Shown here: piece after piece, positions 1 through 64,000 of the stretch
Numbering within the stretch: the first letter of the stretch is position 1
Layout of the letters: the number at the start of each line of letters is the position of its first letter
Origin: Arthrobacter sp. DNA4
Lineage (GTDB): Bacteria > Actinomycetota > Actinomycetes > Actinomycetales > Micrococcaceae
Assembly: GCF_024362385.1 (NCBI RefSeq)
Contig: NZ_CP101466.1
Coordinates: forward strand, 62,001 to 126,000
Length of the DNA stretch: 64,000 nt
Direction of reading: 5' to 3'
Position numbers and translations under genes: made by a program
The notes under the pieces: model-generated
What the model was told of the DNA's origin: nothing
Databases searched by the model: none
The model's input: only the letters and a program-made list of their open reading frames with translations

Positions 1-180
1 CGAAACATTTCGAACGGTGATATAAGTCACGCTGTAAACTAAAGCCCTAAATATTCGCGTGGTCAAGGGATCGTAGAGGATCTTTTTTGGCTCAACACCA
101 TAAACCGAGCTGAGCTTGACGTTTCGAAGTCGCCTTCCCCAGAATGAATTCACTCTCCATTTTCGAAAGATTGCGAACCA
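1..180 (+). promoter_or_regulatory. Upstream region of LacI gene with three TTTCGAA boxes
   Basis: This AT-rich leader carries TTTCGAA at 8-14, 122-128 and 161-167. The last is part of a longer near-palindrome, TTTTCGAAAG. A possible promoter has TTGACG at 116-121 and CAGAAT at 140-145 with an 18-bp spacer. LacI-family operators are usually palindromes centred on CG, so these boxes may be autoregulatory sites for the LacI gene starting at 181. No binding data are available; this is inference from motif shape and position. Confidence 0.35.
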
Positions 181-1224
181 ATGACGACCAGATTGCCTGA
201 GCGGACAAAGCCAACGCTCGCCACCGTTGCCAGGCAGGCAGGGGTCTCGGCTCCAACTGTTTCCAAGGTGGTGAACGGCCGGGACGACGTGGCGCCGGAA
301 ACCAGGGCGCGGATCCTCGCGGTACTGGAGCAGGCGGGGTACCAGTCGCCCGTGCAGCGCCGCGCAGCCACGGAAAGTGCCACCGTGGTGGAAGTGGTCA
401 TCGACGTCCTTGATTCCGCCTACACCATCCAGGTCCTGAACGGCATCCTGCAGTTCGCAGCCGTCGCCGATGTCGAAATCCTCGTGAGTGTGACCGGCCA
501 GTCCACCGTTGGGGCGCACAGCCCCGAACGCCGTGCCCAGCGCATCCTGGAAGAGGGCAGGGCGGGAATGATCGTGGTCACCTCAGCCTTCAGCGAGGCC
601 CAGCTGAATGCGTTCCGGCGCCGCCAGATTCCGGTGGTGGTCATCGACCCGCTCAATCCGCCTTCCGCTGACGTGGTCAGCGTCGGCGCGACAAACTGGG
701 CCGGCGGCAAGGCGGCCACCGAGCATCTGCTGGGGCTGGGGCACCGCCGCATCGCCTACATCGGCGGGATTGAGGGGGCCGAATGCAACCAGGCGCGGCT
801 TCACGGTTACATGGCTGCCCTCATGGCTGCCGGCGTGCCGGTGGACCCCCGGTACATTGTCTCCGGGGGCCGGTTCCGGACCGAGAGCGGGGTCAAGGGA
901 CTCAAAGCCCTGCTGCAGCTCGATGAACTTCCCACCGCCATTTTCGCGGGAAGCGACACGATCGCGCTGGGGGTCCTGAGCGAGGCGCGGCACCACGGGA
1001 TCAGGGTCCCGGAGGACATCAGCCTCATCGGTTTCGACGGCACCAACCAGGGCGAGCAGTCCGTCCCCTCATTGAGCTCGGTGGCCCAGCCCCTCGAGGA
1101 GATGGGACGGGCTGCCCTGAGGTCGCTGCTGCGCCAGGCACGCGGGGAAGTCCTCGATTCCCACCGGGTGGAGCTGGCCACCCACGTGATTGTCCGCGAG
1201 TCCACCGCCCCTCCCGCCGCCTGA
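181..1224 (+). CDS. LacI-family transcriptional regulator
   Basis: This is a cytoplasmic DNA-binding repressor or activator of the LacI/GalR family, 347 residues, the normal family length. Residues about 11-56 form the LacI helix-turn-helix and hinge (LATVARQAGVSAPTVSKVVNG). Residues about 65-340 form the periplasmic-binding-protein-like effector domain, with the family motifs GHRRIAYIGG and FAGSDTIALGVL. The ATG at 181 leaves the standard short tail before the HTH. The gene converges on a second LacI gene with only 25 bp between the stops. Its target is unknown: the nearest catabolic operon has its own divergent LacI gene. It may control itself through TTTCGAA boxes upstream, or a sugar-type operon left of the window. 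Confidence 0.9.
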   Translation: MTTRLPERTKPTLATVARQAGVSAPTVSKVVNGRDDVAPETRARILAVLEQAGYQSPVQRRAATESATVVEVVIDVLDSAYTIQVLNGILQFAAVADVEILVSVTGQSTVGAHSPERRAQRILEEGRAGMIVVTSAFSEAQLNAFRRRQIPVVVIDPLNPPSADVVSVGATNWAGGKAATEHLLGLGHRRIAYIGGIEGAECNQARLHGYMAALMAAGVPVDPRYIVSGGRFRTESGVKGLKALLQLDELPTAIFAGSDTIALGVLSEARHHGIRVPEDISLIGFDGTNQGEQSVPSLSSVAQPLEEMGRAALRSLLRQARGEVLDSHRVELATHVIVRESTAPPAA

Positions 1225-1249
1225 ACGCCGGGGCGGGGCGCACGGGGCG

Positions 1250-2359
1250 TCAGGCGGGCTTTCCCGCCAGCTGTTCGCGGCCAGGCTTCCCGGTAGTGGC
1301 CGGGCACGGCCCCACTGACCCACGCCGCACCAGGGTCGCCGTGAACTGTGCGGGAGCGGCAGGCGGGAGCCCCTCCATTTGCCGGATCAGCGCCTTCGCT
1401 GCCGCCACTCCCATGTTGTAGACGGGCTGGGCGATGACTGTGAGGGGCGGGGTTGTAAGCCTGGTCCACGCAAAGTCGTCGTACATCAGGAATGAAACAT
1501 CCGCTGGAATGGACAGGCCCAGTTCCTGGACCGCTTCCACAACGCTGAGGGCGATGAGGCCGTCGGACGCCACCACGGCCGTGGCCCGGTCCGACCCCCT
1601 GAGCACTTCCCGGGTAGTGCTGCGGATGGAGTCTTCATCGCCCGCGTTCAACCGGACCAGGTCCTCCGGAAAAGCCAGCCCGGATTCCAGGAAGGCCTCC
1701 CGCATGCCTTCGATACGGTCGGCGATCTGGGAGGACTCCAGCGTCATTCCGGGGGTGTACGGGGCATCGGTCCTCAATGTGGAAATGAAGGCGATACGGC
1801 GGTGCCCCGCATCCAGCAGGTAGCGCGTAGCCTCGCGCGAAATCCGCGCCATGTCCACGGCCATGGTCTCAACCGGCATGTCCCCGGCAGTGCGGTCGAT
1901 GAAGACCATGGGCCGGCCGGACCGGTGCACTTCCTGGAGATGTCCGGTGTCCACCGATGACGCAGGAGCGACGATCAGCCCGTCCACGCGCTTGTCCAGC
2001 AGCACCCGCACGGCGTCCACTTCCGCCTCGCGGTCTTCGTCGGTATTGACCAGGATGACGTTGTAGCCGTCCTTCTTTGCCGTGTCCGTGATGCCCCGGG
2101 TTGCCAGTCCGAAGTGGGGGTTTTCGATGTCTCCCACCACCACGCCGATGGTGTGCGACTTGCCCGTGTTCATGCTGCGCGCAAGCTCATTGGGCCGGTA
2201 GGAAAGGGCCTCTGCCGCGGCCAGGACGCGCTCGCGGACATCGTCACTGACGGCGCCGTAATTGCCCAACGCGCGGGCGGCCTGGGCCTTGGAGACCTGG
2301 GCTGCCTTTGCGACGTCCGCGACGGTGACGTCCCGCCGTCGTGCTCCTTCAGCGCTCAT
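1250..2359 (-). CDS. LacI-family transcriptional regulator, divergent from ABC operon
   Basis: This is a LacI/GalR-family repressor of 369 residues. The HTH lies at about 10-55 (VTVADVAKAAQVSKAQAARALG), followed by the ligand-binding core (HTIGVVVGDIENPHFG, GHRRIAFIST, VVASDGLIALSVVE). I chose the ATG at 2359 over the GTG at 2365 because GAAAGG lies 5 nt upstream of the ATG. It is transcribed divergently from the ABC importer operon, and two palindromic operators (2424-2437 and 2449-2462) sit in the shared region. It therefore very probably represses that operon and itself. LacI control of an amino-acid-type importer is unusual, since LacI proteins mostly sense sugars or nucleosides, so the imported ligand may be a sugar-amine conjugate or similar. 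Confidence 0.9.
   Translation of the reverse strand: MSAEGARRRDVTVADVAKAAQVSKAQAARALGNYGAVSDDVRERVLAAAEALSYRPNELARSMNTGKSHTIGVVVGDIENPHFGLATRGITDTAKKDGYNVILVNTDEDREAEVDAVRVLLDKRVDGLIVAPASSVDTGHLQEVHRSGRPMVFIDRTAGDMPVETMAVDMARISREATRYLLDAGHRRIAFISTLRTDAPYTPGMTLESSQIADRIEGMREAFLESGLAFPEDLVRLNAGDEDSIRSTTREVLRGSDRATAVVASDGLIALSVVEAVQELGLSIPADVSFLMYDDFAWTRLTTPPLTVIAQPVYNMGVAAAKALIRQMEGLPPAAPAQFTATLVRRGSVGPCPATTGKPGREQLAGKPA
1253..1268. terminator. Small hairpin between convergent LacI genes
   Basis: GGCGGG at 1253-1258 and CCCGCC at 1263-1268 can form a 6-bp stem around a CTTT loop, in the 3' end of the minus-strand LacI gene. It could serve as a weak terminator for the convergent pair, but it is short and lacks a U tract on either side. 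Confidence 0.3.
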
Positions 2360-2380
2360 CTTCACCTTTCGAAGAGGCTG

Positions 2381-2409
2381 TTGACGCCCCCTGTGACTTC
2401 CGCTACATT
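2381..2409 (+). promoter_or_regulatory. Sigma-70-type promoter of ABC importer operon
   Basis: TTGACG at 2381-2386 and TACATT at 2404-2409 are separated by 17 bp, a good match to a housekeeping sigma promoter. Transcription would start near 2416, just before the first of two palindromic operators. Bound repressor would then block promoter clearance of the importer operon. Confidence 0.6.
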
Positions 2410-2423
2410 TCTATCCATCGATG

Positions 2424-2437
2424 TGAGTCCGGTCTCA
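2424..2437. promoter_or_regulatory. LacI-type operator 1
   Basis: TGAGTCCGGTCTCA is a near-perfect 14-bp palindrome with the central CG expected of LacI-family operators. It lies just after the predicted transcription start of the ABC operon and about 65 bp upstream of the divergent LacI start codon. Confidence 0.6.
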
Positions 2438-2448
2438 ATCCTAGGGTG

Positions 2449-2462
2449 TGAGACCGGACTCA
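2449..2462. promoter_or_regulatory. LacI-type operator 2
   Basis: TGAGACCGGACTCA is the exact reverse complement of operator 1, with 11 bp between the two. The centres are 25 bp apart, a little over two helical turns, which suits two dimers binding side by side. Confidence 0.6.
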
Positions 2463-2532
2463 ACAAGAGCATCGGCGACTTTCTTCGGCGGCCCTGACAG
2501 CACCGCCTCCCTCCCAACGATTGGACAACGCT

Positions 2533-3396
2533 GTGAAGAAAAAGAACCTCCGCCCGGCCGGAATCGCCGCCGCGGCACTGGCTGCGGTCCTGGCGCTCTC
2601 CGGCTGCAGCTCCACCTCCCCCGCTTCCACCACAGAGAACAACCCCTACGGACTGATCCAGCCGGGCACCATCCGCGTGGCCAGCCTGGGCGACTCCAAG
2701 CCGTACACCTTCGCCGACGCGTCCGGTAATTTCACCGGCTTCGACGTCGAACTGTTCAAGGATGTGGCCCACCGGGCCGGTGTGGACAACGTCGTCTTCA
2801 CCGGACAGGACTTCTCCGGCCTCCTGGCCGCAGTGGCCAACGGGCAGTTCGACGCCGGGGTTGCCGCGATCGGCATCACGGACAAGCGGAAGGAAACCGT
2901 GGACTTCTCGGACGGCTACCTGGCCGGTTACCTGACGGTGATCACCACCAAGACGTCGGGCATCACGAGCGCCGAGGGCCTGGCCGTCAAGCGCCTGGGC
3001 GTGGTCCAGGGGACCCTGCAGGAAGCGTACGCCGTCAAGAACTTCACCTCAGCCAGCCTGGTCCGCTTCCCGGACAACAACACCGCCATCGCGGCCGTGA
3101 ACAGCGGCAGCGTGGACGCCCACTTCCTGGATTACGAGGCAGCGAAGGCTTACGAGGACCAGCACGGCCTGGTCAGCGCCGCGGACATCCCGTCCTTCGA
3201 CGCTCCGGCCGGGTTCGCCGTCGCCAAGGGCAAGACGGCCTTCAAGGAAGCCCTGAACAAGGGCTTGGCCGCCGCCATGGAGGACGGCACCTGGAAGAAG
3301 CTCTACCAGAAGTGGTTCCCGGGCTCCCCGATGCCCAAGCAGTACCTGCCCAAGGCCGAACAGGCCGCCTCCGCCTCACCGGCACCCAGCAAGTAG
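2533..3396 (+). CDS. ABC transporter substrate-binding lipoprotein (amino-acid type)
   Basis: This is the extracytoplasmic solute receptor of an ABC importer, anchored to the membrane by lipid. The GTG start at 2533 gives a classical lipoprotein signal: KKK, a hydrophobic stretch, then the lipobox LSGC. A TTG at 2521 is possible but would add acidic residues in front of the signal. The mature part is a family 3 solute-binding protein (SBP_bac_3), seen in [19 protein letters not shown] and [15 protein letters not shown]. Such receptors bind polar amino acids, opines or related amines. The length of 287 residues is typical. It is followed by its permease and ATPase genes. The ligand cannot be read from sequence; the co-transcribed oxidases suggest it is an amine or amino acid that is oxidised. 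Confidence 0.88.
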
Positions 3397-3426
3397 CCCG
3401 CGAGCACCAGCCCTCCGGCTTCACGG

Positions 3427-3453
3427 CCGGGGCGGGCCCGCGGCCCGCCCCGG
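3427..3453 (+). promoter_or_regulatory. Intercistronic hairpin after binding-protein gene
   Basis: A perfect 12-bp GC-only stem (CCGGGGCGGGCC paired with GGCCCGCCCCGG, loop CGC) lies in the 89-bp gap between the binding-protein and permease genes. No U tract follows. Such hairpins commonly protect the upstream message and reduce read-through, which gives more receptor than membrane components. That role is inferred from position. Confidence 0.6.
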
Positions 3454-3485
3454 CACCTCCACTCAATCTACGTCTGAGAGCAACC

Positions 3486-4274
3486 ATGGACTGGTTCAAC
3501 ACCATCATCCGTACTTTCTTCGACTACGGCGCTATGGCCGAGGTCCTGCCCCAACTGTTGGCGGTCGGCCTGCTGAACACGCTGATCATCTCCATCGCCG
3601 CCACCGTCCTTGGCACGGTGCTGGGGATGGTGGTGGCCGTCATGGGCATCTCACCCTCGAAATGGCTGCGGGTTCCCGCCCGCATCTACACGGACCTCTT
3701 CCGGGGCCTGCTTACCATCCTGACCATCCTGCTGATCGGCCAGGGCTTCGCCCGGCTCAGCCAGTCGATCTTCGGCCCGTCCCCTTACCCGCTGGGCATC
3801 ATCGCGCTGAGCCTGATCGCCAGCGCCTACATCGGGGAGATCTTCCGCGCCGGCATCCTCAGCGTGGACAAGGGCCAGGGCGAGGCCTGCCGCGCCCTGG
3901 GGATGAGCTACGCCAAGTCCATGGCCCTGGTGGTGGTCCCGCAGGGCGTACGCCGGGTCCTGCCGGCCCTGGTGAACCAGTTCATCGCGATCGTCAAGGA
4001 CTCCTCCCTGGTGTACTTCCTGGGCCTGCTGGTCACCGAACGCGAACTCTTCCGCGTGGGCCAGGACGCCGCCGTGCTCTCCGGCAACCTCTCACCCCTG
4101 GTGGCGGCGGGCCTGTTCTACCTGGTAATCACCGTCCCGCTGACACACCTGGTAAACCACTTCGACAACAAGTTCCGCACCGGACGCCGCCGCGCCGCGC
4201 CGCCCACCAGCGGCCTGAAAGAAGTCAAGGAACTCGACGCGGCCTCGCCGCTCACCACCGGGAGCAACACATGA
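3486..4274 (+). CDS. ABC transporter permease (polar amino acid type)
   Basis: This is the membrane subunit of the importer, a HisM/GlnP-like permease of 262 residues. The ATG at 3486 is placed directly before the first amphipathic segment; a longer frame reaches upstream but has no signal. Four to five hydrophobic segments are visible, and the cytoplasmic EAA loop that docks the ATPase is clear (GEACRALGMSYAKSMALVVV). Only one permease gene is present, so the channel is presumably a homodimer. The stop overlaps the ATPase start (ATGA), which indicates translational coupling. Confidence 0.9.
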   Translation: MDWFNTIIRTFFDYGAMAEVLPQLLAVGLLNTLIISIAATVLGTVLGMVVAVMGISPSKWLRVPARIYTDLFRGLLTILTILLIGQGFARLSQSIFGPSPYPLGIIALSLIASAYIGEIFRAGILSVDKGQGEACRALGMSYAKSMALVVVPQGVRRVLPALVNQFIAIVKDSSLVYFLGLLVTERELFRVGQDAAVLSGNLSPLVAAGLFYLVITVPLTHLVNHFDNKFRTGRRRAAPPTSGLKEVKELDAASPLTTGSNT

Positions 4275-5053
4275 ACACCCCCACAAAGAAAGCCACCACA
4301 GCAGGGCCCGCGGAGGCCCCGACATTCCACGGCTCCAGCCTGGAACTGCGCAACGTCACCATGGCATACGGCGACATCGACGTCCTGCGCAACGTCAGCC
4401 TCACGGTTGCCCCCGGAACCACCACCTGCATCATCGGTCCCTCCGGCTCGGGCAAATCCACCCTCCTGCGGGGCATTAACCGCCTCCACGAACCCAAAAG
4501 CGGCGACGTGCTGCTCGCCGGCGACAGCATCCTGGGCACCAACCCGGACACCCTGCGCACCCGCATCGGCATGGTGTTCCAGCACTTCAACCTCTTCCCG
4601 GACCATACTGCGGAAGAAAACGTGGCCCTGGCACTCTGGAGCGTCAAGGGCATGCCCAAGGCCCAGGCCATGGATCGCGCCCGTCAACGCCTGGCCGAAG
4701 TAGGCCTCGCCGAACGCGCCGACCACCGACCCCGCGACCTCTCCGGCGGCCAGCAGCAGCGCGTCGCCATCGCCCGCGCCCTGGCCATGGAACCCGAAGT
4801 CATGCTCTTCGACGAAGCAACCAGCGCCCTGGATCCTGAGCTGGTCAAGGGCGTCCTGAACCTCATGGCCGGCCTGGGCGGCCGCGGCATGACCATGCTG
4901 GTAGTCACCCACGAAATGGGCTTCGCCCGCAAAGTCGCCGACCAGGTGGTCTTCATGGACGAAGGCGAAGTGGTTGAAGCAGGAACCCCCACCCAACTCT
5001 TCGACAACCCCCGCAGCGAACGCCTTCAACGCTTCCTCTCCGAGGTGCTCTGA
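4271..5053 (+). CDS. ABC transporter ATP-binding protein (polar amino acid type)
   Basis: This is the cytoplasmic ATPase that powers the importer, 260 residues. It has Walker A (GPSGSGKST), the Q loop ([13 protein letters not shown]), the signature LSGGQQQR, Walker B ([14 protein letters not shown]) and the switch histidine (VVTHEMGFA). This set is that of the GlnQ/HisP subfamily. Its start overlaps the permease stop by 4 bp and its stop overlaps the next start by one base, so the genes are tightly coupled. All catalytic residues are present. Confidence 0.93.
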
Positions 5054-6096
5054 TGGGTACGGTTACCGCTGCACCCATCCGGACCGCCGTCGTCGGCTTT
5101 GGAATCTCCGGAAAGGTCTTCCACGTGCCGCTGATCGCGGCCAACCCGGACTTCTCGCTTGACGTGATCGTGACGGCCCAGCCCGGGCGCGCCGCCGAGG
5201 CGGCCCGCCTCTACCCACGGGCACGGATCGTTGGAACTCCGGAAGAGCTGTTCGCCCTGTCCGCGGACCTGGACCTGGTCATCCTTGGCACCCCGCCGCA
5301 CACCCACTTCGGACTGGCCGCGACGGCCATCGCCCACGGCCTGCACGTGGTGGTGGACAAGCCGTTCGTGCCCACGTCCGCCTTGGGTGAGGAACTGATC
5401 AGCAGGGCGGACGACGGCGGGGTGCGGCTTACGGTGTTCCAGAACCGCCGGTGGGATGCCGACTTCCTCACCCTGCAGAAGGTGCTGGCGTCCGGAGACG
5501 TTGGCGAGGTCACCAGCTTCGAGTCGCGGTTCGAATGGTGGCGGCCCGAAGGATTTGGCAACTGGCGGGACACGGTGTCCCTGGCTGAGGGCGGCGGCAT
5601 CCTGCACGACCTCGGCGCACACCTGATCGACCAGGCCATCCAGCTGTTCGGCCCGGTGGACACCAGCTACGGCGAGACGGCCAACCGCGGTCCGCATCCG
5701 GAGGCGGCGGACACCGAAGCCTTCGTGTCGCTGCTGCACGCCTCCGGCGTCCGCACGCGCCTCTGGATGAACGGCATGGCCGCCCAGGCCGGGCCCCGCT
5801 TCCACGTCCTCGGCACCCGGGCCGGCTACACCAAGTGGGGCCTGGACGGACAGGAACCCGCGCTCGCTGCCGGGATGCCGCCGTCGGACCCTGCCTATGG
5901 CGTGGACCCCCAGGAGCGTTGGGGGCTCCTGGGGGTGGACGGGGCAACCAGTCCGGTACCTGCCGAACGCGGCGCGTACCCGGAGTTCTACGTCCAGCTG
6001 GCCGCCGCCCTGCGCGGGAACGGTCCGCTCCCCGTCGATCCCGCCGAACCCCTTGAGGTGCTGAAGGTCATCGAAGGCATCCACGCCCTGGCCTAA
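5053..6096 (+). CDS. Gfo/Idh/MocA-family NAD(P)-dependent oxidoreductase
   Basis: This is a soluble dehydrogenase of 347 residues in the Gfo/Idh/MocA family. The N-terminal Rossmann fold starts at AVVGFGISGKVFHVPLI. The consensus lysine is in the VVDKPF motif near residue 100, and the C-terminal alpha/beta domain follows (GGGILHDLGAHLIDQAIQLFG). Family members oxidise or reduce sugars, inositols, imines and similar polar compounds. The start codon overlaps the ATPase stop, so it belongs to the importer operon and probably acts on the imported compound or on the product of the FAD oxidase downstream. The substrate is not predictable. The fold is certain; the role is inferred. Confidence 0.88.
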   Translation: MGTVTAAPIRTAVVGFGISGKVFHVPLIAANPDFSLDVIVTAQPGRAAEAARLYPRARIVGTPEELFALSADLDLVILGTPPHTHFGLAATAIAHGLHVVVDKPFVPTSALGEELISRADDGGVRLTVFQNRRWDADFLTLQKVLASGDVGEVTSFESRFEWWRPEGFGNWRDTVSLAEGGGILHDLGAHLIDQAIQLFGPVDTSYGETANRGPHPEAADTEAFVSLLHASGVRTRLWMNGMAAQAGPRFHVLGTRAGYTKWGLDGQEPALAAGMPPSDPAYGVDPQERWGLLGVDGATSPVPAERGAYPEFYVQLAAALRGNGPLPVDPAEPLEVLKVIEGIHALA

Positions 6097-6171
6097 CGTC
6101 CCCTCCGATTCTTTTCGTTGACGCGCCCTCCGCGTCCATCCCACCCACGTATTCCATAGAAAGTGACCCTC

Positions 6172-7293
6172 ATGACCTCTGCATCAGCCACCAAGCGCGT
6201 CGCCGTCATCGGCGGCGGGATCCTCGGCGTCTCCACCGCAGTCCACCTGCTCCGCGAAGGAGCCTCCGTGATCCTGCTGACCGAGCGCGGCCTCGCCAGC
6301 GAAGCCAGCGGCCGGTCGCTGTCCTGGCTCAACTCCGCCGGTGAACGGTCCACCCCCTACCACCAGCTCCGCGTGGCCGGTGTGGACCGCTACCGCACCC
6401 TCTTCGCCTCCAACCCCCGGCGGGAGTGGCTCCAGTTCGGCGGCGGCCTCATGTGGAACGTGGCCGGTCAGGCTGAAGCGACCGAAGCCCGCCACGCCTA
6501 CGAGAAGTCCATCGGCTACGACTCCAGGCTGCTCGCTCCGGAAGAGATTGCATCAGCCACCCCCGGCGTTGATTCCAGTGCCGTACCGGACAACGCCATC
6601 TTCAATCCCGGCGAAGGCTGGGTAAGCCTGCCGGACCTGATCGACTTCCTGATGGAGGAGTTCCACTCACGGGGCGGCGAACTGGTCCTCAACGCCGGCA
6701 AGGCCTCCGTCATGGTGGAGGGCGGCCGCACCACCGGGGTGGAGACTGCGGCGGGCGGGACCTACCCTGCCGACGCGGTCCTGGTGGCGTGCGGCGCCGC
6801 GACGCCCGCCGTCGTCCAGCCCCTGGGCGTGCACATCCCCAATGGTTCGCCCGTGTCCATGCTGGTGGTGACCAAGCAGGTGCAGCACGACGTCACCGCC
6901 GTGATGAACACTCCGCGCGCCGCGCTCCGGCCCAACCCCGGCGGCACGTTCGCGCTGGACCACGACTGGTATGAGGAACACATCACCGAGCACGCGGACG
7001 GTTCGTTCACCATTCCGGAAGAAGTGGTGCAGGAACTGGCTGATGAAGCCTCCAGGCTGGTTGCCGGCAATCCGGAACTCAAGCCGGCCTCCTGGAAGAT
7101 GGGCTACAAGCCAATCCCCGGCGACGGCGAACCCGTCCTGGGGGAACTGGGCCAGGTGCCGGGCTGCTTCGTTGCCTTCACGCACTCCGGCGCCACTCTG
7201 GGCCTCATCGCCGGTGAGCTGCTGGCCGGTGAGATCCTGACGGGCCGGAAGCACCCCATGCTGGCAACGTTCCGGCCGGGGCGTTTCTCCTAG
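6172..7293 (+). CDS. FAD-dependent oxidoreductase, D-amino-acid-oxidase (DAO) family
   Basis: This is a DAO-superfamily flavoenzyme of 373 residues that would oxidise an amine, amino acid or 2-hydroxy acid. The FAD-binding fold is at the N-terminus (VAVIGGGILGVSTAVHLL, GxGxxG) and the C-terminal flavin loop reads HSGATLGLIAGELL. I prefer the ATG at 6172, which has AAAG 8 nt upstream, over the GTG at 6163. It is the last gene of the importer operon and is followed at once by a strong terminator. Together with the Gfo/Idh enzyme it suggests that the imported molecule is deaminated or dehydrogenated in the cytoplasm. No heme or Fe-S motif is present. Confidence 0.88.
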   Translation: MTSASATKRVAVIGGGILGVSTAVHLLREGASVILLTERGLASEASGRSLSWLNSAGERSTPYHQLRVAGVDRYRTLFASNPRREWLQFGGGLMWNVAGQAEATEARHAYEKSIGYDSRLLAPEEIASATPGVDSSAVPDNAIFNPGEGWVSLPDLIDFLMEEFHSRGGELVLNAGKASVMVEGGRTTGVETAAGGTYPADAVLVACGAATPAVVQPLGVHIPNGSPVSMLVVTKQVQHDVTAVMNTPRAALRPNPGGTFALDHDWYEEHITEHADGSFTIPEEVVQELADEASRLVAGNPELKPASWKMGYKPIPGDGEPVLGELGQVPGCFVAFTHSGATLGLIAGELLAGEILTGRKHPMLATFRPGRFS

Positions 7294-7306
7294 TTCTCCA
7301 ACAGGG

Positions 7307-7332
7307 AGGGGCGGGGCCGCGGCCCCGCCCCT
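7307..7332. terminator. Bidirectional terminator hairpin
   Basis: AGGGGCGGGGCC (7307-7318) pairs perfectly with GGCCCCGCCCCT (7321-7332). It lies between the convergent FAD oxidoreductase and SulP genes and probably ends transcription from both sides. Confidence 0.75.
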
Positions 7333-7351
7333 TCCGCGCACGCGCTGCTGC

Positions 7352-8851
7352 TCAGGCGCCCAAGTGCCCCGTAAGGCGCCGGTGGAACCCGGTGCTCCGC
7401 TCATCGAGGCCTTCAATGGACACCACCGCGCCGTGGTGCCCGTACTTGGTTTCGATGGAGTCCAGGGCAGCGACCGTTGACGCGTCCCAGATCTGGGCCC
7501 GGCTGAGGTCAATAGTCACCGAAGCGGGATCGTCGGCGTACGCGAAATGCTCCACCAAGTCATTGCTGCTGCCGAAGAACAGCGGTCCCACCACCTCGTA
7601 ACGCACGCTCCCGCCGTCGCCTGCCAAAGTCCGCTCGACGGTGATGACGTGGGCCACCCGGCGGGCGAACAGCACCATCGCCAGGACGACGCCCACCAGG
7701 ACGCCGTAGGCAAGGTTGCCCGTGAAGACGACGACGGCCACCGTGACGCCCATGACGATCGTCTCCGGCAGCGGCATCCTTTTCAGGGTGGAGGGCTTCA
7801 CGCTGTGCCAGTCGACGGTGGTAACGGCCACGACCATCATCACCGCGGCAAGGGCAACCATGGGGATCTGCCCCATGATCGAGCTGAGTCCCGTCACCAA
7901 GGCCAGCAGGAACAGTCCGGCCACGAACGTCGAGATCCGGGTGCGGGCCTGGCCTGTCTTCACGTTGAGGACGGTCTGGCCGATCATGGCGCAGCCGGCG
8001 ATGCCGCCGTAGAACCCGGCGAGGATGTTCGAGACGCCCAGGCCCCAGGACTCGCGGCCCTTGTGTGAGGGGGTCTCCGTAATGTCATCGACCAGTTTCG
8101 CCGTGAGGAGGGTTTCCATGAGGCCGACAAATGCCACGCTCAGCGCCGTGGGCAGGACCAGCTTGAAGGTCTCAGCGTCAAACGGAACCAGGAAGTGGGT
8201 GATCCCGGGCATCCGGCCCGTGAGGGGACCCTCGTCGGCGACGTTCGGAACGGAGAGGCCCGCAATGATGGCGATCGCCGTGACGACGACGATGGCCACC
8301 AGGGGCGACGGGACCACCTTGGTGAAGCGGGGAAGAACGAAGATGATGGCCAGCGTCAGGGCAAACAGGACGTAGGCGAGCCAGGGGACATTGAGGACAT
8401 GGGGCACCTGCGCCATGAAAATCAGCACGCCCAGGGCGTTGACGAACCCGATCATCACCGATCGCGGGATGAACCGCATCAGGCGGGCAAGCCCGGCCAG
8501 GCCGAAGACCACCTGGATCACCCCGGCAAGCAGCACCGCCGGCAGGACGTACTGGACCCCGTGCTCGTGCACCAGCGGGGCGATGACCAGGGCGACGGAG
8601 CCAGCTGCCGCCGTTACGACGCCGGGCCGTCCGCCAAGGATGGACATCGCCAGGGCAAGCACGATGGAGGCGACAAGGCTGACCATCGGATCCACCCCGG
8701 CCACGATCGAGAACGAAATGACCTCCGGGACGAGCGCAAGGGTGGTGACCATGCCGGCGAGGACTTCGCGGGTCAGCTGCCGCGGAGAGCGCAGCGCGGC
8801 CATGACGGTGTTCGGCGGCCGGGTGGGGCGGGGGCGGTCGGCGACGGCCAA
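7352..8851 (-). CDS. SulP-family inorganic anion transporter with STAS domain
   Basis: This is a membrane transporter of 499 residues in the SLC26/SulP family, which carries sulfate, bicarbonate or other anions. About 10-12 hydrophobic segments span residues 30-400 (LVPEVISFSIVAGVDPMVS, RPGVVTAAAGSVALVIAPL). The C-terminal STAS domain (about 415-499) contains VTIDLSRAQIWDASTVAALD. The TTG at 8851 has GGAG 7 nt upstream; an ATG at 8803 would be an alternative start. It is transcribed divergently from a MerR regulator with an operator-like palindrome between them. No sulfate-assimilation gene is nearby, so the anion is unknown; bicarbonate or an organic anion is equally possible. Confidence 0.88.
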   Translation of the reverse strand: MAVADRPRPTRPPNTVMAALRSPRQLTREVLAGMVTTLALVPEVISFSIVAGVDPMVSLVASIVLALAMSILGGRPGVVTAAAGSVALVIAPLVHEHGVQYVLPAVLLAGVIQVVFGLAGLARLMRFIPRSVMIGFVNALGVLIFMAQVPHVLNVPWLAYVLFALTLAIIFVLPRFTKVVPSPLVAIVVVTAIAIIAGLSVPNVADEGPLTGRMPGITHFLVPFDAETFKLVLPTALSVAFVGLMETLLTAKLVDDITETPSHKGRESWGLGVSNILAGFYGGIAGCAMIGQTVLNVKTGQARTRISTFVAGLFLLALVTGLSSIMGQIPMVALAAVMMVVAVTTVDWHSVKPSTLKRMPLPETIVMGVTVAVVVFTGNLAYGVLVGVVLAMVLFARRVAHVITVERTLAGDGGSVRYEVVGPLFFGSSNDLVEHFAYADDPASVTIDLSRAQIWDASTVAALDSIETKYGHHGAVVSIEGLDERSTGFHRRLTGHLGA

Positions 8852-8998
8852 GGAGCGGCTCCAGGGACTTGGCTCTCAGGAAAGAGCGGGTGGGCAACGT
8901 TGTGCGCGCCACGGTGCGCAAGGGTCCAGCCCTGCCATGGAAGACAATTGGGGTGGAGAGAAAAGGCGCCGGTGACTGCCGGCTGCGCATGCAACGCT

Positions 8999-9014
8999 AC
9001 CCTAACGTGAGGGT
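8999..9014. promoter_or_regulatory. MerR-type operator
   Basis: ACCCTAACGTGAGGGT is a 16-bp palindrome with arms ACCCT/AGGGT and a central ACGT, broken only by one A/G pair. It lies 21 bp before the MerR start codon and between the divergent MerR and SulP genes, where a MerR dimer would control itself and possibly the transporter. Confidence 0.5.
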
Positions 9015-9035
9015 TGAGTCCGGATTGGTGACGTG

Positions 9036-9437
9036 ATGGTGAAAGAGATGACCGCCGAAGAAGTGGTGGCCACGATGCATATTGGCGAACTGGCGGACCG
9101 TTCGCAGATGTCCCTGCGCACCATCCGCCACTACGACGAGGTGGGCCTGCTCAAACCGTCCGGCCGCACCGACGGCGGATTCCGCCTCTACACCGAGCGC
9201 GATTTCACGCGCCTGCTGCTGATCCGCAGGATGAAGCCGCTGGGGTTCACGCTCGAGGCCATGGCCGGGCTCTTGAAGGTCATTGACGCATTGGAGGCGG
9301 CCGCGCCCGGCGAGGATGTTACGGACATCAGGACTGAGTTGAACGGTTTCATTGAAGAGGCAGCACGGCGCCGTGCGAAGTTGGAGGAACAACTCGGCAT
9401 GGCCGACGAGTTCCTGGCGCTGCTGCGTGCACGGTAG
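9036..9437 (+). CDS. MerR-family transcriptional regulator
   Basis: This is a small MerR-family regulator of about 133 residues. The winged HTH begins at MHIGELADRSQMSLRTIRHY and continues to LYTERDFTRLLLIRRMKPLGF; a coiled-coil dimerisation helix follows (EAARRRAKLEEQLG). There is no cysteine-rich metal-binding tail, so it is not a classical metal sensor. Starts at 9033 (GTG), 9036 (ATG), 9048 and 9075 are in frame. The HTH itself begins at 9075, so the real start could be there. It is divergent from the SulP transporter and is its likely regulator. Confidence 0.82.
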   Translation: MVKEMTAEEVVATMHIGELADRSQMSLRTIRHYDEVGLLKPSGRTDGGFRLYTERDFTRLLLIRRMKPLGFTLEAMAGLLKVIDALEAAAPGEDVTDIRTELNGFIEEAARRRAKLEEQLGMADEFLALLRAR

Positions 9438-9586
9438 GGAACCCGCCGCTGTTGCCAAACTGTGCCTTGCCGCCCGGCCATGGCCCCGGGGCAGCAGTAA
9501 GCACGGCTGATAAAATGACCGGGTTGCAGGGCGGCCCGGAGAGCCGGTGCAACCAGTGCCGTAACAAAGTAGGGGACCACACAATC

Positions 9587-11212
9587 ATGACGGCAGGCGG
9601 GTCACACCTTGAGACGTCGGAGAGCCGGCCGGGCAAACCGGTCGACGCCTCCGCGCCCGCCAGGGGCCGCGCCTACCTCGCCACCATCGAAGGTTTCGTC
9701 GGCGCCCTCATGATGTTTGTCGGCTCCATCGGCACGGGCTGGATCGCCAACGGCTCGCCCATGATCCGGCAGCCGGTGGTCATCGCGCTCCGCACCGAGG
9801 GGTGGGGTGTTGCCGTGTCCACCGTGCTGCTGACGGCCGGCGCCATGCTCCTGATGCGCTCCTGGCTGAGGTTGGGCCAGCGGCTGGGGGACTGGGGGCA
9901 GTCCTCGTTGCGGTCCGTGGTGGTGGCCATCTCCGCCTGGTCCCTGCCGCTGCTGTTCTGCGTCCCGGTCTTTTCCCGCGACGTCTACGCGTATACCGGC
10001 CAGGGCCGCCTGGTCCAGGAGGGCCAGAACCCGTATGAGGTGGGCATTTCCACGCTCAACAACTGGTTTTCGTTGGGCGCCGACCCCGCCTGGGCCGAGA
10101 ACAGGACCCCCTACGGACCGTACTTCCTGTGGCTGGCACGCGCCGTCGTGGGGCTGACCGGTGCCCAGCCTGACGCGTCAGTCCTGCTCTTCAGGCTCCT
10201 GGCCGGCGTCGGCGTCCTGCTCTGCGTCATCTACGTCCCCAAACTGGCCGAACTGCACGGCATCAACGGTGCGCGGGCCCTCTGGATCTCCGTGGCCAAC
10301 CCGTTGTTCCTCATCAGCTTCATCGCCAGTGCCCACAACGACGCACTCATGGTGGGGCTCGCCGTCGCCGGTGTCTACCTGGCCGCTACGCGCCGCTACC
10401 TGCTGGGCATCCTCCTGGTCACCGCCTCCATCGGCATCAAGCCCATCACCGTGCTGCTGCTGCCGTTCATCGGGGTCATGTGGGCGGGCCCCTCCGCTTC
10501 CTGGCCGCGCAAGTTCCTGATGTGGGGCGCGACGGCGGGCATCAGCTTTGGCGTGCTGGCCCTCAGCGGCATCCCCTACAACCTCGGCATCGGCTGGACC
10601 TGGGCCATCATGGACCCCACCCCCGGCTACACGGGGTACTCGCCGTCGGGCTTCCTGGGCCAGCAGGTGGAGATGCTCGCCAATGCGCTGGGCCTGCCCG
10701 GGGGTACGCTGGCCACCTGGCTGAGGACGGCCATGAAGTGGGCCGCCATCGCCTTGGTCCTGCTGCTGATGTTCCGCGGCGACTACTCCCGTGCGGTGCG
10801 CCGGATGGCCCTGGCGTTCACCGCCGTGGTGATGCTCTCACCCATCATCCAGCCCTGGTACATCCTGTGGTTCCTGCCGTTCCTGGCCGTCACCGGCATC
10901 CGGGACGACTGGCAGATCCGCTCGCTTTACGTGGGCGTGACGTTCTTCGTGGTGTTCGGCGCCCAGGACCAGCTCTCTGTCTGGTCCTTTGTGGAACTGC
11001 CCATCGACGCGTCCTCCCTGGCGTTCTTCACCGCCCTCGCGTTCACGTTCTACCTGCTGGTGCTGGACGTCCACACCCGGAAACTGCTCATCGAGGGAAA
11101 GCCGCTGGACCTTGCCCGGCGCGGGTGGCAGTGGGCCGTGGAGCGGCGGGCGGCACGCCGCACCCGCGCACCCCAGGCCCCCGCCGCCGTCGACCGGTCC
11201 GAAAGCCGCTAG
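9587..11212 (+). CDS. mptB: MptB-like polyprenol-phosphomannose-dependent mannosyltransferase
   Basis: This is a GT-C fold membrane glycosyltransferase of 541 residues. In Corynebacteriales, MptB elongates the alpha-1,6-mannan core of lipomannan using polyprenyl-phosphate mannose outside the membrane. The family motifs are visible: SRDVYAYTGQGRLVQEGQNP in the first extracellular loop (with the catalytic acidic residue) and TPYGPYFLWLAR shortly after. About 12-13 hydrophobic segments follow. The ATG at 9587 has TAGGGG upstream; the frame extends further but without support. The two GT-C-like genes on the opposite strand converge on it and may serve the same envelope polymer. Family assignment is good; the exact acceptor is inferred. 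Confidence 0.75.
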   Translation: MTAGGSHLETSESRPGKPVDASAPARGRAYLATIEGFVGALMMFVGSIGTGWIANGSPMIRQPVVIALRTEGWGVAVSTVLLTAGAMLLMRSWLRLGQRLGDWGQSSLRSVVVAISAWSLPLLFCVPVFSRDVYAYTGQGRLVQEGQNPYEVGISTLNNWFSLGADPAWAENRTPYGPYFLWLARAVVGLTGAQPDASVLLFRLLAGVGVLLCVIYVPKLAELHGINGARALWISVANPLFLISFIASAHNDALMVGLAVAGVYLAATRRYLLGILLVTASIGIKPITVLLLPFIGVMWAGPSASWPRKFLMWGATAGISFGVLALSGIPYNLGIGWTWAIMDPTPGYTGYSPSGFLGQQVEMLANALGLPGGTLATWLRTAMKWAAIALVLLLMFRGDYSRAVRRMALAFTAVVMLSPIIQPWYILWFLPFLAVTGIRDDWQIRSLYVGVTFFVVFGAQDQLSVWSFVELPIDASSLAFFTALAFTFYLLVLDVHTRKLLIEGKPLDLARRGWQWAVERRAARRTRAPQAPAAVDRSESR

Positions 11213-11236
11213 CCGGGCGGCCGGCCACATAAAAAG

Positions 11237-12496
11237 CTAGGCTTCCGCCGGCACCCGTGTGGACGTCTTGCGGCCCAGTTCCGCCGTGCGCTTCACCGAC
11301 CACCACAGCAGCACCACCAGGAGCACGTTGCGGGTGGTGAGGATGGCCGCCATGACCGGGTGGGCGTGGATCAGCGGCGTATAGAACAGCGGGTAAATCA
11401 CGAACGTGGTCATGGCGATGCCCATCAGCAGGGCAGCGGGTACCTTCCAGCGCTCCCAGTCGTGGGTCAGGCCGGCGATGATCACCGGAGCCAGCCAGAT
11501 GATGAACTGCGGCGAGCCCACCTTGTTGAACACGATGAACGCGGTGACCATCATGAGGGAGCCCTCGAGGAACAGTTCCTCGCGCTCGGCGCCCCGCCGC
11601 ATGGCACGCACCAGCAGGATGGCGGCGGTCACGGCGGCGAGGACCAGCAGCGGCTGCATCAGGAAAGCTGCAGTACTGGCTCCGGGGCCGTAAACCTCGG
11701 TGGAGTTGATGGCCGTGTTGTCCGCCATCTTTGAGCCGGCGATGTGGAAGACGCTCAGCCAGACCCACGGTGTGGAGAAGGTGGCTTCGAGCTGCATGCC
11801 GCGCTCGCCCTGGTTGAGCAGGAAGTCCATGATGTGCGGCAGGCCGCCGGTCAGCCAGGTCCCCAGTCCAACGACGGCGGTCACGGCGGCGCCGGCGAGC
11901 ACCACCTGGATGCGCTTGTGGCTGGCGATGACGATGGGTACAAGCACGGCTGCGGGCCACACCTTGATCCAGGTGGCCACGCTGAGCAGGACGCCGGCCA
12001 CCACGGGCCGCTCGGCCGCGTAGAGCAGCGCGATCAGCACGATGGGTGCGGTGATGCCTTCCACCCGGGCGAAGCTCAGGTAGCCCATGAAGACGGTGAA
12101 GAACAGCCACCACCAGGCCGGGGCCACGCCCGTCACCTTCCGCGGGCCGCGGGTGAGGTAGAGCAGGCCGACGGCGTTGAGCGCCGTGATGATCAGGAAC
12201 CACACCAGCAGGTAGAGGCTTGGCCCGGCGATGTTCGCCAGGAAGATGGGGATCTGCGCCAGCACGGGGTAGACCCAGGGGCTGATCTTCCCGGTCAGGT
12301 CCGCCGGGTTGTACCCGGCCGTGGCCCACTGCCGGTACTGCTCGGTGTCGCTGAACGTATCGCCGTTCAGGAAGAAGGACGCCATCCAGCCCAGGAAGTA
12401 CAAGTGGACGACGGCGAAGCCCCACCACACGCTGGACGGGCGGGCGAACCAGTCCACTACCTTGGTAAGCAGGACTTTGCTGCGGACCGTCACCAA
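11237..12496 (-). CDS. GT-C-type membrane glycosyltransferase (GT87-like)
   Basis: This is a polytopic membrane protein of 419 residues with about 10-11 hydrophobic segments. The first loop has an acidic motif (NGDTFSDTEQYRQWATAGYN) followed by SPWVYPVLAQIP, the layout of GT-C mannosyltransferases of the GT87/PimE-like group that use polyprenyl-phosphate sugars. It is a tandem paralogue of the interrupted gene upstream: both share SPWVYP, GWWWLxFTxxMGxLxFARV-like segments and TWxKVWPAA. It lies convergent to the MptB-like gene. A role in cell-envelope glycan assembly is inferred; the sugar and acceptor are unknown. Confidence 0.7.
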   Translation of the reverse strand: MVTVRSKVLLTKVVDWFARPSSVWWGFAVVHLYFLGWMASFFLNGDTFSDTEQYRQWATAGYNPADLTGKISPWVYPVLAQIPIFLANIAGPSLYLLVWFLIITALNAVGLLYLTRGPRKVTGVAPAWWWLFFTVFMGYLSFARVEGITAPIVLIALLYAAERPVVAGVLLSVATWIKVWPAAVLVPIVIASHKRIQVVLAGAAVTAVVGLGTWLTGGLPHIMDFLLNQGERGMQLEATFSTPWVWLSVFHIAGSKMADNTAINSTEVYGPGASTAAFLMQPLLVLAAVTAAILLVRAMRRGAEREELFLEGSLMMVTAFIVFNKVGSPQFIIWLAPVIIAGLTHDWERWKVPAALLMGIAMTTFVIYPLFYTPLIHAHPVMAAILTTRNVLLVVLLWWSVKRTAELGRKTSTRVPAEA

Positions 12497-12521
12497 ACGG
12501 TCAAAGAACCTTGTGGAAATC

Positions 12522-13958
12522 TCAGGTCTCCTTGAGCGCGGGGGCGGGTGCGGGGGTCTTCTTGCCCAGTGAATACAGGCGGCGGACGCTCCACAGGAAC
12601 AGGACCACCAGCAGGACGTTGCGGATGGTCAGCACCAGTGCCATCCACGGGTTGTTGTGGCTGAGGGCGTCGTAGAAGAGGGGGTAGATGAAGTAGGTGG
12701 CCACGGCGATCGCGATCAGCATCAGTGCCGGGACGCGCCATTCGCGCCAGCTGTGCGCCAGGCCGACGGCGACGGCGGGGCCGAGCCACACCATGAACTG
12801 GGGCGAACCCACCTTGTTGAAGACCACGAAGGCGGCGGCCAGGGCGAGGGCGCCGGCGAGAAGCAGCTCGGTCCGGTCCACGCCGCCTGCGACTTTGAGC
12901 TGCTTGCCGTTGTGGAGCGCCCAGAAGGCCAGGCCCGCCACGAGCAGGGCGGCCAGGACCAGGAGCGGCTGCATCAGCACGGACATGGTGGCGGTGCCCG
13001 GACCGTCCACCTGCATGGAGTTGATGTCCGTGTTCATGTACATGCGGGAGCCGCCCACGTTCAGGACGGACAGCCAGAGCCACGGGGTGGTGAAGGTGGC
13101 CTCGAGCTGCATGCCGCGGTCGCCCTGCTGGGTGAGGAAGTTCAGGAGCTTGGGGACGCTGCCCAGGGCTGCTGCCAGCGCAACGACGCCCGCCGTCGTC
13201 GCGATTCCTGCCAGCACCACCAGCAGGCGGTTCTTGACGACGGCGAAGAGGGCCAGCATGATGGCCGCCGGTCAGACCTTCACCCAGGTGCCGATGGCCA
13301 GCAGGACGGAGGCGATGAACGGGCGCTGGACGCCGTATGCCAGGGCAACGAGGACCAGCGGTGCGGTGAGGCCGTCAACGCGGGCGAATCCCAGCCAGCC
13401 CATGAGGAACGTAAAGGCCAGCCACCACCAGCCCGCGGGGATGGCGTTGGTGATGCGGCCGCGTCCGGTGAGTTTCAGCAGCGCCCAGCCGTTGAGGAGC
13501 GTTGTCATGAGGACCCAGAGGAAGAAGAACGGTCCAGGACCTGCGAGGCCCGCAATGGCCATGGGGATCAGGGCCAGGATGGGATAAACCCAGGGGCTGG
13601 GGCCGCCCCGGAGGTTGGCGTCGTTGAAGCCGGTCATGGCCCAGTCGCGGTAGATAAAGGTGTCGCTGAATGCCTCACCGCGCAGGGAGAGTGAAGCTGC
13701 GAAGACCAGGAAGACAAGGTGGACCACAATGAAGCCGCCCAGCAGTCCGCGCCCGGAATTCAGTGAACTCCGCACGGGAGTGGGGAGGATGACATTGCGG
13801 ATCCTGGTCAGATTGCCGAAGAGAGCGTCGGTGGAAATGGCGGAATCCTTGTCAGGTCGTTGCACAGTCAGCGGTCGCGCAATAATGGCTCGGTGGGCCG
13901 CGAGGCGGGTTTCAAAGGCAGATGGAAGCCCCGAAAACCGGCTCCCACTCCCTTTCAA
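12522..13958 (-). pseudogene. GT-C-type membrane glycosyltransferase interrupted by in-frame TGA
   Basis: Two open segments, 13272-13958 (228 codons) and 12522-13259 (245 codons), lie in the same reading frame. Only the TGA at 13272-13274 and four more codons (PAAI) separate them. The intact paralogue next door reads TWIKVWPAAV at this point and this gene reads TWVKV-stop-PAAI, so one TGG tryptophan codon has become TGA. No frameshift is involved. The rest of the protein is well conserved (SPWVYPILALIP, FARVDGLTAPLVLVALAYG), so the change is recent, a sequencing error, or read through. The 5' start is unclear (TTG at 13958 or a GTG near 13863). If the TGA is real, the gene yields a truncated protein. 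Confidence 0.75.
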
Positions 13959-14062
13959 CTCTAATTGACGGCGCCCTGCGGCCAGTAATTGTCAGGACAA
14001 ATGGTGGTGCGCAAGGCGCTGACCTGCGTCATTTATCTAAAGTTGCTGGCCCATTTTTGCTC

Positions 14063-14099
14063 AGGCACCATGGTCGAGGCGCGAAAGCGCCGACCGCCT
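14063..14099 (+). promoter_or_regulatory. Structured RNA leader with GAAA tetraloop hairpin
   Basis: In the leader of the 67-residue protein, AGGC (14063-14066), GGTC (14072-14075) and GGCGC (14078-14082) pair in order with GCGCC (14087-14091), GACC (14092-14095) and GCCT (14096-14099). They enclose a GAAA loop. The 3' side is continuous while the 5' side has two bulges (ACCAT and GA), giving a 13-bp bulged hairpin. A 25-codon ORF (14070-14147) overlaps it. I could not match it to a known riboswitch class; it may be a leader or attenuator. Confidence 0.45.
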
Positions 14100-14147
14100 A
14101 TGCAGCCAGGGGGAGCGCTGGGCGGAGTATGCCCACCCATCCCCTGA
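14070..14147 (+). CDS. Possible 25-residue leader ORF
   Basis: An ATG at 14070 opens a 25-codon frame rich in Arg, Pro and Gly that ends in CPPIP and a TGA at 14145-14147, 18 bp before the next start codon. It overlaps the bulged hairpin. No clear ribosome-binding site precedes it, so it may not be translated. A leader-peptide role is speculative and rests only on position and the overlap with the stem. Confidence 0.2.
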   Translation: MVEARKRRPPMQPGGALGGVCPPIP

Positions 14148-14165
14148 AAGACACAGGCAATATCC

Positions 14166-14369
14166 ATGAACTTCCCCCTGACCCTTACCGTCTCCGACCG
14201 CCACAGCATGGACACCGAGCTCGACGCCGCGGTCGCAGCCGCCAAGGCCCACGCATTGATCGGCCGCCGCCACGGAATCCTGGTGACCCGCCATGGCGCT
14301 GACAAGTTCACGGTGGACCTCAGTGACGCCGTCCCCTTCGGCCTCACCCGCGAACACCAGGCCTGGTAG
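14166..14369 (+). CDS. Conserved hypothetical protein, 67 residues
   Basis: This is a small soluble protein of 67 residues with no membrane segment. It begins MNFPLTLTVSDRH and has a central helix (ELDAAVAAAKAHAL), then a beta-rich half (GILVTRHGADKFTVDLSDAVP). I do not recognise a named domain. The composition is typical of real coding sequence, and a bidirectional terminator follows it. The upstream 207 bp holds the structured leader. The function is unknown. Confidence 0.6.
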   Translation: MNFPLTLTVSDRHSMDTELDAAVAAAKAHALIGRRHGILVTRHGADKFTVDLSDAVPFGLTREHQAW

Positions 14370-14419
14370 GCCCCTTCAGTCGGCGGCTGGCATAGCCGGC
14401 CCCCGAACTTAGACTGCCC

Positions 14420-14450
14420 CTGACGGCGGTGCTTTTGGCGCCGCCGTCAG
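14420..14450. terminator. Bidirectional terminator hairpin
   Basis: CTGACGGCGGTGC (14420-14432) pairs with GCGCCGCCGTCAG (14438-14450) around a TTTTG loop, with one G-T wobble. It separates the convergent 67-residue and DUF3072 genes. Confidence 0.7.
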
Positions 14451-14475
14451 TGCCGGCGTCGCCCGTTTAGCCCGT

Positions 14476-14736
14476 CTAGCTGCCGGTGCTGCTGTCCCCG
14501 TCGCCGCCCACGCGGTTGCTGCGCTGCTGCAGCCGGTCGATGTGCTTTGACGCCTCCGCCTTGCTCAGGTCCGCCGGAAGTTCCTCCCCTGCCTCGCGTG
14601 CAAGGGTATCGAGGTAGCTGCGCTGGGCCGCCGTCATGGGCTCGTCCCCGGTCACCCAGTCTTCCGGGTCCCTGTTGAGGCCTGCGTTGGGTTCCGGTTC
14701 CGGGCTGCCGATCGTTTCCTGGTTGCTGTCGCTCAT
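14476..14736 (-). CDS. DUF3072-type small acidic protein
   Basis: This is an 86-residue soluble protein. Its core, TGDEPMTAAQRSYLDTLARE followed by AGEELPADLSKAEASKHID, is the DUF3072 signature found in many actinobacteria, where the conserved helix pair may bind nucleic acid or protein. The N-terminus is disordered and acidic, and the C-terminus is Gly/Ser-rich. The ATG at 14736 gives the usual short leader. A much longer frame on this strand is only a shadow of the opposite gene. The function is not known. Confidence 0.75.
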   Translation of the reverse strand: MSDSNQETIGSPEPEPNAGLNRDPEDWVTGDEPMTAAQRSYLDTLAREAGEELPADLSKAEASKHIDRLQQRSNRVGGDGDSSTGS

Positions 14737-14874
14737 GGGTACGAGTCTAGGCCGGGGCGCAGACATTCCGCCGGAGCGTGCGTGCTGGAATGCCTCCCCT
14801 TGAATAAGTCGGGGAATCATGGAGACGTTGAGTAGGTAGACGCCAGACACCAACGCAGCCAGGAGAATGACTCG

Positions 14875-15747
14875 ATGGATACCAAGCTCAAAGTCGCAGT
14901 GCTCGGGACGGGAATCATGGGAGCGGCCATGGCCCGGAACCTCCTGCGGGCGGGCCACGAGGTTTCGGTGTGGAACCGGGATGCGGCCAAAACGGAACCC
15001 CTGGCTGCTGACGGCGCCCGGCGTGCCGCCAGCCCGGCCGACGCCGTTGAGGCGGCCGACGTGGTCCTGACCATGCTCTACGACGCCGCCGCGGTGGAAG
15101 AAGTCGTTCGGGCTGCAGCCTCGGGCTTCCGGCCGGGCACGGCCTGGGTCCAGTCCACCACCGTGGGTGTGCAGGACGCGCCCGCTGTGGCCAAACTGGC
15201 CGCGGAGCTCGGCCTGGACCTGGTGGAGGCGCCTGTGTCCGGCACCCGCGCGCCCGCGGAAGCCGGCCAGCTTCTGGTGCTGGCCGCCGGGCCTGACGCG
15301 GTGCGACGGCGGGTGGCACCGGTGCTGGATGCCATTGGCGCCCGGACCATCTGGACAGGGCAGGACCCCGCGGAAGGGTCCGCCGCACGGCTCAAACTCG
15401 TGGTGAACAGCTGGGTTATTGCCGCCTCCAATGCGGCCGGCGAGGTGGTTGCCCTGGCTGAGGCGCTCGGCGTCGATCCGCAGCAGTTCCTCAACGTGAT
15501 CGACGGCGGCGGTCTGGACCTTCCCTACCTGCGGACCAAGATGGGCCTCATTTTGGATGAGGGACTCGAGCCTGCGTCCTTCGCCGTGGACACCGCCTGC
15601 AAGGATGCACACCTGATCGTCGATGCCGCCGCTGAGCAGGGCCTGAAGCTTGACGGCGCCGAAGCGTTCGCCGCCAGGCTGGACCGGGTGGCAGAACAGG
15701 GCCGTGCCAAGCAGGACATGGCTGCGGCGTACTTCGCGAGCCGGTAG
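14875..15747 (+). CDS. NAD(P)-dependent beta-hydroxyacid dehydrogenase family protein
   Basis: This is a soluble dehydrogenase of 290 residues in the 3-hydroxyisobutyrate dehydrogenase family. The Rossmann motif VAVLGTGIMGAAMARNLLRA is at the N-terminus. The substrate loop VEAPVSGTRAPAEAGQL follows near residue 120, and the catalytic lysine lies in AARLKLVVNSWV near residue 175. An AGGAGA ribosome-binding site precedes the ATG. It has no obvious operon partner. The reaction could be oxidation of 3-hydroxyisobutyrate, tartronate semialdehyde or another short beta-hydroxy acid, or an imine reduction. The family is certain; the substrate is not. Confidence 0.88.
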   Translation: MDTKLKVAVLGTGIMGAAMARNLLRAGHEVSVWNRDAAKTEPLAADGARRAASPADAVEAADVVLTMLYDAAAVEEVVRAAASGFRPGTAWVQSTTVGVQDAPAVAKLAAELGLDLVEAPVSGTRAPAEAGQLLVLAAGPDAVRRRVAPVLDAIGARTIWTGQDPAEGSAARLKLVVNSWVIAASNAAGEVVALAEALGVDPQQFLNVIDGGGLDLPYLRTKMGLILDEGLEPASFAVDTACKDAHLIVDAAAEQGLKLDGAEAFAARLDRVAEQGRAKQDMAAAYFASR

Positions 15748-15881
15748 CAGGCATCAAGGCCGGATGTATTTATGGCTTACGGACCATCATCGCGGTCAGA
15801 CTCCAACTGGGTGAAACCAGCAACCCATCCTGAACGGACGGCTTGGTTGATGATGCGAATTTCAGCGACGAGCCTCAAGGG

Positions 15882-16229
15882 TCACTGCTGGACAGGGAGG
15901 AGCAGTACGGTCCAGATCCCCAGGGCAGCAAGGACCACGACGCTTGCCGAGACGGCGGCGATCGAAGTGATGCAAGGCGGAATCGATTCATGTTGAATGC
16001 CGTTGATGGCGCGGTGAAAGCGCGGCTTGCGGGTGAGGTTGATAGCTGTGGCGGTGATGACGCATGCCGCTACCAGCGGCGCCGTGAACCAGCCGTGGTG
16101 TGGTGTCCACCGCAGGAAGACGGCGCCCGCAACTGCCAAGGACAGCATCGTGCGACCCCACGCCATGTCTGTGCGTTCCGGCTGGAGTCCGGGATCTCCA
16201 TGGACTGGCGTTTCAGCTCGTGAAGGCAT
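15882..16229 (-). CDS. DUF202-family membrane protein
   Basis: This is a 115-residue inner-membrane protein with the DUF202 hallmark GLQPERTDMAWGRTMLSL near residue 15, followed by three hydrophobic segments. It starts 3 bp after the stop of another DUF202 gene, so the two are co-transcribed and may form a heteromer. Their sequences are diverged: this one keeps the ERTxxAWxRT motif but has a more polar loop before its last helix. The function of the family is unknown. Confidence 0.8.
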   Translation of the reverse strand: MPSRAETPVHGDPGLQPERTDMAWGRTMLSLAVAGAVFLRWTPHHGWFTAPLVAACVITATAINLTRKPRFHRAINGIQHESIPPCITSIAAVSASVVVLAALGIWTVLLLPVQQ

Positions 16230-16232
16230 GGA

Positions 16233-16622
16233 TTAGACGAGCACGACAGCCGTCATGATGGCGGCGGCGACGCCCCCGCCAATTGCCAGGACCGGAGCAA
16301 TCCATGGGAGTGGGAGCGGGGCTTTGCGGCGTATGGCGCGTTCTACATTGAGCCAGCGGAAGAATGAGCCACCTCCGATGAGGAGCGCGAGAACGAGAAG
16401 CAGGACGGCGAGCCCTTTGCGAAGTCTGGGGTCGAATAGATCGGCCATGAAGGCTTCAACGGCGACGCCGCCGGCGAGCAGTGCCAAGGAGGTCCTAATC
16501 CATGCCAGGAACGTGCGTTCGTTGGCTAAGGTGAAGCGCGGGTCCGGTTCTTGGCCGCCGCCCAGTATCCGGCTGGATATGCCAGTTCTTCCACCATCAC
16601 TGCGTGAGCTGGGGTTATCCAT
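16233..16622 (-). CDS. YidH/DUF202-family membrane protein
   Basis: This is a 129-residue membrane protein of the YidH/DUF202 family. The signature is DPRFTLANERTFLAWIRTSLALLA near residue 30, and three hydrophobic segments follow. I chose the ATG at 16622 because GGAAGGA sits at the right distance upstream; the GTG at 16646 would place that Shine-Dalgarno sequence inside the gene. It is the first gene of a two-gene DUF202 operon. YidH-like proteins have no assigned biochemical role. Confidence 0.83.
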   Translation of the reverse strand: MDNPSSRSDGGRTGISSRILGGGQEPDPRFTLANERTFLAWIRTSLALLAGGVAVEAFMADLFDPRLRKGLAVLLLVLALLIGGGSFFRWLNVERAIRRKAPLPLPWIAPVLAIGGGVAAAIMTAVVLV

Positions 16623-16664
16623 GGGATGGCTTCCTTCCGTGTCCACGATTTGTCGTGTAGCTAA

Positions 16665-16706
16665 GGCAGCCAGCGGAGGCCGCGCTTGCCGCCTCCGCTG
16701 GCTGCC
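16665..16706. terminator. Strong terminator hairpin after MFS gene
   Basis: GGCAGCCAGCGGAGGC (16665-16680) pairs perfectly over 16 bp with GCCTCCGCTGGCTGCC (16691-16706), loop of 10 nt. It lies just downstream of the minus-strand MFS gene and upstream of the DUF202 pair, so it ends the catabolic operon that runs from 21863. Confidence 0.75.
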
Positions 16707-16722
16707 GTTCGAGAGTTAGTTC

Positions 16723-18144
16723 TCAGGCCTTAGTGACTACCGCTCTGGCTTCCTCAGCTCCGGCTGCAGGGGCCGCCGCCCCTAGTGAAAAACCAGCGGC
16801 TGCGTCAAGGCCGAGCCGGCGACGGTCACGCTGCTGGTTGACGAACACCAGGGCCAGGACGCCGAACGTCAGCATGAGCCCTCCAGCCAGGGCAAACGCC
16901 GCACGGTAGCCGTCTGCCGGAGTGGCCGCGCCGCCGATCAGGAAACCTGACACTGCCGGTGCGAACACGCCGCCGGTGGTGAGGACCGCGTTTGCGATGG
17001 AGAGGTTGGCACCGCGCTGGCCGATGGTGGTCAGTTCAGCGACCACCAGGTACGTGATGGCGAAGAGCGCCGGCGCGGTACCGAAGCCGAACACCATGAG
17101 GACGATGGACAGGACCGGGGATGTGGTCATGGTTGCTGCGACCAGGCACGCCCCAGCGAACGCTCCGGCACCGCCGAGGACCCAGCCGCGCGCTTTCCTG
17201 GTGGGAACGCCCTTGAGGTGCAGGCGCTGGGTAAGTGCGCTAAGGCCAACGGTGGCGACGGTTCCCCAGGCCGCGGGCAGGGCGATCATGGTGCCGGACT
17301 GCTGGCCGCTGAAGCCCAGGACGTTCTGGAAGTAGGCGGGTCCCCAGGACATGGCGAGTGTGAAGGTCCAGTAGCCGAAGAAGGAGGCCAGGACCGCGAA
17401 GATCCAACTGGGGGACAGGATGGTGCGCCAGTAGCGGATCTTGGTTTCGCTGATCACCGGAGTCTCCTCCCGGGCGATGCCGTCAATTTCCTGTTCAGCT
17501 TTCCGGCTGGTGTAGGGACCCTCCTTGCCAGCGATGGCCCAGAAGACGGACCACAGCAGGCCCACGATGGCCAGCACGGCAAAGGCGGTCTGCCAGCCGA
17601 ATTGTCCAATGACCCAGGCCAGGACCGGGGCGAACGCCACAATGCCCAAAGTCACGCCGGATGATGCCAGCGCCGCGGGTGTGGCGCCCTTCTTCTCGGG
17701 GAACCACTTGTAGATGCCATGCATCAGGACCGGTGCCAGCGGGCCCTCGCCGGCGCCGAGGAGCAGGCGGCTTGCCCAGAGCGCGGGCAGCGAGGCGAAG
17801 AGCAGGATGGGAACCTGCGCCACGGACCACAGCAGGCACAGGACCAGCAGGATCCACTTGCTGGATACCTTGTTGGCGATGGGGGCGGCAACGATCTGGG
17901 CCACACCAAAGGTCAGGAACATGGCGCTGCCCACCAAGCCAAACTGCTCGGGCGTGATGCCCAGCTGTTTCATCAGGGGAACGGCCGCGATGCCCAGGAC
18001 TGCCTTGTCCGCCCAGCTGAGCATCATCAGGAAAAGCAGGCCGAACGTCATGAACCAGCCGTAGCGGTTACGCTTGGCCCGGGACCAGGTGCGGGGATCG
18101 CGGGAGGCCGCGGAGCCCGGCGTCATAAGCGGAGTTTTAGACAC
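16723..18144 (-). CDS. MFS transporter, anion:cation symporter (ACS) type
   Basis: This is a 12-helix MFS carrier of about 473 residues. Its N-terminal pattern (LLFLMMLSWADKAVLGIAAVPLM) and the loop after helix 2-3 match the ACS family, which takes up hexuronates, phthalate, 4-hydroxybenzoate-like and other organic anions. I place the start at the GTG at 18144; the frame opens earlier but would overlap the preceding gene. An IclR-type palindrome (18234-18250) lies 90 bp upstream, inside the 3' end of that gene, so this carrier may have its own regulated promoter in addition to read-through. It is the last gene of the ALDH-MBL-MFS-MFS set and probably imports the aromatic substrate. Confidence 0.85.
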   Translation of the reverse strand: MSKTPLMTPGSAASRDPRTWSRAKRNRYGWFMTFGLLFLMMLSWADKAVLGIAAVPLMKQLGITPEQFGLVGSAMFLTFGVAQIVAAPIANKVSSKWILLVLCLLWSVAQVPILLFASLPALWASRLLLGAGEGPLAPVLMHGIYKWFPEKKGATPAALASSGVTLGIVAFAPVLAWVIGQFGWQTAFAVLAIVGLLWSVFWAIAGKEGPYTSRKAEQEIDGIAREETPVISETKIRYWRTILSPSWIFAVLASFFGYWTFTLAMSWGPAYFQNVLGFSGQQSGTMIALPAAWGTVATVGLSALTQRLHLKGVPTRKARGWVLGGAGAFAGACLVAATMTTSPVLSIVLMVFGFGTAPALFAITYLVVAELTTIGQRGANLSIANAVLTTGGVFAPAVSGFLIGGAATPADGYRAAFALAGGLMLTFGVLALVFVNQQRDRRRLGLDAAAGFSLGAAAPAAGAEEARAVVTKA

Positions 18145-18181
18145 GGTTTGCCCAATCGTTGAAGGGGATTCTTTGCCGGTT

Positions 18182-19477
18182 TCACCGGCGTTTCCTTGAC
18201 TGTAGGCTCGTGTGACCGGCCTTACATTTGAGTTTTCCGTTGGCCGGAAAGTCACTTTTGGCGGCCCGTCCCAGGAGCGCCAGCAGGCCCATTCCCAAGC
18301 AGCTCAAGGCACACGTCAGCCACCAGGTGGTGCCCCAGCCGCCGGTAGTGGTGGCGAGCAGGGCGAACAACATGAGCCCCGCAAAGTTTCCCACATTGAA
18401 GATCTGCTGCGTCAGCCCCAGCACGGCAGTGACGGAGCCATCTGCGGGTGCGATGCGCACGGAGTAGCTAGTCACCGCCGCCGGTATGAGGCCCCCGACG
18501 GCGGAAAACGCGGCGATCAGGACAACCTGGATAAAGATGCCGTTGCCGAAGCGGTCCCAGTTCACGGCGAACGTGGCCACGGAAGCGGCGGACATCGACA
18601 GGAAGGTCCAGAAAATGATGCGCCGCTCAGAAATTCCCCGCTGGATTAGCGGACCGGCACTGAGGGCACCGATGGCGTTGACGCCACCGACCAGGGCGCT
18701 GAGGATACCGGGCCACGGGCCGTCGAGCCCCGCTGAGCGGTAGATCGAGGGCAGGAAGCCAAGCACCGCCATCCACTGCGCCGTGTAGCAGGCGAACACC
18801 ACGCCGATGATCCAAGGCCTGCGGGTGGCAACGGTGCGCCCCACCCTGCGTAGGGCGGGCCGGAGTCCGGTCTCGGCTGGAGCCACGTCCTTCGGCACCC
18901 GGCAAAGCAGCAGCGGCACCGGGAGAAGCGTGAGAACCGCCATAATCAGCCACCATTCCCGCCAGCCCGCAGCCTGCAGGAACAGCGCACCCGCGGAAAG
19001 GCCGATCAGCGTGGCCGTTCCCTGGAACGTGGCCCAGCTTGCCAGCGCAATGTTCAGCCTCTGCGGCGGGGCCACTTTGCGGATGAGGGCGGGCGCCACC
19101 ACCACGGCAAGCAGGAAGCCGACGCCCTCCAGGGTGCGTGCTGCCATCAGCCATTCGGTGCTGGGGGCGGCTGCACCCACGGCGGACGCGCCGCTTAGCA
19201 GGACAAGTCCGAGGATCAGGAGTCGGCGCAGGCCGGCCATCTCCCCGCCCACGGCCGTGGCCAGGCCGCCAACCACGCTGGCCAGCTGGATGATGCCCAG
19301 CAGCAGCCCGGCCTGGATTAGCGAGGTGCCAAGATCCGCCTGGATGCCGGCCAGGGCGGCGGGAAGCTTCCAGATGTGCATGGCCGCTGCGATACCGGCC
19401 GCGAGGACGGCAAGCCACACCCGGTCCGTCGTCGCCCCGGTGTCATCAACGGGTGTGGTGTGCGACGGCAGAGCCAA
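18182..19477 (-). CDS. MFS transporter
   Basis: This is a 12-helix MFS carrier of 431 residues (AAMHIWKLPAALAGIQADLG, LGIIQLASVVGGLATAVGG, WLMAARTLEGVGFLLAVVV). The long frame reaches 19666 but overlaps the upstream hydrolase. The TTG at 19477 has AAGGA 6 nt upstream and begins MALPSHTTP, so I take it as the start. The proline- and serine-rich N-terminus is cytoplasmic. It belongs to the CynX/NimT-like group of MFS carriers judging by overall look, though that is tentative. Its 3' end contains an operator palindrome that serves the next gene. Confidence 0.82.
   Translation of the reverse strand: MALPSHTTPVDDTGATTDRVWLAVLAAGIAAAMHIWKLPAALAGIQADLGTSLIQAGLLLGIIQLASVVGGLATAVGGEMAGLRRLLILGLVLLSGASAVGAAAPSTEWLMAARTLEGVGFLLAVVVAPALIRKVAPPQRLNIALASWATFQGTATLIGLSAGALFLQAAGWREWWLIMAVLTLLPVPLLLCRVPKDVAPAETGLRPALRRVGRTVATRRPWIIGVVFACYTAQWMAVLGFLPSIYRSAGLDGPWPGILSALVGGVNAIGALSAGPLIQRGISERRIIFWTFLSMSAASVATFAVNWDRFGNGIFIQVVLIAAFSAVGGLIPAAVTSYSVRIAPADGSVTAVLGLTQQIFNVGNFAGLMLFALLATTTGGWGTTWWLTCALSCLGMGLLALLGRAAKSDFPANGKLKCKAGHTSLQSRKRR
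18234..18250. promoter_or_regulatory. IclR-type operator, site 1
   Basis: TTTCCGTTGGCCGGAAA has perfect 6-bp arms (TTTCCG/CGGAAA) around 5 bp. It is inside the 3' coding end of one MFS gene and 90 bp upstream of the start of the next MFS gene on the minus strand. It matches the sites at 21935 and 23860. Confidence 0.6.
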
Positions 19478-19526
19478 GAGTTGTCCTTGCTGAGTTTGTG
19501 GCAGGCGACCCGGGATCAGGTTCTTC

Positions 19527-20453
19527 TCAGGCGGAAGCCAGGACGGGGCTGCCGATGCGGAAACGCTGGCCGCTGACGGCGACGTCCACGGTGCCGGCAA
19601 AGGTTGAGGCAGCACGGCTGCGCCACCACTGCGGTTCCGCCCGCCCGGCCAAGTGGGAGAGCACAAGCCGGTCCACCCCCGCCGCGGAGGCTACCCGGCC
19701 GGCGGCCTCAGGCGGCGTGTGGGCGATCCGCTGGTGGTTCAGGAACTCCGGCGCGAACCCCTTGTCCGCATAGAAGTCCAGGTTGACCGCTTCATGCACC
19801 AGGACGTCCGCACCCTCGGCGAGCACCACCATGGCCTCGCATTCGGCGGTATCACCGGAGAATACGACAGAACCGGCGTCGGTCTCGAAGCGGAACGCCA
19901 AGGCGGGCCGCACCGGCGGGTGCTCCACCAGGATGCCGGTGACCTTGACCCTGTCATCCTCGTAGACGTCGAAGGGGCGGGCCGCGTCCTCGGAGCCGTG
20001 CGCGGGGGTGGCCAGGTCCACGGTGCGCACCAGCGACGCAAGGTCCGGGCGGGCCTCGTCATGGACCCGGATGTCAATGTCGTAGGAGAAGGCCTGCAGC
20101 GAGTGGGATACCAGCTGGCCGGTGCCGGACAGCGCGTTGCCGCCGGGGCGGGTGGCATCCTTGCCCGGGCCGACAATGGACACAGGCTTGGTGAACCCTT
20201 CCACCGGGTTCCCCCAGTTCCACAGCAGGAAGCCCGGAAGTTCCACCACATGGTCCGAGTGCAGGTGGGTGACGAAGCTTACCACGAAGTCCTTGCCCCG
20301 AAGGCCGGCCTCGTGGGCGGCACGGGAGCAGCCGAGGCCAAAGTCCACCATGTAAAAGGCATCATCCACCACCAGTGCGCTGGAGATGCCGTTTTCAGGT
20401 CCGCGGATGGCCGGGCCGGCGGCGGTGCCAAGAGTGATCAGTTCGACGCTCAC
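19527..20453 (-). CDS. MBL-fold metal-dependent hydrolase
   Basis: This is a metallo-beta-lactamase-fold hydrolase of 308 residues, similar in layout to RNase Z-like and arylsulfatase-like enzymes. The zinc motif THLHSDHV (HxHxDH) is near residue 62, the second metal region reads VVFSGDT with the bridging Asp, and a late histidine lies in LVLSHLAG. The GTG at 20453 has AAGGA upstream. It lies 30 bp after the aldehyde dehydrogenase and belongs to the same operon. Hydrolysis of a lactone, thioester or sulfate ester in the aromatic pathway is plausible, as is S-formylglutathione-like formaldehyde handling. No signal peptide is present, so it is cytoplasmic. Confidence 0.82.
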   Translation of the reverse strand: MSVELITLGTAAGPAIRGPENGISSALVVDDAFYMVDFGLGCSRAAHEAGLRGKDFVVSFVTHLHSDHVVELPGFLLWNWGNPVEGFTKPVSIVGPGKDATRPGGNALSGTGQLVSHSLQAFSYDIDIRVHDEARPDLASLVRTVDLATPAHGSEDAARPFDVYEDDRVKVTGILVEHPPVRPALAFRFETDAGSVVFSGDTAECEAMVVLAEGADVLVHEAVNLDFYADKGFAPEFLNHQRIAHTPPEAAGRVASAAGVDRLVLSHLAGRAEPQWWRSRAASTFAGTVDVAVSGQRFRIGSPVLASA

Positions 20454-20483
20454 AGGGAAGTCCTTCTGCAGGGTGTGCGGGGG

Positions 20484-21863
20484 TCAGGCGTGGGGGCGGG
20501 CATTGATGACGCGGGTTTCCAGGTATTCCTCCAGGCCCCAGCGGCCGCGTTCGCGGCCGACGCCGGAGGCCTTCCAGCCACCGAACGGGGCGTCCGGTTC
20601 CACCAGGGTGTGCTGGTTGACCCAGACCGTTCCAGCCTCAAGGCGGGAGGCAGTGGCGTAGGCCCGCTCCTGGTCCGGGCTCCACACCGATGCGCCGAGG
20701 CCGAATTCGCCGGCGTTCAGTCCCGCGATGGTGTCGTCGAGGTTGTCGTAGGCCACGATAGGCAGCGCCGCCCCGAACTGTTCCTGCTCGACCAGGTCCA
20801 TGCCGGGTTCGGCGTCGATCACCACGGTGGGGGAGAGGAAGTAGCCGGGCAGGTCGCAGCCGGCGGTGCCGCCGGAGAGGATGCGGGCACCGGCGCCCAC
20901 GGCGGAATCCACCAGGCCGTGGACCAGCTTGAGCTGGGACTCGTTGTGCATCGGGCCCATGGTGGTGCCATCAGCAATGCCGTGGCCCAGCACATGGCGG
21001 GCTGCCTCGGCGGCAATGGCCTCAGCAAGTTCCGCACTGCGGCTGCGCGGGGCATAGACGCGCTTGACCGCCATGCAGACTTGGCCGGCGTTGCGGAAGG
21101 CGCTGCCCACAATGCCGCGGGCGGTGACGGCGATGTCCGCATCGTCCAGCACGATGGCAGGATCATTCCCGCCCAGTTCCATGGTGACGCGCTTAACCGT
21201 TGAGGCGGCCTGCTGCGCGATGGAGATGCCCACCTCCGTGGAGCCGGTGAAGGAGATCTTGCGGATGCCCGGCGAGGTGCTCAAAGCAACGTTCACGGTC
21301 CGCCGCGAACTGGTCCGGACCTGCAGCACACCGGCGGGGAGGGCCTCGTTGAGCAGGTTCACCAGGGCAATCGTGGACAGGGGAGTGGATGGTGAGGGCT
21401 TGGCGACCACGGTGCAGCTTACCACCAAAGCGGGGGCAAGTTTCACACAGAGCAGGGAGATGGGGAAGTTCCAGGGCGTGATGGTGCCAACGATGCCCAC
21501 GGGCCGGTACTGGACCTCCAGGCTGCGGTCCGCGCGCGGGCTCAGCTGCTGTTCCGAGTCCCATTCCAGGTCGGCGTAGTACTCGAACAGCCCTGCGGCC
21601 ACGGAGAATTCGCCGGCGGCCTCGGCCTTCGGTTTGCCCTGTTCCCGGGAGAGCAGGGTGGCCAGCGCGTCCAGGTCGCGGCGGATCAGGGCCGCGCCTG
21701 CCAGCAGGGAATTGCGGCGGGCCTCCCGGTCCGCGGCCCAGCCGGCCGACGCTGCACGGGCGGCTGCCACCGCGGCCTCGACGTCCTGCGCGGTGTTTTC
21801 CGGAGCATGTCCAACGAGTTCAAGGGTGGCCGGGTCGTGGACCTCATACTGGGTTGCCGTCAT
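20484..21863 (-). CDS. Aldehyde dehydrogenase family protein
   Basis: This is an NAD(P)-dependent aldehyde dehydrogenase of 459 residues. The cofactor-binding asparagine is in TPWNFPISL, the glycine-rich turn in SFTGSTEVG, the general-base glutamate in MELGG, and the catalytic cysteine in NAGQVCMAV. It therefore has all active-site residues. AAAGGA precedes the ATG. It is the first gene of a leftward operon and is divergent from a CalA-like alcohol dehydrogenase, with an IclR operator between them. The pair fits sequential oxidation of an aromatic alcohol to the acid, comparable to coniferyl alcohol and coniferyl aldehyde oxidation. The actual aldehyde is inferred from context. Confidence 0.9.
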   Translation of the reverse strand: MTATQYEVHDPATLELVGHAPENTAQDVEAAVAAARAASAGWAADREARRNSLLAGAALIRRDLDALATLLSREQGKPKAEAAGEFSVAAGLFEYYADLEWDSEQQLSPRADRSLEVQYRPVGIVGTITPWNFPISLLCVKLAPALVVSCTVVAKPSPSTPLSTIALVNLLNEALPAGVLQVRTSSRRTVNVALSTSPGIRKISFTGSTEVGISIAQQAASTVKRVTMELGGNDPAIVLDDADIAVTARGIVGSAFRNAGQVCMAVKRVYAPRSRSAELAEAIAAEAARHVLGHGIADGTTMGPMHNESQLKLVHGLVDSAVGAGARILSGGTAGCDLPGYFLSPTVVIDAEPGMDLVEQEQFGAALPIVAYDNLDDTIAGLNAGEFGLGASVWSPDQERAYATASRLEAGTVWVNQHTLVEPDAPFGGWKASGVGRERGRWGLEEYLETRVINARPHA

Positions 21864-21934
21864 GGTTTTGTCCTTTCGGCCGGGAGGGAATTCTTATCCC
21901 AGTGTCATGGCACCCGTCACATCCCGGGATGACC

Positions 21935-21951
21935 TTTCCGTCCAACGGAAA
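21935..21951. promoter_or_regulatory. IclR-type operator, site 2
   Basis: TTTCCGTCCAACGGAAA has perfect 6-bp arms around 5 bp. It is in the 159-bp divergent region between the aldehyde dehydrogenase (start 21863) and the alcohol dehydrogenase (start 22023), so one regulator can control both directions. Confidence 0.65.
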
Positions 21952-22022
21952 GTGTCCGGCAACCGCCCGGTCCCGCTTGCCACTATGGAGTGAAGCACGT
22001 CACGCACCAACAAGGAGTCTGC

Positions 22023-22823
22023 ATGTCCCACGAGCAACTGCCCATCGTACTCACCGGGGTCTCCTCCGGAATCGGGGCACGCACGGCCCGTATCCTTGCT
22101 TACCGCGGCATCCCGCTGATCGGCATCGACCGCAACCCACCCACGGAGTTCAGCGGCACATTTGTCCAGGCGGACCTCTCAAGCCAAGCCGGCATTGACG
22201 CCGCCGCGGCATCAGTCACGGCCGCAGCGCCGCACGGCATCGCGGGCCTGGCGAACATCGCCGGCGTCCCTGGCACGGCCCCGTGGCGGACCGTGCTGGC
22301 GGTGAACGTATTCGGCGTCCGTGGGCTGGTCCGGGCGCTTGCGCCCTTGCTCGGCGAGGGCGGCGCCGTGGTGAACCTGGCCTCCAACGTTGCCGTGAAC
22401 TGGCGGGAGGTCAAGGCAAAGTGCTCCGCTTTCGCACTCGCCGAAGACCAAGCTGCCGCGTTGGAGTCCATTGCCGGCGACGACGAGGTGACGGGTGAGT
22501 CCTACCTCTTCTCCAAACAGTGCGTCCGGGTCCTCACCGAGCACCTGGCCGCCGAACTGCTGCCGCAGCGGATCCGGGTCAACAGCGTCAGCCCGGGACC
22601 CGTGGCCACTCCCATCCTCGAGGACTTCAAGAAAGACCACGGCCGCGACAAGGTGGAGGGCGCCGGTGCACTGCTCGGCCGCTTCGGCGACCCGGACGAT
22701 ATTGCCCCCGTCATCGACTTCCTGCTCCGCCCCGAATCGGGCTGGGTGAACGGCTCGGACATCCGCGTGGACGGCGGCCTGGGCGCGTACCGCGGCTCCG
22801 GCCTCGCCGCAGTACCCAAGTGA
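22023..22823 (+). CDS. SDR-family dehydrogenase, coniferyl-alcohol-dehydrogenase-like
   Basis: This is a classical short-chain dehydrogenase of 266 residues. The nucleotide motif TGVSSGIGARTARIL is at the N-terminus, and the pattern FVQADLSS, NIAGVPGTA, VNSVSPGPVATPIL and WVNGSDIRVDGGL resembles CalA-type coniferyl alcohol dehydrogenases as I recall them. The catalytic YxxxK is seen as YLFSKQ: Y and K are present at the normal spacing. AAGGAG precedes the ATG at 22023. It is followed by a terminator-like hairpin and the IclR gene. Oxidation of a benzylic or cinnamylic alcohol is the best guess, upstream of the divergent aldehyde dehydrogenase. Confidence 0.85.
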   Translation: MSHEQLPIVLTGVSSGIGARTARILAYRGIPLIGIDRNPPTEFSGTFVQADLSSQAGIDAAAASVTAAAPHGIAGLANIAGVPGTAPWRTVLAVNVFGVRGLVRALAPLLGEGGAVVNLASNVAVNWREVKAKCSAFALAEDQAAALESIAGDDEVTGESYLFSKQCVRVLTEHLAAELLPQRIRVNSVSPGPVATPILEDFKKDHGRDKVEGAGALLGRFGDPDDIAPVIDFLLRPESGWVNGSDIRVDGGLGAYRGSGLAAVPK

Positions 22824-22857
22824 ACCTTCTCCTCCCATGGAGGATGCGCCTACAGTA

Positions 22858-22901
22858 CGACGCCGGCGCCTCGCCTTGCGTCCTGGGAGGCACCGGCGTC
22901 G
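22858..22901 (+). terminator. Terminator-like hairpin after SDR gene
   Basis: CGACGCCGGCGCCTC (22858-22872) pairs with GAGGCACCGGCGTCG (22887-22901) with one mismatch over 15 bp and a 14-nt loop. It lies between the SDR and IclR genes and would partly uncouple them. Confidence 0.55.
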
Positions 22902-22974
22902 GGCGTTAAAATGGCAGGATGCAGCACCGCGCCACGGGCGGCGCCGTGTCCTCCAGCGCGCAGAAGGGTGACCC

Positions 22975-23814
22975 ATGGCTAACGCTGCCCCGGCAGGCCG
23001 GACCACCCGGCGCGCGGGTCCGACGGCCGCGCCAAAGCGTCCAGCCGGCGACGACGGTGCTGCCGCACACCAGGCGGCCAGCGTCACGTCGCGCGCCCTG
23101 GCGCTGTTGGGCACTTTCGATACCGAGCATTCCGTTCAAAGCCTCAGTTCCATGGCCCGGAGGGCAGGGCTCCCGGTGGCCACCGCACACCGCCTGGCCG
23201 GTGATTTGGTGGCGTGGGGCGGCCTCGAGAAGGCGAACGGCGAATACCGTGTAGGCCAGCAAATCTGGCGGCTGGGCCTGCTGGCACCCGCGCAGCAGAA
23301 CATCGCCGAAGTGGCTGCACCCTTTATGCAGGACGTTCTCTTCGTCACCCACAACGTGGTGAACCTGTTCATTCTGGACGGCGAGGAGGTCCTGCTGGTG
23401 GAGCGGATGTCCGGCACCGGTGCCGGTCAGCCGTTCCGGCGCGTGGGCGCCCGCCTGCCCCTGCACGCAAGCGCCGCGGGCAAAATCATGCTCGCTTACG
23501 GAGCCAAGGACCTCTTTTCCTCCGCTGTCCAGCGGCTGGAGCCGCATACGCCGCGGACCATCACCCAGCCCGGACTGCTGGCTGCCGAGATCGAGCGGGT
23601 CCGTGCCAACGGCTACGCCACCACTGAGGAGGAAGCCGGCCCGGACAACTACGGCCTGGCCGTTCCGGTTTTCCTGCCGAACAACCAGGTGGTGGCCGCG
23701 CTGGGCATCGTCACCCGGGGGCGCCCGGCGCCGGTGGGCAGTGTGGTTCCGGTGCTCAACATTGCTGCACGCGGCATTGCGCGGCGCCTGGGCGTGGAGC
23801 ACTTGCCGCACTAA
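22975..23814 (+). CDS. IclR-family transcriptional regulator
   Basis: This is an IclR-family regulator of 279 residues. A basic, disordered N-terminus of about 35 residues precedes the winged HTH (SVTSRALALLGTFDTEHSVQ, LPVATAHRLAGDLVAWGGLE). The effector-binding GAF-like domain covers about residues 110-275 (RRVGARLPLHASAAGKIML). The ATG at 22975 has AGAAGGG upstream. It lies in the middle of the aromatic cluster, and a near-identical palindrome (TTTCCG-N5-CGGAAA) occurs before the alcohol/aldehyde dehydrogenases, before the reductase-P450 pair and before an MFS gene. I infer that it binds these sites. The effector is probably the substrate or an aromatic acid product. Confidence 0.88.
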   Translation: MANAAPAGRTTRRAGPTAAPKRPAGDDGAAAHQAASVTSRALALLGTFDTEHSVQSLSSMARRAGLPVATAHRLAGDLVAWGGLEKANGEYRVGQQIWRLGLLAPAQQNIAEVAAPFMQDVLFVTHNVVNLFILDGEEVLLVERMSGTGAGQPFRRVGARLPLHASAAGKIMLAYGAKDLFSSAVQRLEPHTPRTITQPGLLAAEIERVRANGYATTEEEAGPDNYGLAVPVFLPNNQVVAALGIVTRGRPAPVGSVVPVLNIAARGIARRLGVEHLPH

Positions 23815-23859
23815 TTTGCGGCTGCGCGCCAAGTGCCGCGACAGCTGCCAGGGCAGGTC

Positions 23860-23876
23860 TTTCCGTTGGGTGGAAA
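23860..23876. promoter_or_regulatory. IclR-type operator, site 3
   Basis: TTTCCGTTGGGTGGAAA matches the sites at 18234 and 21935 with one arm mismatch. It lies 115 bp before the reductase-P450 operon and just after the IclR gene. Confidence 0.6.
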
Positions 23877-23990
23877 GGGTCGCCCCGCATGTGGCGTGCA
23901 ACACCTAACCTCAAGTAAGCCCTTAGAGCGCCGGACCTCCGGCCGAAGCCTGCCGCGCAGGCGAGCCGTCCCAAAGGAAGTGAAAACCCC

Positions 23991-24956
23991 ATGAGTGCAT
24001 CTGCAGGAGCCACCATCGACGCCGTGGTCGATCAGGTGGACAGAGTGGCGGACCAGGTGGTCTCCCTGGTGCTGCGGCGTGCCGACGGCCAGCCGTTCCA
24101 GCCCTGGCAGCCCGGCGCACACATCGATGTCCATGTGGGGGACGGCCTGGTGCGCCAGTACTCCCTGTGTTCCTCACCTGACGAGCTGGACCACCTCCGG
24201 ATCGGCGTGCTGCACGTGCCGGATTCCCGGGGCGGGTCGAAAGCGGTGCACGCGCTGCTGGCCGGCACGCCGCTGACCATCTCCGAGCCGCGTAACAACT
24301 TTCCGATGCGTGACTCCCGCCGCTACCTCTTCCTCGCGGGCGGGATCGGCATCACGCCGCTGATTCCGATGCTTGAGGCGGCTGAGGCCGCCGGCAAGGA
24401 ATGGACCCTGGTGTATGGCGGCCGGAGCCGGAATACCATGGCCTTCGCGCAGCAGCTCGAAGACCGGTATGGCCCGGACCGTATCCGCATCATCGCCGAG
24501 GACGAGGCAGGCCGGCTGGACCTGGACCAGATCCTGGGCATGCCCCGGGCGCACATGCTGGTGTACGCATGCGGTCCCGGCGGGCTGCTCGGTGCGGTGG
24601 AGGAACGCTGCATGGGCTGGCCTCCGGGCGCCCTGCACACCGAACGTTTCGTTGCCTCCACCTTGGGCGCTGCCGCGGCCAACGCCCCGTTCGAGGTCGA
24701 GCTGGCCCGCACCGGAACCACCGTGACCGTGCCCAACGACAAGACCATCCTCGAAGCTGTGGAGGAGGTGGGCGTGCGCGTCCTGTCCTCGTGCCGGGGC
24801 GGCTTGTGCGGCACCTGCGAAACCCAGATCATCTCGGGTGAGCCCGAGCACCGCGATGCCGTCCTCAGCCAGGAGGACCGTGACGCCGGCGAAGTCATGC
24901 TGGTTTGCGTCTCCCGTGCAGCGGCCGGCTGCCCGCGCCTCGTCCTGGATCTCTAG
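23991..24956 (+). CDS. PDR/VanB-family FMN/2Fe-2S oxidoreductase
   Basis: This is a one-component electron-transfer protein of 321 residues, of the phthalate-dioxygenase-reductase type. The flavin motif RQYSLCSSP is near residue 53, the NAD(H) region shows GGIGITPLIPM and YACGPGG, and the C-terminal plant-type ferredoxin domain has the cysteines of SSCRGGLCGTCE and a last one in LVCVSRA. It moves electrons from NADH through FMN to its own 2Fe-2S cluster. It is directly upstream of a P450 gene with a 45-bp gap, so it is most likely that P450's redox partner. PDR reductases usually serve Rieske oxygenases such as vanillate demethylase; a free-standing P450 partner is less common. Confidence 0.9.
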   Translation: MSASAGATIDAVVDQVDRVADQVVSLVLRRADGQPFQPWQPGAHIDVHVGDGLVRQYSLCSSPDELDHLRIGVLHVPDSRGGSKAVHALLAGTPLTISEPRNNFPMRDSRRYLFLAGGIGITPLIPMLEAAEAAGKEWTLVYGGRSRNTMAFAQQLEDRYGPDRIRIIAEDEAGRLDLDQILGMPRAHMLVYACGPGGLLGAVEERCMGWPPGALHTERFVASTLGAAAANAPFEVELARTGTTVTVPNDKTILEAVEEVGVRVLSSCRGGLCGTCETQIISGEPEHRDAVLSQEDRDAGEVMLVCVSRAAAGCPRLVLDL

Positions 24957-25001
24957 CCACCTCATTCATCCCGCCAAGTTTCGTCCCCAGGAGTGTTTCC
25001 C

Positions 25002-26201
25002 ATGACCGTTATCACCCATGACGCCAACGTGTTGGGCGAGGATCCGTTCGACACCGCGAACCTCCTGGACCCGTACCCGTTTCTGGGTCGGCTCCGCGAT
25101 GCCGGTGCCGTCTCCTACCTGGAGAGCACCGGCAGCTACGCCGTGGCCGGCTACCAGGAGGTCTATGAGGTCCTCACCGACTTCGAAACTTACATCTCCT
25201 CCGGCGGGCTGGGCCCGCGGGACATCCGGAAGGATTCGGGCTGGCGGCCGCCCAGCATCCTGGAATCGGATCCGCCCATCCACACCGTGATGCGCCGGGC
25301 GCTGACCGGCGTCATCAATCCCAGTACAGTCCGCGCCCTCCGCGAACCGTTCACGCCACCGGCTGTGGAGCTGACGGAACAGCTGGCGCAGCGCGAGCGG
25401 TTCGACGCCATCACGGACCTCGCCGAAAAGTACCCCCTGCGTGTCTTCCCGGACGCGGTGGGGATTCCCGACGTCGGACGTGAACATCTGCTGCCGTACG
25501 GCAACATGGTGTTCAACGCGTTTGGCCCGGAGAACTACATCTTCAAGCAGGCTTTCGCCCAGGGCGATGAGCACGCTGCCGCGGTGATGCGGAACTGCCA
25601 GCGCGAAAACCTGGACGACGTCGGATTCGGTGCCCAGATCTGGAAGCGCGTGGAGGACGGCCTGATTACCGAGCAGCAGGCCACGCTGCTGGTCCGCGCC
25701 CTGCTGTCGGCCGGAGTGGACACCACCATCTTCGGCATCGGGAACACGCTCTCGGTGCTGGCGCGTTACCCAGCGGCCTGGGCCCGGCTGCGCGAGAACC
25801 CCAAGCTGGCCAAATTTGCCGTGGACGAGGCGCTGCGGCTGGAATCGCCGTTCCAGAAGTTCCACCGGACCGTTGCCGTTGACACTGTCCTGGGTGGCGT
25901 GCACCTGCCGGCGGGCGCCAAGGTGCTGGTGTTCCTCGGCGCCGCGAACCGCGACCCGCGCAAATGGGGTGAGAACGCCGATGACTTCGATCTCAACCGC
26001 AATGCGTCGGGCCATGTGGCGTTCGGCATGGGCCTGCACCAGTGTGTGGGGCAGCCTATCGCCCGGCTCGAAATGGAAATTGTGCTCCAGCAGCTGCTCG
26101 AGCGCGTGGCCGCCATCGAGCCGGACGGTGCTCCCGCGCCGATACTGCACAACGTGCTCCGCGGGTTTGAATCCCTGCCGGTGAGGATCACCGCCGCATA
26201 A
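25002..26201 (+). CDS. Cytochrome P450, CYP199-like (putative methoxyarene O-demethylase)
   Basis: This is a soluble bacterial P450 of 399 residues. The oxygen-activating I-helix motif is SAGVDTT (D240, T241), the ExxR region is DEALRLES, and the heme thiolate is C348 in FGMGLHQCVG. Many blocks match CYP199A enzymes as I remember them (WRPPSILESDPP, VFPDAVGI, REHLLPYGNMVFNAFGP, CQREN, FESLPVRIT). CYP199A members O-demethylate para-substituted benzoates such as 4-methoxybenzoate. The arginine-serine pair that precedes LLSAG in those enzymes is R232-A233 here, so the substrate may differ. The ATG at 25002 follows AGGAG. A terminator follows the gene. It presumably takes electrons from the PDR-type protein upstream. 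Confidence 0.88.
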   Translation: MTVITHDANVLGEDPFDTANLLDPYPFLGRLRDAGAVSYLESTGSYAVAGYQEVYEVLTDFETYISSGGLGPRDIRKDSGWRPPSILESDPPIHTVMRRALTGVINPSTVRALREPFTPPAVELTEQLAQRERFDAITDLAEKYPLRVFPDAVGIPDVGREHLLPYGNMVFNAFGPENYIFKQAFAQGDEHAAAVMRNCQRENLDDVGFGAQIWKRVEDGLITEQQATLLVRALLSAGVDTTIFGIGNTLSVLARYPAAWARLRENPKLAKFAVDEALRLESPFQKFHRTVAVDTVLGGVHLPAGAKVLVFLGAANRDPRKWGENADDFDLNRNASGHVAFGMGLHQCVGQPIARLEMEIVLQQLLERVAAIEPDGAPAPILHNVLRGFESLPVRITAA

Positions 26202-26209
26202 GCCGCACT

Positions 26210-26236
26210 TTCCGGGAGGGCGGGAGCCTCCCGGAA
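26210..26236 (+). terminator. Terminator hairpin after P450 gene
   Basis: TTCCGGGAGG (26210-26219) pairs perfectly with CCTCCCGGAA (26227-26236), loop of 7 nt. It begins 8 bp after the P450 stop codon and separates this cluster from the next promoter at 26268. Confidence 0.75.
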
Positions 26237-26267
26237 GGTGTTTCCTTCACCGGATAGCGCTTGCCCG

Positions 26268-26296
26268 TTGACATAACGCACGTCACCTTCTATATT
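26268..26296 (+). promoter_or_regulatory. Consensus sigma-70 promoter for MHS-family carrier
   Basis: TTGACA at 26268-26273 and TATATT at 26291-26296 are separated by exactly 17 bp. This is the closest match to consensus in the window. Transcription would start near 26303, inside the following palindrome. Confidence 0.7.
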
Positions 26297-26299
26297 TAA

Positions 26300-26311
26300 T
26301 GAATCGATTCA
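26300..26311. promoter_or_regulatory. LacI-type operator TGAATCGATTCA
   Basis: TGAATCGATTCA is a perfect 12-bp palindrome with the AATCGATT core and central CG typical of LacI-family operators. It covers the predicted transcription start of the carrier at 26416, so a bound repressor would block it. No LacI gene is adjacent, so the regulator is elsewhere. Confidence 0.55.
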
Positions 26312-26415
26312 AGTGCTGATGCCCAAGCCCCTCTCCGGCGGTTTGCGGCGCAGACACCGCCACAACTGTTTCCAGCGGTTCCGGTTCCTTGCCAAAGAAG
26401 ACGAAGGACAAGCAC

Positions 26416-27786
26416 ATGAGCACCACCCCAACCCGCATGGCCCCTTCCAGCCCAGCTGCCGGTGATGTTTTGCGGGATCCGAAGAAGGCGGCCATAAGCG
26501 GCTGGATCGGAAGTGCCCTTGAGTACTACGACTTCGCGCTGTACTCGCTGGCCGCGACACTGATCTTCCCCACCATCTTCTTTCCCGCGGAAAACCCCAC
26601 CGTCGGAATCATCGCCTCCCTTGCAACCTACGCGGTAGGCTACGTCTCCCGCCCGGTAGGCGCCGTCGTCCTTGGCGCCTACGGGGACCGGCACGGGCGC
26701 AAGAAAGTGCTCGTCTTCGCCATGCTGCTCATGGGCTTCGCAACCTTCGCGGTCGGGCTCCTGCCCACCTACGGGCAAGTGGGCCTCCTCGCCCCCGCCC
26801 TGCTGGTGATCCTCCGCCTGATCCAGGGCTTCGCGGTGGCCGGCGAACTCGGCGGTGCCAGCGCGATGATCGTCGAACACTCGCCGGACGCCCGGCGCGG
26901 CTTCTTCGCCAGCTTCAGCCTCCAGGGCACACAGGTGGGGTCAATCCTGGCCACCGCCGTCCTGCTGCCGCTCGCCGCCCTCCTCCCGGCTGACCAGTTC
27001 GGTGCCTGGGGCTGGCGCATCCCCTTCCTGCTCAGCGCCGTCGTCATTTTTGCCGGCTACCTCATTCGCCGCCGGGTGACCGAGCCCCCTGCCTACACCG
27101 CGGGTACCGACGGAACCAAACACCGCTTTCCGCTCGCCGAGCTCCTGCGCACCCGGCCGGGCGCACTGCTCCGCTGCATCCTCATGACCTTCACCAACGT
27201 CATCGGCATGGCCACCCTGATCTTCGGCGTCTCCTTTGCCACCCAGAAGGGCTACGGCAACGGCTTCTCCAGCAGCGAGTTTCTGTGGGTGACGCTGGTG
27301 GCCAATATCGCGGCCGTAGCCACCATTCCGGTGTTCGGCGCGCTCTCGGACAGGATCGGCCGGCGGATGCTGATGGCGGCCGGCGGCGTTATCGGCGGCG
27401 TCCTGGTGACCGGATACCTGTGGGCGATCGAGCAGGGGAGCCTCCCGCTGGTCTTCGTCTGCGTGGTCATCGTGCAGGGTATCTTCTTCCAGATGTGGAA
27501 CGCCACGTTCGCCACGTTCTTCCAGGAGCAGTTCCCCATGCGGATCCGGGTAACCGGCTTCGCTGTCTCGCAGAACATCGGACTCATGATCGCGTCATTC
27601 TTCCCGAGCATCTTCACCGCAATCGCTCCTCCCGGCTCGGCCAACATCCCCCTGACCATCGGGCTGGTCACGCTCGGCATCTGCCTGGTCTCCGCGGTGG
27701 CCACCCTGATGTCCTCCGACACCAAGGGCACGTCTCTCGAGGACCTCGAGGCGCAAAAGACCGGACGAATCGCAGGCCGCGTTTAG
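26416..27786 (+). CDS. MFS transporter, metabolite:H+ symporter (MHS) type
   Basis: This is a 12-helix carrier of 456 residues. The entry motif WIGSALEYYDFALYSLAATL and the helix 2-3 loop GDRHGRKKVLV place it in the MHS family with shikimate, alpha-ketoglutarate, proline/betaine and dicarboxylate symporters. The ATG at 26416 has GAAGGA upstream; an earlier ATG at 26389 lacks one. The 114-nt leader carries the promoter and palindrome described separately. A strong terminator follows, so it is a single-gene transcription unit. The substrate is likely an organic acid, to judge from the family and from the catabolic genes around it. Confidence 0.88.
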   Translation: MSTTPTRMAPSSPAAGDVLRDPKKAAISGWIGSALEYYDFALYSLAATLIFPTIFFPAENPTVGIIASLATYAVGYVSRPVGAVVLGAYGDRHGRKKVLVFAMLLMGFATFAVGLLPTYGQVGLLAPALLVILRLIQGFAVAGELGGASAMIVEHSPDARRGFFASFSLQGTQVGSILATAVLLPLAALLPADQFGAWGWRIPFLLSAVVIFAGYLIRRRVTEPPAYTAGTDGTKHRFPLAELLRTRPGALLRCILMTFTNVIGMATLIFGVSFATQKGYGNGFSSSEFLWVTLVANIAAVATIPVFGALSDRIGRRMLMAAGGVIGGVLVTGYLWAIEQGSLPLVFVCVVIVQGIFFQMWNATFATFFQEQFPMRIRVTGFAVSQNIGLMIASFFPSIFTAIAPPGSANIPLTIGLVTLGICLVSAVATLMSSDTKGTSLEDLEAQKTGRIAGRV

Positions 27787-27804
27787 GTCCGCAGTCAACC
27801 AGCC

Positions 27805-27838
27805 AGAAGGAGGGGCAGCGCGTGCTGCCCCTCCTTCT
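27805..27838 (+). terminator. Strong terminator hairpin
   Basis: AGAAGGAGGGGCAGC (27805-27819) pairs perfectly over 15 bp with GCTGCCCCTCCTTCT (27824-27838), loop GCGT. It lies 19 bp after the carrier stop codon. Confidence 0.8.
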
Positions 27839-27888
27839 TCGTGGGCCAGCCTGTGCCCCGGGCAGGGCGGCATGCACGCAATGACGAT

Positions 27889-27906
27889 TTGTATAGATGT
27901 ATACAA
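27889..27906. promoter_or_regulatory. GntR/FCD-type operator
   Basis: TTGTATA and TATACAA form perfect 7-bp arms around GATG (27889-27906), 28 bp before the GntR start codon. This is the usual shape of FadR/FCD-class GntR operators and implies autoregulation of the GntR-MFS pair. Confidence 0.65.
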
Positions 27907-27933
27907 GTATGATGACTGGCGGAGGTACAAACG

Positions 27934-28599
27934 ATGCCAGAGTCACCCGCCCGGAACACCGGCGCCCACTTCGTCTACCAGGAACTCAAACGCCGGATCC
28001 TGAGCCTTGAGCTGAAACCGGGGGAGCGCATCTACGAACCGGCGATGGCGTCGGCGCTGCAGGTGAGCCGCACGCCGCTGCGCGAGGCCATCCGGCGCCT
28101 CATCAGCGAGGACCTGCTGGAACAACAGCCCACAGGCGGGGTGCTGGTGCCGGCCCTGGACGAAGCTGCCATATCAGAACTGTATGAGGTCCGCGCGGCA
28201 ATGGAATCCCTGATGGCCCGCAACGCCTGCCTGAAAGCGACGCCCGCTGATATCGAAGCCTTGCACGGCATCCTTCAACGCAACGCCGCCATGGTCACGT
28301 TCGCCGACGATGCCATGCAGCAGGGCATGGCATTGCACGCCAAAATCGCCGCGATCGCCGGAAACTCCTGGGCCCGCCGTTTCCACGGCCAAATTTCCAG
28401 CCACATGGAGCGGTACCGGCACTTCACCAACAGCACGCAGGAGCGCCGGGACCAGGCCCTGGCCCAGCACCGGACCTTGGTGGATGCAGTGGCCGGCGGC
28501 GATCCGGACAAGGCTGCCGCCATCGCGTTCGATCACGTGATGGGCGCCCGGGACGCCGCGGTGCGGGCCATCTCCGGCACCGCCACAACCGGCGCATGA
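27934..28599 (+). CDS. GntR-family regulator (FadR/FCD subfamily)
   Basis: This is a GntR regulator of 221 residues. The winged HTH is at about 10-75 (LKRRILSLELKPGERIYEPA, VSRTPLREAIRRL), followed by the all-helical FCD effector domain (ISELYEVRAAMESLMARNA). GGAGG precedes the ATG. FCD-type members sense carboxylic acids such as lactate, gluconate or aromatic acids, often with a bound metal. Its stop overlaps the start of an MFS gene (ATGA), so it most likely controls that carrier and itself through the palindrome at 27889. Confidence 0.88.
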   Translation: MPESPARNTGAHFVYQELKRRILSLELKPGERIYEPAMASALQVSRTPLREAIRRLISEDLLEQQPTGGVLVPALDEAAISELYEVRAAMESLMARNACLKATPADIEALHGILQRNAAMVTFADDAMQQGMALHAKIAAIAGNSWARRFHGQISSHMERYRHFTNSTQERRDQALAQHRTLVDAVAGGDPDKAAAIAFDHVMGARDAAVRAISGTATTGA

Positions 28600-29765
28600 T
28601 CGGTGAACTCGGACGGCGCACGTCCACGGCCCTGCTGGTCCATTCCGCGCTCATCCAGGCCGTCACGTTCCTGGTCCGCCCGGCAGCCACCTACCGTGCA
28701 TTGGAGCTGGACGTTCCCGGCTTCGCCCTGGGGCTGCTGGCCGCCAGCTACGCCGTCTTTCCGCTGCTGCTCGCCGTGCCCACGGGCGGCCTGGTGGACC
28801 GCCTGGGTGAGCGCCGGCTCATGGCGATCGGGTCCGCCGTCGTCCTTTCCTGCTCTGTCTTCCTGCTGCTCTGGGGCTTCTCGATCGTGACACTCGTCAT
28901 CGGAACCGCGCTGCTGGGCGCCGGGCAACTGGCCTGCGTTGTGGGGCAGCAGGCGGTGGTGGCCAACAATGCCGCCTCGTCCCGGATGGACTCCGCGTTT
29001 GGATACCTGACGTTCGCCGCGTCCCTGGGGCAGGCGCTGGGGCCGTTGGCGATTTCCCTGGTGGGCGGCGCTTCCATCCGTCCCGATACCCAGGCGATCT
29101 TCCTCCTTTCGGTCGTCATGAGCCTGGTGCTGTTCGCCACCACCTTTGTTGTCCCGGCCCACGTCAGCGCCGGGAAAAGGAAGGCCGTTTCCGCCGGTAC
29201 GGGCAGCGCGGTATCGCTGCTGAAGTCGCCCGGCGTGGCGCGAGCCCTGGCCACCAGCGCCACCGTCCTGGCCGTGGTGGACCTGACCATGGTCTACCTG
29301 CCGGCCCTCGGCACCGACCGTGGACTCACCGCGGCAACCGTGGGCGCCATGCTGACGGTCCGCGCCGTCTTCTCCATGGTGTCGCGGCTCCTGCTGGGCC
29401 GGGTGTCCCGGAGGATCGGCCGGATGCGGCTGCTGGTGGTGAGCCTGGCCCTGTCCACCGCGGCGCTGGCAGCCGCAGCCATTCCCATGCCGGCGTGGCT
29501 GCTCTTCATTGTGATGGCCCTGCTGGGGCTGGGCCTGGGCATCGGCCAGCCGCTGACCATGTCGTGGCTTTCGGCGCAGGCACCGGCCGGGCAGCGCGGC
29601 CGGGCGCTGGCCCTCCGGCTCGCCGGCAACCGGGTGGGACAGGTGGTCCTGCCCAGTGCCATCGGCGTCGTTGCCGCCGGACTGGGCGCGGGCGGCGTGT
29701 TCCTGGCGTCAGCCGTCGTGGTGGGCGGGACGCTCCTGCTGCTCCGCGGCGTGCAGCTGGACTAG
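28596..29765 (+). CDS. MFS transporter
   Basis: This is a 12-helix MFS protein of 389 residues. The loop between helices 2 and 3 has LVDRLGERRLMAIG, the generic MFS motif A. The protein is short in its central loop, and its overall look (FALGLLAASYAVFPLLLAVP, SWLSAQAPAGQRGRALALRLAGN) fits drug or metabolite exporters as well as importers. It overlaps the GntR stop codon by 4 bp and is translationally coupled to it. A 114-bp palindromic repeat follows the stop codon. The substrate is unknown. Confidence 0.83.
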   Translation: MIGELGRRTSTALLVHSALIQAVTFLVRPAATYRALELDVPGFALGLLAASYAVFPLLLAVPTGGLVDRLGERRLMAIGSAVVLSCSVFLLLWGFSIVTLVIGTALLGAGQLACVVGQQAVVANNAASSRMDSAFGYLTFAASLGQALGPLAISLVGGASIRPDTQAIFLLSVVMSLVLFATTFVVPAHVSAGKRKAVSAGTGSAVSLLKSPGVARALATSATVLAVVDLTMVYLPALGTDRGLTAATVGAMLTVRAVFSMVSRLLLGRVSRRIGRMRLLVVSLALSTAALAAAAIPMPAWLLFIVMALLGLGLGIGQPLTMSWLSAQAPAGQRGRALALRLAGNRVGQVVLPSAIGVVAAGLGAGGVFLASAVVVGGTLLLLRGVQLD

Positions 29766-29773
29766 CGCGTCCG

Positions 29774-29887
29774 CGCGTCACGCCGGGCATCCTTTCAGGC
29801 AACGCACGACGGCGGGTCCCCGGGTTTCCGGGGTTTCCCCGCCTATGGTGGGCCGAAAGCCTGCCGTGCGTGATACCGTCGGCCGTC
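29774..29887. repeat. 114-bp palindromic intergenic repeat, copy A
   Basis: This is one of three related copies (others at 38047-38160 and 49008-49120). It starts CGCGTCACGCC and ends GGCCGTC, with the shared core CTTTCAGGCAACGCACGAC and GGGTTTCCGGGG. The ends form long imperfect inverted arms around an inner GC hairpin. It lies between the stop of the MFS gene and the convergent IclR stop, so it may act as a terminator or be a small mobile repeat. Confidence 0.8.
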
Positions 29888-29911
29888 TTTTAGCGGCGGC
29901 GGACGGCGGGG

Positions 29912-30712
29912 TCAGTAGACGGAGCCCTCCAGCAGCTCAGAGAGCCGGCCGGCGGCGCGGCGCAGCTCGGGGACCCCGGCTTTCAAGGTCGCCTCACTGG
30001 CCGCTTCCACTGGGCTGGTGAGCGAGATCGATTCGGTGGGCCGGCCCGTCCGGTTGGGCACGGCCATGGCCACTGACAGGACGCCCGTGGCACGCTCATC
30101 GGCGGAGAACGCGAAGTCGGTTCCCGGCTCGGGGAGCCGCGCGCGCAGTTCCTTTGCCGTCAGGTCCGCGTCTTCCTGGCCGGCTGCCGCGGCTGCCGCC
30201 ACCGCCTGCTGAAGTTCGTCATCGGACGCCGATGCGAGCAGGATCTTTCCTGCAGCGCCGAGCGTCAGGGGCAGCCGCTTGCCAAGCGGCAGGTCGTAGC
30301 GGAGGGGCGCCTCGCCGTCGACGCGGGCCACCAGGATGCGCTCGAAGCCGAGCCGTGAGTACAGCGACGCCGTCAGTCCGGTCTGCGAGGCCACCTGCTG
30401 CAGGACGGGGCGGGCGGCGACCACCAGGGGATCGTTCTCCAGGAAGCTCCGTGCGGCGGGCAGGACGGCGGGACCAATCCGGTAGGACTTATCCGTCTGG
30501 CTCACCATTCCGAAATCCTGCAGCACCCGGAGGATCCTCAGCGTGGTGGGCAGGCTCATGCCGCAGTTCCGCGCCAAGTCACTGAGCCGCTGCGGCCGTT
30601 CGGCCCGCTGCAGTTCGGCGAAGACCTCCATGGCCCTCGAGAGGGAGCGCATATTCGAGGACTTGGGGCCCTCTTCTGCCGTGCTTACCGTACTGGAAGT
30701 CGTCATAGCCAT
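29912..30712 (-). CDS. IclR-family transcriptional regulator, divergent from tct operon
   Basis: This is an IclR-family regulator of 266 residues: winged HTH at about 18-80 (NMRSLSRAMEVFAELQRAER, GMSLPTTLRILRVLQDFGM), then the effector domain (PLRYDLPLGKRLPLTLGAAGKILLA). ATGs at 30712 and 30706 are both possible; GAAAG upstream favours 30706 slightly. It is divergent from the tricarboxylate transporter operon. A TTTCAT-N3-ATGTAA site abuts its start codon and a perfect TTTCAT-N3-ATGAAA site lies before tctB, so it probably controls both directions. Confidence 0.88.
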   Translation of the reverse strand: MAMTTSSTVSTAEEGPKSSNMRSLSRAMEVFAELQRAERPQRLSDLARNCGMSLPTTLRILRVLQDFGMVSQTDKSYRIGPAVLPAARSFLENDPLVVAARPVLQQVASQTGLTASLYSRLGFERILVARVDGEAPLRYDLPLGKRLPLTLGAAGKILLASASDDELQQAVAAAAAAGQEDADLTAKELRARLPEPGTDFAFSADERATGVLSVAMAVPNRTGRPTESISLTSPVEAASEATLKAGVPELRRAAGRLSELLEGSVY

Positions 30713-30714
30713 TC

Positions 30715-30729
30715 TTTCATTCTATGTAA
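30715..30729. promoter_or_regulatory. IclR operator near its own start
   Basis: TTTCATTCTATGTAA is the imperfect twin of the site at 30789. It overlaps the ribosome-binding region of the IclR gene at 30712, which suits autoregulation. Confidence 0.55.
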
Positions 30730-30740
30730 GTTTCTTGCGC

Positions 30741-30769
30741 TTGACAGTCCTTGTGTCTCCTGTCACTAT
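30741..30769 (+). promoter_or_regulatory. Promoter of tct operon
   Basis: TTGACA at 30741-30746 and CACTAT at 30764-30769 are spaced by 17 bp. The -35 is perfect and the -10 is moderate. The IclR operator at 30789 is just downstream of the expected start point. Confidence 0.55.
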
Positions 30770-30788
30770 TTCTCAGTACGCAATATAG

Positions 30789-30803
30789 TTTCATTCTATG
30801 AAA
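30789..30803. promoter_or_regulatory. IclR operator upstream of tct operon
   Basis: TTTCATTCTATGAAA has perfect 6-bp arms around TCT. It lies 20 bp downstream of the -10 element and 29 bp upstream of the tctB start codon, a position that would block transcription when occupied. Confidence 0.6.
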
Positions 30804-30832
30804 TGCAATGACGCGCTGTGAAAAGGAAACTC

Positions 30833-31336
30833 ATGACAACGGAGTCAGTCACGACAAAAGCAGGGAGCACCATCCGGGTCGCGCCCGGTGTGCTGGCGGG
30901 GATCGGCGCCTTCGCCGCCGTCGGCGTCTATGTCCTGGTCAGCTCGGTCGGCCTGGGGCTCTGGACCTCACTCGGCCCGGGCGCCGGAATGTTCCCCTTC
31001 GCGATGGGGACGCTGCTGGTGGCGATGTCGGCCGTCTGGCTCCTCCAGGAACTCCGCAGGCCCAGCGCCAGGGGTGCGGGCGTGGACAAGGAGGTGGTCA
31101 TCTCCGTCGTGACCAGCCTCGTCATCCTGGCGGCCGTGATGGACCTGCTGGGCTTCCAGCTGAGCATGTTCGCGTTCCTGCTCTACCACCTGAAGATCCG
31201 TGGACGCCGGACGTGGGTGCCCTCACTGATCATCGCCCTGGCGGGAAGCGTCGGCGCCTTTTACGCCTTCAACTACGGACTGAACGTGGCCCTTCCCGTC
31301 TCGGCATTTACTCCGCTGAACCTGATCGGACTCTAG
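30833..31336 (+). CDS. tctB: Tripartite tricarboxylate transporter TctB subunit
   Basis: This is the small membrane subunit of a TTT-family uptake system, 167 residues with four hydrophobic segments (GVLAGIGAFAAVGVYVLVSS, FPFAMGTLLVAMSAVWLL). The GPGAGMFP-type motif after the first helix is typical of TctB. The ATG at 30833 has AAAAGGA upstream; the GTG at 30818 does not. TctB works with TctA in the membrane and TctC outside the cell to import citrate-like carboxylates with the ion gradient. It is the first gene of the operon and lies 2 bp before tctA. Confidence 0.87.
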   Translation: MTTESVTTKAGSTIRVAPGVLAGIGAFAAVGVYVLVSSVGLGLWTSLGPGAGMFPFAMGTLLVAMSAVWLLQELRRPSARGAGVDKEVVISVVTSLVILAAVMDLLGFQLSMFAFLLYHLKIRGRRTWVPSLIIALAGSVGAFYAFNYGLNVALPVSAFTPLNLIGL

Positions 31337-31338
31337 GC

Positions 31339-32841
31339 ATGGAAACCCTCAACGAACTGCTTGGCGGCTTTGCCACCGCCATGACCTGGCAAAACCTGCT
31401 GTTTGCCTTCCTCGGCTGCCTGCTCGGCACCATCATCGGCGTCCTGCCCGGCGTCGGACCCGTCGCGGGCGTGGCACTGCTCATCCCACTGACGCTCAAC
31501 CTCGACCCCGCAGGGTCCATCATCATGCTGTGTGCCATCTTCTACGGCACCCAGTACGGCGGAACCATTACCAGTGTCCTGCTGAACACTCCCGGCGAAG
31601 CCTCCTCAGCCATCACCACTATCGACGGCTATGCCATGACAAAGATGGGGAGGGCCGGAGCGGCGCTGACGCTGGCCGCCGTCGGCTCCTTCATCGGCGG
31701 CACCATCGCCACCGCCGGCTTGGTCGCCGCTGCCAGGCCGCTCGGCGAGATGGGCCTGCTGGTCGGGCCGCCCGAATTCTTCGCGCTCATGGTGGTCGGC
31801 ATCTCACTGCTGGTCGCATTGGCTGGAAAGTCCATGGTCAAGGCCCTGGTCTCCGGCGCCCTGGGCCTGCTGATCTCCATGGTGGGCATCGATCCCGTGG
31901 CTGGAGCGCCGCGCTTCACCTTTGGCATCGACAACCTGATGGACGGGGTCAGCTTCGTCGCCGTCATCGTCGGCGTCTTCGGGCTCTCCGAAATCCTCTC
32001 CTTCCGCCGGAACGAGCCCACCCCGGTGGTGCATGCCCCCGGTTTCCGGCAGCTGTTCCCATCCAGGACCGAATGGCGCCGCAGTGCACCCGCCATGGCC
32101 CGTGGCACGGGCGTCGGCTTCGGCCTGGGCCTCATTCCCGGCATGACCGGCTCCGTGTCCTCGCTCCTTTCCTACGCCACGGAGAAGAGGTTCTCCCGGT
32201 TCCGCCATGAACTCGGCAAGGGGGCCGTCGAAGGCGTCGCCGGTCCGGAGACCGCCAACAATGCCCACGCCAACGCTGCCCTCATCCCGCTGTTCACCCT
32301 TGGCATCCCCGCCTCGCCCACCATCGCCGTGCTGATGGGCGCGTTCCTGCAGCAGGGCCTCACCCCGGGACCCAGCCTGTTCACGGAACATTCGGAGATC
32401 GCCTGGGCCATCATCGCCAGCCTCTTCATCGGAAACGTCCTGCTGCTGCTGCTGAACGTCCCGCTCGTGGGCCTGTGGACCTCCATCCTCCGCGTGCCCA
32501 CCCCGATCCTGACCGCAGTGATCCTCGTGTTCATGGTCATCGGGGCCTACACCATCAACTTCAGCGTCTTCGATGTCTACGTCATGATCGGCTTCGGCCT
32601 CCTTGGCCTGGCATTGCGGAACCTCGACATTCCGCTGGCCCCGATGGTGCTCACCCTGGTGCTGGGGCCGCTGATGGAACGCTCCCTGCGCGAATCCCTG
32701 GAAATATCCCAGGGCGACTTCACCGTCTTCACCAGCCGTCCCATCTCCGCCGTGCTGATCGGCCTTGGCCTGCTCATCATCTGCAGCCCCCTGCTCAAAC
32801 TCCGCAAACCCAAGGCCCTCATGGAGGACCCGGAAGCCTGA
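31339..32841 (+). CDS. tctA: Tripartite tricarboxylate transporter TctA subunit
   Basis: This is the large membrane subunit of the TTT transporter, 500 residues with about 11-12 hydrophobic segments. The hallmark sequences are GVLPGVGPVAGVALLIPLT and YGTQYGGTITSVLLNTPGE near the N-terminus and their repeat in the second half (GLGLIPGMTGSVSSLLSYAT, GIPASPTIAVLMGAFLQQG). The ATG at 31339 is 2 bp after the tctB stop codon. TctA forms the transport pathway. Family assignment is certain; the substrate, a di- or tricarboxylate or an aromatic acid such as terephthalate, is not. Confidence 0.93.
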   Translation: METLNELLGGFATAMTWQNLLFAFLGCLLGTIIGVLPGVGPVAGVALLIPLTLNLDPAGSIIMLCAIFYGTQYGGTITSVLLNTPGEASSAITTIDGYAMTKMGRAGAALTLAAVGSFIGGTIATAGLVAAARPLGEMGLLVGPPEFFALMVVGISLLVALAGKSMVKALVSGALGLLISMVGIDPVAGAPRFTFGIDNLMDGVSFVAVIVGVFGLSEILSFRRNEPTPVVHAPGFRQLFPSRTEWRRSAPAMARGTGVGFGLGLIPGMTGSVSSLLSYATEKRFSRFRHELGKGAVEGVAGPETANNAHANAALIPLFTLGIPASPTIAVLMGAFLQQGLTPGPSLFTEHSEIAWAIIASLFIGNVLLLLLNVPLVGLWTSILRVPTPILTAVILVFMVIGAYTINFSVFDVYVMIGFGLLGLALRNLDIPLAPMVLTLVLGPLMERSLRESLEISQGDFTVFTSRPISAVLIGLGLLIICSPLLKLRKPKALMEDPEA

Positions 32842-32890
32842 TTCCCCACCACAACCCACATTTCCCGCACCGCTTCAAAGGAGAAGAACC

Positions 32891-33898
32891 ATGTCACGCA
32901 AGAAGATCTTCGCAGCCGTTGCAGCAGCGTCCCTGCTCGCCCTCACCGGCTGCGGCGCCAACGCCGGAGCCAGCAACTCCGCCGCAGCCGCCGGCGACTT
33001 CCCCAAGAAAGGCAAGTCAATCGACCTGATCGTCGCCTTCTCTTCGGGCGGCGCCGTGGACACCGCCGCCAGGCTCATCCAGCCGGTCCTCGAAAAGGAA
33101 CTCGGCACCAACGTTGAGGTCATCAACAAGCCCGGTGCCGGCGGCCAGATCGGCTACACCGCCCTGACCAGCGCCAAGCCGGACGGCTACACCCTCGGCG
33201 CCACGGGATCCCCCTCGGTGGTGGTCTCACCCCTGGATCCGGCCCGCGGCGCGAAGTACACCAGGGACAGCTTCCAGCCACTGGGCCGGCAGGTGATCGA
33301 CCCCACCGTCATCGCCGTCCAGCCGGACAGTCCCTACCAGACCCTGAAAGAGCTGCTGGAAGCGGTCAAGGCCAAGCCGAAGTCACTCACCGCCAGCACC
33401 ACCGGCATCCAGACCGGCGAACACTTCGCCCTGGCCCAGATCCAAGAGAGCACCGGCTCGGAGTTCGCACCGGTCCACTTCTCGGAGGGGGCCTCGCAGG
33501 CCACCACCGCGTTCCTGGGTAAGCACGTAGACGTCCTGGTGGCCAACGTGAGCGACGTGAACGACCTCAGCAAGCAGGGCAAGGCGCGGGTGCTGGGCGT
33601 CATGTCCGGGGACCGCGCCCCCTCGCTGCCGGACATCCCCACGTTCAAGGAATCCGGCTACGACCTGACCGCCGGGACCGCCCGCGGCTACTCCGCTCCC
33701 GCAGGGCTCCCTGCTGACGTTGCCAAGAAGCTCGAAGCCGCCATCGAGAAGGCCATCGAGGACCCCGCCGTGGTGCAGAAGATGAAGGACCTGGGCCTGC
33801 AGACCAGCTACCTCAACGGCACCGACTACCAGAAGTTCTGGGCAGGCCAGGAAGACGACTTCAAGAAGGTCCTTCCGCTGGTCCAGAAAAAAGACTGA
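32891..33898 (+). CDS. tctC: Tripartite tricarboxylate transporter substrate-binding lipoprotein (TctC/Bug)
   Basis: This is the solute receptor of the TTT system, a Bug-family lipoprotein of 335 residues. The signal peptide ends at the lipobox LTGC near residue 22. The fold motifs are clear: DLIVAFSSGGAVDTAARLI, EVINKPGAGGQIGYTAL and the late ATIEKAIEDPAVVQKM-like helix. GGAGAAG precedes the ATG. Bug receptors bind carboxylates through their conserved loop waters. It completes a full TctB-A-C set followed by enzymes that act on oxo- or hydroxy acids. Confidence 0.9.
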   Translation: MSRKKIFAAVAAASLLALTGCGANAGASNSAAAAGDFPKKGKSIDLIVAFSSGGAVDTAARLIQPVLEKELGTNVEVINKPGAGGQIGYTALTSAKPDGYTLGATGSPSVVVSPLDPARGAKYTRDSFQPLGRQVIDPTVIAVQPDSPYQTLKELLEAVKAKPKSLTASTTGIQTGEHFALAQIQESTGSEFAPVHFSEGASQATTAFLGKHVDVLVANVSDVNDLSKQGKARVLGVMSGDRAPSLPDIPTFKESGYDLTAGTARGYSAPAGLPADVAKKLEAAIEKAIEDPAVVQKMKDLGLQTSYLNGTDYQKFWAGQEDDFKKVLPLVQKKD

Positions 33899-33922
33899 CC
33901 CACAGCCCCTAAGGAACCGACC

Positions 33923-34549
33923 ATGACAACTCCAGCCATTGACACCAGCGCCGACTTTGCCCGCCCCGACCAGGTGATCGTGGACCGGCTCGCCAAGCTG
34001 CCCGCTGCCAATATCGGTGACGCCATGGACCGGCTCGGCGTCGCGGACTCCGCCATCCAGGCCGTGTGGCCCGGTGCGAAGCTGGCCGGACCGGCGTTCA
34101 CCGTATGGACCCGTCCCGGCGACAACAAGGGCATCCACGCTGCCCTGCAGCTGGCCCGTCCCGGAGACGTCATTGTGGTCGCCGGCGGCGCCGATGAAAC
34201 CCGCGCCCTCCTTGGTGAACTGATCGGGGAGCGCGCCATCAACCTCGGCGTCGCGGGCTTCGCGCTGGACGGAGCAGCGCGCGACGCCGAGGCGCTGGGT
34301 GAGATCGGCATGCCGGTCTTCGCGCGGGCCACTTCGCCCGCCGGCCCCTACAAGGACGGCCCCTTCAGGCTGGGAACCGCCGTCGCCTTCGGCGGCGTCC
34401 CCGTCCTGCCAGGCGATGTCATTGTCGGTGACTCCGACGGCGTGGTGGTCGTCCCACGGGAGCAGGCCGCCGCCGTCGCCGAAGCCGCCGAAGCGGTGTT
34501 CGCGGACGAGTCCGGCCGCCGCCAGGCAATCGTCGCCGCCCGCAACTGA
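33923..34549 (+). CDS. RraA-family protein (putative oxo-acid aldolase/decarboxylase)
   Basis: This protein of 208 residues belongs to the RraA-like family. Members include the regulator of RNase E, but in catabolic operons they are mostly metal-dependent 4-hydroxy-4-methyl-2-oxoglutarate or 4-carboxy-4-hydroxy-2-oxoadipate aldolases and oxaloacetate decarboxylases. The signature is LGVAGFALDGAARDAEAL, with the catalytic Arg-Asp in AARD, and GDVIVGDSDGVVVVP. Its position after a carboxylate importer and before a dehydrogenase suggests an aldolase or decarboxylase on the imported acid or its oxidation product. No RNase-E-binding role is implied. Confidence 0.85.
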   Translation: MTTPAIDTSADFARPDQVIVDRLAKLPAANIGDAMDRLGVADSAIQAVWPGAKLAGPAFTVWTRPGDNKGIHAALQLARPGDVIVVAGGADETRALLGELIGERAINLGVAGFALDGAARDAEALGEIGMPVFARATSPAGPYKDGPFRLGTAVAFGGVPVLPGDVIVGDSDGVVVVPREQAAAVAEAAEAVFADESGRRQAIVAARN

Positions 34550-34592
34550 ACCGCACCACCCCCACAACGTCCCAGAAGGAACAGAGCAAACC

Positions 34593-35372
34593 ATGACAGC
34601 GTGCACCGTCATTGGCCTCGGCGAAGCCGGAGCCACCTATGCCGCAGCGCTCGCAGCTGCGGGCCACCAGGTCACCGGGTTCGATCCCGTGGCCCCCACC
34701 ACCCCGGAGGGCGTGATTCGGGTGGCCACCGCGGCCGAAGCATGTACCGGGGCTGACATCGTCCTGGTGATGACCGGCGCTGCCGCGGCACGCAGCGTGG
34801 CGCAGGAGTGCCTGCCGGTCCTTGGCGCCGGCAGTGTCTATGCCGACTTCACATCCTCCTCCCCGGGCGTCATGCAGGAACTTGGACAGCTGCCCACCAA
34901 GGCCGGCTTTGCCGACGTCGCCATCCTTGGCCCGGTCTCCGCGCTGGGGGAAAAGACTCCGCTGATGGTGAGCGGTCCAGGCGCCCAGGCCGTTGCCGGC
35001 CTGCTGCGTCCCCTCGGCGTGCAGGTTGAAATCGCCGAGGGCGAGCCTGGATCGGCGATGGCCCACAAACTCCTGCGCAGCGTCCTCATGAAGGGCCTGG
35101 CATCCGTGGTGGTGGAAGCGGTCACGGCCGGTAAGGCAGCCGGCCTGGAGGACTGGATCCGGGGCCAGATCGCGAACCAGCTGGCAGGCGACGGCCAGGC
35201 TGTCATTGACAGGTTCCTCACCGGAACCGCCAAGCACGCCGTCCGCCGCTCCAAGGAAATGCAGGACACCGCCAGCTACCTCTCGGACCTCGGCGTCCCG
35301 GCCGAGATGACCACCGCCTCCGCCGCCGCCCTTGCCCGGATGACGCAGGACACGGAGCCGGCCTTGCGCTGA
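34593..35372 (+). CDS. NAD(P)-dependent dehydrogenase with DUF1932-type C-terminus
   Basis: This is a soluble oxidoreductase of 259 residues. The N-terminal NAD(P)-binding fold (VIGLGEAGATYAAALAAAG) is of the beta-hydroxyacid dehydrogenase superfamily, with VAILGPVSALGEKTPLMVSG in the substrate loop and AHKLLRSVLMKGLASVVVEA around the expected catalytic lysine. The C-terminal part resembles DUF1932, which is found in dehydrogenases of aromatic and branched acids. The ATG at 34593 follows AGAAGGA. It sits in the tct operon and likely oxidises a hydroxy acid that the RraA-like enzyme then uses, or the reverse. Confidence 0.84.
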   Translation: MTACTVIGLGEAGATYAAALAAAGHQVTGFDPVAPTTPEGVIRVATAAEACTGADIVLVMTGAAAARSVAQECLPVLGAGSVYADFTSSSPGVMQELGQLPTKAGFADVAILGPVSALGEKTPLMVSGPGAQAVAGLLRPLGVQVEIAEGEPGSAMAHKLLRSVLMKGLASVVVEAVTAGKAAGLEDWIRGQIANQLAGDGQAVIDRFLTGTAKHAVRRSKEMQDTASYLSDLGVPAEMTTASAAALARMTQDTEPALR

Positions 35373-35451
35373 CCGCGCAGCAGGGCACAATCAGGAACGG
35401 GAAATACGTGATTTCAACAGCAACCGGCATTCCGCCGTCAGGAGCAGCAGC

Positions 35452-36789
35452 ATGATCGGCATCTGGGCACTGGGCGCCTACCTTGCCGTCATCCTGCTTT
35501 GGACGACTGCAATCAAGCGCAGCGTGGGGGAGGCCATGATCCTGGGCTTCCTGGTGGTCCTGCCGTTTACCGGGGCCGCCGCGGCGCAGGTTGGGTGGTC
35601 GGCCTTCTATTCGGCGGCGACCGACGAGATTGTCTACGCCACCATGGCATTCGTCTTCATGGGCTACCTGTTGGATAAGGGCGGCGTGCTGGATCGGCTG
35701 ATCGACCTGCTGAACTCGCTGATCGGCGGAGTTAAGGGCGGTCCGGCCTGGGTCTCCACGGTAGCCTCCGCAGGCCTGGGCGGAGTGGTCCACAACCAGG
35801 CGGCCATCGCCGCGACGGTGGGCTCAGTGACCATTCCCTGGATGGAAAAGTCCAGGCTCGACAAGCCTGCTGCCGCAACCCTCGTGGCCGGGAACGCCGG
35901 CATGGGCATCACCTTTCCGTTCAGTGCCTCCATGTTCGTCCTGGTCGGTTCCGCCACGGTGGGGCCCCTGCTGGACATCAACGCCCTCGTCCTTCCCCTG
36001 CTGTTCGGCGGCCTGTGGTGTTTCCTGCACCGGCTCATCGTCACCTGGATGCTCATCAGGAAGAGCGGGATGGCGCCGCTCGACGCCGCCCACCGCCTGT
36101 CTGTCCGGGCCGCCTTCGGCCAGGGGTGGGCCACGCTCCTGCTGTTCGTCGTCGTCGCCATTCCCCTGGCCATCACCTCCGGGTTCCTCACCCCGGCGCT
36201 CTCGGACTGGACCGGCGGTGACGTCAGCAAGTCCGTCAGCGTCATCGTCTGGATCCCGGTGGTCCTCCTCATCACCGGTGCGCTGTTGGGCAGGAAGCAG
36301 CTGCCCCGCACCGGGCGCGACTGGGGAAACCTGCTGCAGGGCTCGGCTCCGCGGTTCGGCATCGTGGGCGTCACCGTGCTCTTCGCCTTCGCCGGAGCCA
36401 ACGCTCTGGCCGCCACCGGCCTTCCCAAGCAAATGACCGCCCTGCTGAACGGGATGAACCTTCCCCTTTGGCTGCTCGCCATCCTGATCGGGCTGATCGT
36501 CATCGCTGTCGCGGCCCCGCTGTCCGCCACGGCCACCATGGCCGCCGTCGGAACGGTCGGCGTCGCCGCCCTCGTCGCGGCCGGTGTTCCGGCCACCACC
36601 GCGGCCGTGGCTGTCCTGGTGTTCTCCTCCTGCGAGGCCGCGGTCCCGCCCGGCGGGGCACCGCTCTATGTTGCCTGCGGCATCGCGGACGTCAACCCCA
36701 TCAAGACCTTCGCCCGCCTGCTCACCCACTATGCGCTGCCCCTGCTGGTCATCGGCGTGCTGATCATCCTCGGCGTCCTGCCGATCTAA
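35452..36789 (+). CDS. DctM-like (TRAP-type) large permease
   Basis: This is a membrane protein of 445 residues with about 11-12 hydrophobic segments. It resembles the large TRAP permease DctM (MAFVFMGYLLDKGGVLDRLID, ASAGLGGVVHNQAAIAATVGS and, in the second half, SCEAAVPPGGAPLYVACGIA). TRAP systems need an extracytoplasmic DctP receptor and a DctQ membrane subunit. No DctP is encoded here, and only an 85-residue two-helix protein follows. It may use that small protein as partner, or be a receptor-less relative. It lies in the same operon as a complete TctABC set, so two carboxylate carriers are co-expressed. Confidence 0.8.
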   Translation: MIGIWALGAYLAVILLWTTAIKRSVGEAMILGFLVVLPFTGAAAAQVGWSAFYSAATDEIVYATMAFVFMGYLLDKGGVLDRLIDLLNSLIGGVKGGPAWVSTVASAGLGGVVHNQAAIAATVGSVTIPWMEKSRLDKPAAATLVAGNAGMGITFPFSASMFVLVGSATVGPLLDINALVLPLLFGGLWCFLHRLIVTWMLIRKSGMAPLDAAHRLSVRAAFGQGWATLLLFVVVAIPLAITSGFLTPALSDWTGGDVSKSVSVIVWIPVVLLITGALLGRKQLPRTGRDWGNLLQGSAPRFGIVGVTVLFAFAGANALAATGLPKQMTALLNGMNLPLWLLAILIGLIVIAVAAPLSATATMAAVGTVGVAALVAAGVPATTAAVAVLVFSSCEAAVPPGGAPLYVACGIADVNPIKTFARLLTHYALPLLVIGVLIILGVLPI

Positions 36790-36798
36790 GGAACCACC

Positions 36799-37056
36799 AT
36801 GAACACATCCCGCAGGATCACCGGAACCGTCTTCACCCTCACCCTCGCAGTCCTCCTCATCGGCGGCGTCCTGTTCGTGGCCGGGCAGGCCGCGGGCCTT
36901 GTGGCCGGGCAAAACGGCTGGCTCGAGTTCTTCAACAACGTCATCAAACCGCCCCTCTGCATTGCCGCATCGGCGTGCGCGGTGGCAGGCTTCCTGCTCA
37001 GCTACGGGCAGCCCCGGAAAGAGGCCGGGGAGAAACAGGAAGCAACCAGCCGATGA
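36799..37056 (+). CDS. Small two-helix membrane protein, possible permease partner
   Basis: This is an 85-residue protein with two hydrophobic segments (VFTLTLAVLLIGGVLFVAG and ICIAASACAVAGFLLSYG-like) and a charged tail. It is 9 bp after the DctM-like gene and overlaps the cyclase gene by 4 bp, so all three are made together. Its size and place suggest a reduced DctQ-like subunit, though DctQ normally has four helices and about 160 residues. I do not recognise a named family. Confidence 0.65.
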   Translation: MNTSRRITGTVFTLTLAVLLIGGVLFVAGQAAGLVAGQNGWLEFFNNVIKPPLCIAASACAVAGFLLSYGQPRKEAGEKQEATSR

Positions 37057-38033
37057 CTGCCCACAAACCATTTCCCACCTTCGCGGAACTCCTGGCGAGG
37101 GAGGGCAACCTGGCGGGAACATCCTGGGGCCTCTTTCCGGCCCCGGACAGGGGTACACCGTCCTTCATCACCCCCGCGGCCGTCCTGGAAGCCAGGAACA
37201 GCATCCGGACCGGCACCGTGTTCGGGTTGGACTATCCCGCTGACGCCTTTGATCCGGGCATGTCGCTCAAACGCGGTGCGCCCCGGCACACCATGTACTC
37301 CTCCCATCCGGCCCACCGGGACGACTATCTGGACGGGTACTTCCTCCAGGGATCGACCCAGATTGACGGGCTCCGGCACCGCCGGGCCGATGACGTGGGG
37401 TTCTACAACGGCGTCCCGGACCACCGGATCACCGAAGGCACCCGGGACCTGGGGATCCAGGAATGGGCCGAACACCCCATCACTGGCCGGGGCATCCTGG
37501 TGGACCTCGACGGATTCCGGAACGGCCTGGGCCAGCCCATAGACCACGCAGCCGGGGAACCTTTGGGCCTTGACCTGCTCCATGCGGCCCTGGAGTCCCA
37601 GTCCCTGGCCACGCGTCCCGGCGACATCCTCATGCTCCACACCGGGTGGTGCGAATGGTTCCTCGCGCTGGATCCGGGGGAGAAGCAGCGGCTCCGTGAG
37701 AGCCGGAAGGCAACGGGCGTGGCGCAGTCGCAGGAGTTCGTGGCCTGGGCGTGGGACAGCCGGTTTGCCGTGATTGCCGCCGACAACTTTGCCTTCGAGT
37801 GCCTCCCCGCGGTCCCGGGAAGCCCCTACCGGGAGTCCGCGTTCAACGACCACGGCATGATGCACCAGCAGCTCCTGGCCAAGCTTGGCCTGCCCCTGGG
37901 CGAGCTGTGGCGGCTCGGCCCGCTGGCTCGGCACATGCGCAGCACGGGCAGGTGGGACGCGTTCATCACCATCAAGCCGCTGAACATCACCGGGGGCACG
38001 GGCTCCCCGGCCAACGCCACCGCCATCGTGTGA
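37053..38033 (+). CDS. Cyclase-family metal-dependent hydrolase
   Basis: This is a soluble protein of 326 residues in the putative-cyclase family that contains kynurenine formamidase and isatin hydrolase. In that family HxGTHxDxPxH binds metal. Here the equivalent segment is FLQGSTQIDGLRHRR, so the first histidine is replaced by glutamine, which is the pattern of a distinct subgroup. A second conserved block reads HDxGMMHQQLL-like (NDHGMMHQQLL). The ATG overlaps the small membrane gene (ATGA). It ends the tct operon and may open a ring, lactone or amide of the imported compound. A palindromic repeat follows. Confidence 0.83.
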   Translation: MTAHKPFPTFAELLAREGNLAGTSWGLFPAPDRGTPSFITPAAVLEARNSIRTGTVFGLDYPADAFDPGMSLKRGAPRHTMYSSHPAHRDDYLDGYFLQGSTQIDGLRHRRADDVGFYNGVPDHRITEGTRDLGIQEWAEHPITGRGILVDLDGFRNGLGQPIDHAAGEPLGLDLLHAALESQSLATRPGDILMLHTGWCEWFLALDPGEKQRLRESRKATGVAQSQEFVAWAWDSRFAVIAADNFAFECLPAVPGSPYRESAFNDHGMMHQQLLAKLGLPLGELWRLGPLARHMRSTGRWDAFITIKPLNITGGTGSPANATAIV

Positions 38034-38046
38034 GCTGAGCCCGCCC

Positions 38047-38160
38047 CGCGTCACGCCGGGCATGCTTTCAGGCAACGCACGACGGCGGGATCCCGGGTTT
38101 CCGGGGCTTCCCCGCCTACGGTGGACCGAAAGCGTGCCGTGCGTGACGCCGTCGGCCGCC
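38047..38160. repeat. 114-bp palindromic intergenic repeat, copy B
   Basis: This copy differs from copy A at only about a dozen positions. The outer 21-nt arms (from CGTCACGCC to GCTTTC, and from GAAAGC to GCGTGACG) are complementary at 18 of 21 positions. They enclose a second stem, GGCGGG with CCCCGCC. It starts 14 bp after the cyclase stop codon and 71 bp before the next gene. Confidence 0.8.
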
Positions 38161-38230
38161 ACAGCAGCCGGTTCCACTGGGCAGAAGCCATTCGTTGCCG
38201 CGTGGGCCGGTTGCCGGGCAGGCTGTGTGA

Positions 38231-38920
38231 ATGACGAAGCTGCAGCCCGCCGCCAACCATTCAGGCCTCGACGCCGACGCTGTTGCCTCCGGGATCGAGC
38301 CGAACCCCGCCGGGGTCATCGCGCTGGAACCGGCGCTGGCCGGGATCTGGGAACTCACCGCGCCGTACTTGACGGTCCGGGACAACGACGCCCATACCCT
38401 GTACGCCTTCGGCCTGGCCCGCGCCCTGCTGGACGCCCACCCGGACGCGGACGCCGCCGTCGTGCTCCCCGCCATCCTGCTGCACGACATCGGCTGGTCA
38501 CAGGTCCCGCCCGGCGACGTCCTGGCCGCCATTGCACCGGGCGGCGGCAGGCCGGACCTGGTGCTGCTGCACGAAAAGGAGGGGGCGCGCCTGGCCGCGG
38601 ACATCCTCGCGGAGTGCCGTTATGACCGCACCAGGATCCCCGCCATTCTCAACATCATCGACGGCCACGATTCCCGGCGGGAGGCCCTCTCCATCGAGGA
38701 CGCAATCGTCAAGGACGCGGACAAGACCTGGCGCCTCAGCCCGCACGGGATCGACACCGTCATGGACTGGTTCGGGCTGGACCGCGGACAGGCCCTGCGG
38801 CTCTGCTCCCAGCGCGTGCACGGCCACCTGTTCACCGCAGAGGCCCAGGCCATGGCGCGGGCACTGTCGGCACTGGAATCGGTCACCCTCTGGCCGCAGC
38901 GGCAACGCCTGCTTGGCTGA
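38231..38920 (+). CDS. HD-domain phosphohydrolase-like protein
   Basis: This is a soluble HD-superfamily protein of 229 residues. The metal motif is LLHDIGW near residue 86, and IIDGHDSR near 142 supplies further ligands. It is clearly paralogous to the HD protein at 46716: both share PDADA, LLHDxGW, the HExxG segment, IIDGHDxR, ED-A--DAD--WR and WFG. That second copy sits inside the Cre-like operon, where it is the likely phosphatase. This one stands alone between the tct operon and the IclR gene at 39018. It may act on a similar aryl phosphate or on a related small molecule. The ribosome-binding site is weak. Confidence 0.8.
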   Translation: MTKLQPAANHSGLDADAVASGIEPNPAGVIALEPALAGIWELTAPYLTVRDNDAHTLYAFGLARALLDAHPDADAAVVLPAILLHDIGWSQVPPGDVLAAIAPGGGRPDLVLLHEKEGARLAADILAECRYDRTRIPAILNIIDGHDSRREALSIEDAIVKDADKTWRLSPHGIDTVMDWFGLDRGQALRLCSQRVHGHLFTAEAQAMARALSALESVTLWPQRQRLLG

Positions 38921-39017
38921 ACTGGAAACCGGCGCGGCCCGGAGCCGTTCCCGCGCTTAGACTCTTTCCGGACGCTGCCGGCACCCTGGGCCCAGCGCCA
39001 GGAGCGAGGAGGCCCCC

Positions 39018-39812
39018 ATGGCCGGCGGCAGCCGCGACCCCGGACGCACCGTGACGTCCAAAGTGCTGTCCATCCTGGAAGCCTTCGAGACCTCCCGCGG
39101 CGCCCTGAGCCTGACCGACATCGCGGACAAATCCGGGCTGCCGCTCAGCACCGCGCACCGCCTGGTGAACGAACTGACGGACTGGGGATTCCTGTCGCGG
39201 GAACCGAACGGCCGCTATCAGCTGGGCATCCGGCTGTGGGAGCTGGCGCAGAACACCGGCCGCCAGCTGCGCGATGCCGCCCACCCCTACATCCAGGACC
39301 TGTTCTCGCTGACCGGCGAGACGGCACATCTGGCCATCCGGGCCGGCAATGAAGTCCTGTACATCGACCGGGTCTACGGCTCCAAGCGGGTGCCCCGCGC
39401 ATCCCGGGTGGGCGGCCGCCTTCCCATGTACGCCACCGCCGTCGGGAAAGTCATCCTGGCGTTCGAAGACGACTGGGTGCGCGACGCCTACCTGCACCGG
39501 GACCTGGAACGCGCCACCGCCCACACCCACATCGACCCGCAGAAATTCACCGCCGAGCTGGCGGACATCCACGCGCAGGGCTACGCCACCACCCTCGAGG
39601 AAGTGCGGCTTGGCTCATGCTCCATCGCGGTCCCGGTGTTCCATACAGGCCGGATTGGCGCCGCCATCGGCCTGGTGCTGCCCACCGCCCAGGCGTCCAC
39701 CATGACCAGGTACCTTCCCGTCCTCAAGGGCATATCGGCCCAGATCGAAAAGGCCACAGCACGCATCCCCCTGGAGACACTGATCGGCGTCCACAAAGGA
39801 CCTCGCGGCTGA
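39018..39812 (+). CDS. IclR-family transcriptional regulator of Cre-like operon
   Basis: This is an IclR-family regulator of 264 residues. The winged HTH covers about 10-70 (VTSKVLSILEAFETSRGALS, LPLSTAHRLVNELTDWGF). The effector domain follows (RVGGRLPMYATAVGKVILAF, LEEVRLGSCSIAVPVFHTG). GAGGAGG precedes the ATG. It lies directly upstream of the P450-dikinase operon on the same strand, where C. glutamicum also has a dedicated regulator for p-cresol genes. Possible targets are the palindrome GACCACACTGGTC at 39866-39878 and the weak TTTCCG-type site at 39822. Confidence 0.88.
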   Translation: MAGGSRDPGRTVTSKVLSILEAFETSRGALSLTDIADKSGLPLSTAHRLVNELTDWGFLSREPNGRYQLGIRLWELAQNTGRQLRDAAHPYIQDLFSLTGETAHLAIRAGNEVLYIDRVYGSKRVPRASRVGGRLPMYATAVGKVILAFEDDWVRDAYLHRDLERATAHTHIDPQKFTAELADIHAQGYATTLEEVRLGSCSIAVPVFHTGRIGAAIGLVLPTAQASTMTRYLPVLKGISAQIEKATARIPLETLIGVHKGPRG

Positions 39813-39821
39813 GGCCATTCG

Positions 39822-39838
39822 TTTCCGTCCAGTGGAAG
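39822..39838. promoter_or_regulatory. Degenerate IclR-type operator, site 4
   Basis: TTTCCGTCCAGTGGAAG resembles the TTTCCG-N5-CGGAAA sites at 18234, 21935 and 23860, with two mismatches in the right arm. It lies 100 bp before the Cre-like P450. It might allow cross-control with the other aromatic cluster, or be fortuitous. Confidence 0.35.
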
Positions 39839-39865
39839 CCCGCGCTGTCCCTGCCCGGTGATGTG

Positions 39866-39878
39866 GACCACACTGGTC
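39866..39878. promoter_or_regulatory. Palindrome upstream of Cre-like operon
   Basis: GACCACACTGGTC has perfect 5-bp arms around CAC and lies 59 bp before the P450 start codon. It is a candidate site for the IclR protein encoded just upstream. The evidence is only shape and position. Confidence 0.35.
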
Positions 39879-39937
39879 ACTAAGAACCCCCCGCCGCCCT
39901 GAGGCGCCGGACGGAGCCAAAGTCACCAGGAGTCACC

Positions 39938-41215
39938 ATGTCATCGTCGACAGAAACGGCTGGCCGCTGTCCTTTCGGGTACGGCGCCGAAGCCCCCGCC
40001 GGGCACCACGGCTACGAACCCTTCCAGATGAAGGATCCCTTCACCGCCTACGCAGAACTCCGGGCCGAGCAGCCCGTGATGTTCGATGAGCGTACCGGCC
40101 TCTACGTCGTCTCCCGCTACGACGACATCAAAGCCGTCTTCGAGGACTGGGAAACGTTCTCCAGCGAGAACGCACAGGCCCCGGTCCGGGAGCGGGGACC
40201 CGCCGCGAAAAAGATCATGGAGGACGGCGGGTTCACCGCCTACTCCGGCCTGTCCGCCCGCCGTCCGCCGGAGCACACCCGCATCCGCGCCGTGGTGCAG
40301 AAGGCCTTCACGCCCCGCCGGTACAAGGCCCTGGAACCGTTCATCCGGCAGAACGTGGTGGACCTGCTCGAAAAGATGCTTTCCCGTGAAGAGCGCCGCG
40401 GGGACCTGGTCAAGGACCTGGCCTACGACGTTCCCACGATCACCATCCTCACCCTGATCGGGGCCGACGTTTCCCAGGTGGACACGTTCAAGCGCTGGTC
40501 GGACTCCCGGGCCGCCATGACCTGGGGCGACCTCAGCGACGAACAGCAGATCCCGCATGCCCACAACCTGGTGGAGTACTGGCAGGAATGCCTGCGCCTG
40601 GTCCGGGTGGCCCACGAACAGGGCGGCGACAACCTCACCGCAGACCTGGTCAAGGCCCAGCAGGACGGCGCCGAGATCTCGGACCACGAGATTGCCTCGG
40701 TCCTGTACAGCCTGCTCTTCGCCGGCCACGAGACCACCACCACCCTCATCTCCAACGCCCTGCGCGAGCTCCTGGCGCGACCGGAGCAGTGGCAGCAGCT
40801 GGTGGACGATCCTAAGAAGATCCCCGCCGCGATCGACGAGGTCCTCCGCTACGCAGGCTCCATCGTCGGATGGCGCCGCAAGGCCCTGAAAGACACCGAG
40901 GTGGGCGGCGTTCCCATCGAGAAGGGCTCGCAGTTGCTGCTCCTGATGGGCTCGGCCAACCGCGATGAAACCAAGTTCACCGCCGGCGAGGACTTCGACA
41001 TCACCCGGCCCAATGCCCGCGAGCACCTTTCCTTCGGATTTGGCATCCACTACTGCCTGGGCAACATGCTCGCCAAGCTCCAGGCAAAAATCGCGCTCGA
41101 GGAAGTGGCCCGGCTCGCCCCCAGGCTGCAGCTCGACGCCCCGGAGGACATCGCCTTCCGCGAAAACCTCTCCTTCCGTGTTCCCGAGACCGTTCCTGTC
41201 ACCTGGAAGGCCTAA
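39938..41215 (+). CDS. Cytochrome P450, CreJ-like (alkylphenyl-phosphate hydroxylase)
   Basis: This is a soluble P450 of 425 residues. The I-helix motif is FAGHETTTT, the ExxR region is DEVLRYAG, and C373 in FGFGIHYCLG is the heme ligand. CCAGGAG precedes the ATG. It heads an operon with a split dikinase, an SDR, a 2Fe-2S ferredoxin, a ferredoxin reductase, an HD protein and an aldehyde dehydrogenase. The same set of activities forms the Cre pathway of C. glutamicum, where CreJ oxidises the para-alkyl group of an alkylphenol only after its hydroxyl is phosphorylated. I infer the same role from operon content; P450 sequence alone would not show it. Confidence 0.88.
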   Translation: MSSSTETAGRCPFGYGAEAPAGHHGYEPFQMKDPFTAYAELRAEQPVMFDERTGLYVVSRYDDIKAVFEDWETFSSENAQAPVRERGPAAKKIMEDGGFTAYSGLSARRPPEHTRIRAVVQKAFTPRRYKALEPFIRQNVVDLLEKMLSREERRGDLVKDLAYDVPTITILTLIGADVSQVDTFKRWSDSRAAMTWGDLSDEQQIPHAHNLVEYWQECLRLVRVAHEQGGDNLTADLVKAQQDGAEISDHEIASVLYSLLFAGHETTTTLISNALRELLARPEQWQQLVDDPKKIPAAIDEVLRYAGSIVGWRRKALKDTEVGGVPIEKGSQLLLLMGSANRDETKFTAGEDFDITRPNAREHLSFGFGIHYCLGNMLAKLQAKIALEEVARLAPRLQLDAPEDIAFRENLSFRVPETVPVTWKA

Positions 41216-41220
41216 GCACC

Positions 41221-42300
41221 ATGCACAGCAATGACTATGTCCAGTTCTTCGACGGCGGCATTGAGCCGAAGCTTGAAAACCTCGGCGGCAAGGGCGCGTC
41301 CCTGGTCACCATGACGTCCGCCGGCATGCCCGTTCCGCCCGGATTCGTCGTCACCACCGCGCAGTTCGATGCCTTCATGGACGAAGCCGGCATCACGGCG
41401 AAAATCCACGAACTGCTCGCCGGCCTCGACCCGGAGGACACGCGGCAGGTGGACCAGGTGTCCGCAGCCATCCGCGAGGACATTTGCTCCCGCCCGGTAC
41501 CGGAGGCCCTGCGCAGTATGACCATTGCCGCTTATGAATCGCTGATGGCCCGCTTCGACGCCCCCGTCCCGGTGGCAGTGCGCTCCAGCGCCACCGCCGA
41601 GGACCTGCCGGACGCTTCCTTCGCTTACCAACAGGACACCTACCTTTGGCTGGATGGCGTCAAGGCAGTCACCGACCACATCCGCCAGTGCTGGGCGTCG
41701 CTCTACACCTCCCGCGCCATCATCTACCGGCTCAAGAACAGCATCCCCAACGAAGGCCTGTCGATGGCCGTAGTGGTGCAGAAGATGGTCAACTCCAAGG
41801 TCTCCGGCGTGGCCATCACCATGGACCCCACCAACGGCGACCGGTCCAAGATCACCATCGATTCCTCCTACGGCGTGGGCGAGATGGTGGTCTCCGGCCA
41901 GGTCACCCCGGACAACATCGTGCTGGACAAGGTGACCCTCGCCGTCGTCAGTGAGCACCTGGGCGACAAGCACGCCGAGCTGGTCCCGGACGCCGGTGCC
42001 AAAGGGCTGGTTGAACGCGAGGTCGACGACGAACGCCGGGGCCGCCGCAGCCTCACCGACGCCGAGCTCACCGCCGTCGCCCAGATGGCCAAGCGGGCCG
42101 AGAAGCACTACAAGTGCCCGCAAGACATTGAGTGGGCCCTCGACGCCGACCTCCCGGACGGCGAAAACCTGCTCCTCCTGCAGTCCCGGCCGGAAACGGT
42201 CCACTCCTCCAAGCCCGCACCGGTGACCGCGCCCCAACCGGTCGTCACGGGCGGCTACTTCAGCGGACTGAGCACCCCCGCGCTCAAGCCGACTGCCTGA
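41221..42300 (+). CDS. PEP-synthase-like ATP-binding subunit (aryl phosphate synthase, CreH/CreI-like)
   Basis: This is a protein of 359 residues made only of the N-terminal ATP-grasp domain of PEP synthase/pyruvate phosphate dikinase (PPDK_N). It shows LGGKGASLVTMTSAGMPVPP, VAVRSSATAEDLPDASFAYQ and a final LLLLQSRPETV. There is no swivelling histidine domain and no PEP/pyruvate barrel. The next gene supplies the histidine domain. This two-part layout is that of phenylphosphate synthase in anaerobic phenol degraders and of CreHI in C. glutamicum, which use ATP to phosphorylate the phenolic hydroxyl. It lies 5 bp after the P450 gene. Confidence 0.85.
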   Translation: MHSNDYVQFFDGGIEPKLENLGGKGASLVTMTSAGMPVPPGFVVTTAQFDAFMDEAGITAKIHELLAGLDPEDTRQVDQVSAAIREDICSRPVPEALRSMTIAAYESLMARFDAPVPVAVRSSATAEDLPDASFAYQQDTYLWLDGVKAVTDHIRQCWASLYTSRAIIYRLKNSIPNEGLSMAVVVQKMVNSKVSGVAITMDPTNGDRSKITIDSSYGVGEMVVSGQVTPDNIVLDKVTLAVVSEHLGDKHAELVPDAGAKGLVEREVDDERRGRRSLTDAELTAVAQMAKRAEKHYKCPQDIEWALDADLPDGENLLLLQSRPETVHSSKPAPVTAPQPVVTGGYFSGLSTPALKPTA

Positions 42301-42361
42301 CCCCCATCCGAGGCTTCACCCCCACCAAGGCTCACCGCCGAGCCCTCCTGAAAGGACCGCC

Positions 42362-44230
42362 ATGTCCATGAAGTCGTTCCCCAAGCCCTCCGAGCTGCCG
42401 GTTCCCGCCGGGGCCGAAGGCTGGGAAAAGATCTACCCCTACTACCTGGTGTTCCAGGACAAGCTCAAGGAGCAGGAGGACGCCAAGTTCTGGTTCTGCG
42501 ACAGCCAGCACTGGCCCACCGTGTTCAAGCCCTTCGAGACCATCGGCGGCGAATTCGCGGTCAAGTGCCTGGGCCAGTACAACGCCCGGCACCTGATGAT
42601 CCCCAACGCCAACGGCATCGAGTTCCGCATCCACCTGGGGTACCTCTACATGTCCCCCATTCCCGTCCCGGAGGATCAGATTGCCGCCCGTGTGCCGCTG
42701 TTCGAGCAGCGCGTCGGCCACTACTTCCAGAACTGGGAGCAGCTGCTCAAGGAATGGCACGTCAAGGTCAAGGGCACCATCGCCGAGATGGAGACCATTT
42801 CCTTCCCCAAGCTGCCGGACATGGTCCCCATGGAGGACATCACCTCCGGCAAGGGCAAGGACGGCTCCGAGAAGCTCCTGGAAAGCTACGACCGCCTCAT
42901 CCAGCTGGCCTACCAGAACTGGCAGTACCACTTCGAGTTCCTGAACCTGGGCTACATCGCCTACCTGGACTTCTTCAACTTCTGCAAGCAGGTCTTCCCC
43001 AACATCCCGGACCAGTCGATCGCCAGCATGGTCCAGGGCGTGGACATGGAACTGTTCCGCCCCGATGACGAGCTCAAGCAGCTCGCCAAGCTTGCCGTCG
43101 AACTGGGCCTCCAGCCCCACTTTGGAAACACGGACGACGTCGAGGCTACTTTGGGTGCCATCGCCGCCGCCCCGGGCGGGGACCGCTGGCTGGCCCAGTA
43201 CGAAGGTGCCAAGGACCCGTGGTTCAACTTCACCGTGGGCAACGGCTTCTACGGCCACGACAAGTACTGGAACGTGAACCAGGAAATCCCGCTGGGCTAC
43301 ATCGCCGACTACATCCGGCGCGTGGACGAGGGCCAGGAGATTATGCGTCCCGTCGAGGCCCTCATCGCCGAACGCGACCGCATCATCGAGGAATACCGTG
43401 ACCTCCTTGAAGGCGAGAACCAGGCAGTCTTCGACGCCAAGCGCGGCCTCGCTGCCACCGCCTACCCCTACGTGGAGAACCACAACTTCTACATCGAACA
43501 CTGGACCATGGGCGTCTTCTGGCGCAAGATCCGCGAACTCTCCCGCATGATGCATGCCGAGGGCTTCTGGACCCAGCCGGACGACCTGCTCTACCTGGGC
43601 CGCAACGAGGTCCGCGACGCCCTCTTCGACCTGGTCACCGGGTGGGGCGTGGGTGCCAAGCCCATCGGCCCCGACTACTGGCCCGAGGAGATCGAACGCC
43701 GCCGCGGCATCGTGGACGCCCTCAAGACCGCCCGCCCCGCGCCGGCCCTGAACACCCCGCCGGCATCCATCACCGAACCCTTCACCCGGATGCTCTGGGG
43801 CATCACCACCGAACAGGTCCAGCAGTGGCTGGGAGCCGGTGAAGAAGTGGAAGGCGGCGGACTGCGCGGCATGGCCGCCTCACCCGGCGTGGTGGAAGGC
43901 CTGGCCCGCGTGGTCACCGACGCCGACCAGCTCTCCGAGGTGCAGCAGGGCGAAATCCTGGTGGCCACGGTGACGGCTCCCTCCTGGGGTCCCATCTTCG
44001 GCAAGATCAGCGCCACGGTCACGGACATCGGCGGCATGATGAGCCACGCCGCGATCGTGTGCCGCGAATACGGCCTGCCTGCCGTCACCGGCACGGGCTC
44101 CGGATCCACCACCATCAAGACCGGCCAGCGGCTGCGTGTGGACGGCACCAAGGGCACGGTCCAGATCCTGGACGCCGAGGACGACCTCGTGGTTGCCGGA
44201 CCCGGCGCCCACAGCCACAGCCATGTCTGA
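42362..44230 (+). CDS. PEP-utilising phosphotransferase subunit (aryl phosphate synthase, CreH/CreI-like)
   Basis: This is a protein of 622 residues. The last 110 residues are the swivelling phosphohistidine domain of PEP-utilising enzymes: ILVATVTAPSWGPIF, then GGMMSHAAIVCREYGLPAVT with the phospho-accepting histidine in SHAA. The first 480 residues (FWFCDSQHWPTVFKPFE, GLQPHFGNTDDVEATLG) are not the PEP barrel and probably hold the phenol-binding site. Together with the ATP-grasp subunit upstream it would form a phenylphosphate-synthase-like kinase: ATP charges the histidine, and the phosphate moves to the phenol. GAAAGGA precedes the ATG. It resembles the larger subunit of CreHI. Confidence 0.85.
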   Translation: MSMKSFPKPSELPVPAGAEGWEKIYPYYLVFQDKLKEQEDAKFWFCDSQHWPTVFKPFETIGGEFAVKCLGQYNARHLMIPNANGIEFRIHLGYLYMSPIPVPEDQIAARVPLFEQRVGHYFQNWEQLLKEWHVKVKGTIAEMETISFPKLPDMVPMEDITSGKGKDGSEKLLESYDRLIQLAYQNWQYHFEFLNLGYIAYLDFFNFCKQVFPNIPDQSIASMVQGVDMELFRPDDELKQLAKLAVELGLQPHFGNTDDVEATLGAIAAAPGGDRWLAQYEGAKDPWFNFTVGNGFYGHDKYWNVNQEIPLGYIADYIRRVDEGQEIMRPVEALIAERDRIIEEYRDLLEGENQAVFDAKRGLAATAYPYVENHNFYIEHWTMGVFWRKIRELSRMMHAEGFWTQPDDLLYLGRNEVRDALFDLVTGWGVGAKPIGPDYWPEEIERRRGIVDALKTARPAPALNTPPASITEPFTRMLWGITTEQVQQWLGAGEEVEGGGLRGMAASPGVVEGLARVVTDADQLSEVQQGEILVATVTAPSWGPIFGKISATVTDIGGMMSHAAIVCREYGLPAVTGTGSGSTTIKTGQRLRVDGTKGTVQILDAEDDLVVAGPGAHSHSHV

Positions 44231-45011
44231 ACGGGACATGCCCTCAGGCGAATATTCCGCTGAAGGCATGAACGAAAAGACGGTCCTTATCACCGGCGCC
44301 GCGGGCGGGCTGGGCAGGGCGTTCGCGCTCGGTTTTGCTTACCGTGGATACCGGGTGGCGGTGGCGGACATCAATCTCGAGGGTGCCGAACAGACCGCCA
44401 AGCTGGTCCGTGAAGCGGGCGCCCACGCCGCTGCCTTCGCCGCCGACGTGACCGACGTCGACTCCACGGAGCAGCTAGCCGCAAGCTGCGTGGAGTTCGG
44501 CAACGGCCGCATCGACGTCGTCCTCAACAACGCGGCGGTGTACGCGGGGGTGACCCGCAGCCGCTTCGAGGACATCAATCCGGCCGAATGGGACCTGGTG
44601 ATGAACGTCAACCTCAAGGGACCCTGGCTGGTGACCCGTGCCGCGAGCCCCTACCTGGGGGAAGGCGGACCCGTCATCAACCTTTCCAGCGCCACGATCT
44701 TCAGCGGCTCCGAGCAATGGGCGCACTACGTCGCCTCCAAGGGCGGCGTGGTGGCACTCACCCGGGTCATGGCCAAGGAACTGGGTCGGCGGGGGATCAC
44801 GGTGAACGCGATCGCCCCCGGCTTCACGCTCACCGAGGCCAGCTACGGACTGATGGAAAATGCCGAGAACTACGGCGTGGACCGCGGCGCCATCAAACGC
44901 GCCAGCCAGCCCGAGGACATTGTGGGCGCCGCCCTGTTCCTCGCCGGGCCTGACAGCTCTTACTACACCGGCCAGACCATGGTGGTGGACGGCGGTAAGC
45001 AGTTCATCTGA
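44223..45011 (+). CDS. SDR-family alcohol dehydrogenase (CreG-like role)
   Basis: This is a classical short-chain dehydrogenase of about 262 residues (or 247 from the ATG at 44268, which begins MNEKTVLITGAAGGLG). It has the TGxxxGxG motif, NNAA, the catalytic S and the YxxxK motif in HYVASKGG, and the C-terminal TGQTMVVDGG. The ATG at 44223 overlaps the stop of the previous gene, which suggests coupling, but no Shine-Dalgarno sequence is clear for either start. In the Cre pathway an alcohol dehydrogenase oxidises 4-hydroxybenzyl alcohol to the aldehyde. This gene fills that position, though the C. glutamicum enzyme may belong to another dehydrogenase family. Confidence 0.85.
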   Translation: MSERDMPSGEYSAEGMNEKTVLITGAAGGLGRAFALGFAYRGYRVAVADINLEGAEQTAKLVREAGAHAAAFAADVTDVDSTEQLAASCVEFGNGRIDVVLNNAAVYAGVTRSRFEDINPAEWDLVMNVNLKGPWLVTRAASPYLGEGGPVINLSSATIFSGSEQWAHYVASKGGVVALTRVMAKELGRRGITVNAIAPGFTLTEASYGLMENAENYGVDRGAIKRASQPEDIVGAALFLAGPDSSYYTGQTMVVDGGKQFI

Positions 45012-45060
45012 CCGGCCACCCCCGCCCCCATCCAACCAACTTCAAGCAAGGAGGACCACA

Positions 45061-45381
45061 ATGCCAACGGTTCACTTCACCGACGCAGAAGGCACCGTCC
45101 GGGACGTCGAAGGCAATGCAGGCGATTCGGTCATGGAAACCGCGGTGCGCAACGGCGTCCCCGGCATCGTGGCCGAGTGCGGCGGTTCGCTGTCCTGCGC
45201 CACCTGCCACGTCTTCGTCCGCGAGGACTGCGCCTCGCAGCTGCCCGCCATGGAGGACATGGAGGATGAAATGCTCTATGGCACTGCCGTGGACCGTGAG
45301 GACAACTCCAGGCTGTCCTGCCAGCTCCGCCTGACGGAGGAGCTGGAACTCTTCGTCACCACCCCCGAAACCCAGGTGTAG
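45061..45381 (+). CDS. 2Fe-2S ferredoxin, adrenodoxin/putidaredoxin type (CreF-like)
   Basis: This is a soluble [2Fe-2S] ferredoxin of 106 residues. The cluster cysteines are in CGGSLSCATC (C-x5-C-x2-C) and in SRLSCQL near residue 87. This is the adrenodoxin/putidaredoxin type that delivers electrons to class I P450s. A strong AAGGAGG ribosome-binding site precedes the ATG, which suggests high expression. It lies between the SDR gene and the ferredoxin reductase gene, and it should feed the P450 at the head of the operon. Confidence 0.93.
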   Translation: MPTVHFTDAEGTVRDVEGNAGDSVMETAVRNGVPGIVAECGGSLSCATCHVFVREDCASQLPAMEDMEDEMLYGTAVDREDNSRLSCQLRLTEELELFVTTPETQV

Positions 45382-45383
45382 CC

Positions 45384-46685
45384 ATGGGAACGCAGGCAGT
45401 AGAGCGGGAAGCCGGAACGGCCACGGTTCCCACCAGGACCGGGCTCCTGATCATCGGCGCCAGCCAGTCCGGCGTGCAGTTGGCGGTATCGCTCCGGGCG
45501 CTGGGCTTCGACGAACACATCACCCTGCTGGGGGACGAGGACCACCGCCCGTACCAGCGGCCGGCGCTGTCCAAGGAGTTCCTGCAGGGCACCGTGGAAA
45601 GCGAATCCCTCATCTTCCGGTCCAACGACTACTGGGCCGAGCACAACGTGGACCTGGTCAAGGGCGAATACATCGTCCGGATCGACAAGGACGCGGACGG
45701 TTCCGGGGTGGCGCATGCGTCCTCGGGCCGGGAGTTCCCGTTCAAGCGGCTGGCCCTCACCGTCGGCGCCCGTGCCCGGAAGCTGGAGATCGAGGGCAGA
45801 GGCCTGGACGGCGTGCTCTACCTCCGCAATGCCCACGACGCCCTGGCACTGAAGGCAAGAGTGGGCGACGCCACGGATGTGGTGGTGATCGGCGGCGGGT
45901 TCATCGGCCTGGAGGCCGCGTCCAGCCTGCAGAAGATGGGTAAAAATGTCACCGTGCTCGAGTTCGGGCCGCGGCTGGTGGGCAGGGCCGTAGGGGAGGA
46001 GACCGCCGAATACTTCCTGCAGGCCCACCGGTCCCGCGGCCTGGATATCCGCCTCAACACCAGTGCGGCGCGCTTCACCGCTGACGACGGCGGCACCCGG
46101 GTTGCCGCCGTCGAACTCCAGGACGGGACGGTACTGCCGGCGCAGATCGTCCTGATCGGCATCGGCGTCATTCCCAACACGCAGCTGGCAGAACAGCTGG
46201 GCCTGGCCGTGGACAACGGCGTGGTGGTGGACCGGTTCGCGCTGGCCTCCGACGGCACCACGGTGGCCGTGGGGGACGTCGCCAACATGCCCAACCCCGT
46301 TCCCGGCTCCGAGCCCGGGAAACGGATCCGGCTGGAAAGCGTCAACAACGCCATCGAGCACGCCAAGGTGGCCGCCTATTCGCTGACCGGACGGCGCGAG
46401 GAATACGCCGGCATCCCGTGGTTCTGGTCCAACCAGGCGGACCTCAAGCTGCAGATCGCCGGCCTGTGCAACGGCTACGACCAAACCGTGGTCCGGAACG
46501 ACCAGGAACGCGGAAAATTCAGCGTCCTCTACTACCGCCAGGGCCGCATCATCGCCGCGGACTGCGTCAACGCACCACTCGACTTCATGGCCGTCAAGAA
46601 CGCGCTCGCCAAGGGCCTCAACATTCCCGCCGAAGCGGCGGCAGACCCCGGCACCCAACTCAAGACCATCACCACGGACGGCTAG
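45384..46685 (+). CDS. FAD-dependent ferredoxin reductase (CreE-like)
   Basis: This is a soluble NAD(P)H:ferredoxin reductase of 433 residues, of the putidaredoxin reductase type. The FAD motif is LLIIGASQSGVQLAVSLRAL, the substrate-proximal RPYQRPALSKEFL is diagnostic of the family, the NADH motif is VVIGGGFIGLEAASSL, and VAVGDVANMPNP closes the flavin site. It starts 2 bp after the ferredoxin stop codon. With the ferredoxin and P450 it gives a complete three-component monooxygenase inside one operon. Confidence 0.92.
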   Translation: MGTQAVEREAGTATVPTRTGLLIIGASQSGVQLAVSLRALGFDEHITLLGDEDHRPYQRPALSKEFLQGTVESESLIFRSNDYWAEHNVDLVKGEYIVRIDKDADGSGVAHASSGREFPFKRLALTVGARARKLEIEGRGLDGVLYLRNAHDALALKARVGDATDVVVIGGGFIGLEAASSLQKMGKNVTVLEFGPRLVGRAVGEETAEYFLQAHRSRGLDIRLNTSAARFTADDGGTRVAAVELQDGTVLPAQIVLIGIGVIPNTQLAEQLGLAVDNGVVVDRFALASDGTTVAVGDVANMPNPVPGSEPGKRIRLESVNNAIEHAKVAAYSLTGRREEYAGIPWFWSNQADLKLQIAGLCNGYDQTVVRNDQERGKFSVLYYRQGRIIAADCVNAPLDFMAVKNALAKGLNIPAEAAADPGTQLKTITTDG

Positions 46686-46715
46686 CCGCGAGGCCGGTCA
46701 ACCCGAAGGAGCATT

Positions 46716-47486
46716 ATGAGCACCCCCAAGACGCCGTTTGCCCCGGCGGAGCCCGGCACCGCCGCCGGCAGCGCCCCCGGCACCGCACCGGACACGGGCG
46801 ACGCCCTGGCCGATGCCTTTGCCGCTGAGTACAGCGTCCGGCCCATTCCCGCCCCGGGACCCGTGGATACCACCCCCATCACGGGCACCCCAGCGGCCCT
46901 GGACTCGCTCGACGCGCTCTGGAAAGCAGTGGTCCACGAAACCAGGACCCGCGGCAACGACATCCACCTGCCCATCTCCCTTGCCTTCGCCGAACGGCTG
47001 TGCCGGGCCTACCCGGACGCGGACGCCGAACTGGTCCGGGTGGCAACGCTGCTGCACGACACCGGCTGGGCCCACGTGGATGAGTCCCGGATCCTCTCGG
47101 AAGGGTTCACGGGGGACTGGCGCAAGGCCACCATCCGCTATGAGCACGAGAAGCAGGGCTGCGACGTGGCCCGACGGGTCCTCCCCGGACTGGGCTACGC
47201 CCCCGGCTTCGTGGACCAGGTCTGTGCGATCATCGACGGCCACGACACCCGGCCCGTGGCCCGCTCACTGGAGGACGCGCTGATGCGTGACGCCGACAGG
47301 CTGTGGCGGTTCGACCACGCCGGCATCGCCCTGGCCTCATCCTGGTTCGGGATGGACCCCGCCACCTACACGGACCGGCTGGCCGCCGAAATCATCCCGG
47401 AACTCATCACTGAGGCTGCCCTGGAGATGGCCACCGCGGACCTCTGCCGGTCCAACGCCCTGCTGAAGACGGCGGTGATCCGATGA
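46716..47486 (+). CDS. HD-domain phosphohydrolase (CreD-like role)
   Basis: This is a soluble HD-superfamily protein of 256 residues. An N-terminal tail rich in Ala, Pro and Gly of about 60 residues precedes the domain. The metal motif LLHDTGW lies near residue 110 and IIDGHDTR near 172. In the Cre pathway CreD removes the phosphate from the oxidised aryl phosphate. The HD fold and the place in the operon make this the matching enzyme, although I cannot confirm that CreD itself has the HD fold. AAGGAG precedes the ATG. Its stop overlaps the aldehyde dehydrogenase start by 4 bp. A paralogue lies at 38231. Confidence 0.82.
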   Translation: MSTPKTPFAPAEPGTAAGSAPGTAPDTGDALADAFAAEYSVRPIPAPGPVDTTPITGTPAALDSLDALWKAVVHETRTRGNDIHLPISLAFAERLCRAYPDADAELVRVATLLHDTGWAHVDESRILSEGFTGDWRKATIRYEHEKQGCDVARRVLPGLGYAPGFVDQVCAIIDGHDTRPVARSLEDALMRDADRLWRFDHAGIALASSWFGMDPATYTDRLAAEIIPELITEAALEMATADLCRSNALLKTAVIR

Positions 47487-48997
47487 CCTCCGCCACGCAC
47501 GACGCACCCGCCCTGGCCACACGGTCCGGCCTTGCCCTGCCGCACACCCACGTGGACACCATCTACTACGACGGCGCCTGGCAGCGTTCCCGGGGCATCG
47601 GCCGCAACCCGGTCACCGACCCCGCCACCGGCGAAATCTGGGGCTCGGTCCCGGACGGCACCCCGGACGACGTGGACGCCGCCGTCGGATCCGCCCACAA
47701 GGCGTTCGCTGGCGAATGGCCCCGGCTGGCACCGTCCGGGCGGGCCGCCTACCTGCTCCGGATCGCCGACGAAGTGGAGAAACGCGCTGACGAACTCTCC
47801 CTGACCAACTCGCGGGAGAACGGATCCCCGGTGGCCGAATCGTCCGGTGCCGCCGCCAACGCCGCCGGGATCCTCCGCTACTTCGCCACCCTGGCCGGTT
47901 ACCTGGAACAGGAGGACGTCCGGCCCTTCCCCCGCGGCGGCGGCGAATCAGTGGTGCGGCGCGATCCCCTGGGCGTCTGCGCCCTGATCGCCCCGTGGAA
48001 CTTCCCCATCAACCTGGTGATGATCAAGCTGGCGCGGCGCTGCTGGTACTGCACCGTGGTGATCAAACCGGCGTCCCCCACCCCGCTGTCCATCCGGGTG
48101 ATCATCGACGCCATTGCCGCAGCAGGCGTCCCGGCCGGCGTCGTCAACCTGGTCACCGGCTCCGGCCGCCTGGGTGACGTGCTGGTCAAGCACCCCGGAG
48201 TGGCCAAGGTGGCGTTCACGGGTTCGACGCCGGTGGGCCGCAAGATCGCCGCGGCCTGCGGCGGGCTGCTGCGCCCGGTCACGCTGGAACTGGGCGGCAA
48301 GTCCAGCGCCATCGTCCTGCCGGACGCGGATTTGGACGCCATGTCCCGGGTGCTGATCAAGTCCTCCATGCGCAACACCGGGCAGACCTGCTACATCTCG
48401 ACCCGCATTCTGGCCCCGGCCAGCCGCTACGACGAAGTGGTGGACATGGTTACTGCCACAATTGCCGCCGGGAAACAGGGTGATCCGTTGGATCCCGAGA
48501 CGGTGTTTGGCCCCTGCGCCACCGAATCGCAGTACCGGACCGTCATGGAGTACGTTGAGTCCGGGCTGGCTGAAGGCGCCCGCGCCACCACTGGAGGGCG
48601 CGCTGCGTCGCTGACCGGAGGGTTGGAGAACGGCTACTTTGTGGAGCCCACGGTGTTCGCCGACGTCACCCCGGACATGCGGATCGCCCGCGAAGAGATC
48701 TTCGGGCCGGTGATCACCATCCTCAAATACAACGACGCCGGCGGCAGTGTCGAGGAGGCAGTGGCGCTGGCGAACAACACTGAATTCGGCCTGGGCGGCC
48801 TGGTGTTCGGCCGGGACGAGGACGCCGCGCTCGCCGTGGCGGACCGCATGGACACGGGCTCGGTGGGACTGAACTTCTTCGCCTCCAACCACTCCGCCCC
48901 GTTCGGCGGCCGGCATGACTCCGGGCTGGGCACCGAGTACGGGATCGAGGGCCTCAACGCCTACCTGAGCTACAAGTCGATCCACCGGAAAAGGTAG
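47483..48997 (+). CDS. Aldehyde dehydrogenase (CreC-like, 4-hydroxybenzaldehyde oxidation)
   Basis: This is an NAD(P)-dependent aldehyde dehydrogenase of 504 residues. The cofactor motif is IAPWNFPINL, the glycine turn is AFTGSTPVG, the general base is in LELGG, and the catalytic cysteine is in NTGQTCYIS. All active-site residues are present. It is the last gene of the Cre-like operon and would make 4-hydroxybenzoate or a homologue from the aldehyde. A third copy of the palindromic repeat starts 10 bp after the stop codon. Confidence 0.9.
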   Translation: MTSATHDAPALATRSGLALPHTHVDTIYYDGAWQRSRGIGRNPVTDPATGEIWGSVPDGTPDDVDAAVGSAHKAFAGEWPRLAPSGRAAYLLRIADEVEKRADELSLTNSRENGSPVAESSGAAANAAGILRYFATLAGYLEQEDVRPFPRGGGESVVRRDPLGVCALIAPWNFPINLVMIKLARRCWYCTVVIKPASPTPLSIRVIIDAIAAAGVPAGVVNLVTGSGRLGDVLVKHPGVAKVAFTGSTPVGRKIAAACGGLLRPVTLELGGKSSAIVLPDADLDAMSRVLIKSSMRNTGQTCYISTRILAPASRYDEVVDMVTATIAAGKQGDPLDPETVFGPCATESQYRTVMEYVESGLAEGARATTGGRAASLTGGLENGYFVEPTVFADVTPDMRIAREEIFGPVITILKYNDAGGSVEEAVALANNTEFGLGGLVFGRDEDAALAVADRMDTGSVGLNFFASNHSAPFGGRHDSGLGTEYGIEGLNAYLSYKSIHRKR

Positions 48998-49007
48998 GGC
49001 GCGGCAG

Positions 49008-49120
49008 GCGTCGCGCCAAGCATGCTTTCAGGCAGCGCACGACGGCGGAAGCCAGGATTTCCGGGGCTTCCCCGCCCAAGGTGGGCCGAAAGCGTGCCGT
49101 GCGTGACGCCGTCGTCCGTC
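49008..49120. repeat. 113-bp palindromic intergenic repeat, copy C
   Basis: This is the most diverged of the three copies. It still has GCATGCTTTCAGGCAGCGCA at its left and GAAAGCGTGCCGTGCGTGAC at its right, with TTTCCGGGGCTTCCCCGCC inside. It lies between the stop of the aldehyde dehydrogenase and the convergent MOSC gene. Confidence 0.8.
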
Positions 49121-49144
49121 TTGCGTCTTGCAGGGCTGGGCCTG

Positions 49145-49717
49145 CTACGGCAGGCGGGACGGACGGAGGACGCTCGCCTCGCCTGCCTGCGCAGGGTCCA
49201 GCGGCACCGGGCTGACCAGCACGGCAGGACCCTGGTGCAAAAATCCACTGGAGACGGCCCGGCAGCGGATGCCGCCACGGCCGCGCATGGCCGGATGGGC
49301 GCCGGGGGCGAGCATTTCGTTCATCCAGGCGCAGGGCTGGGCGTGCCGGCCCCCGTGCAGGGTCACCGAGGAGTCGCCGGATTCCAACACGAAGTCCTGC
49401 CCCAGCAACGGCACCAGCTGGGCTCCGCGCAGCACCAGGTTCCGGCGGGTCAGCAGCGGATCGAACGGCGCCGTGCCCAACTCGGCGGCGATGGCCTCGA
49501 GGGACTCCACGGCGAACAGGGTTACCGCAGCGTCCATGTGCGCGGCCCTGCCGAAGAAACGGTCGCCCACGATGCCCTTGCTTACCACCACCTCAGCCTG
49601 CGGAGCATCGGTGGTGGGGACGTCGGCTGCGCCGTCGCGGGCACGGCCAAAGTACGCGTGCGCGGGGGATACCAGCAGGTGCAGGATCTCGACGTCGTAC
49701 CGGAACTTTTCGGGCAT
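49145..49717 (-). CDS. MOSC-domain protein
   Basis: This is a soluble protein of 190 residues. It has the MOSC beta-barrel pattern: SKGIVGDRFFGR at the usual start of the domain and the conserved cysteine in GGRHAQPCAWMNEML. MOSC domains bind sulfur-carrying or molybdenum-cofactor-type ligands; YiiM-like members reduce N-hydroxylated compounds. I set the start at the ATG at 49717, which begins MPEKFRYDVEIL; the open frame goes further without support. No partner gene is adjacent. Its exact reaction is unknown. Confidence 0.78.
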   Translation of the reverse strand: MPEKFRYDVEILHLLVSPAHAYFGRARDGAADVPTTDAPQAEVVVSKGIVGDRFFGRAAHMDAAVTLFAVESLEAIAAELGTAPFDPLLTRRNLVLRGAQLVPLLGQDFVLESGDSSVTLHGGRHAQPCAWMNEMLAPGAHPAMRGRGGIRCRAVSSGFLHQGPAVLVSPVPLDPAQAGEASVLRPSRLP

Positions 49718-49779
49718 ACGGCCAAGCGTAGGCCAGCCCGGCATTGAAATCCTGCCGCCGGATGGAAGGATCAGGAACC

Positions 49780-50754
49780 ATGGAGACCACACCCGCCGGC
49801 CAAGCCAGCGCGCCGCCCAGGAAACGGACGGCCCTTTTCTGGGCATCGGCAGGGTGCGCTGCCGCCCTGACCGGGGTTGCGCTGTGGATGCTGGCAGGGA
49901 ACCCCGCCGTCCTGGGCGGCCACCCGCTGCTGCCGGGCATCCTCCTGGCAGCGGCTGCCGCCGGTGCCGGCTGGGCAGCTCTGCTCTGGCGCCGCCGCGA
50001 TGTCCCCCGGCCCCGCTCCCGCGTCCGGGCCGTCGCGGCGTGGGCCGGCAGGGTTGCCGTCCTGGCGCTCGCCGCCGGGCTGGCCTGGCTCAGCCCCTTC
50101 GCCTACCAGCCGGGCCCGACGGCGGAGGCCGGGCCGGCGTCGGACCTCACCGTCACCGAAACCAGCACCGCCATCACCATGTCCCCCGAGGCAGCCAACA
50201 CCACCAAGGGACTGGTCTTCTACCCGGGCGCACGCGTGGACGCCCGGGCCTACCAGGACATCCTGGGCCCCGTGGTGGGCGCCGGGTACCGGGTGGTCAT
50301 CCTGAAGGAGCCGCTCGGGCTGAGCCTGCTGGACGGCAACCAGGCCCGCAGCGCCATCGAGGACAACCCGGACATCACCACGTGGGCGGTGGGCGGCCAC
50401 TCCCTGGGCGGGGTGTCCGCATCGTCATTCGCCCTGGCGAACACCGACATCAAAGGCCTGGTCCTGTACGCCTCCTACCCGGTGGAATCGCTGCGGGGAC
50501 GGCCCGGCCTCTCCGTCCTGTCCGTCTCCGGGACCAAGGACGGTCTCAGCACGCCGGACAAGATCCAGGCCTCCCGGGAACTCCTGCCCCCGGACACGGA
50601 GTTCGCCGCGGTCCAGGGCGGAGTGCACGCGTTCTTCGGTGACTACGGTGCACAACCGGGCGACGGCGAGCCCGGCATCAGCCGCAGCGCCGCCCAGCAG
50701 CAGGTCGCCGCCGCCACCGTCAGCTTCCTGGGTCAGCTGCCGGGCGGACGCTAA
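49780..50754 (+). CDS. Membrane-anchored alpha/beta hydrolase
   Basis: This is a protein of 324 residues with three N-terminal hydrophobic segments (WASAGCAAALTGVALWML, LLPGILLAAAAAGAGWAALL, AVLALAAGLAWLSPFAY). An alpha/beta hydrolase domain follows (alpha/beta_hydrolase_5 type). The nucleophile elbow is GGHSLGG with the catalytic serine near residue 209, an aspartate follows in SGTKDGL and a histidine in VHAFFGDYG. The hydrolase domain should face the outside. The ATG at 49780 has AGGA upstream. It is divergent from the MOSC gene and its substrate is unknown. Confidence 0.82.
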   Translation: METTPAGQASAPPRKRTALFWASAGCAAALTGVALWMLAGNPAVLGGHPLLPGILLAAAAAGAGWAALLWRRRDVPRPRSRVRAVAAWAGRVAVLALAAGLAWLSPFAYQPGPTAEAGPASDLTVTETSTAITMSPEAANTTKGLVFYPGARVDARAYQDILGPVVGAGYRVVILKEPLGLSLLDGNQARSAIEDNPDITTWAVGGHSLGGVSASSFALANTDIKGLVLYASYPVESLRGRPGLSVLSVSGTKDGLSTPDKIQASRELLPPDTEFAAVQGGVHAFFGDYGAQPGDGEPGISRSAAQQQVAAATVSFLGQLPGGR

Positions 50755-50770
50755 GCAGGGTCCAGCGGCT

Positions 50771-53158
<2,388 letters not shown>

Positions 53159-53251
53159 GGTGTCCCCCTCTTCCTGGAGCGGCGCCGAAGCGGAGCTGCG
53201 CTGGCAGCCCCGTTCCGGCGTCGTCCGGTATATACGTGTCTGTTTATATGC

Positions 53252-53671
53252 CTAGGGCTGCTGGTTGATGCGGACCGTGTTGCCGGCGGGGTCGCGGAAG
53301 GCGCAGTCGCGGATGCCGTAGGGCTGGTCGATGGGTTCCTGCACGACGTCGGCCCCGGTTGCCTCCACCTTGGCGAACGCGGCGTCCACGTCGGGGGAGG
53401 AGAGGACGATGGTGGCGTAGGTGCCTTTGGCCATCATCTCGGTGATGGTGCGGCGCTCGTCCTCGGTGATGCCCGGGTCCACGGCCGGCGGGTGAAGGAC
53501 GATGGAAACGTCCTTCTGGTAAGCGGGGCCCACGGTGATCCACCGCATGCTGCCGCGGCCTACGTCGTTGCGGATTTCGAAGCCCAGGGCGTCGCGGTAG
53601 AACGCCAGGGACGCATCGGGATCGGTGGCGGGAAGGAAGGTTGAGGAAATGTTGATGTCCATGGCAGTCAT
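53252..53671 (-). CDS. VOC-family (glyoxalase/dioxygenase fold) protein
   Basis: This is a small soluble protein of 139 residues with two beta-alpha-beta-beta-beta modules (STFLPATDPDASLAFYRDAL at the start, CAFRDPAGNTVRINQ at the end). It belongs to the vicinal-oxygen-chelate superfamily, which includes glyoxalases, ring-cleavage dioxygenases and antibiotic-binding proteins. Its ATG overlaps the stop of the AraC gene by 4 bp, so the two are translated together. A detoxification role is possible. The metal ligands are not obvious. Confidence 0.82.
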   Translation of the reverse strand: MTAMDINISSTFLPATDPDASLAFYRDALGFEIRNDVGRGSMRWITVGPAYQKDVSIVLHPPAVDPGITEDERRTITEMMAKGTYATIVLSSPDVDAAFAKVEATGADVVQEPIDQPYGIRDCAFRDPAGNTVRINQQP

Positions 53672-54117
53672 GCTAGTGACGGCTCACGGGCCGGCGCTTC
53701 TCGATTCCTGACCGGTCTGGTGACCTGTTTCGCCACGCAGGCCGGGATTCCCGCCGTCGACTCCGCTGCCTCCTGTTTGTAGACGCTCGGCGGCATGCCC
53801 ACCAGTTCGCTGAAGCGGGTGCTGAAGGTGCCCAGCGAGGAACAGCCGACGGCGAAGCACACCTCGGTGACGCTGAGGTCGCCCTTGCGGAGCAGCGCCA
53901 TGGCCCGTTCGATTCGGCGGGTCATGAGGTAGCTATAAGGGGATTCGCCGTAGGCCAGCCTGAAGCGGCGGCTGAAATGGCCGGTCGACATGTGGACGTC
54001 CCGGGCGAGGGATTCGACGTCCAGCGGCTGCGCATATTCGCGGTCCATCCGGTCCTTGACACGCCTCAGCTGGGTGAGTTCGCGGAGGTAGGGATCGGAG
54101 GCAGGACTGCTGGTCAC
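53668..54117 (-). CDS. AraC-family transcriptional regulator (short)
   Basis: This is a regulator of about 149 residues that is essentially only the AraC DNA-binding domain, with two HTH motifs (LDVESLARDVHMSTGHFSRR and LSVTEVCFAVGCSSLGTFST). There is no N-terminal cupin or effector domain, so it may act as a constitutive activator or be controlled by its own level, as MarA and SoxS are. I chose the GTG at 54117, which begins MTSSPASDPYLREL; the frame continues upstream to 54375 without a signal. The VOC gene follows in an overlapping arrangement and is probably its target. Confidence 0.82.
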   Translation of the reverse strand: MTSSPASDPYLRELTQLRRVKDRMDREYAQPLDVESLARDVHMSTGHFSRRFRLAYGESPYSYLMTRRIERAMALLRKGDLSVTEVCFAVGCSSLGTFSTRFSELVGMPPSVYKQEAAESTAGIPACVAKQVTRPVRNREAPAREPSLA

Positions 54118-54373
54118 AGCTTCGATCGTGCTACGCCGCGCGGGCCTTGTCCAGACGTGGGGAGTATCACGTATCGGCAGTAATTTGGGCGTCCGCGCGC
54201 GGGATATGATTATGCCGCCGGTCAGCGTAAGAGGTCCTCGCCCGAACAGGGCTCGAGTCAACGCAGAGCTGGATGATGCAGGTTCCCACGGAACGGCATC
54301 CGGCGAAACCAACCTTGAACCACCTCTTGAGCCCTGCCCTGATACTGCGCAGGTACCACCTTGGAAGGACGCC

Positions 54374-54763
54374 ATGGAACTGCTGTGGGAAATTGCCGGC
54401 TGGGCAGGCGCGGTTGCGATTCTCAGTGCTTACCTGTCTGTTTCCATGGGGTGGCTGAAGGCCGGGAAGGGCTTCCAGACCGCCAATCTGTTCGGTTCGG
54501 TCGCCTTCATCATCAACGGAACGCTGCACGGCGCCTGGCCGTCAGTGGTTACCAATATTGCCTGGTTCCTGATCTCTGCCGTGGCGCTGGTCCGCATGCG
54601 TTCGGAGGAAGCGGCCGCCGAGCCGGTTGAAGCCGCGTATGTCCAGTATCCGGGTGTTCCGGACTCCACCGGCCAGTTGGCCGTCGTCGAGGCATTCACT
54701 GACGCCCTGCCCGTAGTCAGTTCCGCGCCCGTCCTGTCGGACGGGCCCCGGCTGGCCGTCTAG
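54374..54763 (+). CDS. Small membrane protein (CBU_0592-like)
   Basis: This is a protein of 129 residues with three hydrophobic segments (IAGWAGAVAILSAYLSVSMG, ANLFGSVAFIINGTLHGAW, VVTNIAWFLISAVALVRM) and a soluble acidic tail of about 45 residues. The GWxGAxxxLxAYxxxSxG pattern resembles CBU_0592-type membrane domains. GGAAGGA precedes the ATG at 54374. The 256 bp between it and the divergent AraC gene hold no other feature that I can see. Its function is unknown. Confidence 0.75.
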   Translation: MELLWEIAGWAGAVAILSAYLSVSMGWLKAGKGFQTANLFGSVAFIINGTLHGAWPSVVTNIAWFLISAVALVRMRSEEAAAEPVEAAYVQYPGVPDSTGQLAVVEAFTDALPVVSSAPVLSDGPRLAV

Positions 54764-54786
54764 GCCAATGACGGCGGTCCCGGCGG

Positions 54787-55479
54787 TTACAGCAGGGGAT
54801 GGCTCTGGCTCTCCGGATCTCCGGCGCGAACGGTGGCGCGGTCAACGATGTCCTGCGCAACAGCGTAGACCTTGCGGTTTGTGTCCTGGCTCAGTTGGTT
54901 GATGAGCCCGTAGGCCTGGTCGGCGGTGACTCCGGTGCGGCCCATCAGGACGCCCTTGGCTTGTTCGATGACCGCCCGGTTGAGGGCCGACGCCGCCACC
55001 GCCTCGGTGGCAAGCTGGTGCCGGTCCGTATGGATTGACGTGGTGAGGTCCACCACCACGCCCCAGACGCCGATCGGGGTGTCTCCGTCCATGATGTAGT
55101 CAGCAGAGTAAAGCAGCTTGTGCTGGCGGTCCTTGCGGTCCCGGATGGACAGGTAGAGGGATGACGGTCCGCCATGGGTGGACACATGGTCCCAGTATGC
55201 CTGGACCCTTGGCCGGTCTTCGGGCTCGACGTGGGGAAGAACCATCTCCATGGTCGGGACCACCTCGCCCCGTTCGTACCCGTACATCCGGTACAGCCCG
55301 TCTGACCAGCGGAAGACGCCGTCCGCGAAGTAGTACTCGACGAATCCGGTGGGGCAGTTGAGGAAATCGGTGGGCGGGACTTTCCCCTGTATGGAGTCTG
55401 GGTGTGCACTGTTGGGAATCACTGAAGGGCCGTTCGACGTGCTGTAGCCCGGCTCCCCTGCGCCCAGGCCTGAAAACAC
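54787..55479 (-). CDS. PAS-ANTAR protein (RNA-binding antiterminator type)
   Basis: This is a soluble protein of about 230 residues. Residues about 45-150 form a PAS_3-type sensor domain (WSDGLYRMYGYERGEV, VQAYWDHVSTHGG). Residues about 165-220 form an ANTAR domain (AVIEQAKGVLMGRTGVTADQA, QDTNRKVYAVAQDIV), which binds paired hexaloop hairpins in mRNA and prevents termination. There is no histidine-kinase or receiver domain. The start is uncertain: a GTG at 55479 or one at 55422, neither with a good Shine-Dalgarno sequence. It converges with the membrane protein gene. Its RNA targets are not identifiable here. Confidence 0.78.
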   Translation of the reverse strand: MFSGLGAGEPGYSTSNGPSVIPNSAHPDSIQGKVPPTDFLNCPTGFVEYYFADGVFRWSDGLYRMYGYERGEVVPTMEMVLPHVEPEDRPRVQAYWDHVSTHGGPSSLYLSIRDRKDRQHKLLYSADYIMDGDTPIGVWGVVVDLTTSIHTDRHQLATEAVAASALNRAVIEQAKGVLMGRTGVTADQAYGLINQLSQDTNRKVYAVAQDIVDRATVRAGDPESQSHPLL

Positions 55480-55553
55480 CAGAATATAGCAGCGGGCCCG
55501 CGGCTGGGCCCGCAGGCCCGGGCGGCTTAAACAGGGCCGGGCGAACAGCGGAC

Positions 55554-56498
55554 TTAGTGCGGAGACTCCTCGGCGGAGGCGGTGCCCAGATTGGCAATGG
55601 CCTGCCGTACCGCGGCCAGGTCCTGGTCGCCCAGGCCCTGCGCCACCAGTTCCGCGTACAGGTCGACGCCAGCGGAAGCCATGGGTGTAGCGGTGCGGGC
55701 ATTGGCGGCGCTTTCCAGCACGAAGGACAGGTCCTTGTGCATGAACTTCGCCGGTCCCGTCGGCGTGTAATCCTTTGCCGCGAGCCGGGGGCCCACCAGA
55801 TCCAGCACCCTGCTGGCAGCGAGGCCGCCAGCCAGGACCTCGAAGAGGGCACTGACGTCCAGGCCGGAGCGTTCCGCAAGCTCGGCAGCTTCGGCGAGTG
55901 CCGCCGTCGTGGTTCCCACGATCAGCTGGTTGCATGCCTTGGCCAGCGAGCCGGCACCCAGGTCCCCCAGCCGGCGGACGGAGGTCCCCATTGCTTCCAA
56001 AGCCGGGAGGGCCCGGTTGAAGTCTTCCGGGGATCCGCTTACCATGATGGCCAGGATCCCCCGTTGCGCTCCGTCCGTTCCGCCGCTGACCGGGGCATCG
56101 AGCACTGAGGCGTTCCCGCCGCTGGCATCCGCAACAGCGAGCCCGAAGGCCCGCACCGCGACCGGGGACACGCTGCTCATCACCACAACGAGTGTCCCGG
56201 CTGCGGGCGGTTCCGCCCGCCACGCTTCCAGGAGCCCCGCCGCAGCGTCCTCGATGAAGGGGAGGTCGGGGAGCATGAAGATGATGACGGGCTCGTCCCG
56301 AAGGTCCGCAACGTGGCTGGCGCCGGTCCCGCCCAGCGACTCGAGGTCGCGGACCGCGGCGGGGGAGCGGTTCCAGCCCGTGACCTGCCACCCTGCCGTG
56401 AGCAGGTTGGCGGCCATCGGTGCCCCCATCAGCCCCAGCCCGACGAACCCCGCGCGCTTGGGTGCGGGATCCGCCGGGCCGGCGTTGCCGTTGTTCAC
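55554..56498 (-). CDS. Beta-hydroxyacid dehydrogenase family protein
   Basis: This is an NAD(P)-dependent dehydrogenase of 314 residues in the 3-hydroxyisobutyrate/tartronate-semialdehyde family. It has the Rossmann motif AGFVGLGLMGAPMAANLLTAG, the substrate loop LDAPVSGGTDGAQRG and the region of the catalytic lysine GSLAKACNQLIVGTTTAALA. The GTG at 56498 overlaps the stop of the MFS gene upstream (GTGA), so the two are coupled. The carrier probably imports the hydroxy acid that this enzyme oxidises. Confidence 0.88.
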   Translation of the reverse strand: MNNGNAGPADPAPKRAGFVGLGLMGAPMAANLLTAGWQVTGWNRSPAAVRDLESLGGTGASHVADLRDEPVIIFMLPDLPFIEDAAAGLLEAWRAEPPAAGTLVVVMSSVSPVAVRAFGLAVADASGGNASVLDAPVSGGTDGAQRGILAIMVSGSPEDFNRALPALEAMGTSVRRLGDLGAGSLAKACNQLIVGTTTAALAEAAELAERSGLDVSALFEVLAGGLAASRVLDLVGPRLAAKDYTPTGPAKFMHKDLSFVLESAANARTATPMASAGVDLYAELVAQGLGDQDLAAVRQAIANLGTASAEESPH

Positions 56499-57844
56499 CT
56501 GGCGTCCTCCACGAGGACCAGGTCGCGGCCGTTGGTTTCCGGGGTGAAGAACGTGGTGGCGAACGAGATTGCCGCCAGGACCAGCGAGTAGATCGCGGGC
56601 ACCAGCCAGGAATGGTTGGTGGCCGCCAGCAGTGCGACGCCGATCATCGGGGCAAAGCCGCCGGCGAGCACCGCGGAAAGTTCGCGGCTGAGCGCCACGC
56701 CGGTGAAGCGGTGCTGGGAGCCGAAGAGTTCCGGGAGCAGGGCGCACTGCGGACCAAGCATGGACTGCACGCCCAGGGCGATGCCCACCACCATGACCGC
56801 CCAGACCAAGGCGACGTTGCCGAGCGTGACCAGGTAGAAGGCCGGCAGGGCGATGACGGCCTGGAAGAGCGCGCCGTAGCGGTACACGGGGACCCGGCCG
56901 AAGCGGTCGGACAGGGCGCCGAAGGCAACGACCAGCACCGCTGCGAAGCCCGCGGCAATCAGCAGGCCGGTGGGGCCAATGAACTTGTCGCCGGGGAAGA
57001 CGCCGGCCGGCATGCTGATGAAGGACACCAGCAGCGCGGAGTAGATGGACGAGTTGCCGTTTTCGCCCATGCGGAGGCCAATGCCCACCAGCACGTTCTT
57101 CTTGGAGTGCTTCCAGATCTGGCCCACCGGGTTCTTGACGACGGCCTTGTGCTTCTCCAGTTCCTGGAAGACCGGGGTCTCCTTGAGGCGGAGGCGGATG
57201 AACACGGCAATCGCGATCAGGATGATGCTGGCCAGGAACGGAACGCGCCAAAGCCAGCCCTGCAGGACCTGCTTGTCCGCCAGGGCCATCAGGGCGAAGG
57301 TGCCGGCGCCCAGGAGGGTGCCGAGCTGGATGCCCACGAACGGCAGGGAGGCAAAGAAACCACGACGACGGCGCGGGGCCACCTCGGAGATAAGGGTGGT
57401 GGCGCCTGCCTGCTCGGCGCCTGCGCCCAGGCCCTGCAGGATGCGCAGCGTCACCAGGAGCACCGCTCCCAGCATTCCCGCCTGTTCAAAGGTGGGCAGG
57501 AGGCCGATGGCGCAGCTGGACAGGCCCATCAGCCCGATGGTCAGGATGAGCACCATCTTGCGGCCGAAGCGGTCCCCGATGTGGCCGAAGACCACGCCGC
57601 CGAAGGGCCGCGCCGCGAAGCCGACGCCGTAGGTGGCGAAGGAGGCGATGACGGCTCCGCTCTCGCCGAGCGGCGCGAAGAACAGCGGGCCAAAGATCAG
57701 GGCCGAGGCCAGGCCGTAGATGTAGAAGTCGTAGTACTCCAGGGCGGATCCCACGGAGCTGGCAAGTGTTGCCCTTCGCAGCTGGTCCGGATCGACGACG
57801 GCGCCGTCCGTGGTGGCCTGCGGTGAGTTAGTACGAGTTGTCAC
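56495..57844 (-). CDS. MFS transporter, metabolite:H+ symporter (MHS) type
   Basis: This is a 12-helix carrier of 449 residues. The MHS entry motif is SVGSALEYYDFYIYGLASAL, with GDRFGRKMVL between helices 2 and 3 and a long charged loop in the middle (ETPVFQELEKHKAVVKNPVG). Relatives carry shikimate, 2-oxoglutarate and similar acids. The GTG at 57844 has GAGGGAG 6 nt upstream; the frame runs further to 57949 without support. It is a paralogue of the carrier at 26416. The downstream dehydrogenase is co-translated, and an IclR gene lies upstream on the same strand. Confidence 0.88.
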   Translation of the reverse strand: MTTRTNSPQATTDGAVVDPDQLRRATLASSVGSALEYYDFYIYGLASALIFGPLFFAPLGESGAVIASFATYGVGFAARPFGGVVFGHIGDRFGRKMVLILTIGLMGLSSCAIGLLPTFEQAGMLGAVLLVTLRILQGLGAGAEQAGATTLISEVAPRRRRGFFASLPFVGIQLGTLLGAGTFALMALADKQVLQGWLWRVPFLASIILIAIAVFIRLRLKETPVFQELEKHKAVVKNPVGQIWKHSKKNVLVGIGLRMGENGNSSIYSALLVSFISMPAGVFPGDKFIGPTGLLIAAGFAAVLVVAFGALSDRFGRVPVYRYGALFQAVIALPAFYLVTLGNVALVWAVMVVGIALGVQSMLGPQCALLPELFGSQHRFTGVALSRELSAVLAGGFAPMIGVALLAATNHSWLVPAIYSLVLAAISFATTFFTPETNGRDLVLVEDAR

Positions 57845-57931
57845 GAGAACTCCCTCTAATGCACTCCAGGCCCCCGTTGGCCTGGTGGGATAGCGACAAC
57901 ACCTGTTGTGTCGGTCACTATGCTGAACACA

Positions 57932-57947
57932 ATACAGCAAGCTGAAC
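57932..57947. promoter_or_regulatory. Possible IclR operator upstream of MHS carrier
   Basis: ATACAGCAAGCTGAAC matches the GTTC-N8-GAAC sites at 58840 and 60723 fully in one half (CTGAAC) and partly in the other. It lies 88 bp upstream of the carrier start on the minus strand. A second CTGAAC half-site is at 57923-57928. Confidence 0.4.
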
Positions 57948-58004
57948 AACGAGCAACAGTTTTTGGTTTTGATTTACGAAAAGCCCCGTCCGGTTGGCGC
58001 GTCC

Positions 58005-58802
58005 CTAGCCCATCGGGTTGCCCAAAGAGTGGGCGAGTTCCTGCAGTTCCTTGACCATTTGGGACCCCTGCTCCGGCGTGTAGGTGGCCTTGAGGGCTGT
58101 CACGGAAAGGCCCAGGCTGGGACCGTGGGCGCCGCGGGTGGGGACGGAGACGGCGAGGCACACCACGCCGGTGGTGGATTCTTCGTCCTCGAAGGCAAAG
58201 CCCTGCTCGCGGATCTCCTTCAGCTGCGCCTTCAATTCCGCACCCGTGCGCAGGGATTTGGGTGTGAGCACCGGCAATTCAGCATCGTCCGGGAACATTT
58301 CCTCCAAGTCATGGTCACGCAGCCGCGCAATCAGCGCCTTGCCCACGGCGCACAGGGACACCGGCATCTTGTCGCCGATGTTGGACGTGAGCCGCACCGC
58401 GGGATGACCTTCGTACCGGGCCAAGTAGATGACGTTGGTGCCGTCCAGCATGGCAATCCGCACCGTCTCGCGGGAAAGGACGGAGGCCTGTTCGCAGTAG
58501 CGGTAGAACTCCTGCACCTCATCCATCCGGCCAAGGTAGGCGGCGCCCAGTTCCACCAGCTTGCGGCCCAGGGTGAACTCCGAGCCCTGCCGGCTGATCA
58601 GCCGGGCCTCCTCCAGTGCCAGCAGGAGGTTGGAAGTGGAGGACTTGGGGATGCCCACTTCGCGCGAGAGGTCGCTCAGGGTCAGGCGGCCGGTGGCCGA
58701 GGCGGCGAGGGCATCCAGGACGGCTGCTGCCCGGGTGACAGCCGGAGCCGACGAGGTGGCTCCCGCTTTGTCGGATGAAGCGGGGGCATGGGAATCGGCC
58801 AT
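58005..58802 (-). CDS. IclR-family transcriptional regulator
   Basis: This is an IclR-family regulator of 265 residues. A 20-residue tail precedes the winged HTH (AVTRAAAVLDALAASATGRL, GIPKSSTSNLLLALEEARL). The effector domain follows (LTSNIGDKMPVSLCAVGKAL, FEDEESTTGVVCLAVSVP). A strong AAAGGAG lies before the ATG. The palindrome GTTCAGTCAACTGAAC sits 38 bp upstream of its start, and similar sites precede the MHS carrier and the 2-hydroxyacid dehydrogenase. It is therefore the likely local regulator of the whole 55.5-60.7 kb set. Confidence 0.88.
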   Translation of the reverse strand: MADSHAPASSDKAGATSSAPAVTRAAAVLDALAASATGRLTLSDLSREVGIPKSSTSNLLLALEEARLISRQGSEFTLGRKLVELGAAYLGRMDEVQEFYRYCEQASVLSRETVRIAMLDGTNVIYLARYEGHPAVRLTSNIGDKMPVSLCAVGKALIARLRDHDLEEMFPDDAELPVLTPKSLRTGAELKAQLKEIREQGFAFEDEESTTGVVCLAVSVPTRGAHGPSLGLSVTALKATYTPEQGSQMVKELQELAHSLGNPMG

Positions 58803-58839
58803 GATTCTCCTTTGGGTCGCCAGGGCAGACGTCGGTGTC

Positions 58840-58855
58840 GTTCAGTCAACTGAAC
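58840..58855. promoter_or_regulatory. IclR operator upstream of its own gene
   Basis: GTTCAGTCAACTGAAC has perfect 7-bp arms (GTTCAGT/ACTGAAC) around CA. It lies 38 bp before the IclR start and resembles GTTCTAGATAGTGAAC at 60723. Confidence 0.6.
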
Positions 58856-58893
58856 GCAATCCATCATAAATGCCGCAACGGCCCACGACGCCG

Positions 58894-59631
58894 TCAGGCC
58901 ACCGGGCTGCTCAGGGTGCCGATGCCCTCCACCACAATCTCCACCCGGTCCCCGGGCTCGACGGGTACCACTGTGGCGGGCGCTCCGGTCATCACCACGT
59001 CGCCGGGTTCCAGAATCAGCCATGATGTGACGTAGATGAGGCATTCCACTACCGAGGAGGGGAGGTTGAAGGTCCCGGAGGTGGCCTTGGCTGTCCCGTT
59101 GACATAGACGTCGATGGCCACCTTTTCGGGGTCCGGGAGTCTGGTTTCTATCCAGGGGCCGATGGGTGTGTAGTTGACGCCGGCCTTGCCTTGGAAGTTC
59201 CGCTCGTCCACCGCGTTCTGGTCCACGTTGGTGACGTCGTTGACGCAGGTGTAGCCGAGGACGTGATCCAGGGCGTTTTCTGAAGTCAGGTTGGCGGCTG
59301 TCCTGCCGATCACGACGGCGAGTTCACCCTCGGCATTGACCGTGCCTTGGCCGCGGACTGCGGTGATGGCGTCGCCCGGCCCGGCGACGGTGTGGACGGA
59401 CTTGTGCCACGCCTGGATGGGCAGGGGATGGTCATTCAAGGTCCGGTTGTGGCCAATGCCCAGGACGACGGCGGGCGTCACCGGGGCGAGGAACGTCGCC
59501 TCGCTGTGTGCGGTGGCGCCGCCGGTGTAGCGGAGGGTTTCCTCAAACGGGTCGATGACGTGGTGCCATTCCCCGTCCCGTTCGATTGCGTGCTGCGGGC
59601 CTGCTGCTGTTTTTAGTCTTGCGATGCGCAC
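58894..59631 (-). CDS. Fumarylacetoacetate hydrolase (FAH) family protein
   Basis: This is a soluble metal-dependent enzyme of 245 residues in the FAH family. It shows VVLGIGHNRTL at the entry of the domain, NAEGELAVVIGRTAANL with the metal-binding glutamate, GYTCVNDVTNVD, GKAGVNYTPIGPWIET and the ending LEPGDVVMTGAP. Members hydrolyse C-C bonds in beta-diketones or act as decarboxylases, isomerases and hydratases of oxo-acids such as those from homoprotocatechuate. The GTG at 59631 has GGAG 5 nt upstream. It lies 17 bp after the 2-hydroxyacid dehydrogenase stop codon, so the two form an operon. Confidence 0.88.
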   Translation of the reverse strand: MRIARLKTAAGPQHAIERDGEWHHVIDPFEETLRYTGGATAHSEATFLAPVTPAVVLGIGHNRTLNDHPLPIQAWHKSVHTVAGPGDAITAVRGQGTVNAEGELAVVIGRTAANLTSENALDHVLGYTCVNDVTNVDQNAVDERNFQGKAGVNYTPIGPWIETRLPDPEKVAIDVYVNGTAKATSGTFNLPSSVVECLIYVTSWLILEPGDVVMTGAPATVVPVEPGDRVEIVVEGIGTLSSPVA

Positions 59632-59648
59632 CGGTTCTCCGCCCAGTC

Positions 59649-60701
59649 CTAGTAGAAGTGGACCGTGTCCACGAGGTGGGGGAGGTCCCCGCCGTCGAGG
59701 AACGTCCGGAGATTGCTGCAGAACCGCTCCGTGATGAGGCGGTTCTCGGCGGCGCTGAGGGCCGAGGTGTGGGGTGAGACCATGACCTTGGGGTGGTTCC
59801 ACAGGGGGCTGTCCTGCGGCAGTGGTTCCACGGCGAAGACGTCCAGGCAGGCGTAGCCCACCTGGCCGTTGTCCAGTGCCTCCAGCAGCGCATCCTCGTC
59901 CACGACCGTTCCGCGGCCCACGTTGACGAACGTGGTCCCGGGCTTCATGGCGGCGAACATCTCCCGGTTGAACAGCTTTTCCGTGTAGGCGGTGCCGGGC
60001 AGAGTGTTGACGACGGCGTCTGCCGTGGCCAGGAGGGCGGGGAGGCCTTCGTTGTCCACGACGTGGTCGATCCCGTCGATGGGTTCCACGCTTCGTTTGC
60101 TGCCGCTGACCTTCATTCCCAGGGCCCTTGCGATCCGGGCCGTTTCCAGTCCAATTTCCCCGAGGCCGGCGACTACCAGGGTTGATCCGCTGACCAGCCG
60201 GGTGGGGACCCGGAGGCTGGGCCACGCCTTCGCGGCCTGGTCCTGGGCAAGTTCGGCGCTGCGCTTGAAGCCGTTGAGGATTCCCATCGCTGCGAACTCT
60301 GCGAGGGGCAGGGCGTGCACCCCGGCGGAGGTAGTGATCTTGAACTTTTGCAGGACATCCTGGCTCAGCCCCGATGCCTTCACGGCTCCGCCTGCGCCGG
60401 CCGCCATCGCGTGGACCCACTCGAGCCTTGGGTTCTCGCGGGCGATACGCGCCAGGCCGTCAGGGCCCTCGTTGGGGAAGCCGTACAGCACCTCGGCGCA
60501 GTTGAGCATTGCCCAGTAGCGCTCTTCCTGTTCGTCCGTGCGTTTGAAGGCCGGATCCCCCGCGTGGTCGGCCGGGAAGCGTTCCGGCGGCAGGAGGTCC
60601 GGCTGGTAGAGGACGGTAATGAAGGGGTCAACGGCTCGGATCCGGTCCACAAGCTCTGCTTCGAGCGGGACGGCGATGGCCACGGTCTTGGTGGAAGTCA
60701 T
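59649..60701 (-). CDS. D-isomer-specific 2-hydroxyacid dehydrogenase family protein
   Basis: This is an NAD(P)-dependent dehydrogenase of 350 residues. The nucleotide motif LVVAGLGEIGLETARIARAL lies near residue 180, the catalytic arginine in NVGRGTVVDEDAL, and the Glu-His pair region in FAVEPLPQDSPLWNHPKVMV plus SPHTSAL. This is the layout of glyoxylate/hydroxypyruvate and related 2-oxo-acid reductases. It heads the operon with the FAH-family enzyme. A GTTC-N8-GAAC palindrome lies 22 bp upstream of the ATG. Confidence 0.88.
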   Translation of the reverse strand: MTSTKTVAIAVPLEAELVDRIRAVDPFITVLYQPDLLPPERFPADHAGDPAFKRTDEQEERYWAMLNCAEVLYGFPNEGPDGLARIARENPRLEWVHAMAAGAGGAVKASGLSQDVLQKFKITTSAGVHALPLAEFAAMGILNGFKRSAELAQDQAAKAWPSLRVPTRLVSGSTLVVAGLGEIGLETARIARALGMKVSGSKRSVEPIDGIDHVVDNEGLPALLATADAVVNTLPGTAYTEKLFNREMFAAMKPGTTFVNVGRGTVVDEDALLEALDNGQVGYACLDVFAVEPLPQDSPLWNHPKVMVSPHTSALSAAENRLITERFCSNLRTFLDGGDLPHLVDTVHFY

Positions 60702-60722
60702 GCGTACAGCATACTGGGTGGT

Positions 60723-60738
60723 GTTCTAGATAGTGAAC
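60723..60738. promoter_or_regulatory. IclR-type operator upstream of 2-hydroxyacid dehydrogenase
   Basis: GTTCTAGATAGTGAAC matches the GTTC-N8-GAAC layout of the site at 58840. It lies 22 bp before the start codon of the minus-strand operon, so binding would block transcription. Confidence 0.5.
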
Positions 60739-61092
60739 AACCAGGGGTTGGGAAAGTGCCGGGATCTCCAACTGACAGAGGTGGTTTAGATAGGCTCAGT
60801 TGCCCACTACTGGGGCCACAGCCCTAAGGGGAACCGTCGGGATGGCGCCGTGAGCGCCCACGGCCTGCATCCGCCTCCTCGGCAGGGCCTGATTACCCCT
60901 TCGAGGGAGTTCACAAAGGGCGCCCCTAATAGTCGAAGAATGAAAGAAGGGGAGTATTACCCCTAGTTGCTGGGTGAAAACACGTGGAGGATGGGCGAAT
61001 TACGTCCACTCTGGAGGTCCGGATGCGTCATTTTCGATCCGCTTGCATTCCTGGAAATCTTCTGAGGGGTTTTCGTTTAGGCGGCGGTATCA
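60739..61092. other. Non-coding stretch of 354 bp with small inverted repeats
   Basis: No convincing gene is visible here. It contains a hairpin (GCCGTG at 60847-60852 with CACGGC at 60859-60864), an inverted repeat AGGGG/CCCCT at 60948-60964, and two copies of ATTACCCCT that are about 65 bp apart. The G+C content falls toward the right end. It could be a long leader for the gene at 61093. Confidence 0.4.
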
Positions 61093-61713
61093 ATGCGGGT
61101 TCTTATCCGCACGCCCGGCCAGCTGGGACCGGGGTGCACCATGCCTGACGTCGCAGGAGGTTCTGAATTGGAACCAGCCGGAAGGCGCTCGTCGGGTCAA
61201 TCCTTCCCGACTCGGGAAATCGATCACCGGCATGACCAGTTGACTTATGAAATGCTGACTGCCCGATTCCTTGCGCACGACGAATTGCTGTGGCAAACGC
61301 CTGTTCTTGCCCTCACCGCGCAGTCATTCCTCATGACAATCTCACTGAGCCGCGACGTCGCCAACCTGGCGGCAGCCACATCGGCAGGGCTGGCAGCAGT
61401 TCTCATACTCATGTCGATGCATTTACTCGGGAGGCATCGCTTTCTAGAACTCATCGAAAAGCACAAGCTTATGGAACTGGAAAAATCCATGGGTATTGAG
61501 CCTCTGTCCACGCACTCTTGGGCGTGGAAATATGAGGAGGCCCCGCGCTTGGGGCGTGCGTACCGGCCTGGAGACTATGGTTTGGAAAGCCCCCGGTATC
61601 TGCGCGTGTTTTCCTGGCCAAGCTATGTCATTTGGCAAATCGGACTGACCCTGTTCGCCCTGGCCAATATCGGCATTTGCATATACAGGTTGTGGGCAAT
61701 CGGCAGCGATTGA
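61093..61713 (+). CDS. Unrecognised membrane protein
   Basis: This is a protein of 206 residues that I do not recognise. A soluble N-terminus of about 65 residues is followed by two hydrophobic segments (TPVLALTAQSFLMTISLS and a second around LAAVLILMSMHLLG). Then comes a charged helix (LELIEKHKLMELEKSMGIEP), a polar stretch and a last hydrophobic segment (IWQIGLTLFALANIGICIYRL). Its base composition is lower in G+C than its neighbours, which hints at transfer. An ATG at 61141 is an alternative start. There is no operon partner. Confidence 0.6.
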   Translation: MRVLIRTPGQLGPGCTMPDVAGGSELEPAGRRSSGQSFPTREIDHRHDQLTYEMLTARFLAHDELLWQTPVLALTAQSFLMTISLSRDVANLAAATSAGLAAVLILMSMHLLGRHRFLELIEKHKLMELEKSMGIEPLSTHSWAWKYEEAPRLGRAYRPGDYGLESPRYLRVFSWPSYVIWQIGLTLFALANIGICIYRLWAIGSD

Positions 61714-61800
61714 AGGGCATTTTCGGCTGGAAGCAATGACTGTTGAGTTGGATGCGGACGGTGCGCAATCGGACTGCCAAGAGGCAGGCCCCGGACGTCT

Positions 61801-62778
61801 CTAGCGGAACCCCGCGCTAAATAACCCACCCAAGTCAAGTACGTCCTTCAGCATCGCCAACGCCGCCCCCTTCGGGCTGGAGCGGCCGCCCTGGACGGTG
61901 ATGTCCCCGGCGTCCGGGCACCTGAAAACCATCGCCTTTTCCGGTCCAGCAGTGGAGAAAAGAGGGTCTCCCGGGGCCACGGCCTCCAAACGAACCGTCA
62001 CCACCATGGGCCGCTCCAGGGACGCGGACGCCACAGCGCGCAAACGCAATCCTCGCTTGGAGGCCTCCAGCGCCCTGGCAGCCGTGGAAGAGCCGATGGG
62101 CTCCGCCTCCACCGCAATCCGCGAGACGTCCCAGTTCCAGAGAAGCCCGGCGATGAGCCGCACCTTCGTGGCCGCATCTTTCCCGGACAGGTCCGCGGAA
62201 GGGTCTGCCTCCGCAATACCCCTGCGCTGCGCCTCCAGGACCGCGGACTCCAACCCGGCGCCGCGGGAAAGCTCATCGAGAATGAACGTGGACGTGCCGT
62301 TGGGGCAGGCCCGGACAGCGTTGCAGCCCATGCCCCGCAGCGCGACACGGGCCATGTCCGCAGCGGGAAGCGCGGCGCCGGTGGCCCCTGAAATGCGGAT
62401 GCGGCTCCCGCCATCGAGGGCCGCACGCTCAAGGTCCCGCCAATGGCTCAGCACGTGGCTCTTGGTTGCTGTCACCACGTCCACGCCACTCCGGAGGGCG
62501 GCAACCGCCTCCTCCAGCGCACGCGCGTGGGCCTCCGGCGAGGAAGGCAGTGCCTGGACCAGGACGGAGGCGCCGGTCCGGGCCAGTGTCTCTTCGATGG
62601 ACCGAATCGGCCCCCAAGAGGAGCGATCCGGAACCGGCGAACCGGGCGCAAGGAAGGCTTCCGTCCCGTGACCCCGGACGGCGGCAATCTGCAGCAGGGA
62701 ACCCTGCTCCAGGACAACCTCGGCAAAAGCGCGGCCCACGGCACCGAAGCCGGACAGCACCAGCCGCACGGGTTTCAC
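61801..62778 (-). CDS. Homoserine dehydrogenase-like protein
   Basis: This is an oxidoreductase of 325 residues. The N-terminal NAD(P) fold (LVLSGFGAVGRAFAEVVLEQ), the middle block VVTATKSHVLSHWRDLERAA with the conserved lysine, and the substrate domain (ISGATGAALPAADMARVALR, CPNGTSTFILDELSRGAGL, KDAATKVRLIAGLLW) match homoserine dehydrogenase. The C-terminal ACT domain of the housekeeping enzyme is missing, so it is a short form without threonine feedback. I chose the GTG at 62778 with AAGGG 6 nt upstream. It is 9 bp after the RelA/SpoT-domain gene and probably co-transcribed with it. It may be a paralogue that acts on a similar 2-amino-4-hydroxy or oxo compound. Confidence 0.82.
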   Translation of the reverse strand: MKPVRLVLSGFGAVGRAFAEVVLEQGSLLQIAAVRGHGTEAFLAPGSPVPDRSSWGPIRSIEETLARTGASVLVQALPSSPEAHARALEEAVAALRSGVDVVTATKSHVLSHWRDLERAALDGGSRIRISGATGAALPAADMARVALRGMGCNAVRACPNGTSTFILDELSRGAGLESAVLEAQRRGIAEADPSADLSGKDAATKVRLIAGLLWNWDVSRIAVEAEPIGSSTAARALEASKRGLRLRAVASASLERPMVVTVRLEAVAPGDPLFSTAGPEKAMVFRCPDAGDITVQGGRSSPKGAALAMLKDVLDLGGLFSAGFR

Positions 62779-62787
62779 CAACGGCCC

Positions 62788-63894
62788 TTACTTCTTCGTC
62801 ATCCTGTACCGCTCAATCTGCCGCAACCGCCGCAGGAGGCTGTCGCGCCGCGGGTGCGGGACGGCGTCGGGATCTTCCGCGGTGAGGTCGATGTGCTTGG
62901 TGCCGTACTGCCAGAGGAGAAGGTCGTCCAGGAGCCGGTCCGGGCCGGGGGAGTAGCGGTGGTCCAGGGCCTTGCGGACCTCCGTGATCTGGTTGGCGCT
63001 GAGCAGCCCGGCCAGCTGCATGGTCTGGTTGAGCCCGTGCGCGGCGAGGAGCTCGGCCGCCCAGCCCCAGTCATCGTCCACCTTGCGGTCCACGTGCGGG
63101 AGCAGGGTCCGCCAGACGTCCCGGATCCGGTTGGGCGTCAGCGGGGCCGCACCCTCGCCGTCCATGTCCCAGTAGCCGCGGACTTCCTCGTAGCTTTCGT
63201 GAAGGTCAGAGAAGGCAGTTTCCACGGTTTCCAGCATGGCGGCGGTGGCGGTGAACTGCCGGTCGAAGTGCGGCGTCCAGGCGCGCGGGTCCTCGGCTTT
63301 GAAGCGGATGTCGTGCTCAATCTCGCTCCATGCGTGGGCGAAGATGGTGCGGATCTGGCACTCGAAGAAGTAGCTGCCGTTGGGCTGCAGATCCGGGTTG
63401 AAGACCTGCTGGTACTCTTTGACGGCTTCATTCTGGATGGTGCGCAGGATCAGGTGCCGTCTCGAATACCCGTAGGTTCCTGACTCGATGGAGCCGATGT
63501 CCTTTTCCCGGTCGCCGCGGCAGTCGAAAAGCTGCCGCTGGCGCTTGATGACATTGGCCACCGCGGCATTCTCCGCCGGCAGCTTGGTGATCACCCGGAT
63601 GCCCACCATGTCATTGAGCGTGCGGAAAGGGTCCGGAAACTTCAGGAGCCTCCGCCCGCCCGGTTCAAGCGGCTCCTCGGTACGCGAGATCTTTTCCTTG
63701 AAGGATTCCACTGTCTTGGTGCGGCCGGTAACGAACAGCGGCGTGACCTCACTGTCCTTCAGCATGTCCCGCAAAACCAGCAGGACATCACGGGTAACCA
63801 GCTTCAGGGCAGGCCGGACGCGCTCATAGATCTCCACGTTGTGCTGCACCGACTCACGCAGCGGCTCGTCCAGGCTTTCCCAGTTACTCGGCAT
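62788..63894 (-). CDS. RelA/SpoT-domain (p)ppGpp synthetase-like protein
   Basis: This is a protein of 368 residues with a single RelA/SpoT nucleotidyltransferase domain at about 65-220. The motifs are FRTLNDMVGIRVITKL with the magnesium-binding Asp, the basic GYSRRHLI region, and ECQIRTIFAHAWSEIEHDI with the second catalytic Glu. There is no HD hydrolase domain and no TGS or ACT domain, so it is not the long Rel enzyme. The C-terminal 140 residues are helical. It could be a small alarmone synthetase or a toxin-like relative that modifies another nucleotide. The coupling to a homoserine-dehydrogenase-like gene is unusual. Confidence 0.83.
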   Translation of the reverse strand: MPSNWESLDEPLRESVQHNVEIYERVRPALKLVTRDVLLVLRDMLKDSEVTPLFVTGRTKTVESFKEKISRTEEPLEPGGRRLLKFPDPFRTLNDMVGIRVITKLPAENAAVANVIKRQRQLFDCRGDREKDIGSIESGTYGYSRRHLILRTIQNEAVKEYQQVFNPDLQPNGSYFFECQIRTIFAHAWSEIEHDIRFKAEDPRAWTPHFDRQFTATAAMLETVETAFSDLHESYEEVRGYWDMDGEGAAPLTPNRIRDVWRTLLPHVDRKVDDDWGWAAELLAAHGLNQTMQLAGLLSANQITEVRKALDHRYSPGPDRLLDDLLLWQYGTKHIDLTAEDPDAVPHPRRDSLLRRLRQIERYRMTKK

Positions 63895-63941
63895 GATCCC
63901 AGCTTACGGCCGGGGTCCGACAGGAAGCCTTTTAGCGGTCT

Positions 63942-64000
63942 TTACGTTGCGGCTGCTGACGTGGACCCGCGCACCACCAGCGATGTCTCCAGGGTGACGC
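63942..64000 (-). CDS. LacI-family regulator, C-terminal fragment at window edge
   Basis: The last 18 codons of a minus-strand gene are visible, ending VTLETSLVVRGSTSAAAT and a TAA at 63942-63944. The LxVRxST ending is the standard C-terminus of LacI/GalR regulators, as in the gene at 181-1224, which ends HVIVRESTAPPAA. The rest of the gene lies outside the window. Confidence 0.65.
   Translation of the reverse strand, partial: VTLETSLVVRGSTSAAAT

Follow-up and report, generated by a model that had tools for sequence, protein, structure and literature searches.

Phosphate-primed oxidation of p-cresol has reportedly been worked out in Corynebacterium glutamicum, in studies attributed to Du in 2016 and 2017. 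The genes of that organism are given, in the accessible part of one published table, as cg0637 creC, cg0638 creD, cg0639 creE, cg0640 creF, cg0641 creG, cg0642 creH, cg0644 creI and cg0645 creJ (PMC7764795). CreJ carries the name CYP288A2 in the excerpted text of a second source (PMC9357085), and the same proteins serve in an engineered alkylphenol oxidation system, according to the available portion of a third (PMC9549646). Two other systems are close to this one in their kinases, as described in the available parts of the papers on them. HpeHI of Rhodococcus rhodochrous GD02, from acetovanillone metabolism, is likewise a two-component dikinase, and the phenol group is phosphorylated first (PMC12167813, PMC9618137). 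PpsAB of Thauera and Aromatoleum has homologous kinase halves and the same proposed histidine pyrophosphorylation (PMC12167813).

Gene content, order and distribution of the operon

The window, which is the whole 64,000-nucleotide stretch of DNA analysed here, covers positions 62001 to 126000 of a single-contig genome of 4.56 Mb. The first-pass annotation had described a tightly spaced series of genes, from a P450 and a two-part kinase to an aldehyde dehydrogenase, behind an IclR gene, and this list and its order were borne out. By open reading frame analysis, the nine frames from IclR to aldehyde dehydrogenase at 39018-48997 are all open, lie on the + strand and are separated by small gaps. 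All nine have Pfam domain support, and five of them also carry the signature motifs listed below.

39018..39812, + strand: IclR-family regulator, 264 aa (Pfam IclR_C and HTH_IclR)
39823..39837, + strand: operator-like site TTCCGTCCAGTGGAA between IclR and creJ (TTCC-N7-GGAA)
39938..41215, + strand: creJ-like class I cytochrome P450, 425 aa (Pfam p450; heme motif FGFGIHYCLG)
41221..42300, + strand: creI-like ATP-grasp kinase subunit, 359 aa (PPDK_N, 360.9 bits)
42362..44230, + strand: creH-like substrate/swivel (PEP-utilisers) kinase subunit, 622 aa (NF006150, 1288 bits; tree; motif TDIGGMMSH)
44223..45011, + strand: creG-like SDR dehydrogenase (adh_short_C2, 199 bits; YVASK)
45061..45381, + strand: creF-like 2Fe-2S ferredoxin, 106 aa (Fer2; CGGSLSCATC)
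45384..46685, + strand: creE-like ferredoxin reductase, 433 aa (Pyr_redox_2 and Reductase_C)
46716..47486, + strand: creD-like HD phosphohydrolase, 256 aa (HD domain; HD residues kept in 70 aligned orthologues)
47483..48997, + strand: creC-like aldehyde dehydrogenase, 504 aa (Aldedh, 488 bits; GQTC)

The start of the creG-like gene at 44223 was taken from comparison with a related locus (L014), an alternative ATG lying at 44268, and the creC-like gene overlaps the creD-like gene by 4 bases. All eight cre genes stand in one run, and their order, creJ-I-H-G-F-E-D-C, is exactly that of cg0645 through cg0637, gene for gene, as far as the accessible table goes. The P450 is identical to the protein in PDB 5GWE/5XJN at 309 of 404 residues (76.5%), which over this length to 5GWE places it in the CreJ (CYP288A) subfamily. 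It scored approximately 716 bits against 5XJN/7CCF and 5GWE, and 246 bits against the next PDB chain. The entries label the 5XJN, 7CCF and 5GWE chains only as 'Cytochrome P450'; we take 5GWE and 5XJN to be CreJ. The creD product is an HD-type phosphohydrolase of the CreD kind, 68% identical to a Corynebacterium orthologue (L055), and the large kinase subunit is 98% identical to its counterpart in Pseudarthrobacter sulfonivorans RIT817.

A scan for similar loci gave at least 591 pattern matches, of which 542 were confirmed and the best 80 kept; with two added Rhodococcus plasmid loci, this made a set of 82. Within this set (best 80 of at least 542, plus two), and read as an order string that is blind to strand and gaps, JIHGFEDC was uninterrupted in 70 loci and IclR stood directly before creJ in 61. 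The 12 exceptions to the uninterrupted order are L029, L031, L037, L047, L056, L066, L076, L085, L086, L089, L092 and L093. J and I are absent beside H in L037 and L085, F and E are missing from L089, and E is split in L047 and L066. Several of the 12 end at contig ends. In L024, IclR is separated from the P450 by approximately 4.5 kb of other genes. The kinase was found at 75% identity or more in 28 of 149 sampled genomes of the family, and in 2 of the 8 from the genus of the window. The MOSC gene downstream of the operon in the window was found in the flanks of none of the 80 best loci (of at least 542), some of which end with the contig; the operon therefore sits at different places in different species. 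The G+C content of the block is 67.1%, compared with 66.9% and 67.1% in its flanks, and a recent foreign origin is thus not seen in its composition. L014, L015 and L024 carry another kinase pair (36-39%) beyond the end of the operon; it was rejected as a phenol kinase because the L014 frame is an 818-aa PEP-synthase-like protein. The 278-aa frame before that protein resembles, by eye, a regulatory partner for it.

Of 63 IclR-creJ gaps, 45 contain TTCC-N7-GGAA, compared with a mean of 0.12 and a largest count of 2 in 200 letter shuffles; the figure of 45 is partly circular because the motif had been picked from the alignment beforehand. The window holds five more copies of it. The IclR protein probably controls the operon through this putative site.

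Proposed pathway, substrate and kinase family

Each reaction and substrate below is proposed by analogy with the C. glutamicum and HpeHI work. CreI would bind ATP and pass the beta-phosphoryl group, via CreH His562 (the predicted catalytic histidine, with Ser561 just before it), to the phenol oxygen, so that CreHI would turn p-cresol into 4-methylphenyl phosphate. The P450 CreJ, with electrons from the CreF ferredoxin and the CreE reductase, would then hydroxylate the methyl group, and the HD hydrolase CreD would take off the phosphate. CreG, the SDR, and CreC, the aldehyde dehydrogenase, would oxidise the alcohol and the aldehyde to 4-hydroxybenzoate, which would go on to PobA and PcaGH, encoded elsewhere in the genome. 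There, the PobA-like protein reaches 416.7 bits against TIGR02360, under the cut-off of 538.7, and PcaH reaches 348.3 bits, above the cut-off of its model.

The neighbours of the operon in relatives bear on the two ends of this route. Two Rhodococcus plasmids, one from R. oxybenzonivorans and one from R. ruber, have toluene-4-monooxygenase genes next to the operon, and the product of toluene-4-monooxygenase is p-cresol. Among the 82 loci (best 80 of at least 542, plus two), 18 have a pobA-like gene in the fetched flanks, 49-91% identical to the PobA-like protein of the window's genome. Such neighbours are consistent with a route that starts from p-cresol and ends at 4-hydroxybenzoate. Because order, sequence and context agree, we consider it very probable that the window holds a complete, ordinary Cre-type operon for p-cresol (4-methylphenol).

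The same chemistry might act on another natural substrate, such as 4-ethylphenol, 4-propylphenol or a lignin-derived 4-alkylguaiacol, and lead to a hydroxyacetophenone or a homologue. The alkyl chain of the substrate cannot be fixed from sequence, and the engineered use with alkylphenols, as far as the available text describes it, suggests that the family accepts more than p-cresol. However, the toluene-4-monooxygenase and pobA-like neighbours in relatives point to p-cresol, and the terminal aldehyde dehydrogenase suits a pathway in which a methyl group is oxidised as far as the acid, such that we regard a different natural substrate as quite unlikely.

The creH-like subunit matches NCBIfam NF006150 over its full length, and in a tree of 31 rows it forms one clade with 25 kinases from cre loci, with support of 100/99. 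Corynebacterium was represented in this comparison by relatives of C. glutamicum (L055, 78%) in place of C. glutamicum CreH and CreI themselves; a protein search started from L055 did not have C. glutamicum CreH among the 120 matches listed. The outgroup consisted of 5 plasmid kinases apart from the cre clade, from Azoarcus (L103, with ppc genes), Rhizobium (L104, with a biotin carboxylase and a HAD hydrolase), Thermomicrobium, Natrinema and the unannotated Rhodococcus JS3073; the relations among these five are unsure because their end branches are long. Serine precedes the catalytic histidine in 81 of the 82 cre-locus kinases (best 80 of at least 542, plus two), the remaining one falling outside the pattern. 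Four of the five outgroup kinases have serine there as well, and JS3073 has cysteine. The accessible part of a published comparison gives serine at this position in CreH and PpsA and cysteine in HpeH (PMC12167813). The large subunit is of the CreHI type rather than the rifampicin phosphotransferase, PEP synthase, Hpe or Pps type. The creI-like subunit falls under the cut-off of every NCBIfam model that it matched, and its best PDB matches are the PEP synthase 9dae (238.6 bits) and 9goj (236.3 bits), the latter being HpeI according to the available text (PMC12167813). This subunit alone would not separate Cre from PEP synthase or HpeI.

The neighbours of homologous kinases in L103 (ppc genes) and L104 (biotin carboxylase, HAD hydrolase) raise the alternative that the window kinase starts another phosphorylated-phenol route, either hydroxyphenylethanone carboxylation (Hpe) or phenylphosphate carboxylation (Pps/Ppc). 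Against this, the operon has no carboxylase, the biotin-dependent hpeCBA not being found among its products by Pfam, its kinase belongs to the cre clade, and a P450, a ferredoxin and a reductase stand in the same gene run; such a route is highly improbable. Equally hard to credit is a two-part version of a rifampicin phosphotransferase or PEP synthase with no tie to phenols: PEP synthase models do give the ATP-grasp part its best match (343.6 bits, cut-off 598), but models of these two families, like solved structures, reach the large subunit only over its last ~110 residues (approximately 494-604 for the models), the two parts score 110.7 and 264.5 bits against a rifampicin phosphotransferase cut-off of 999, and five other PPDK_N proteins in the genome are at hand for such roles. 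Clustering of the kinase with those two families was one of the outcomes that the first-pass annotation had named as refuting its reading, and the large subunit fell in the cre clade instead. The proposal in that annotation that the Cre protecting-group chemistry runs here gains support from gene order, P450 identity, kinase clade and the neighbours in relatives.

A second HD-domain gene and flanking repeats

Upstream of the regulator lies a second HD gene (38231-38920), here called HD1, and direct repeats flank the block. Both lie outside what the first-pass annotation had described.

29775..29889, + strand: direct repeat copy A, left edge of a neighbouring 8.3-kb segment (sequence comparison)
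38043..38160, + strand: direct repeat copy B, left edge of the HD1-to-creC block (sequence comparison)
38231..38920, + strand: HD1, an HD-domain protein and CreD paralogue (Pfam HD domain)
49008..49122, + strand: direct repeat copy C, right edge of the HD1-to-creC block (sequence comparison)

HD1 is 35% identical to the window CreD over 198 residues, and a branch with 100/100 support splits 22 HD1 from 26 CreD sequences. Both groups retain the histidine and aspartate expected of HD enzymes (39 HD1 and 70 CreD sequences aligned). An HD1 at more than 50% identity was present in the fetched stretch of at least 40 of the 82 loci (best 80 of at least 542, plus two), a lower bound, as a P. sulfonivorans HD1 (P0184, 81%) is on a contig of 65,654 bases, equal in length to the one bearing L014, and lies outside the fetched part. 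At least 36 of these HD1-bearing loci have the arrangement HD1-IclR-JIHGFEDC. HD1 lies downstream of creC in L043 and L053, between IclR and creJ in L063, and on the opposite strand in L058.

Among the 149 family genomes, 25 held HD1 at 54% identity or more and 22 held both HD1 and the kinase, giving a Fisher p of 6.7e-18, a statistic that ignores the relatedness of the genomes. Four kinase matches at 46-47% (G104, G007, G001 and G133) and six HD matches at 34-40% were left out before counting. HD1 occurs without the kinase in G050, G111 and G141. In G050, HD1 is followed by two creC-like pieces (79% and 78%), a pattern that would fit a deletion of the operon; no such pieces were seen in the stretches read of G111 and G141. 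In several genomes HD1 is far from the operon (for example, G121, G135, G060 and G133), and its neighbours in G133, G082 and G148 gave no hint of cre. A Sinomonas-like genome (L121) has an HD1 and IclR pair apart from the operon, with a PobA-like frame and an MFS transporter a few kilobases away. The HD1 homologues among 120 matches listed carry generic names, and nothing on HD1 was found in the literature searched, whose coverage left out most subscription papers.

Repeats A, B and C are copies of a palindromic element of approximately 110 bp in the same orientation. They are the only copies in the genome that are at least 91% alike over ~100 bases, and diverged copies are scattered through the genus. 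There was no Rfam match for the element in the window and it folds only modestly better than shuffles (z of -1.65 to -2.30), and a known RNA was rejected on these grounds. In G181, of the same genus, window positions 26252-38158 and 49008-51895 align side by side and overlap on one repeat copy, which is similar to B in its left flank and to C in its right flank. G181 lacks a cre-type kinase, having a 45% relative elsewhere only, and its empty site coincides exactly with that repeat copy. In G153 the operon is present (kinase, 99%) and the A-B segment absent, with the junction on one repeat copy. Because both junctions lie on one repeat copy, there is good support for loss or gain through the repeats in one case each for cre and for the neighbouring segment. 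G150 and G164 show that this is not the sole route of loss: both lack the cre-type kinase and the block, and their junctions are free of the repeat. Both segments are present in G158, where no C copy was seen in the stretch read.

One tentative model, which we hold to be possible but doubtful, is that the Cre pathway widespread among actinobacteria has two HD phosphohydrolases. HD1, an old CreD paralogue retained beside the regulator, would have another phosphorylated intermediate as its substrate, serving to rescue dead-end phosphates or to remove the inducer of the regulator, and the block would move or be lost as a cassette by recombination between the ~110-bp repeats. Candidate HD1 substrates in this model are 4-methylphenyl, 4-formylphenyl and 4-carboxyphenyl phosphate.

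Significance and comparison with known systems

These comparisons would place phosphate-primed p-cresol oxidation, known from C. glutamicum, in a soil actinobacterium. The same type of operon is found at many other actinobacterial loci, some of them on plasmids beside toluene-4-monooxygenase, and the diverged CreJ and CreHI enzymes are a ready set for biocatalysis. The operon itself is of an already known kind; the less familiar parts are the linked CreD paralogue and the cassette-like boundaries, and HD1 poses a concrete and cheap biochemical question.

The Hpe pathway, as described in the accessible text, continues through carboxylation and beta-elimination and uses a NagD-like phosphatase. 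It also has no P450, and its kinase has cysteine before the catalytic histidine, where the window kinase has serine. The PpsAB system is anaerobic and a UbiD-like carboxylase comes next, and the window kinase is 44% identical to an Azoarcus phenylphosphate synthase example. The cre cluster of C. glutamicum has the same eight genes in the same order and a P450 that is 76.5% identical. The window differs from it in having HD1 ahead of the regulator and the ~110-bp repeats around the block, the Corynebacterium side of the HD1 comparison being three loci (L054, L055 and L059) with no HD1 above 50% identity in the fetched stretch.

Repeat-bounded segments and HD1

Palindromic direct repeats of approximately 110 bp bound two segments, a neighbouring one (copies A to B) and the block running from HD1 to creC (copies B to C).

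29775-29889, repeat copy A
38043-38160, repeat copy B
38231-38920, HD1, a CreD paralogue
49008-49122, repeat copy C

Each segment is precisely missing, on a single repeat copy, in one same-genus genome: the HD1-to-creC block in G181 and the neighbouring segment in G153. The neighbouring segment carries a DctM-type transporter and a cyclase-family protein (35452-38033). Of the 82 loci compared, 40 show linkage of HD1 to the operon, and no report of its function was found in the literature searched.

Operon variants and related loci

The kinases of two operon variants (L089 and L093), which have no ferredoxin and ferredoxin reductase genes, formed a separate branch of the kinase tree (support, 100/100). 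Two further loci (L037 and L085) hold creHGFEDC, with the P450 and ATP-grasp subunit genes absent alongside in the fetched stretch. Toluene-4-monooxygenase genes adjoin the cre operon on two plasmids from Rhodococcus (L106, 1-3451; L108, 14667-17803), and one of these plasmids was typed as conjugative. A haloarchaeal plasmid (L107) encodes a two-part kinase (38%), adjoined by ring-dioxygenase-like, aldehyde dehydrogenase, and metallophosphoesterase genes.
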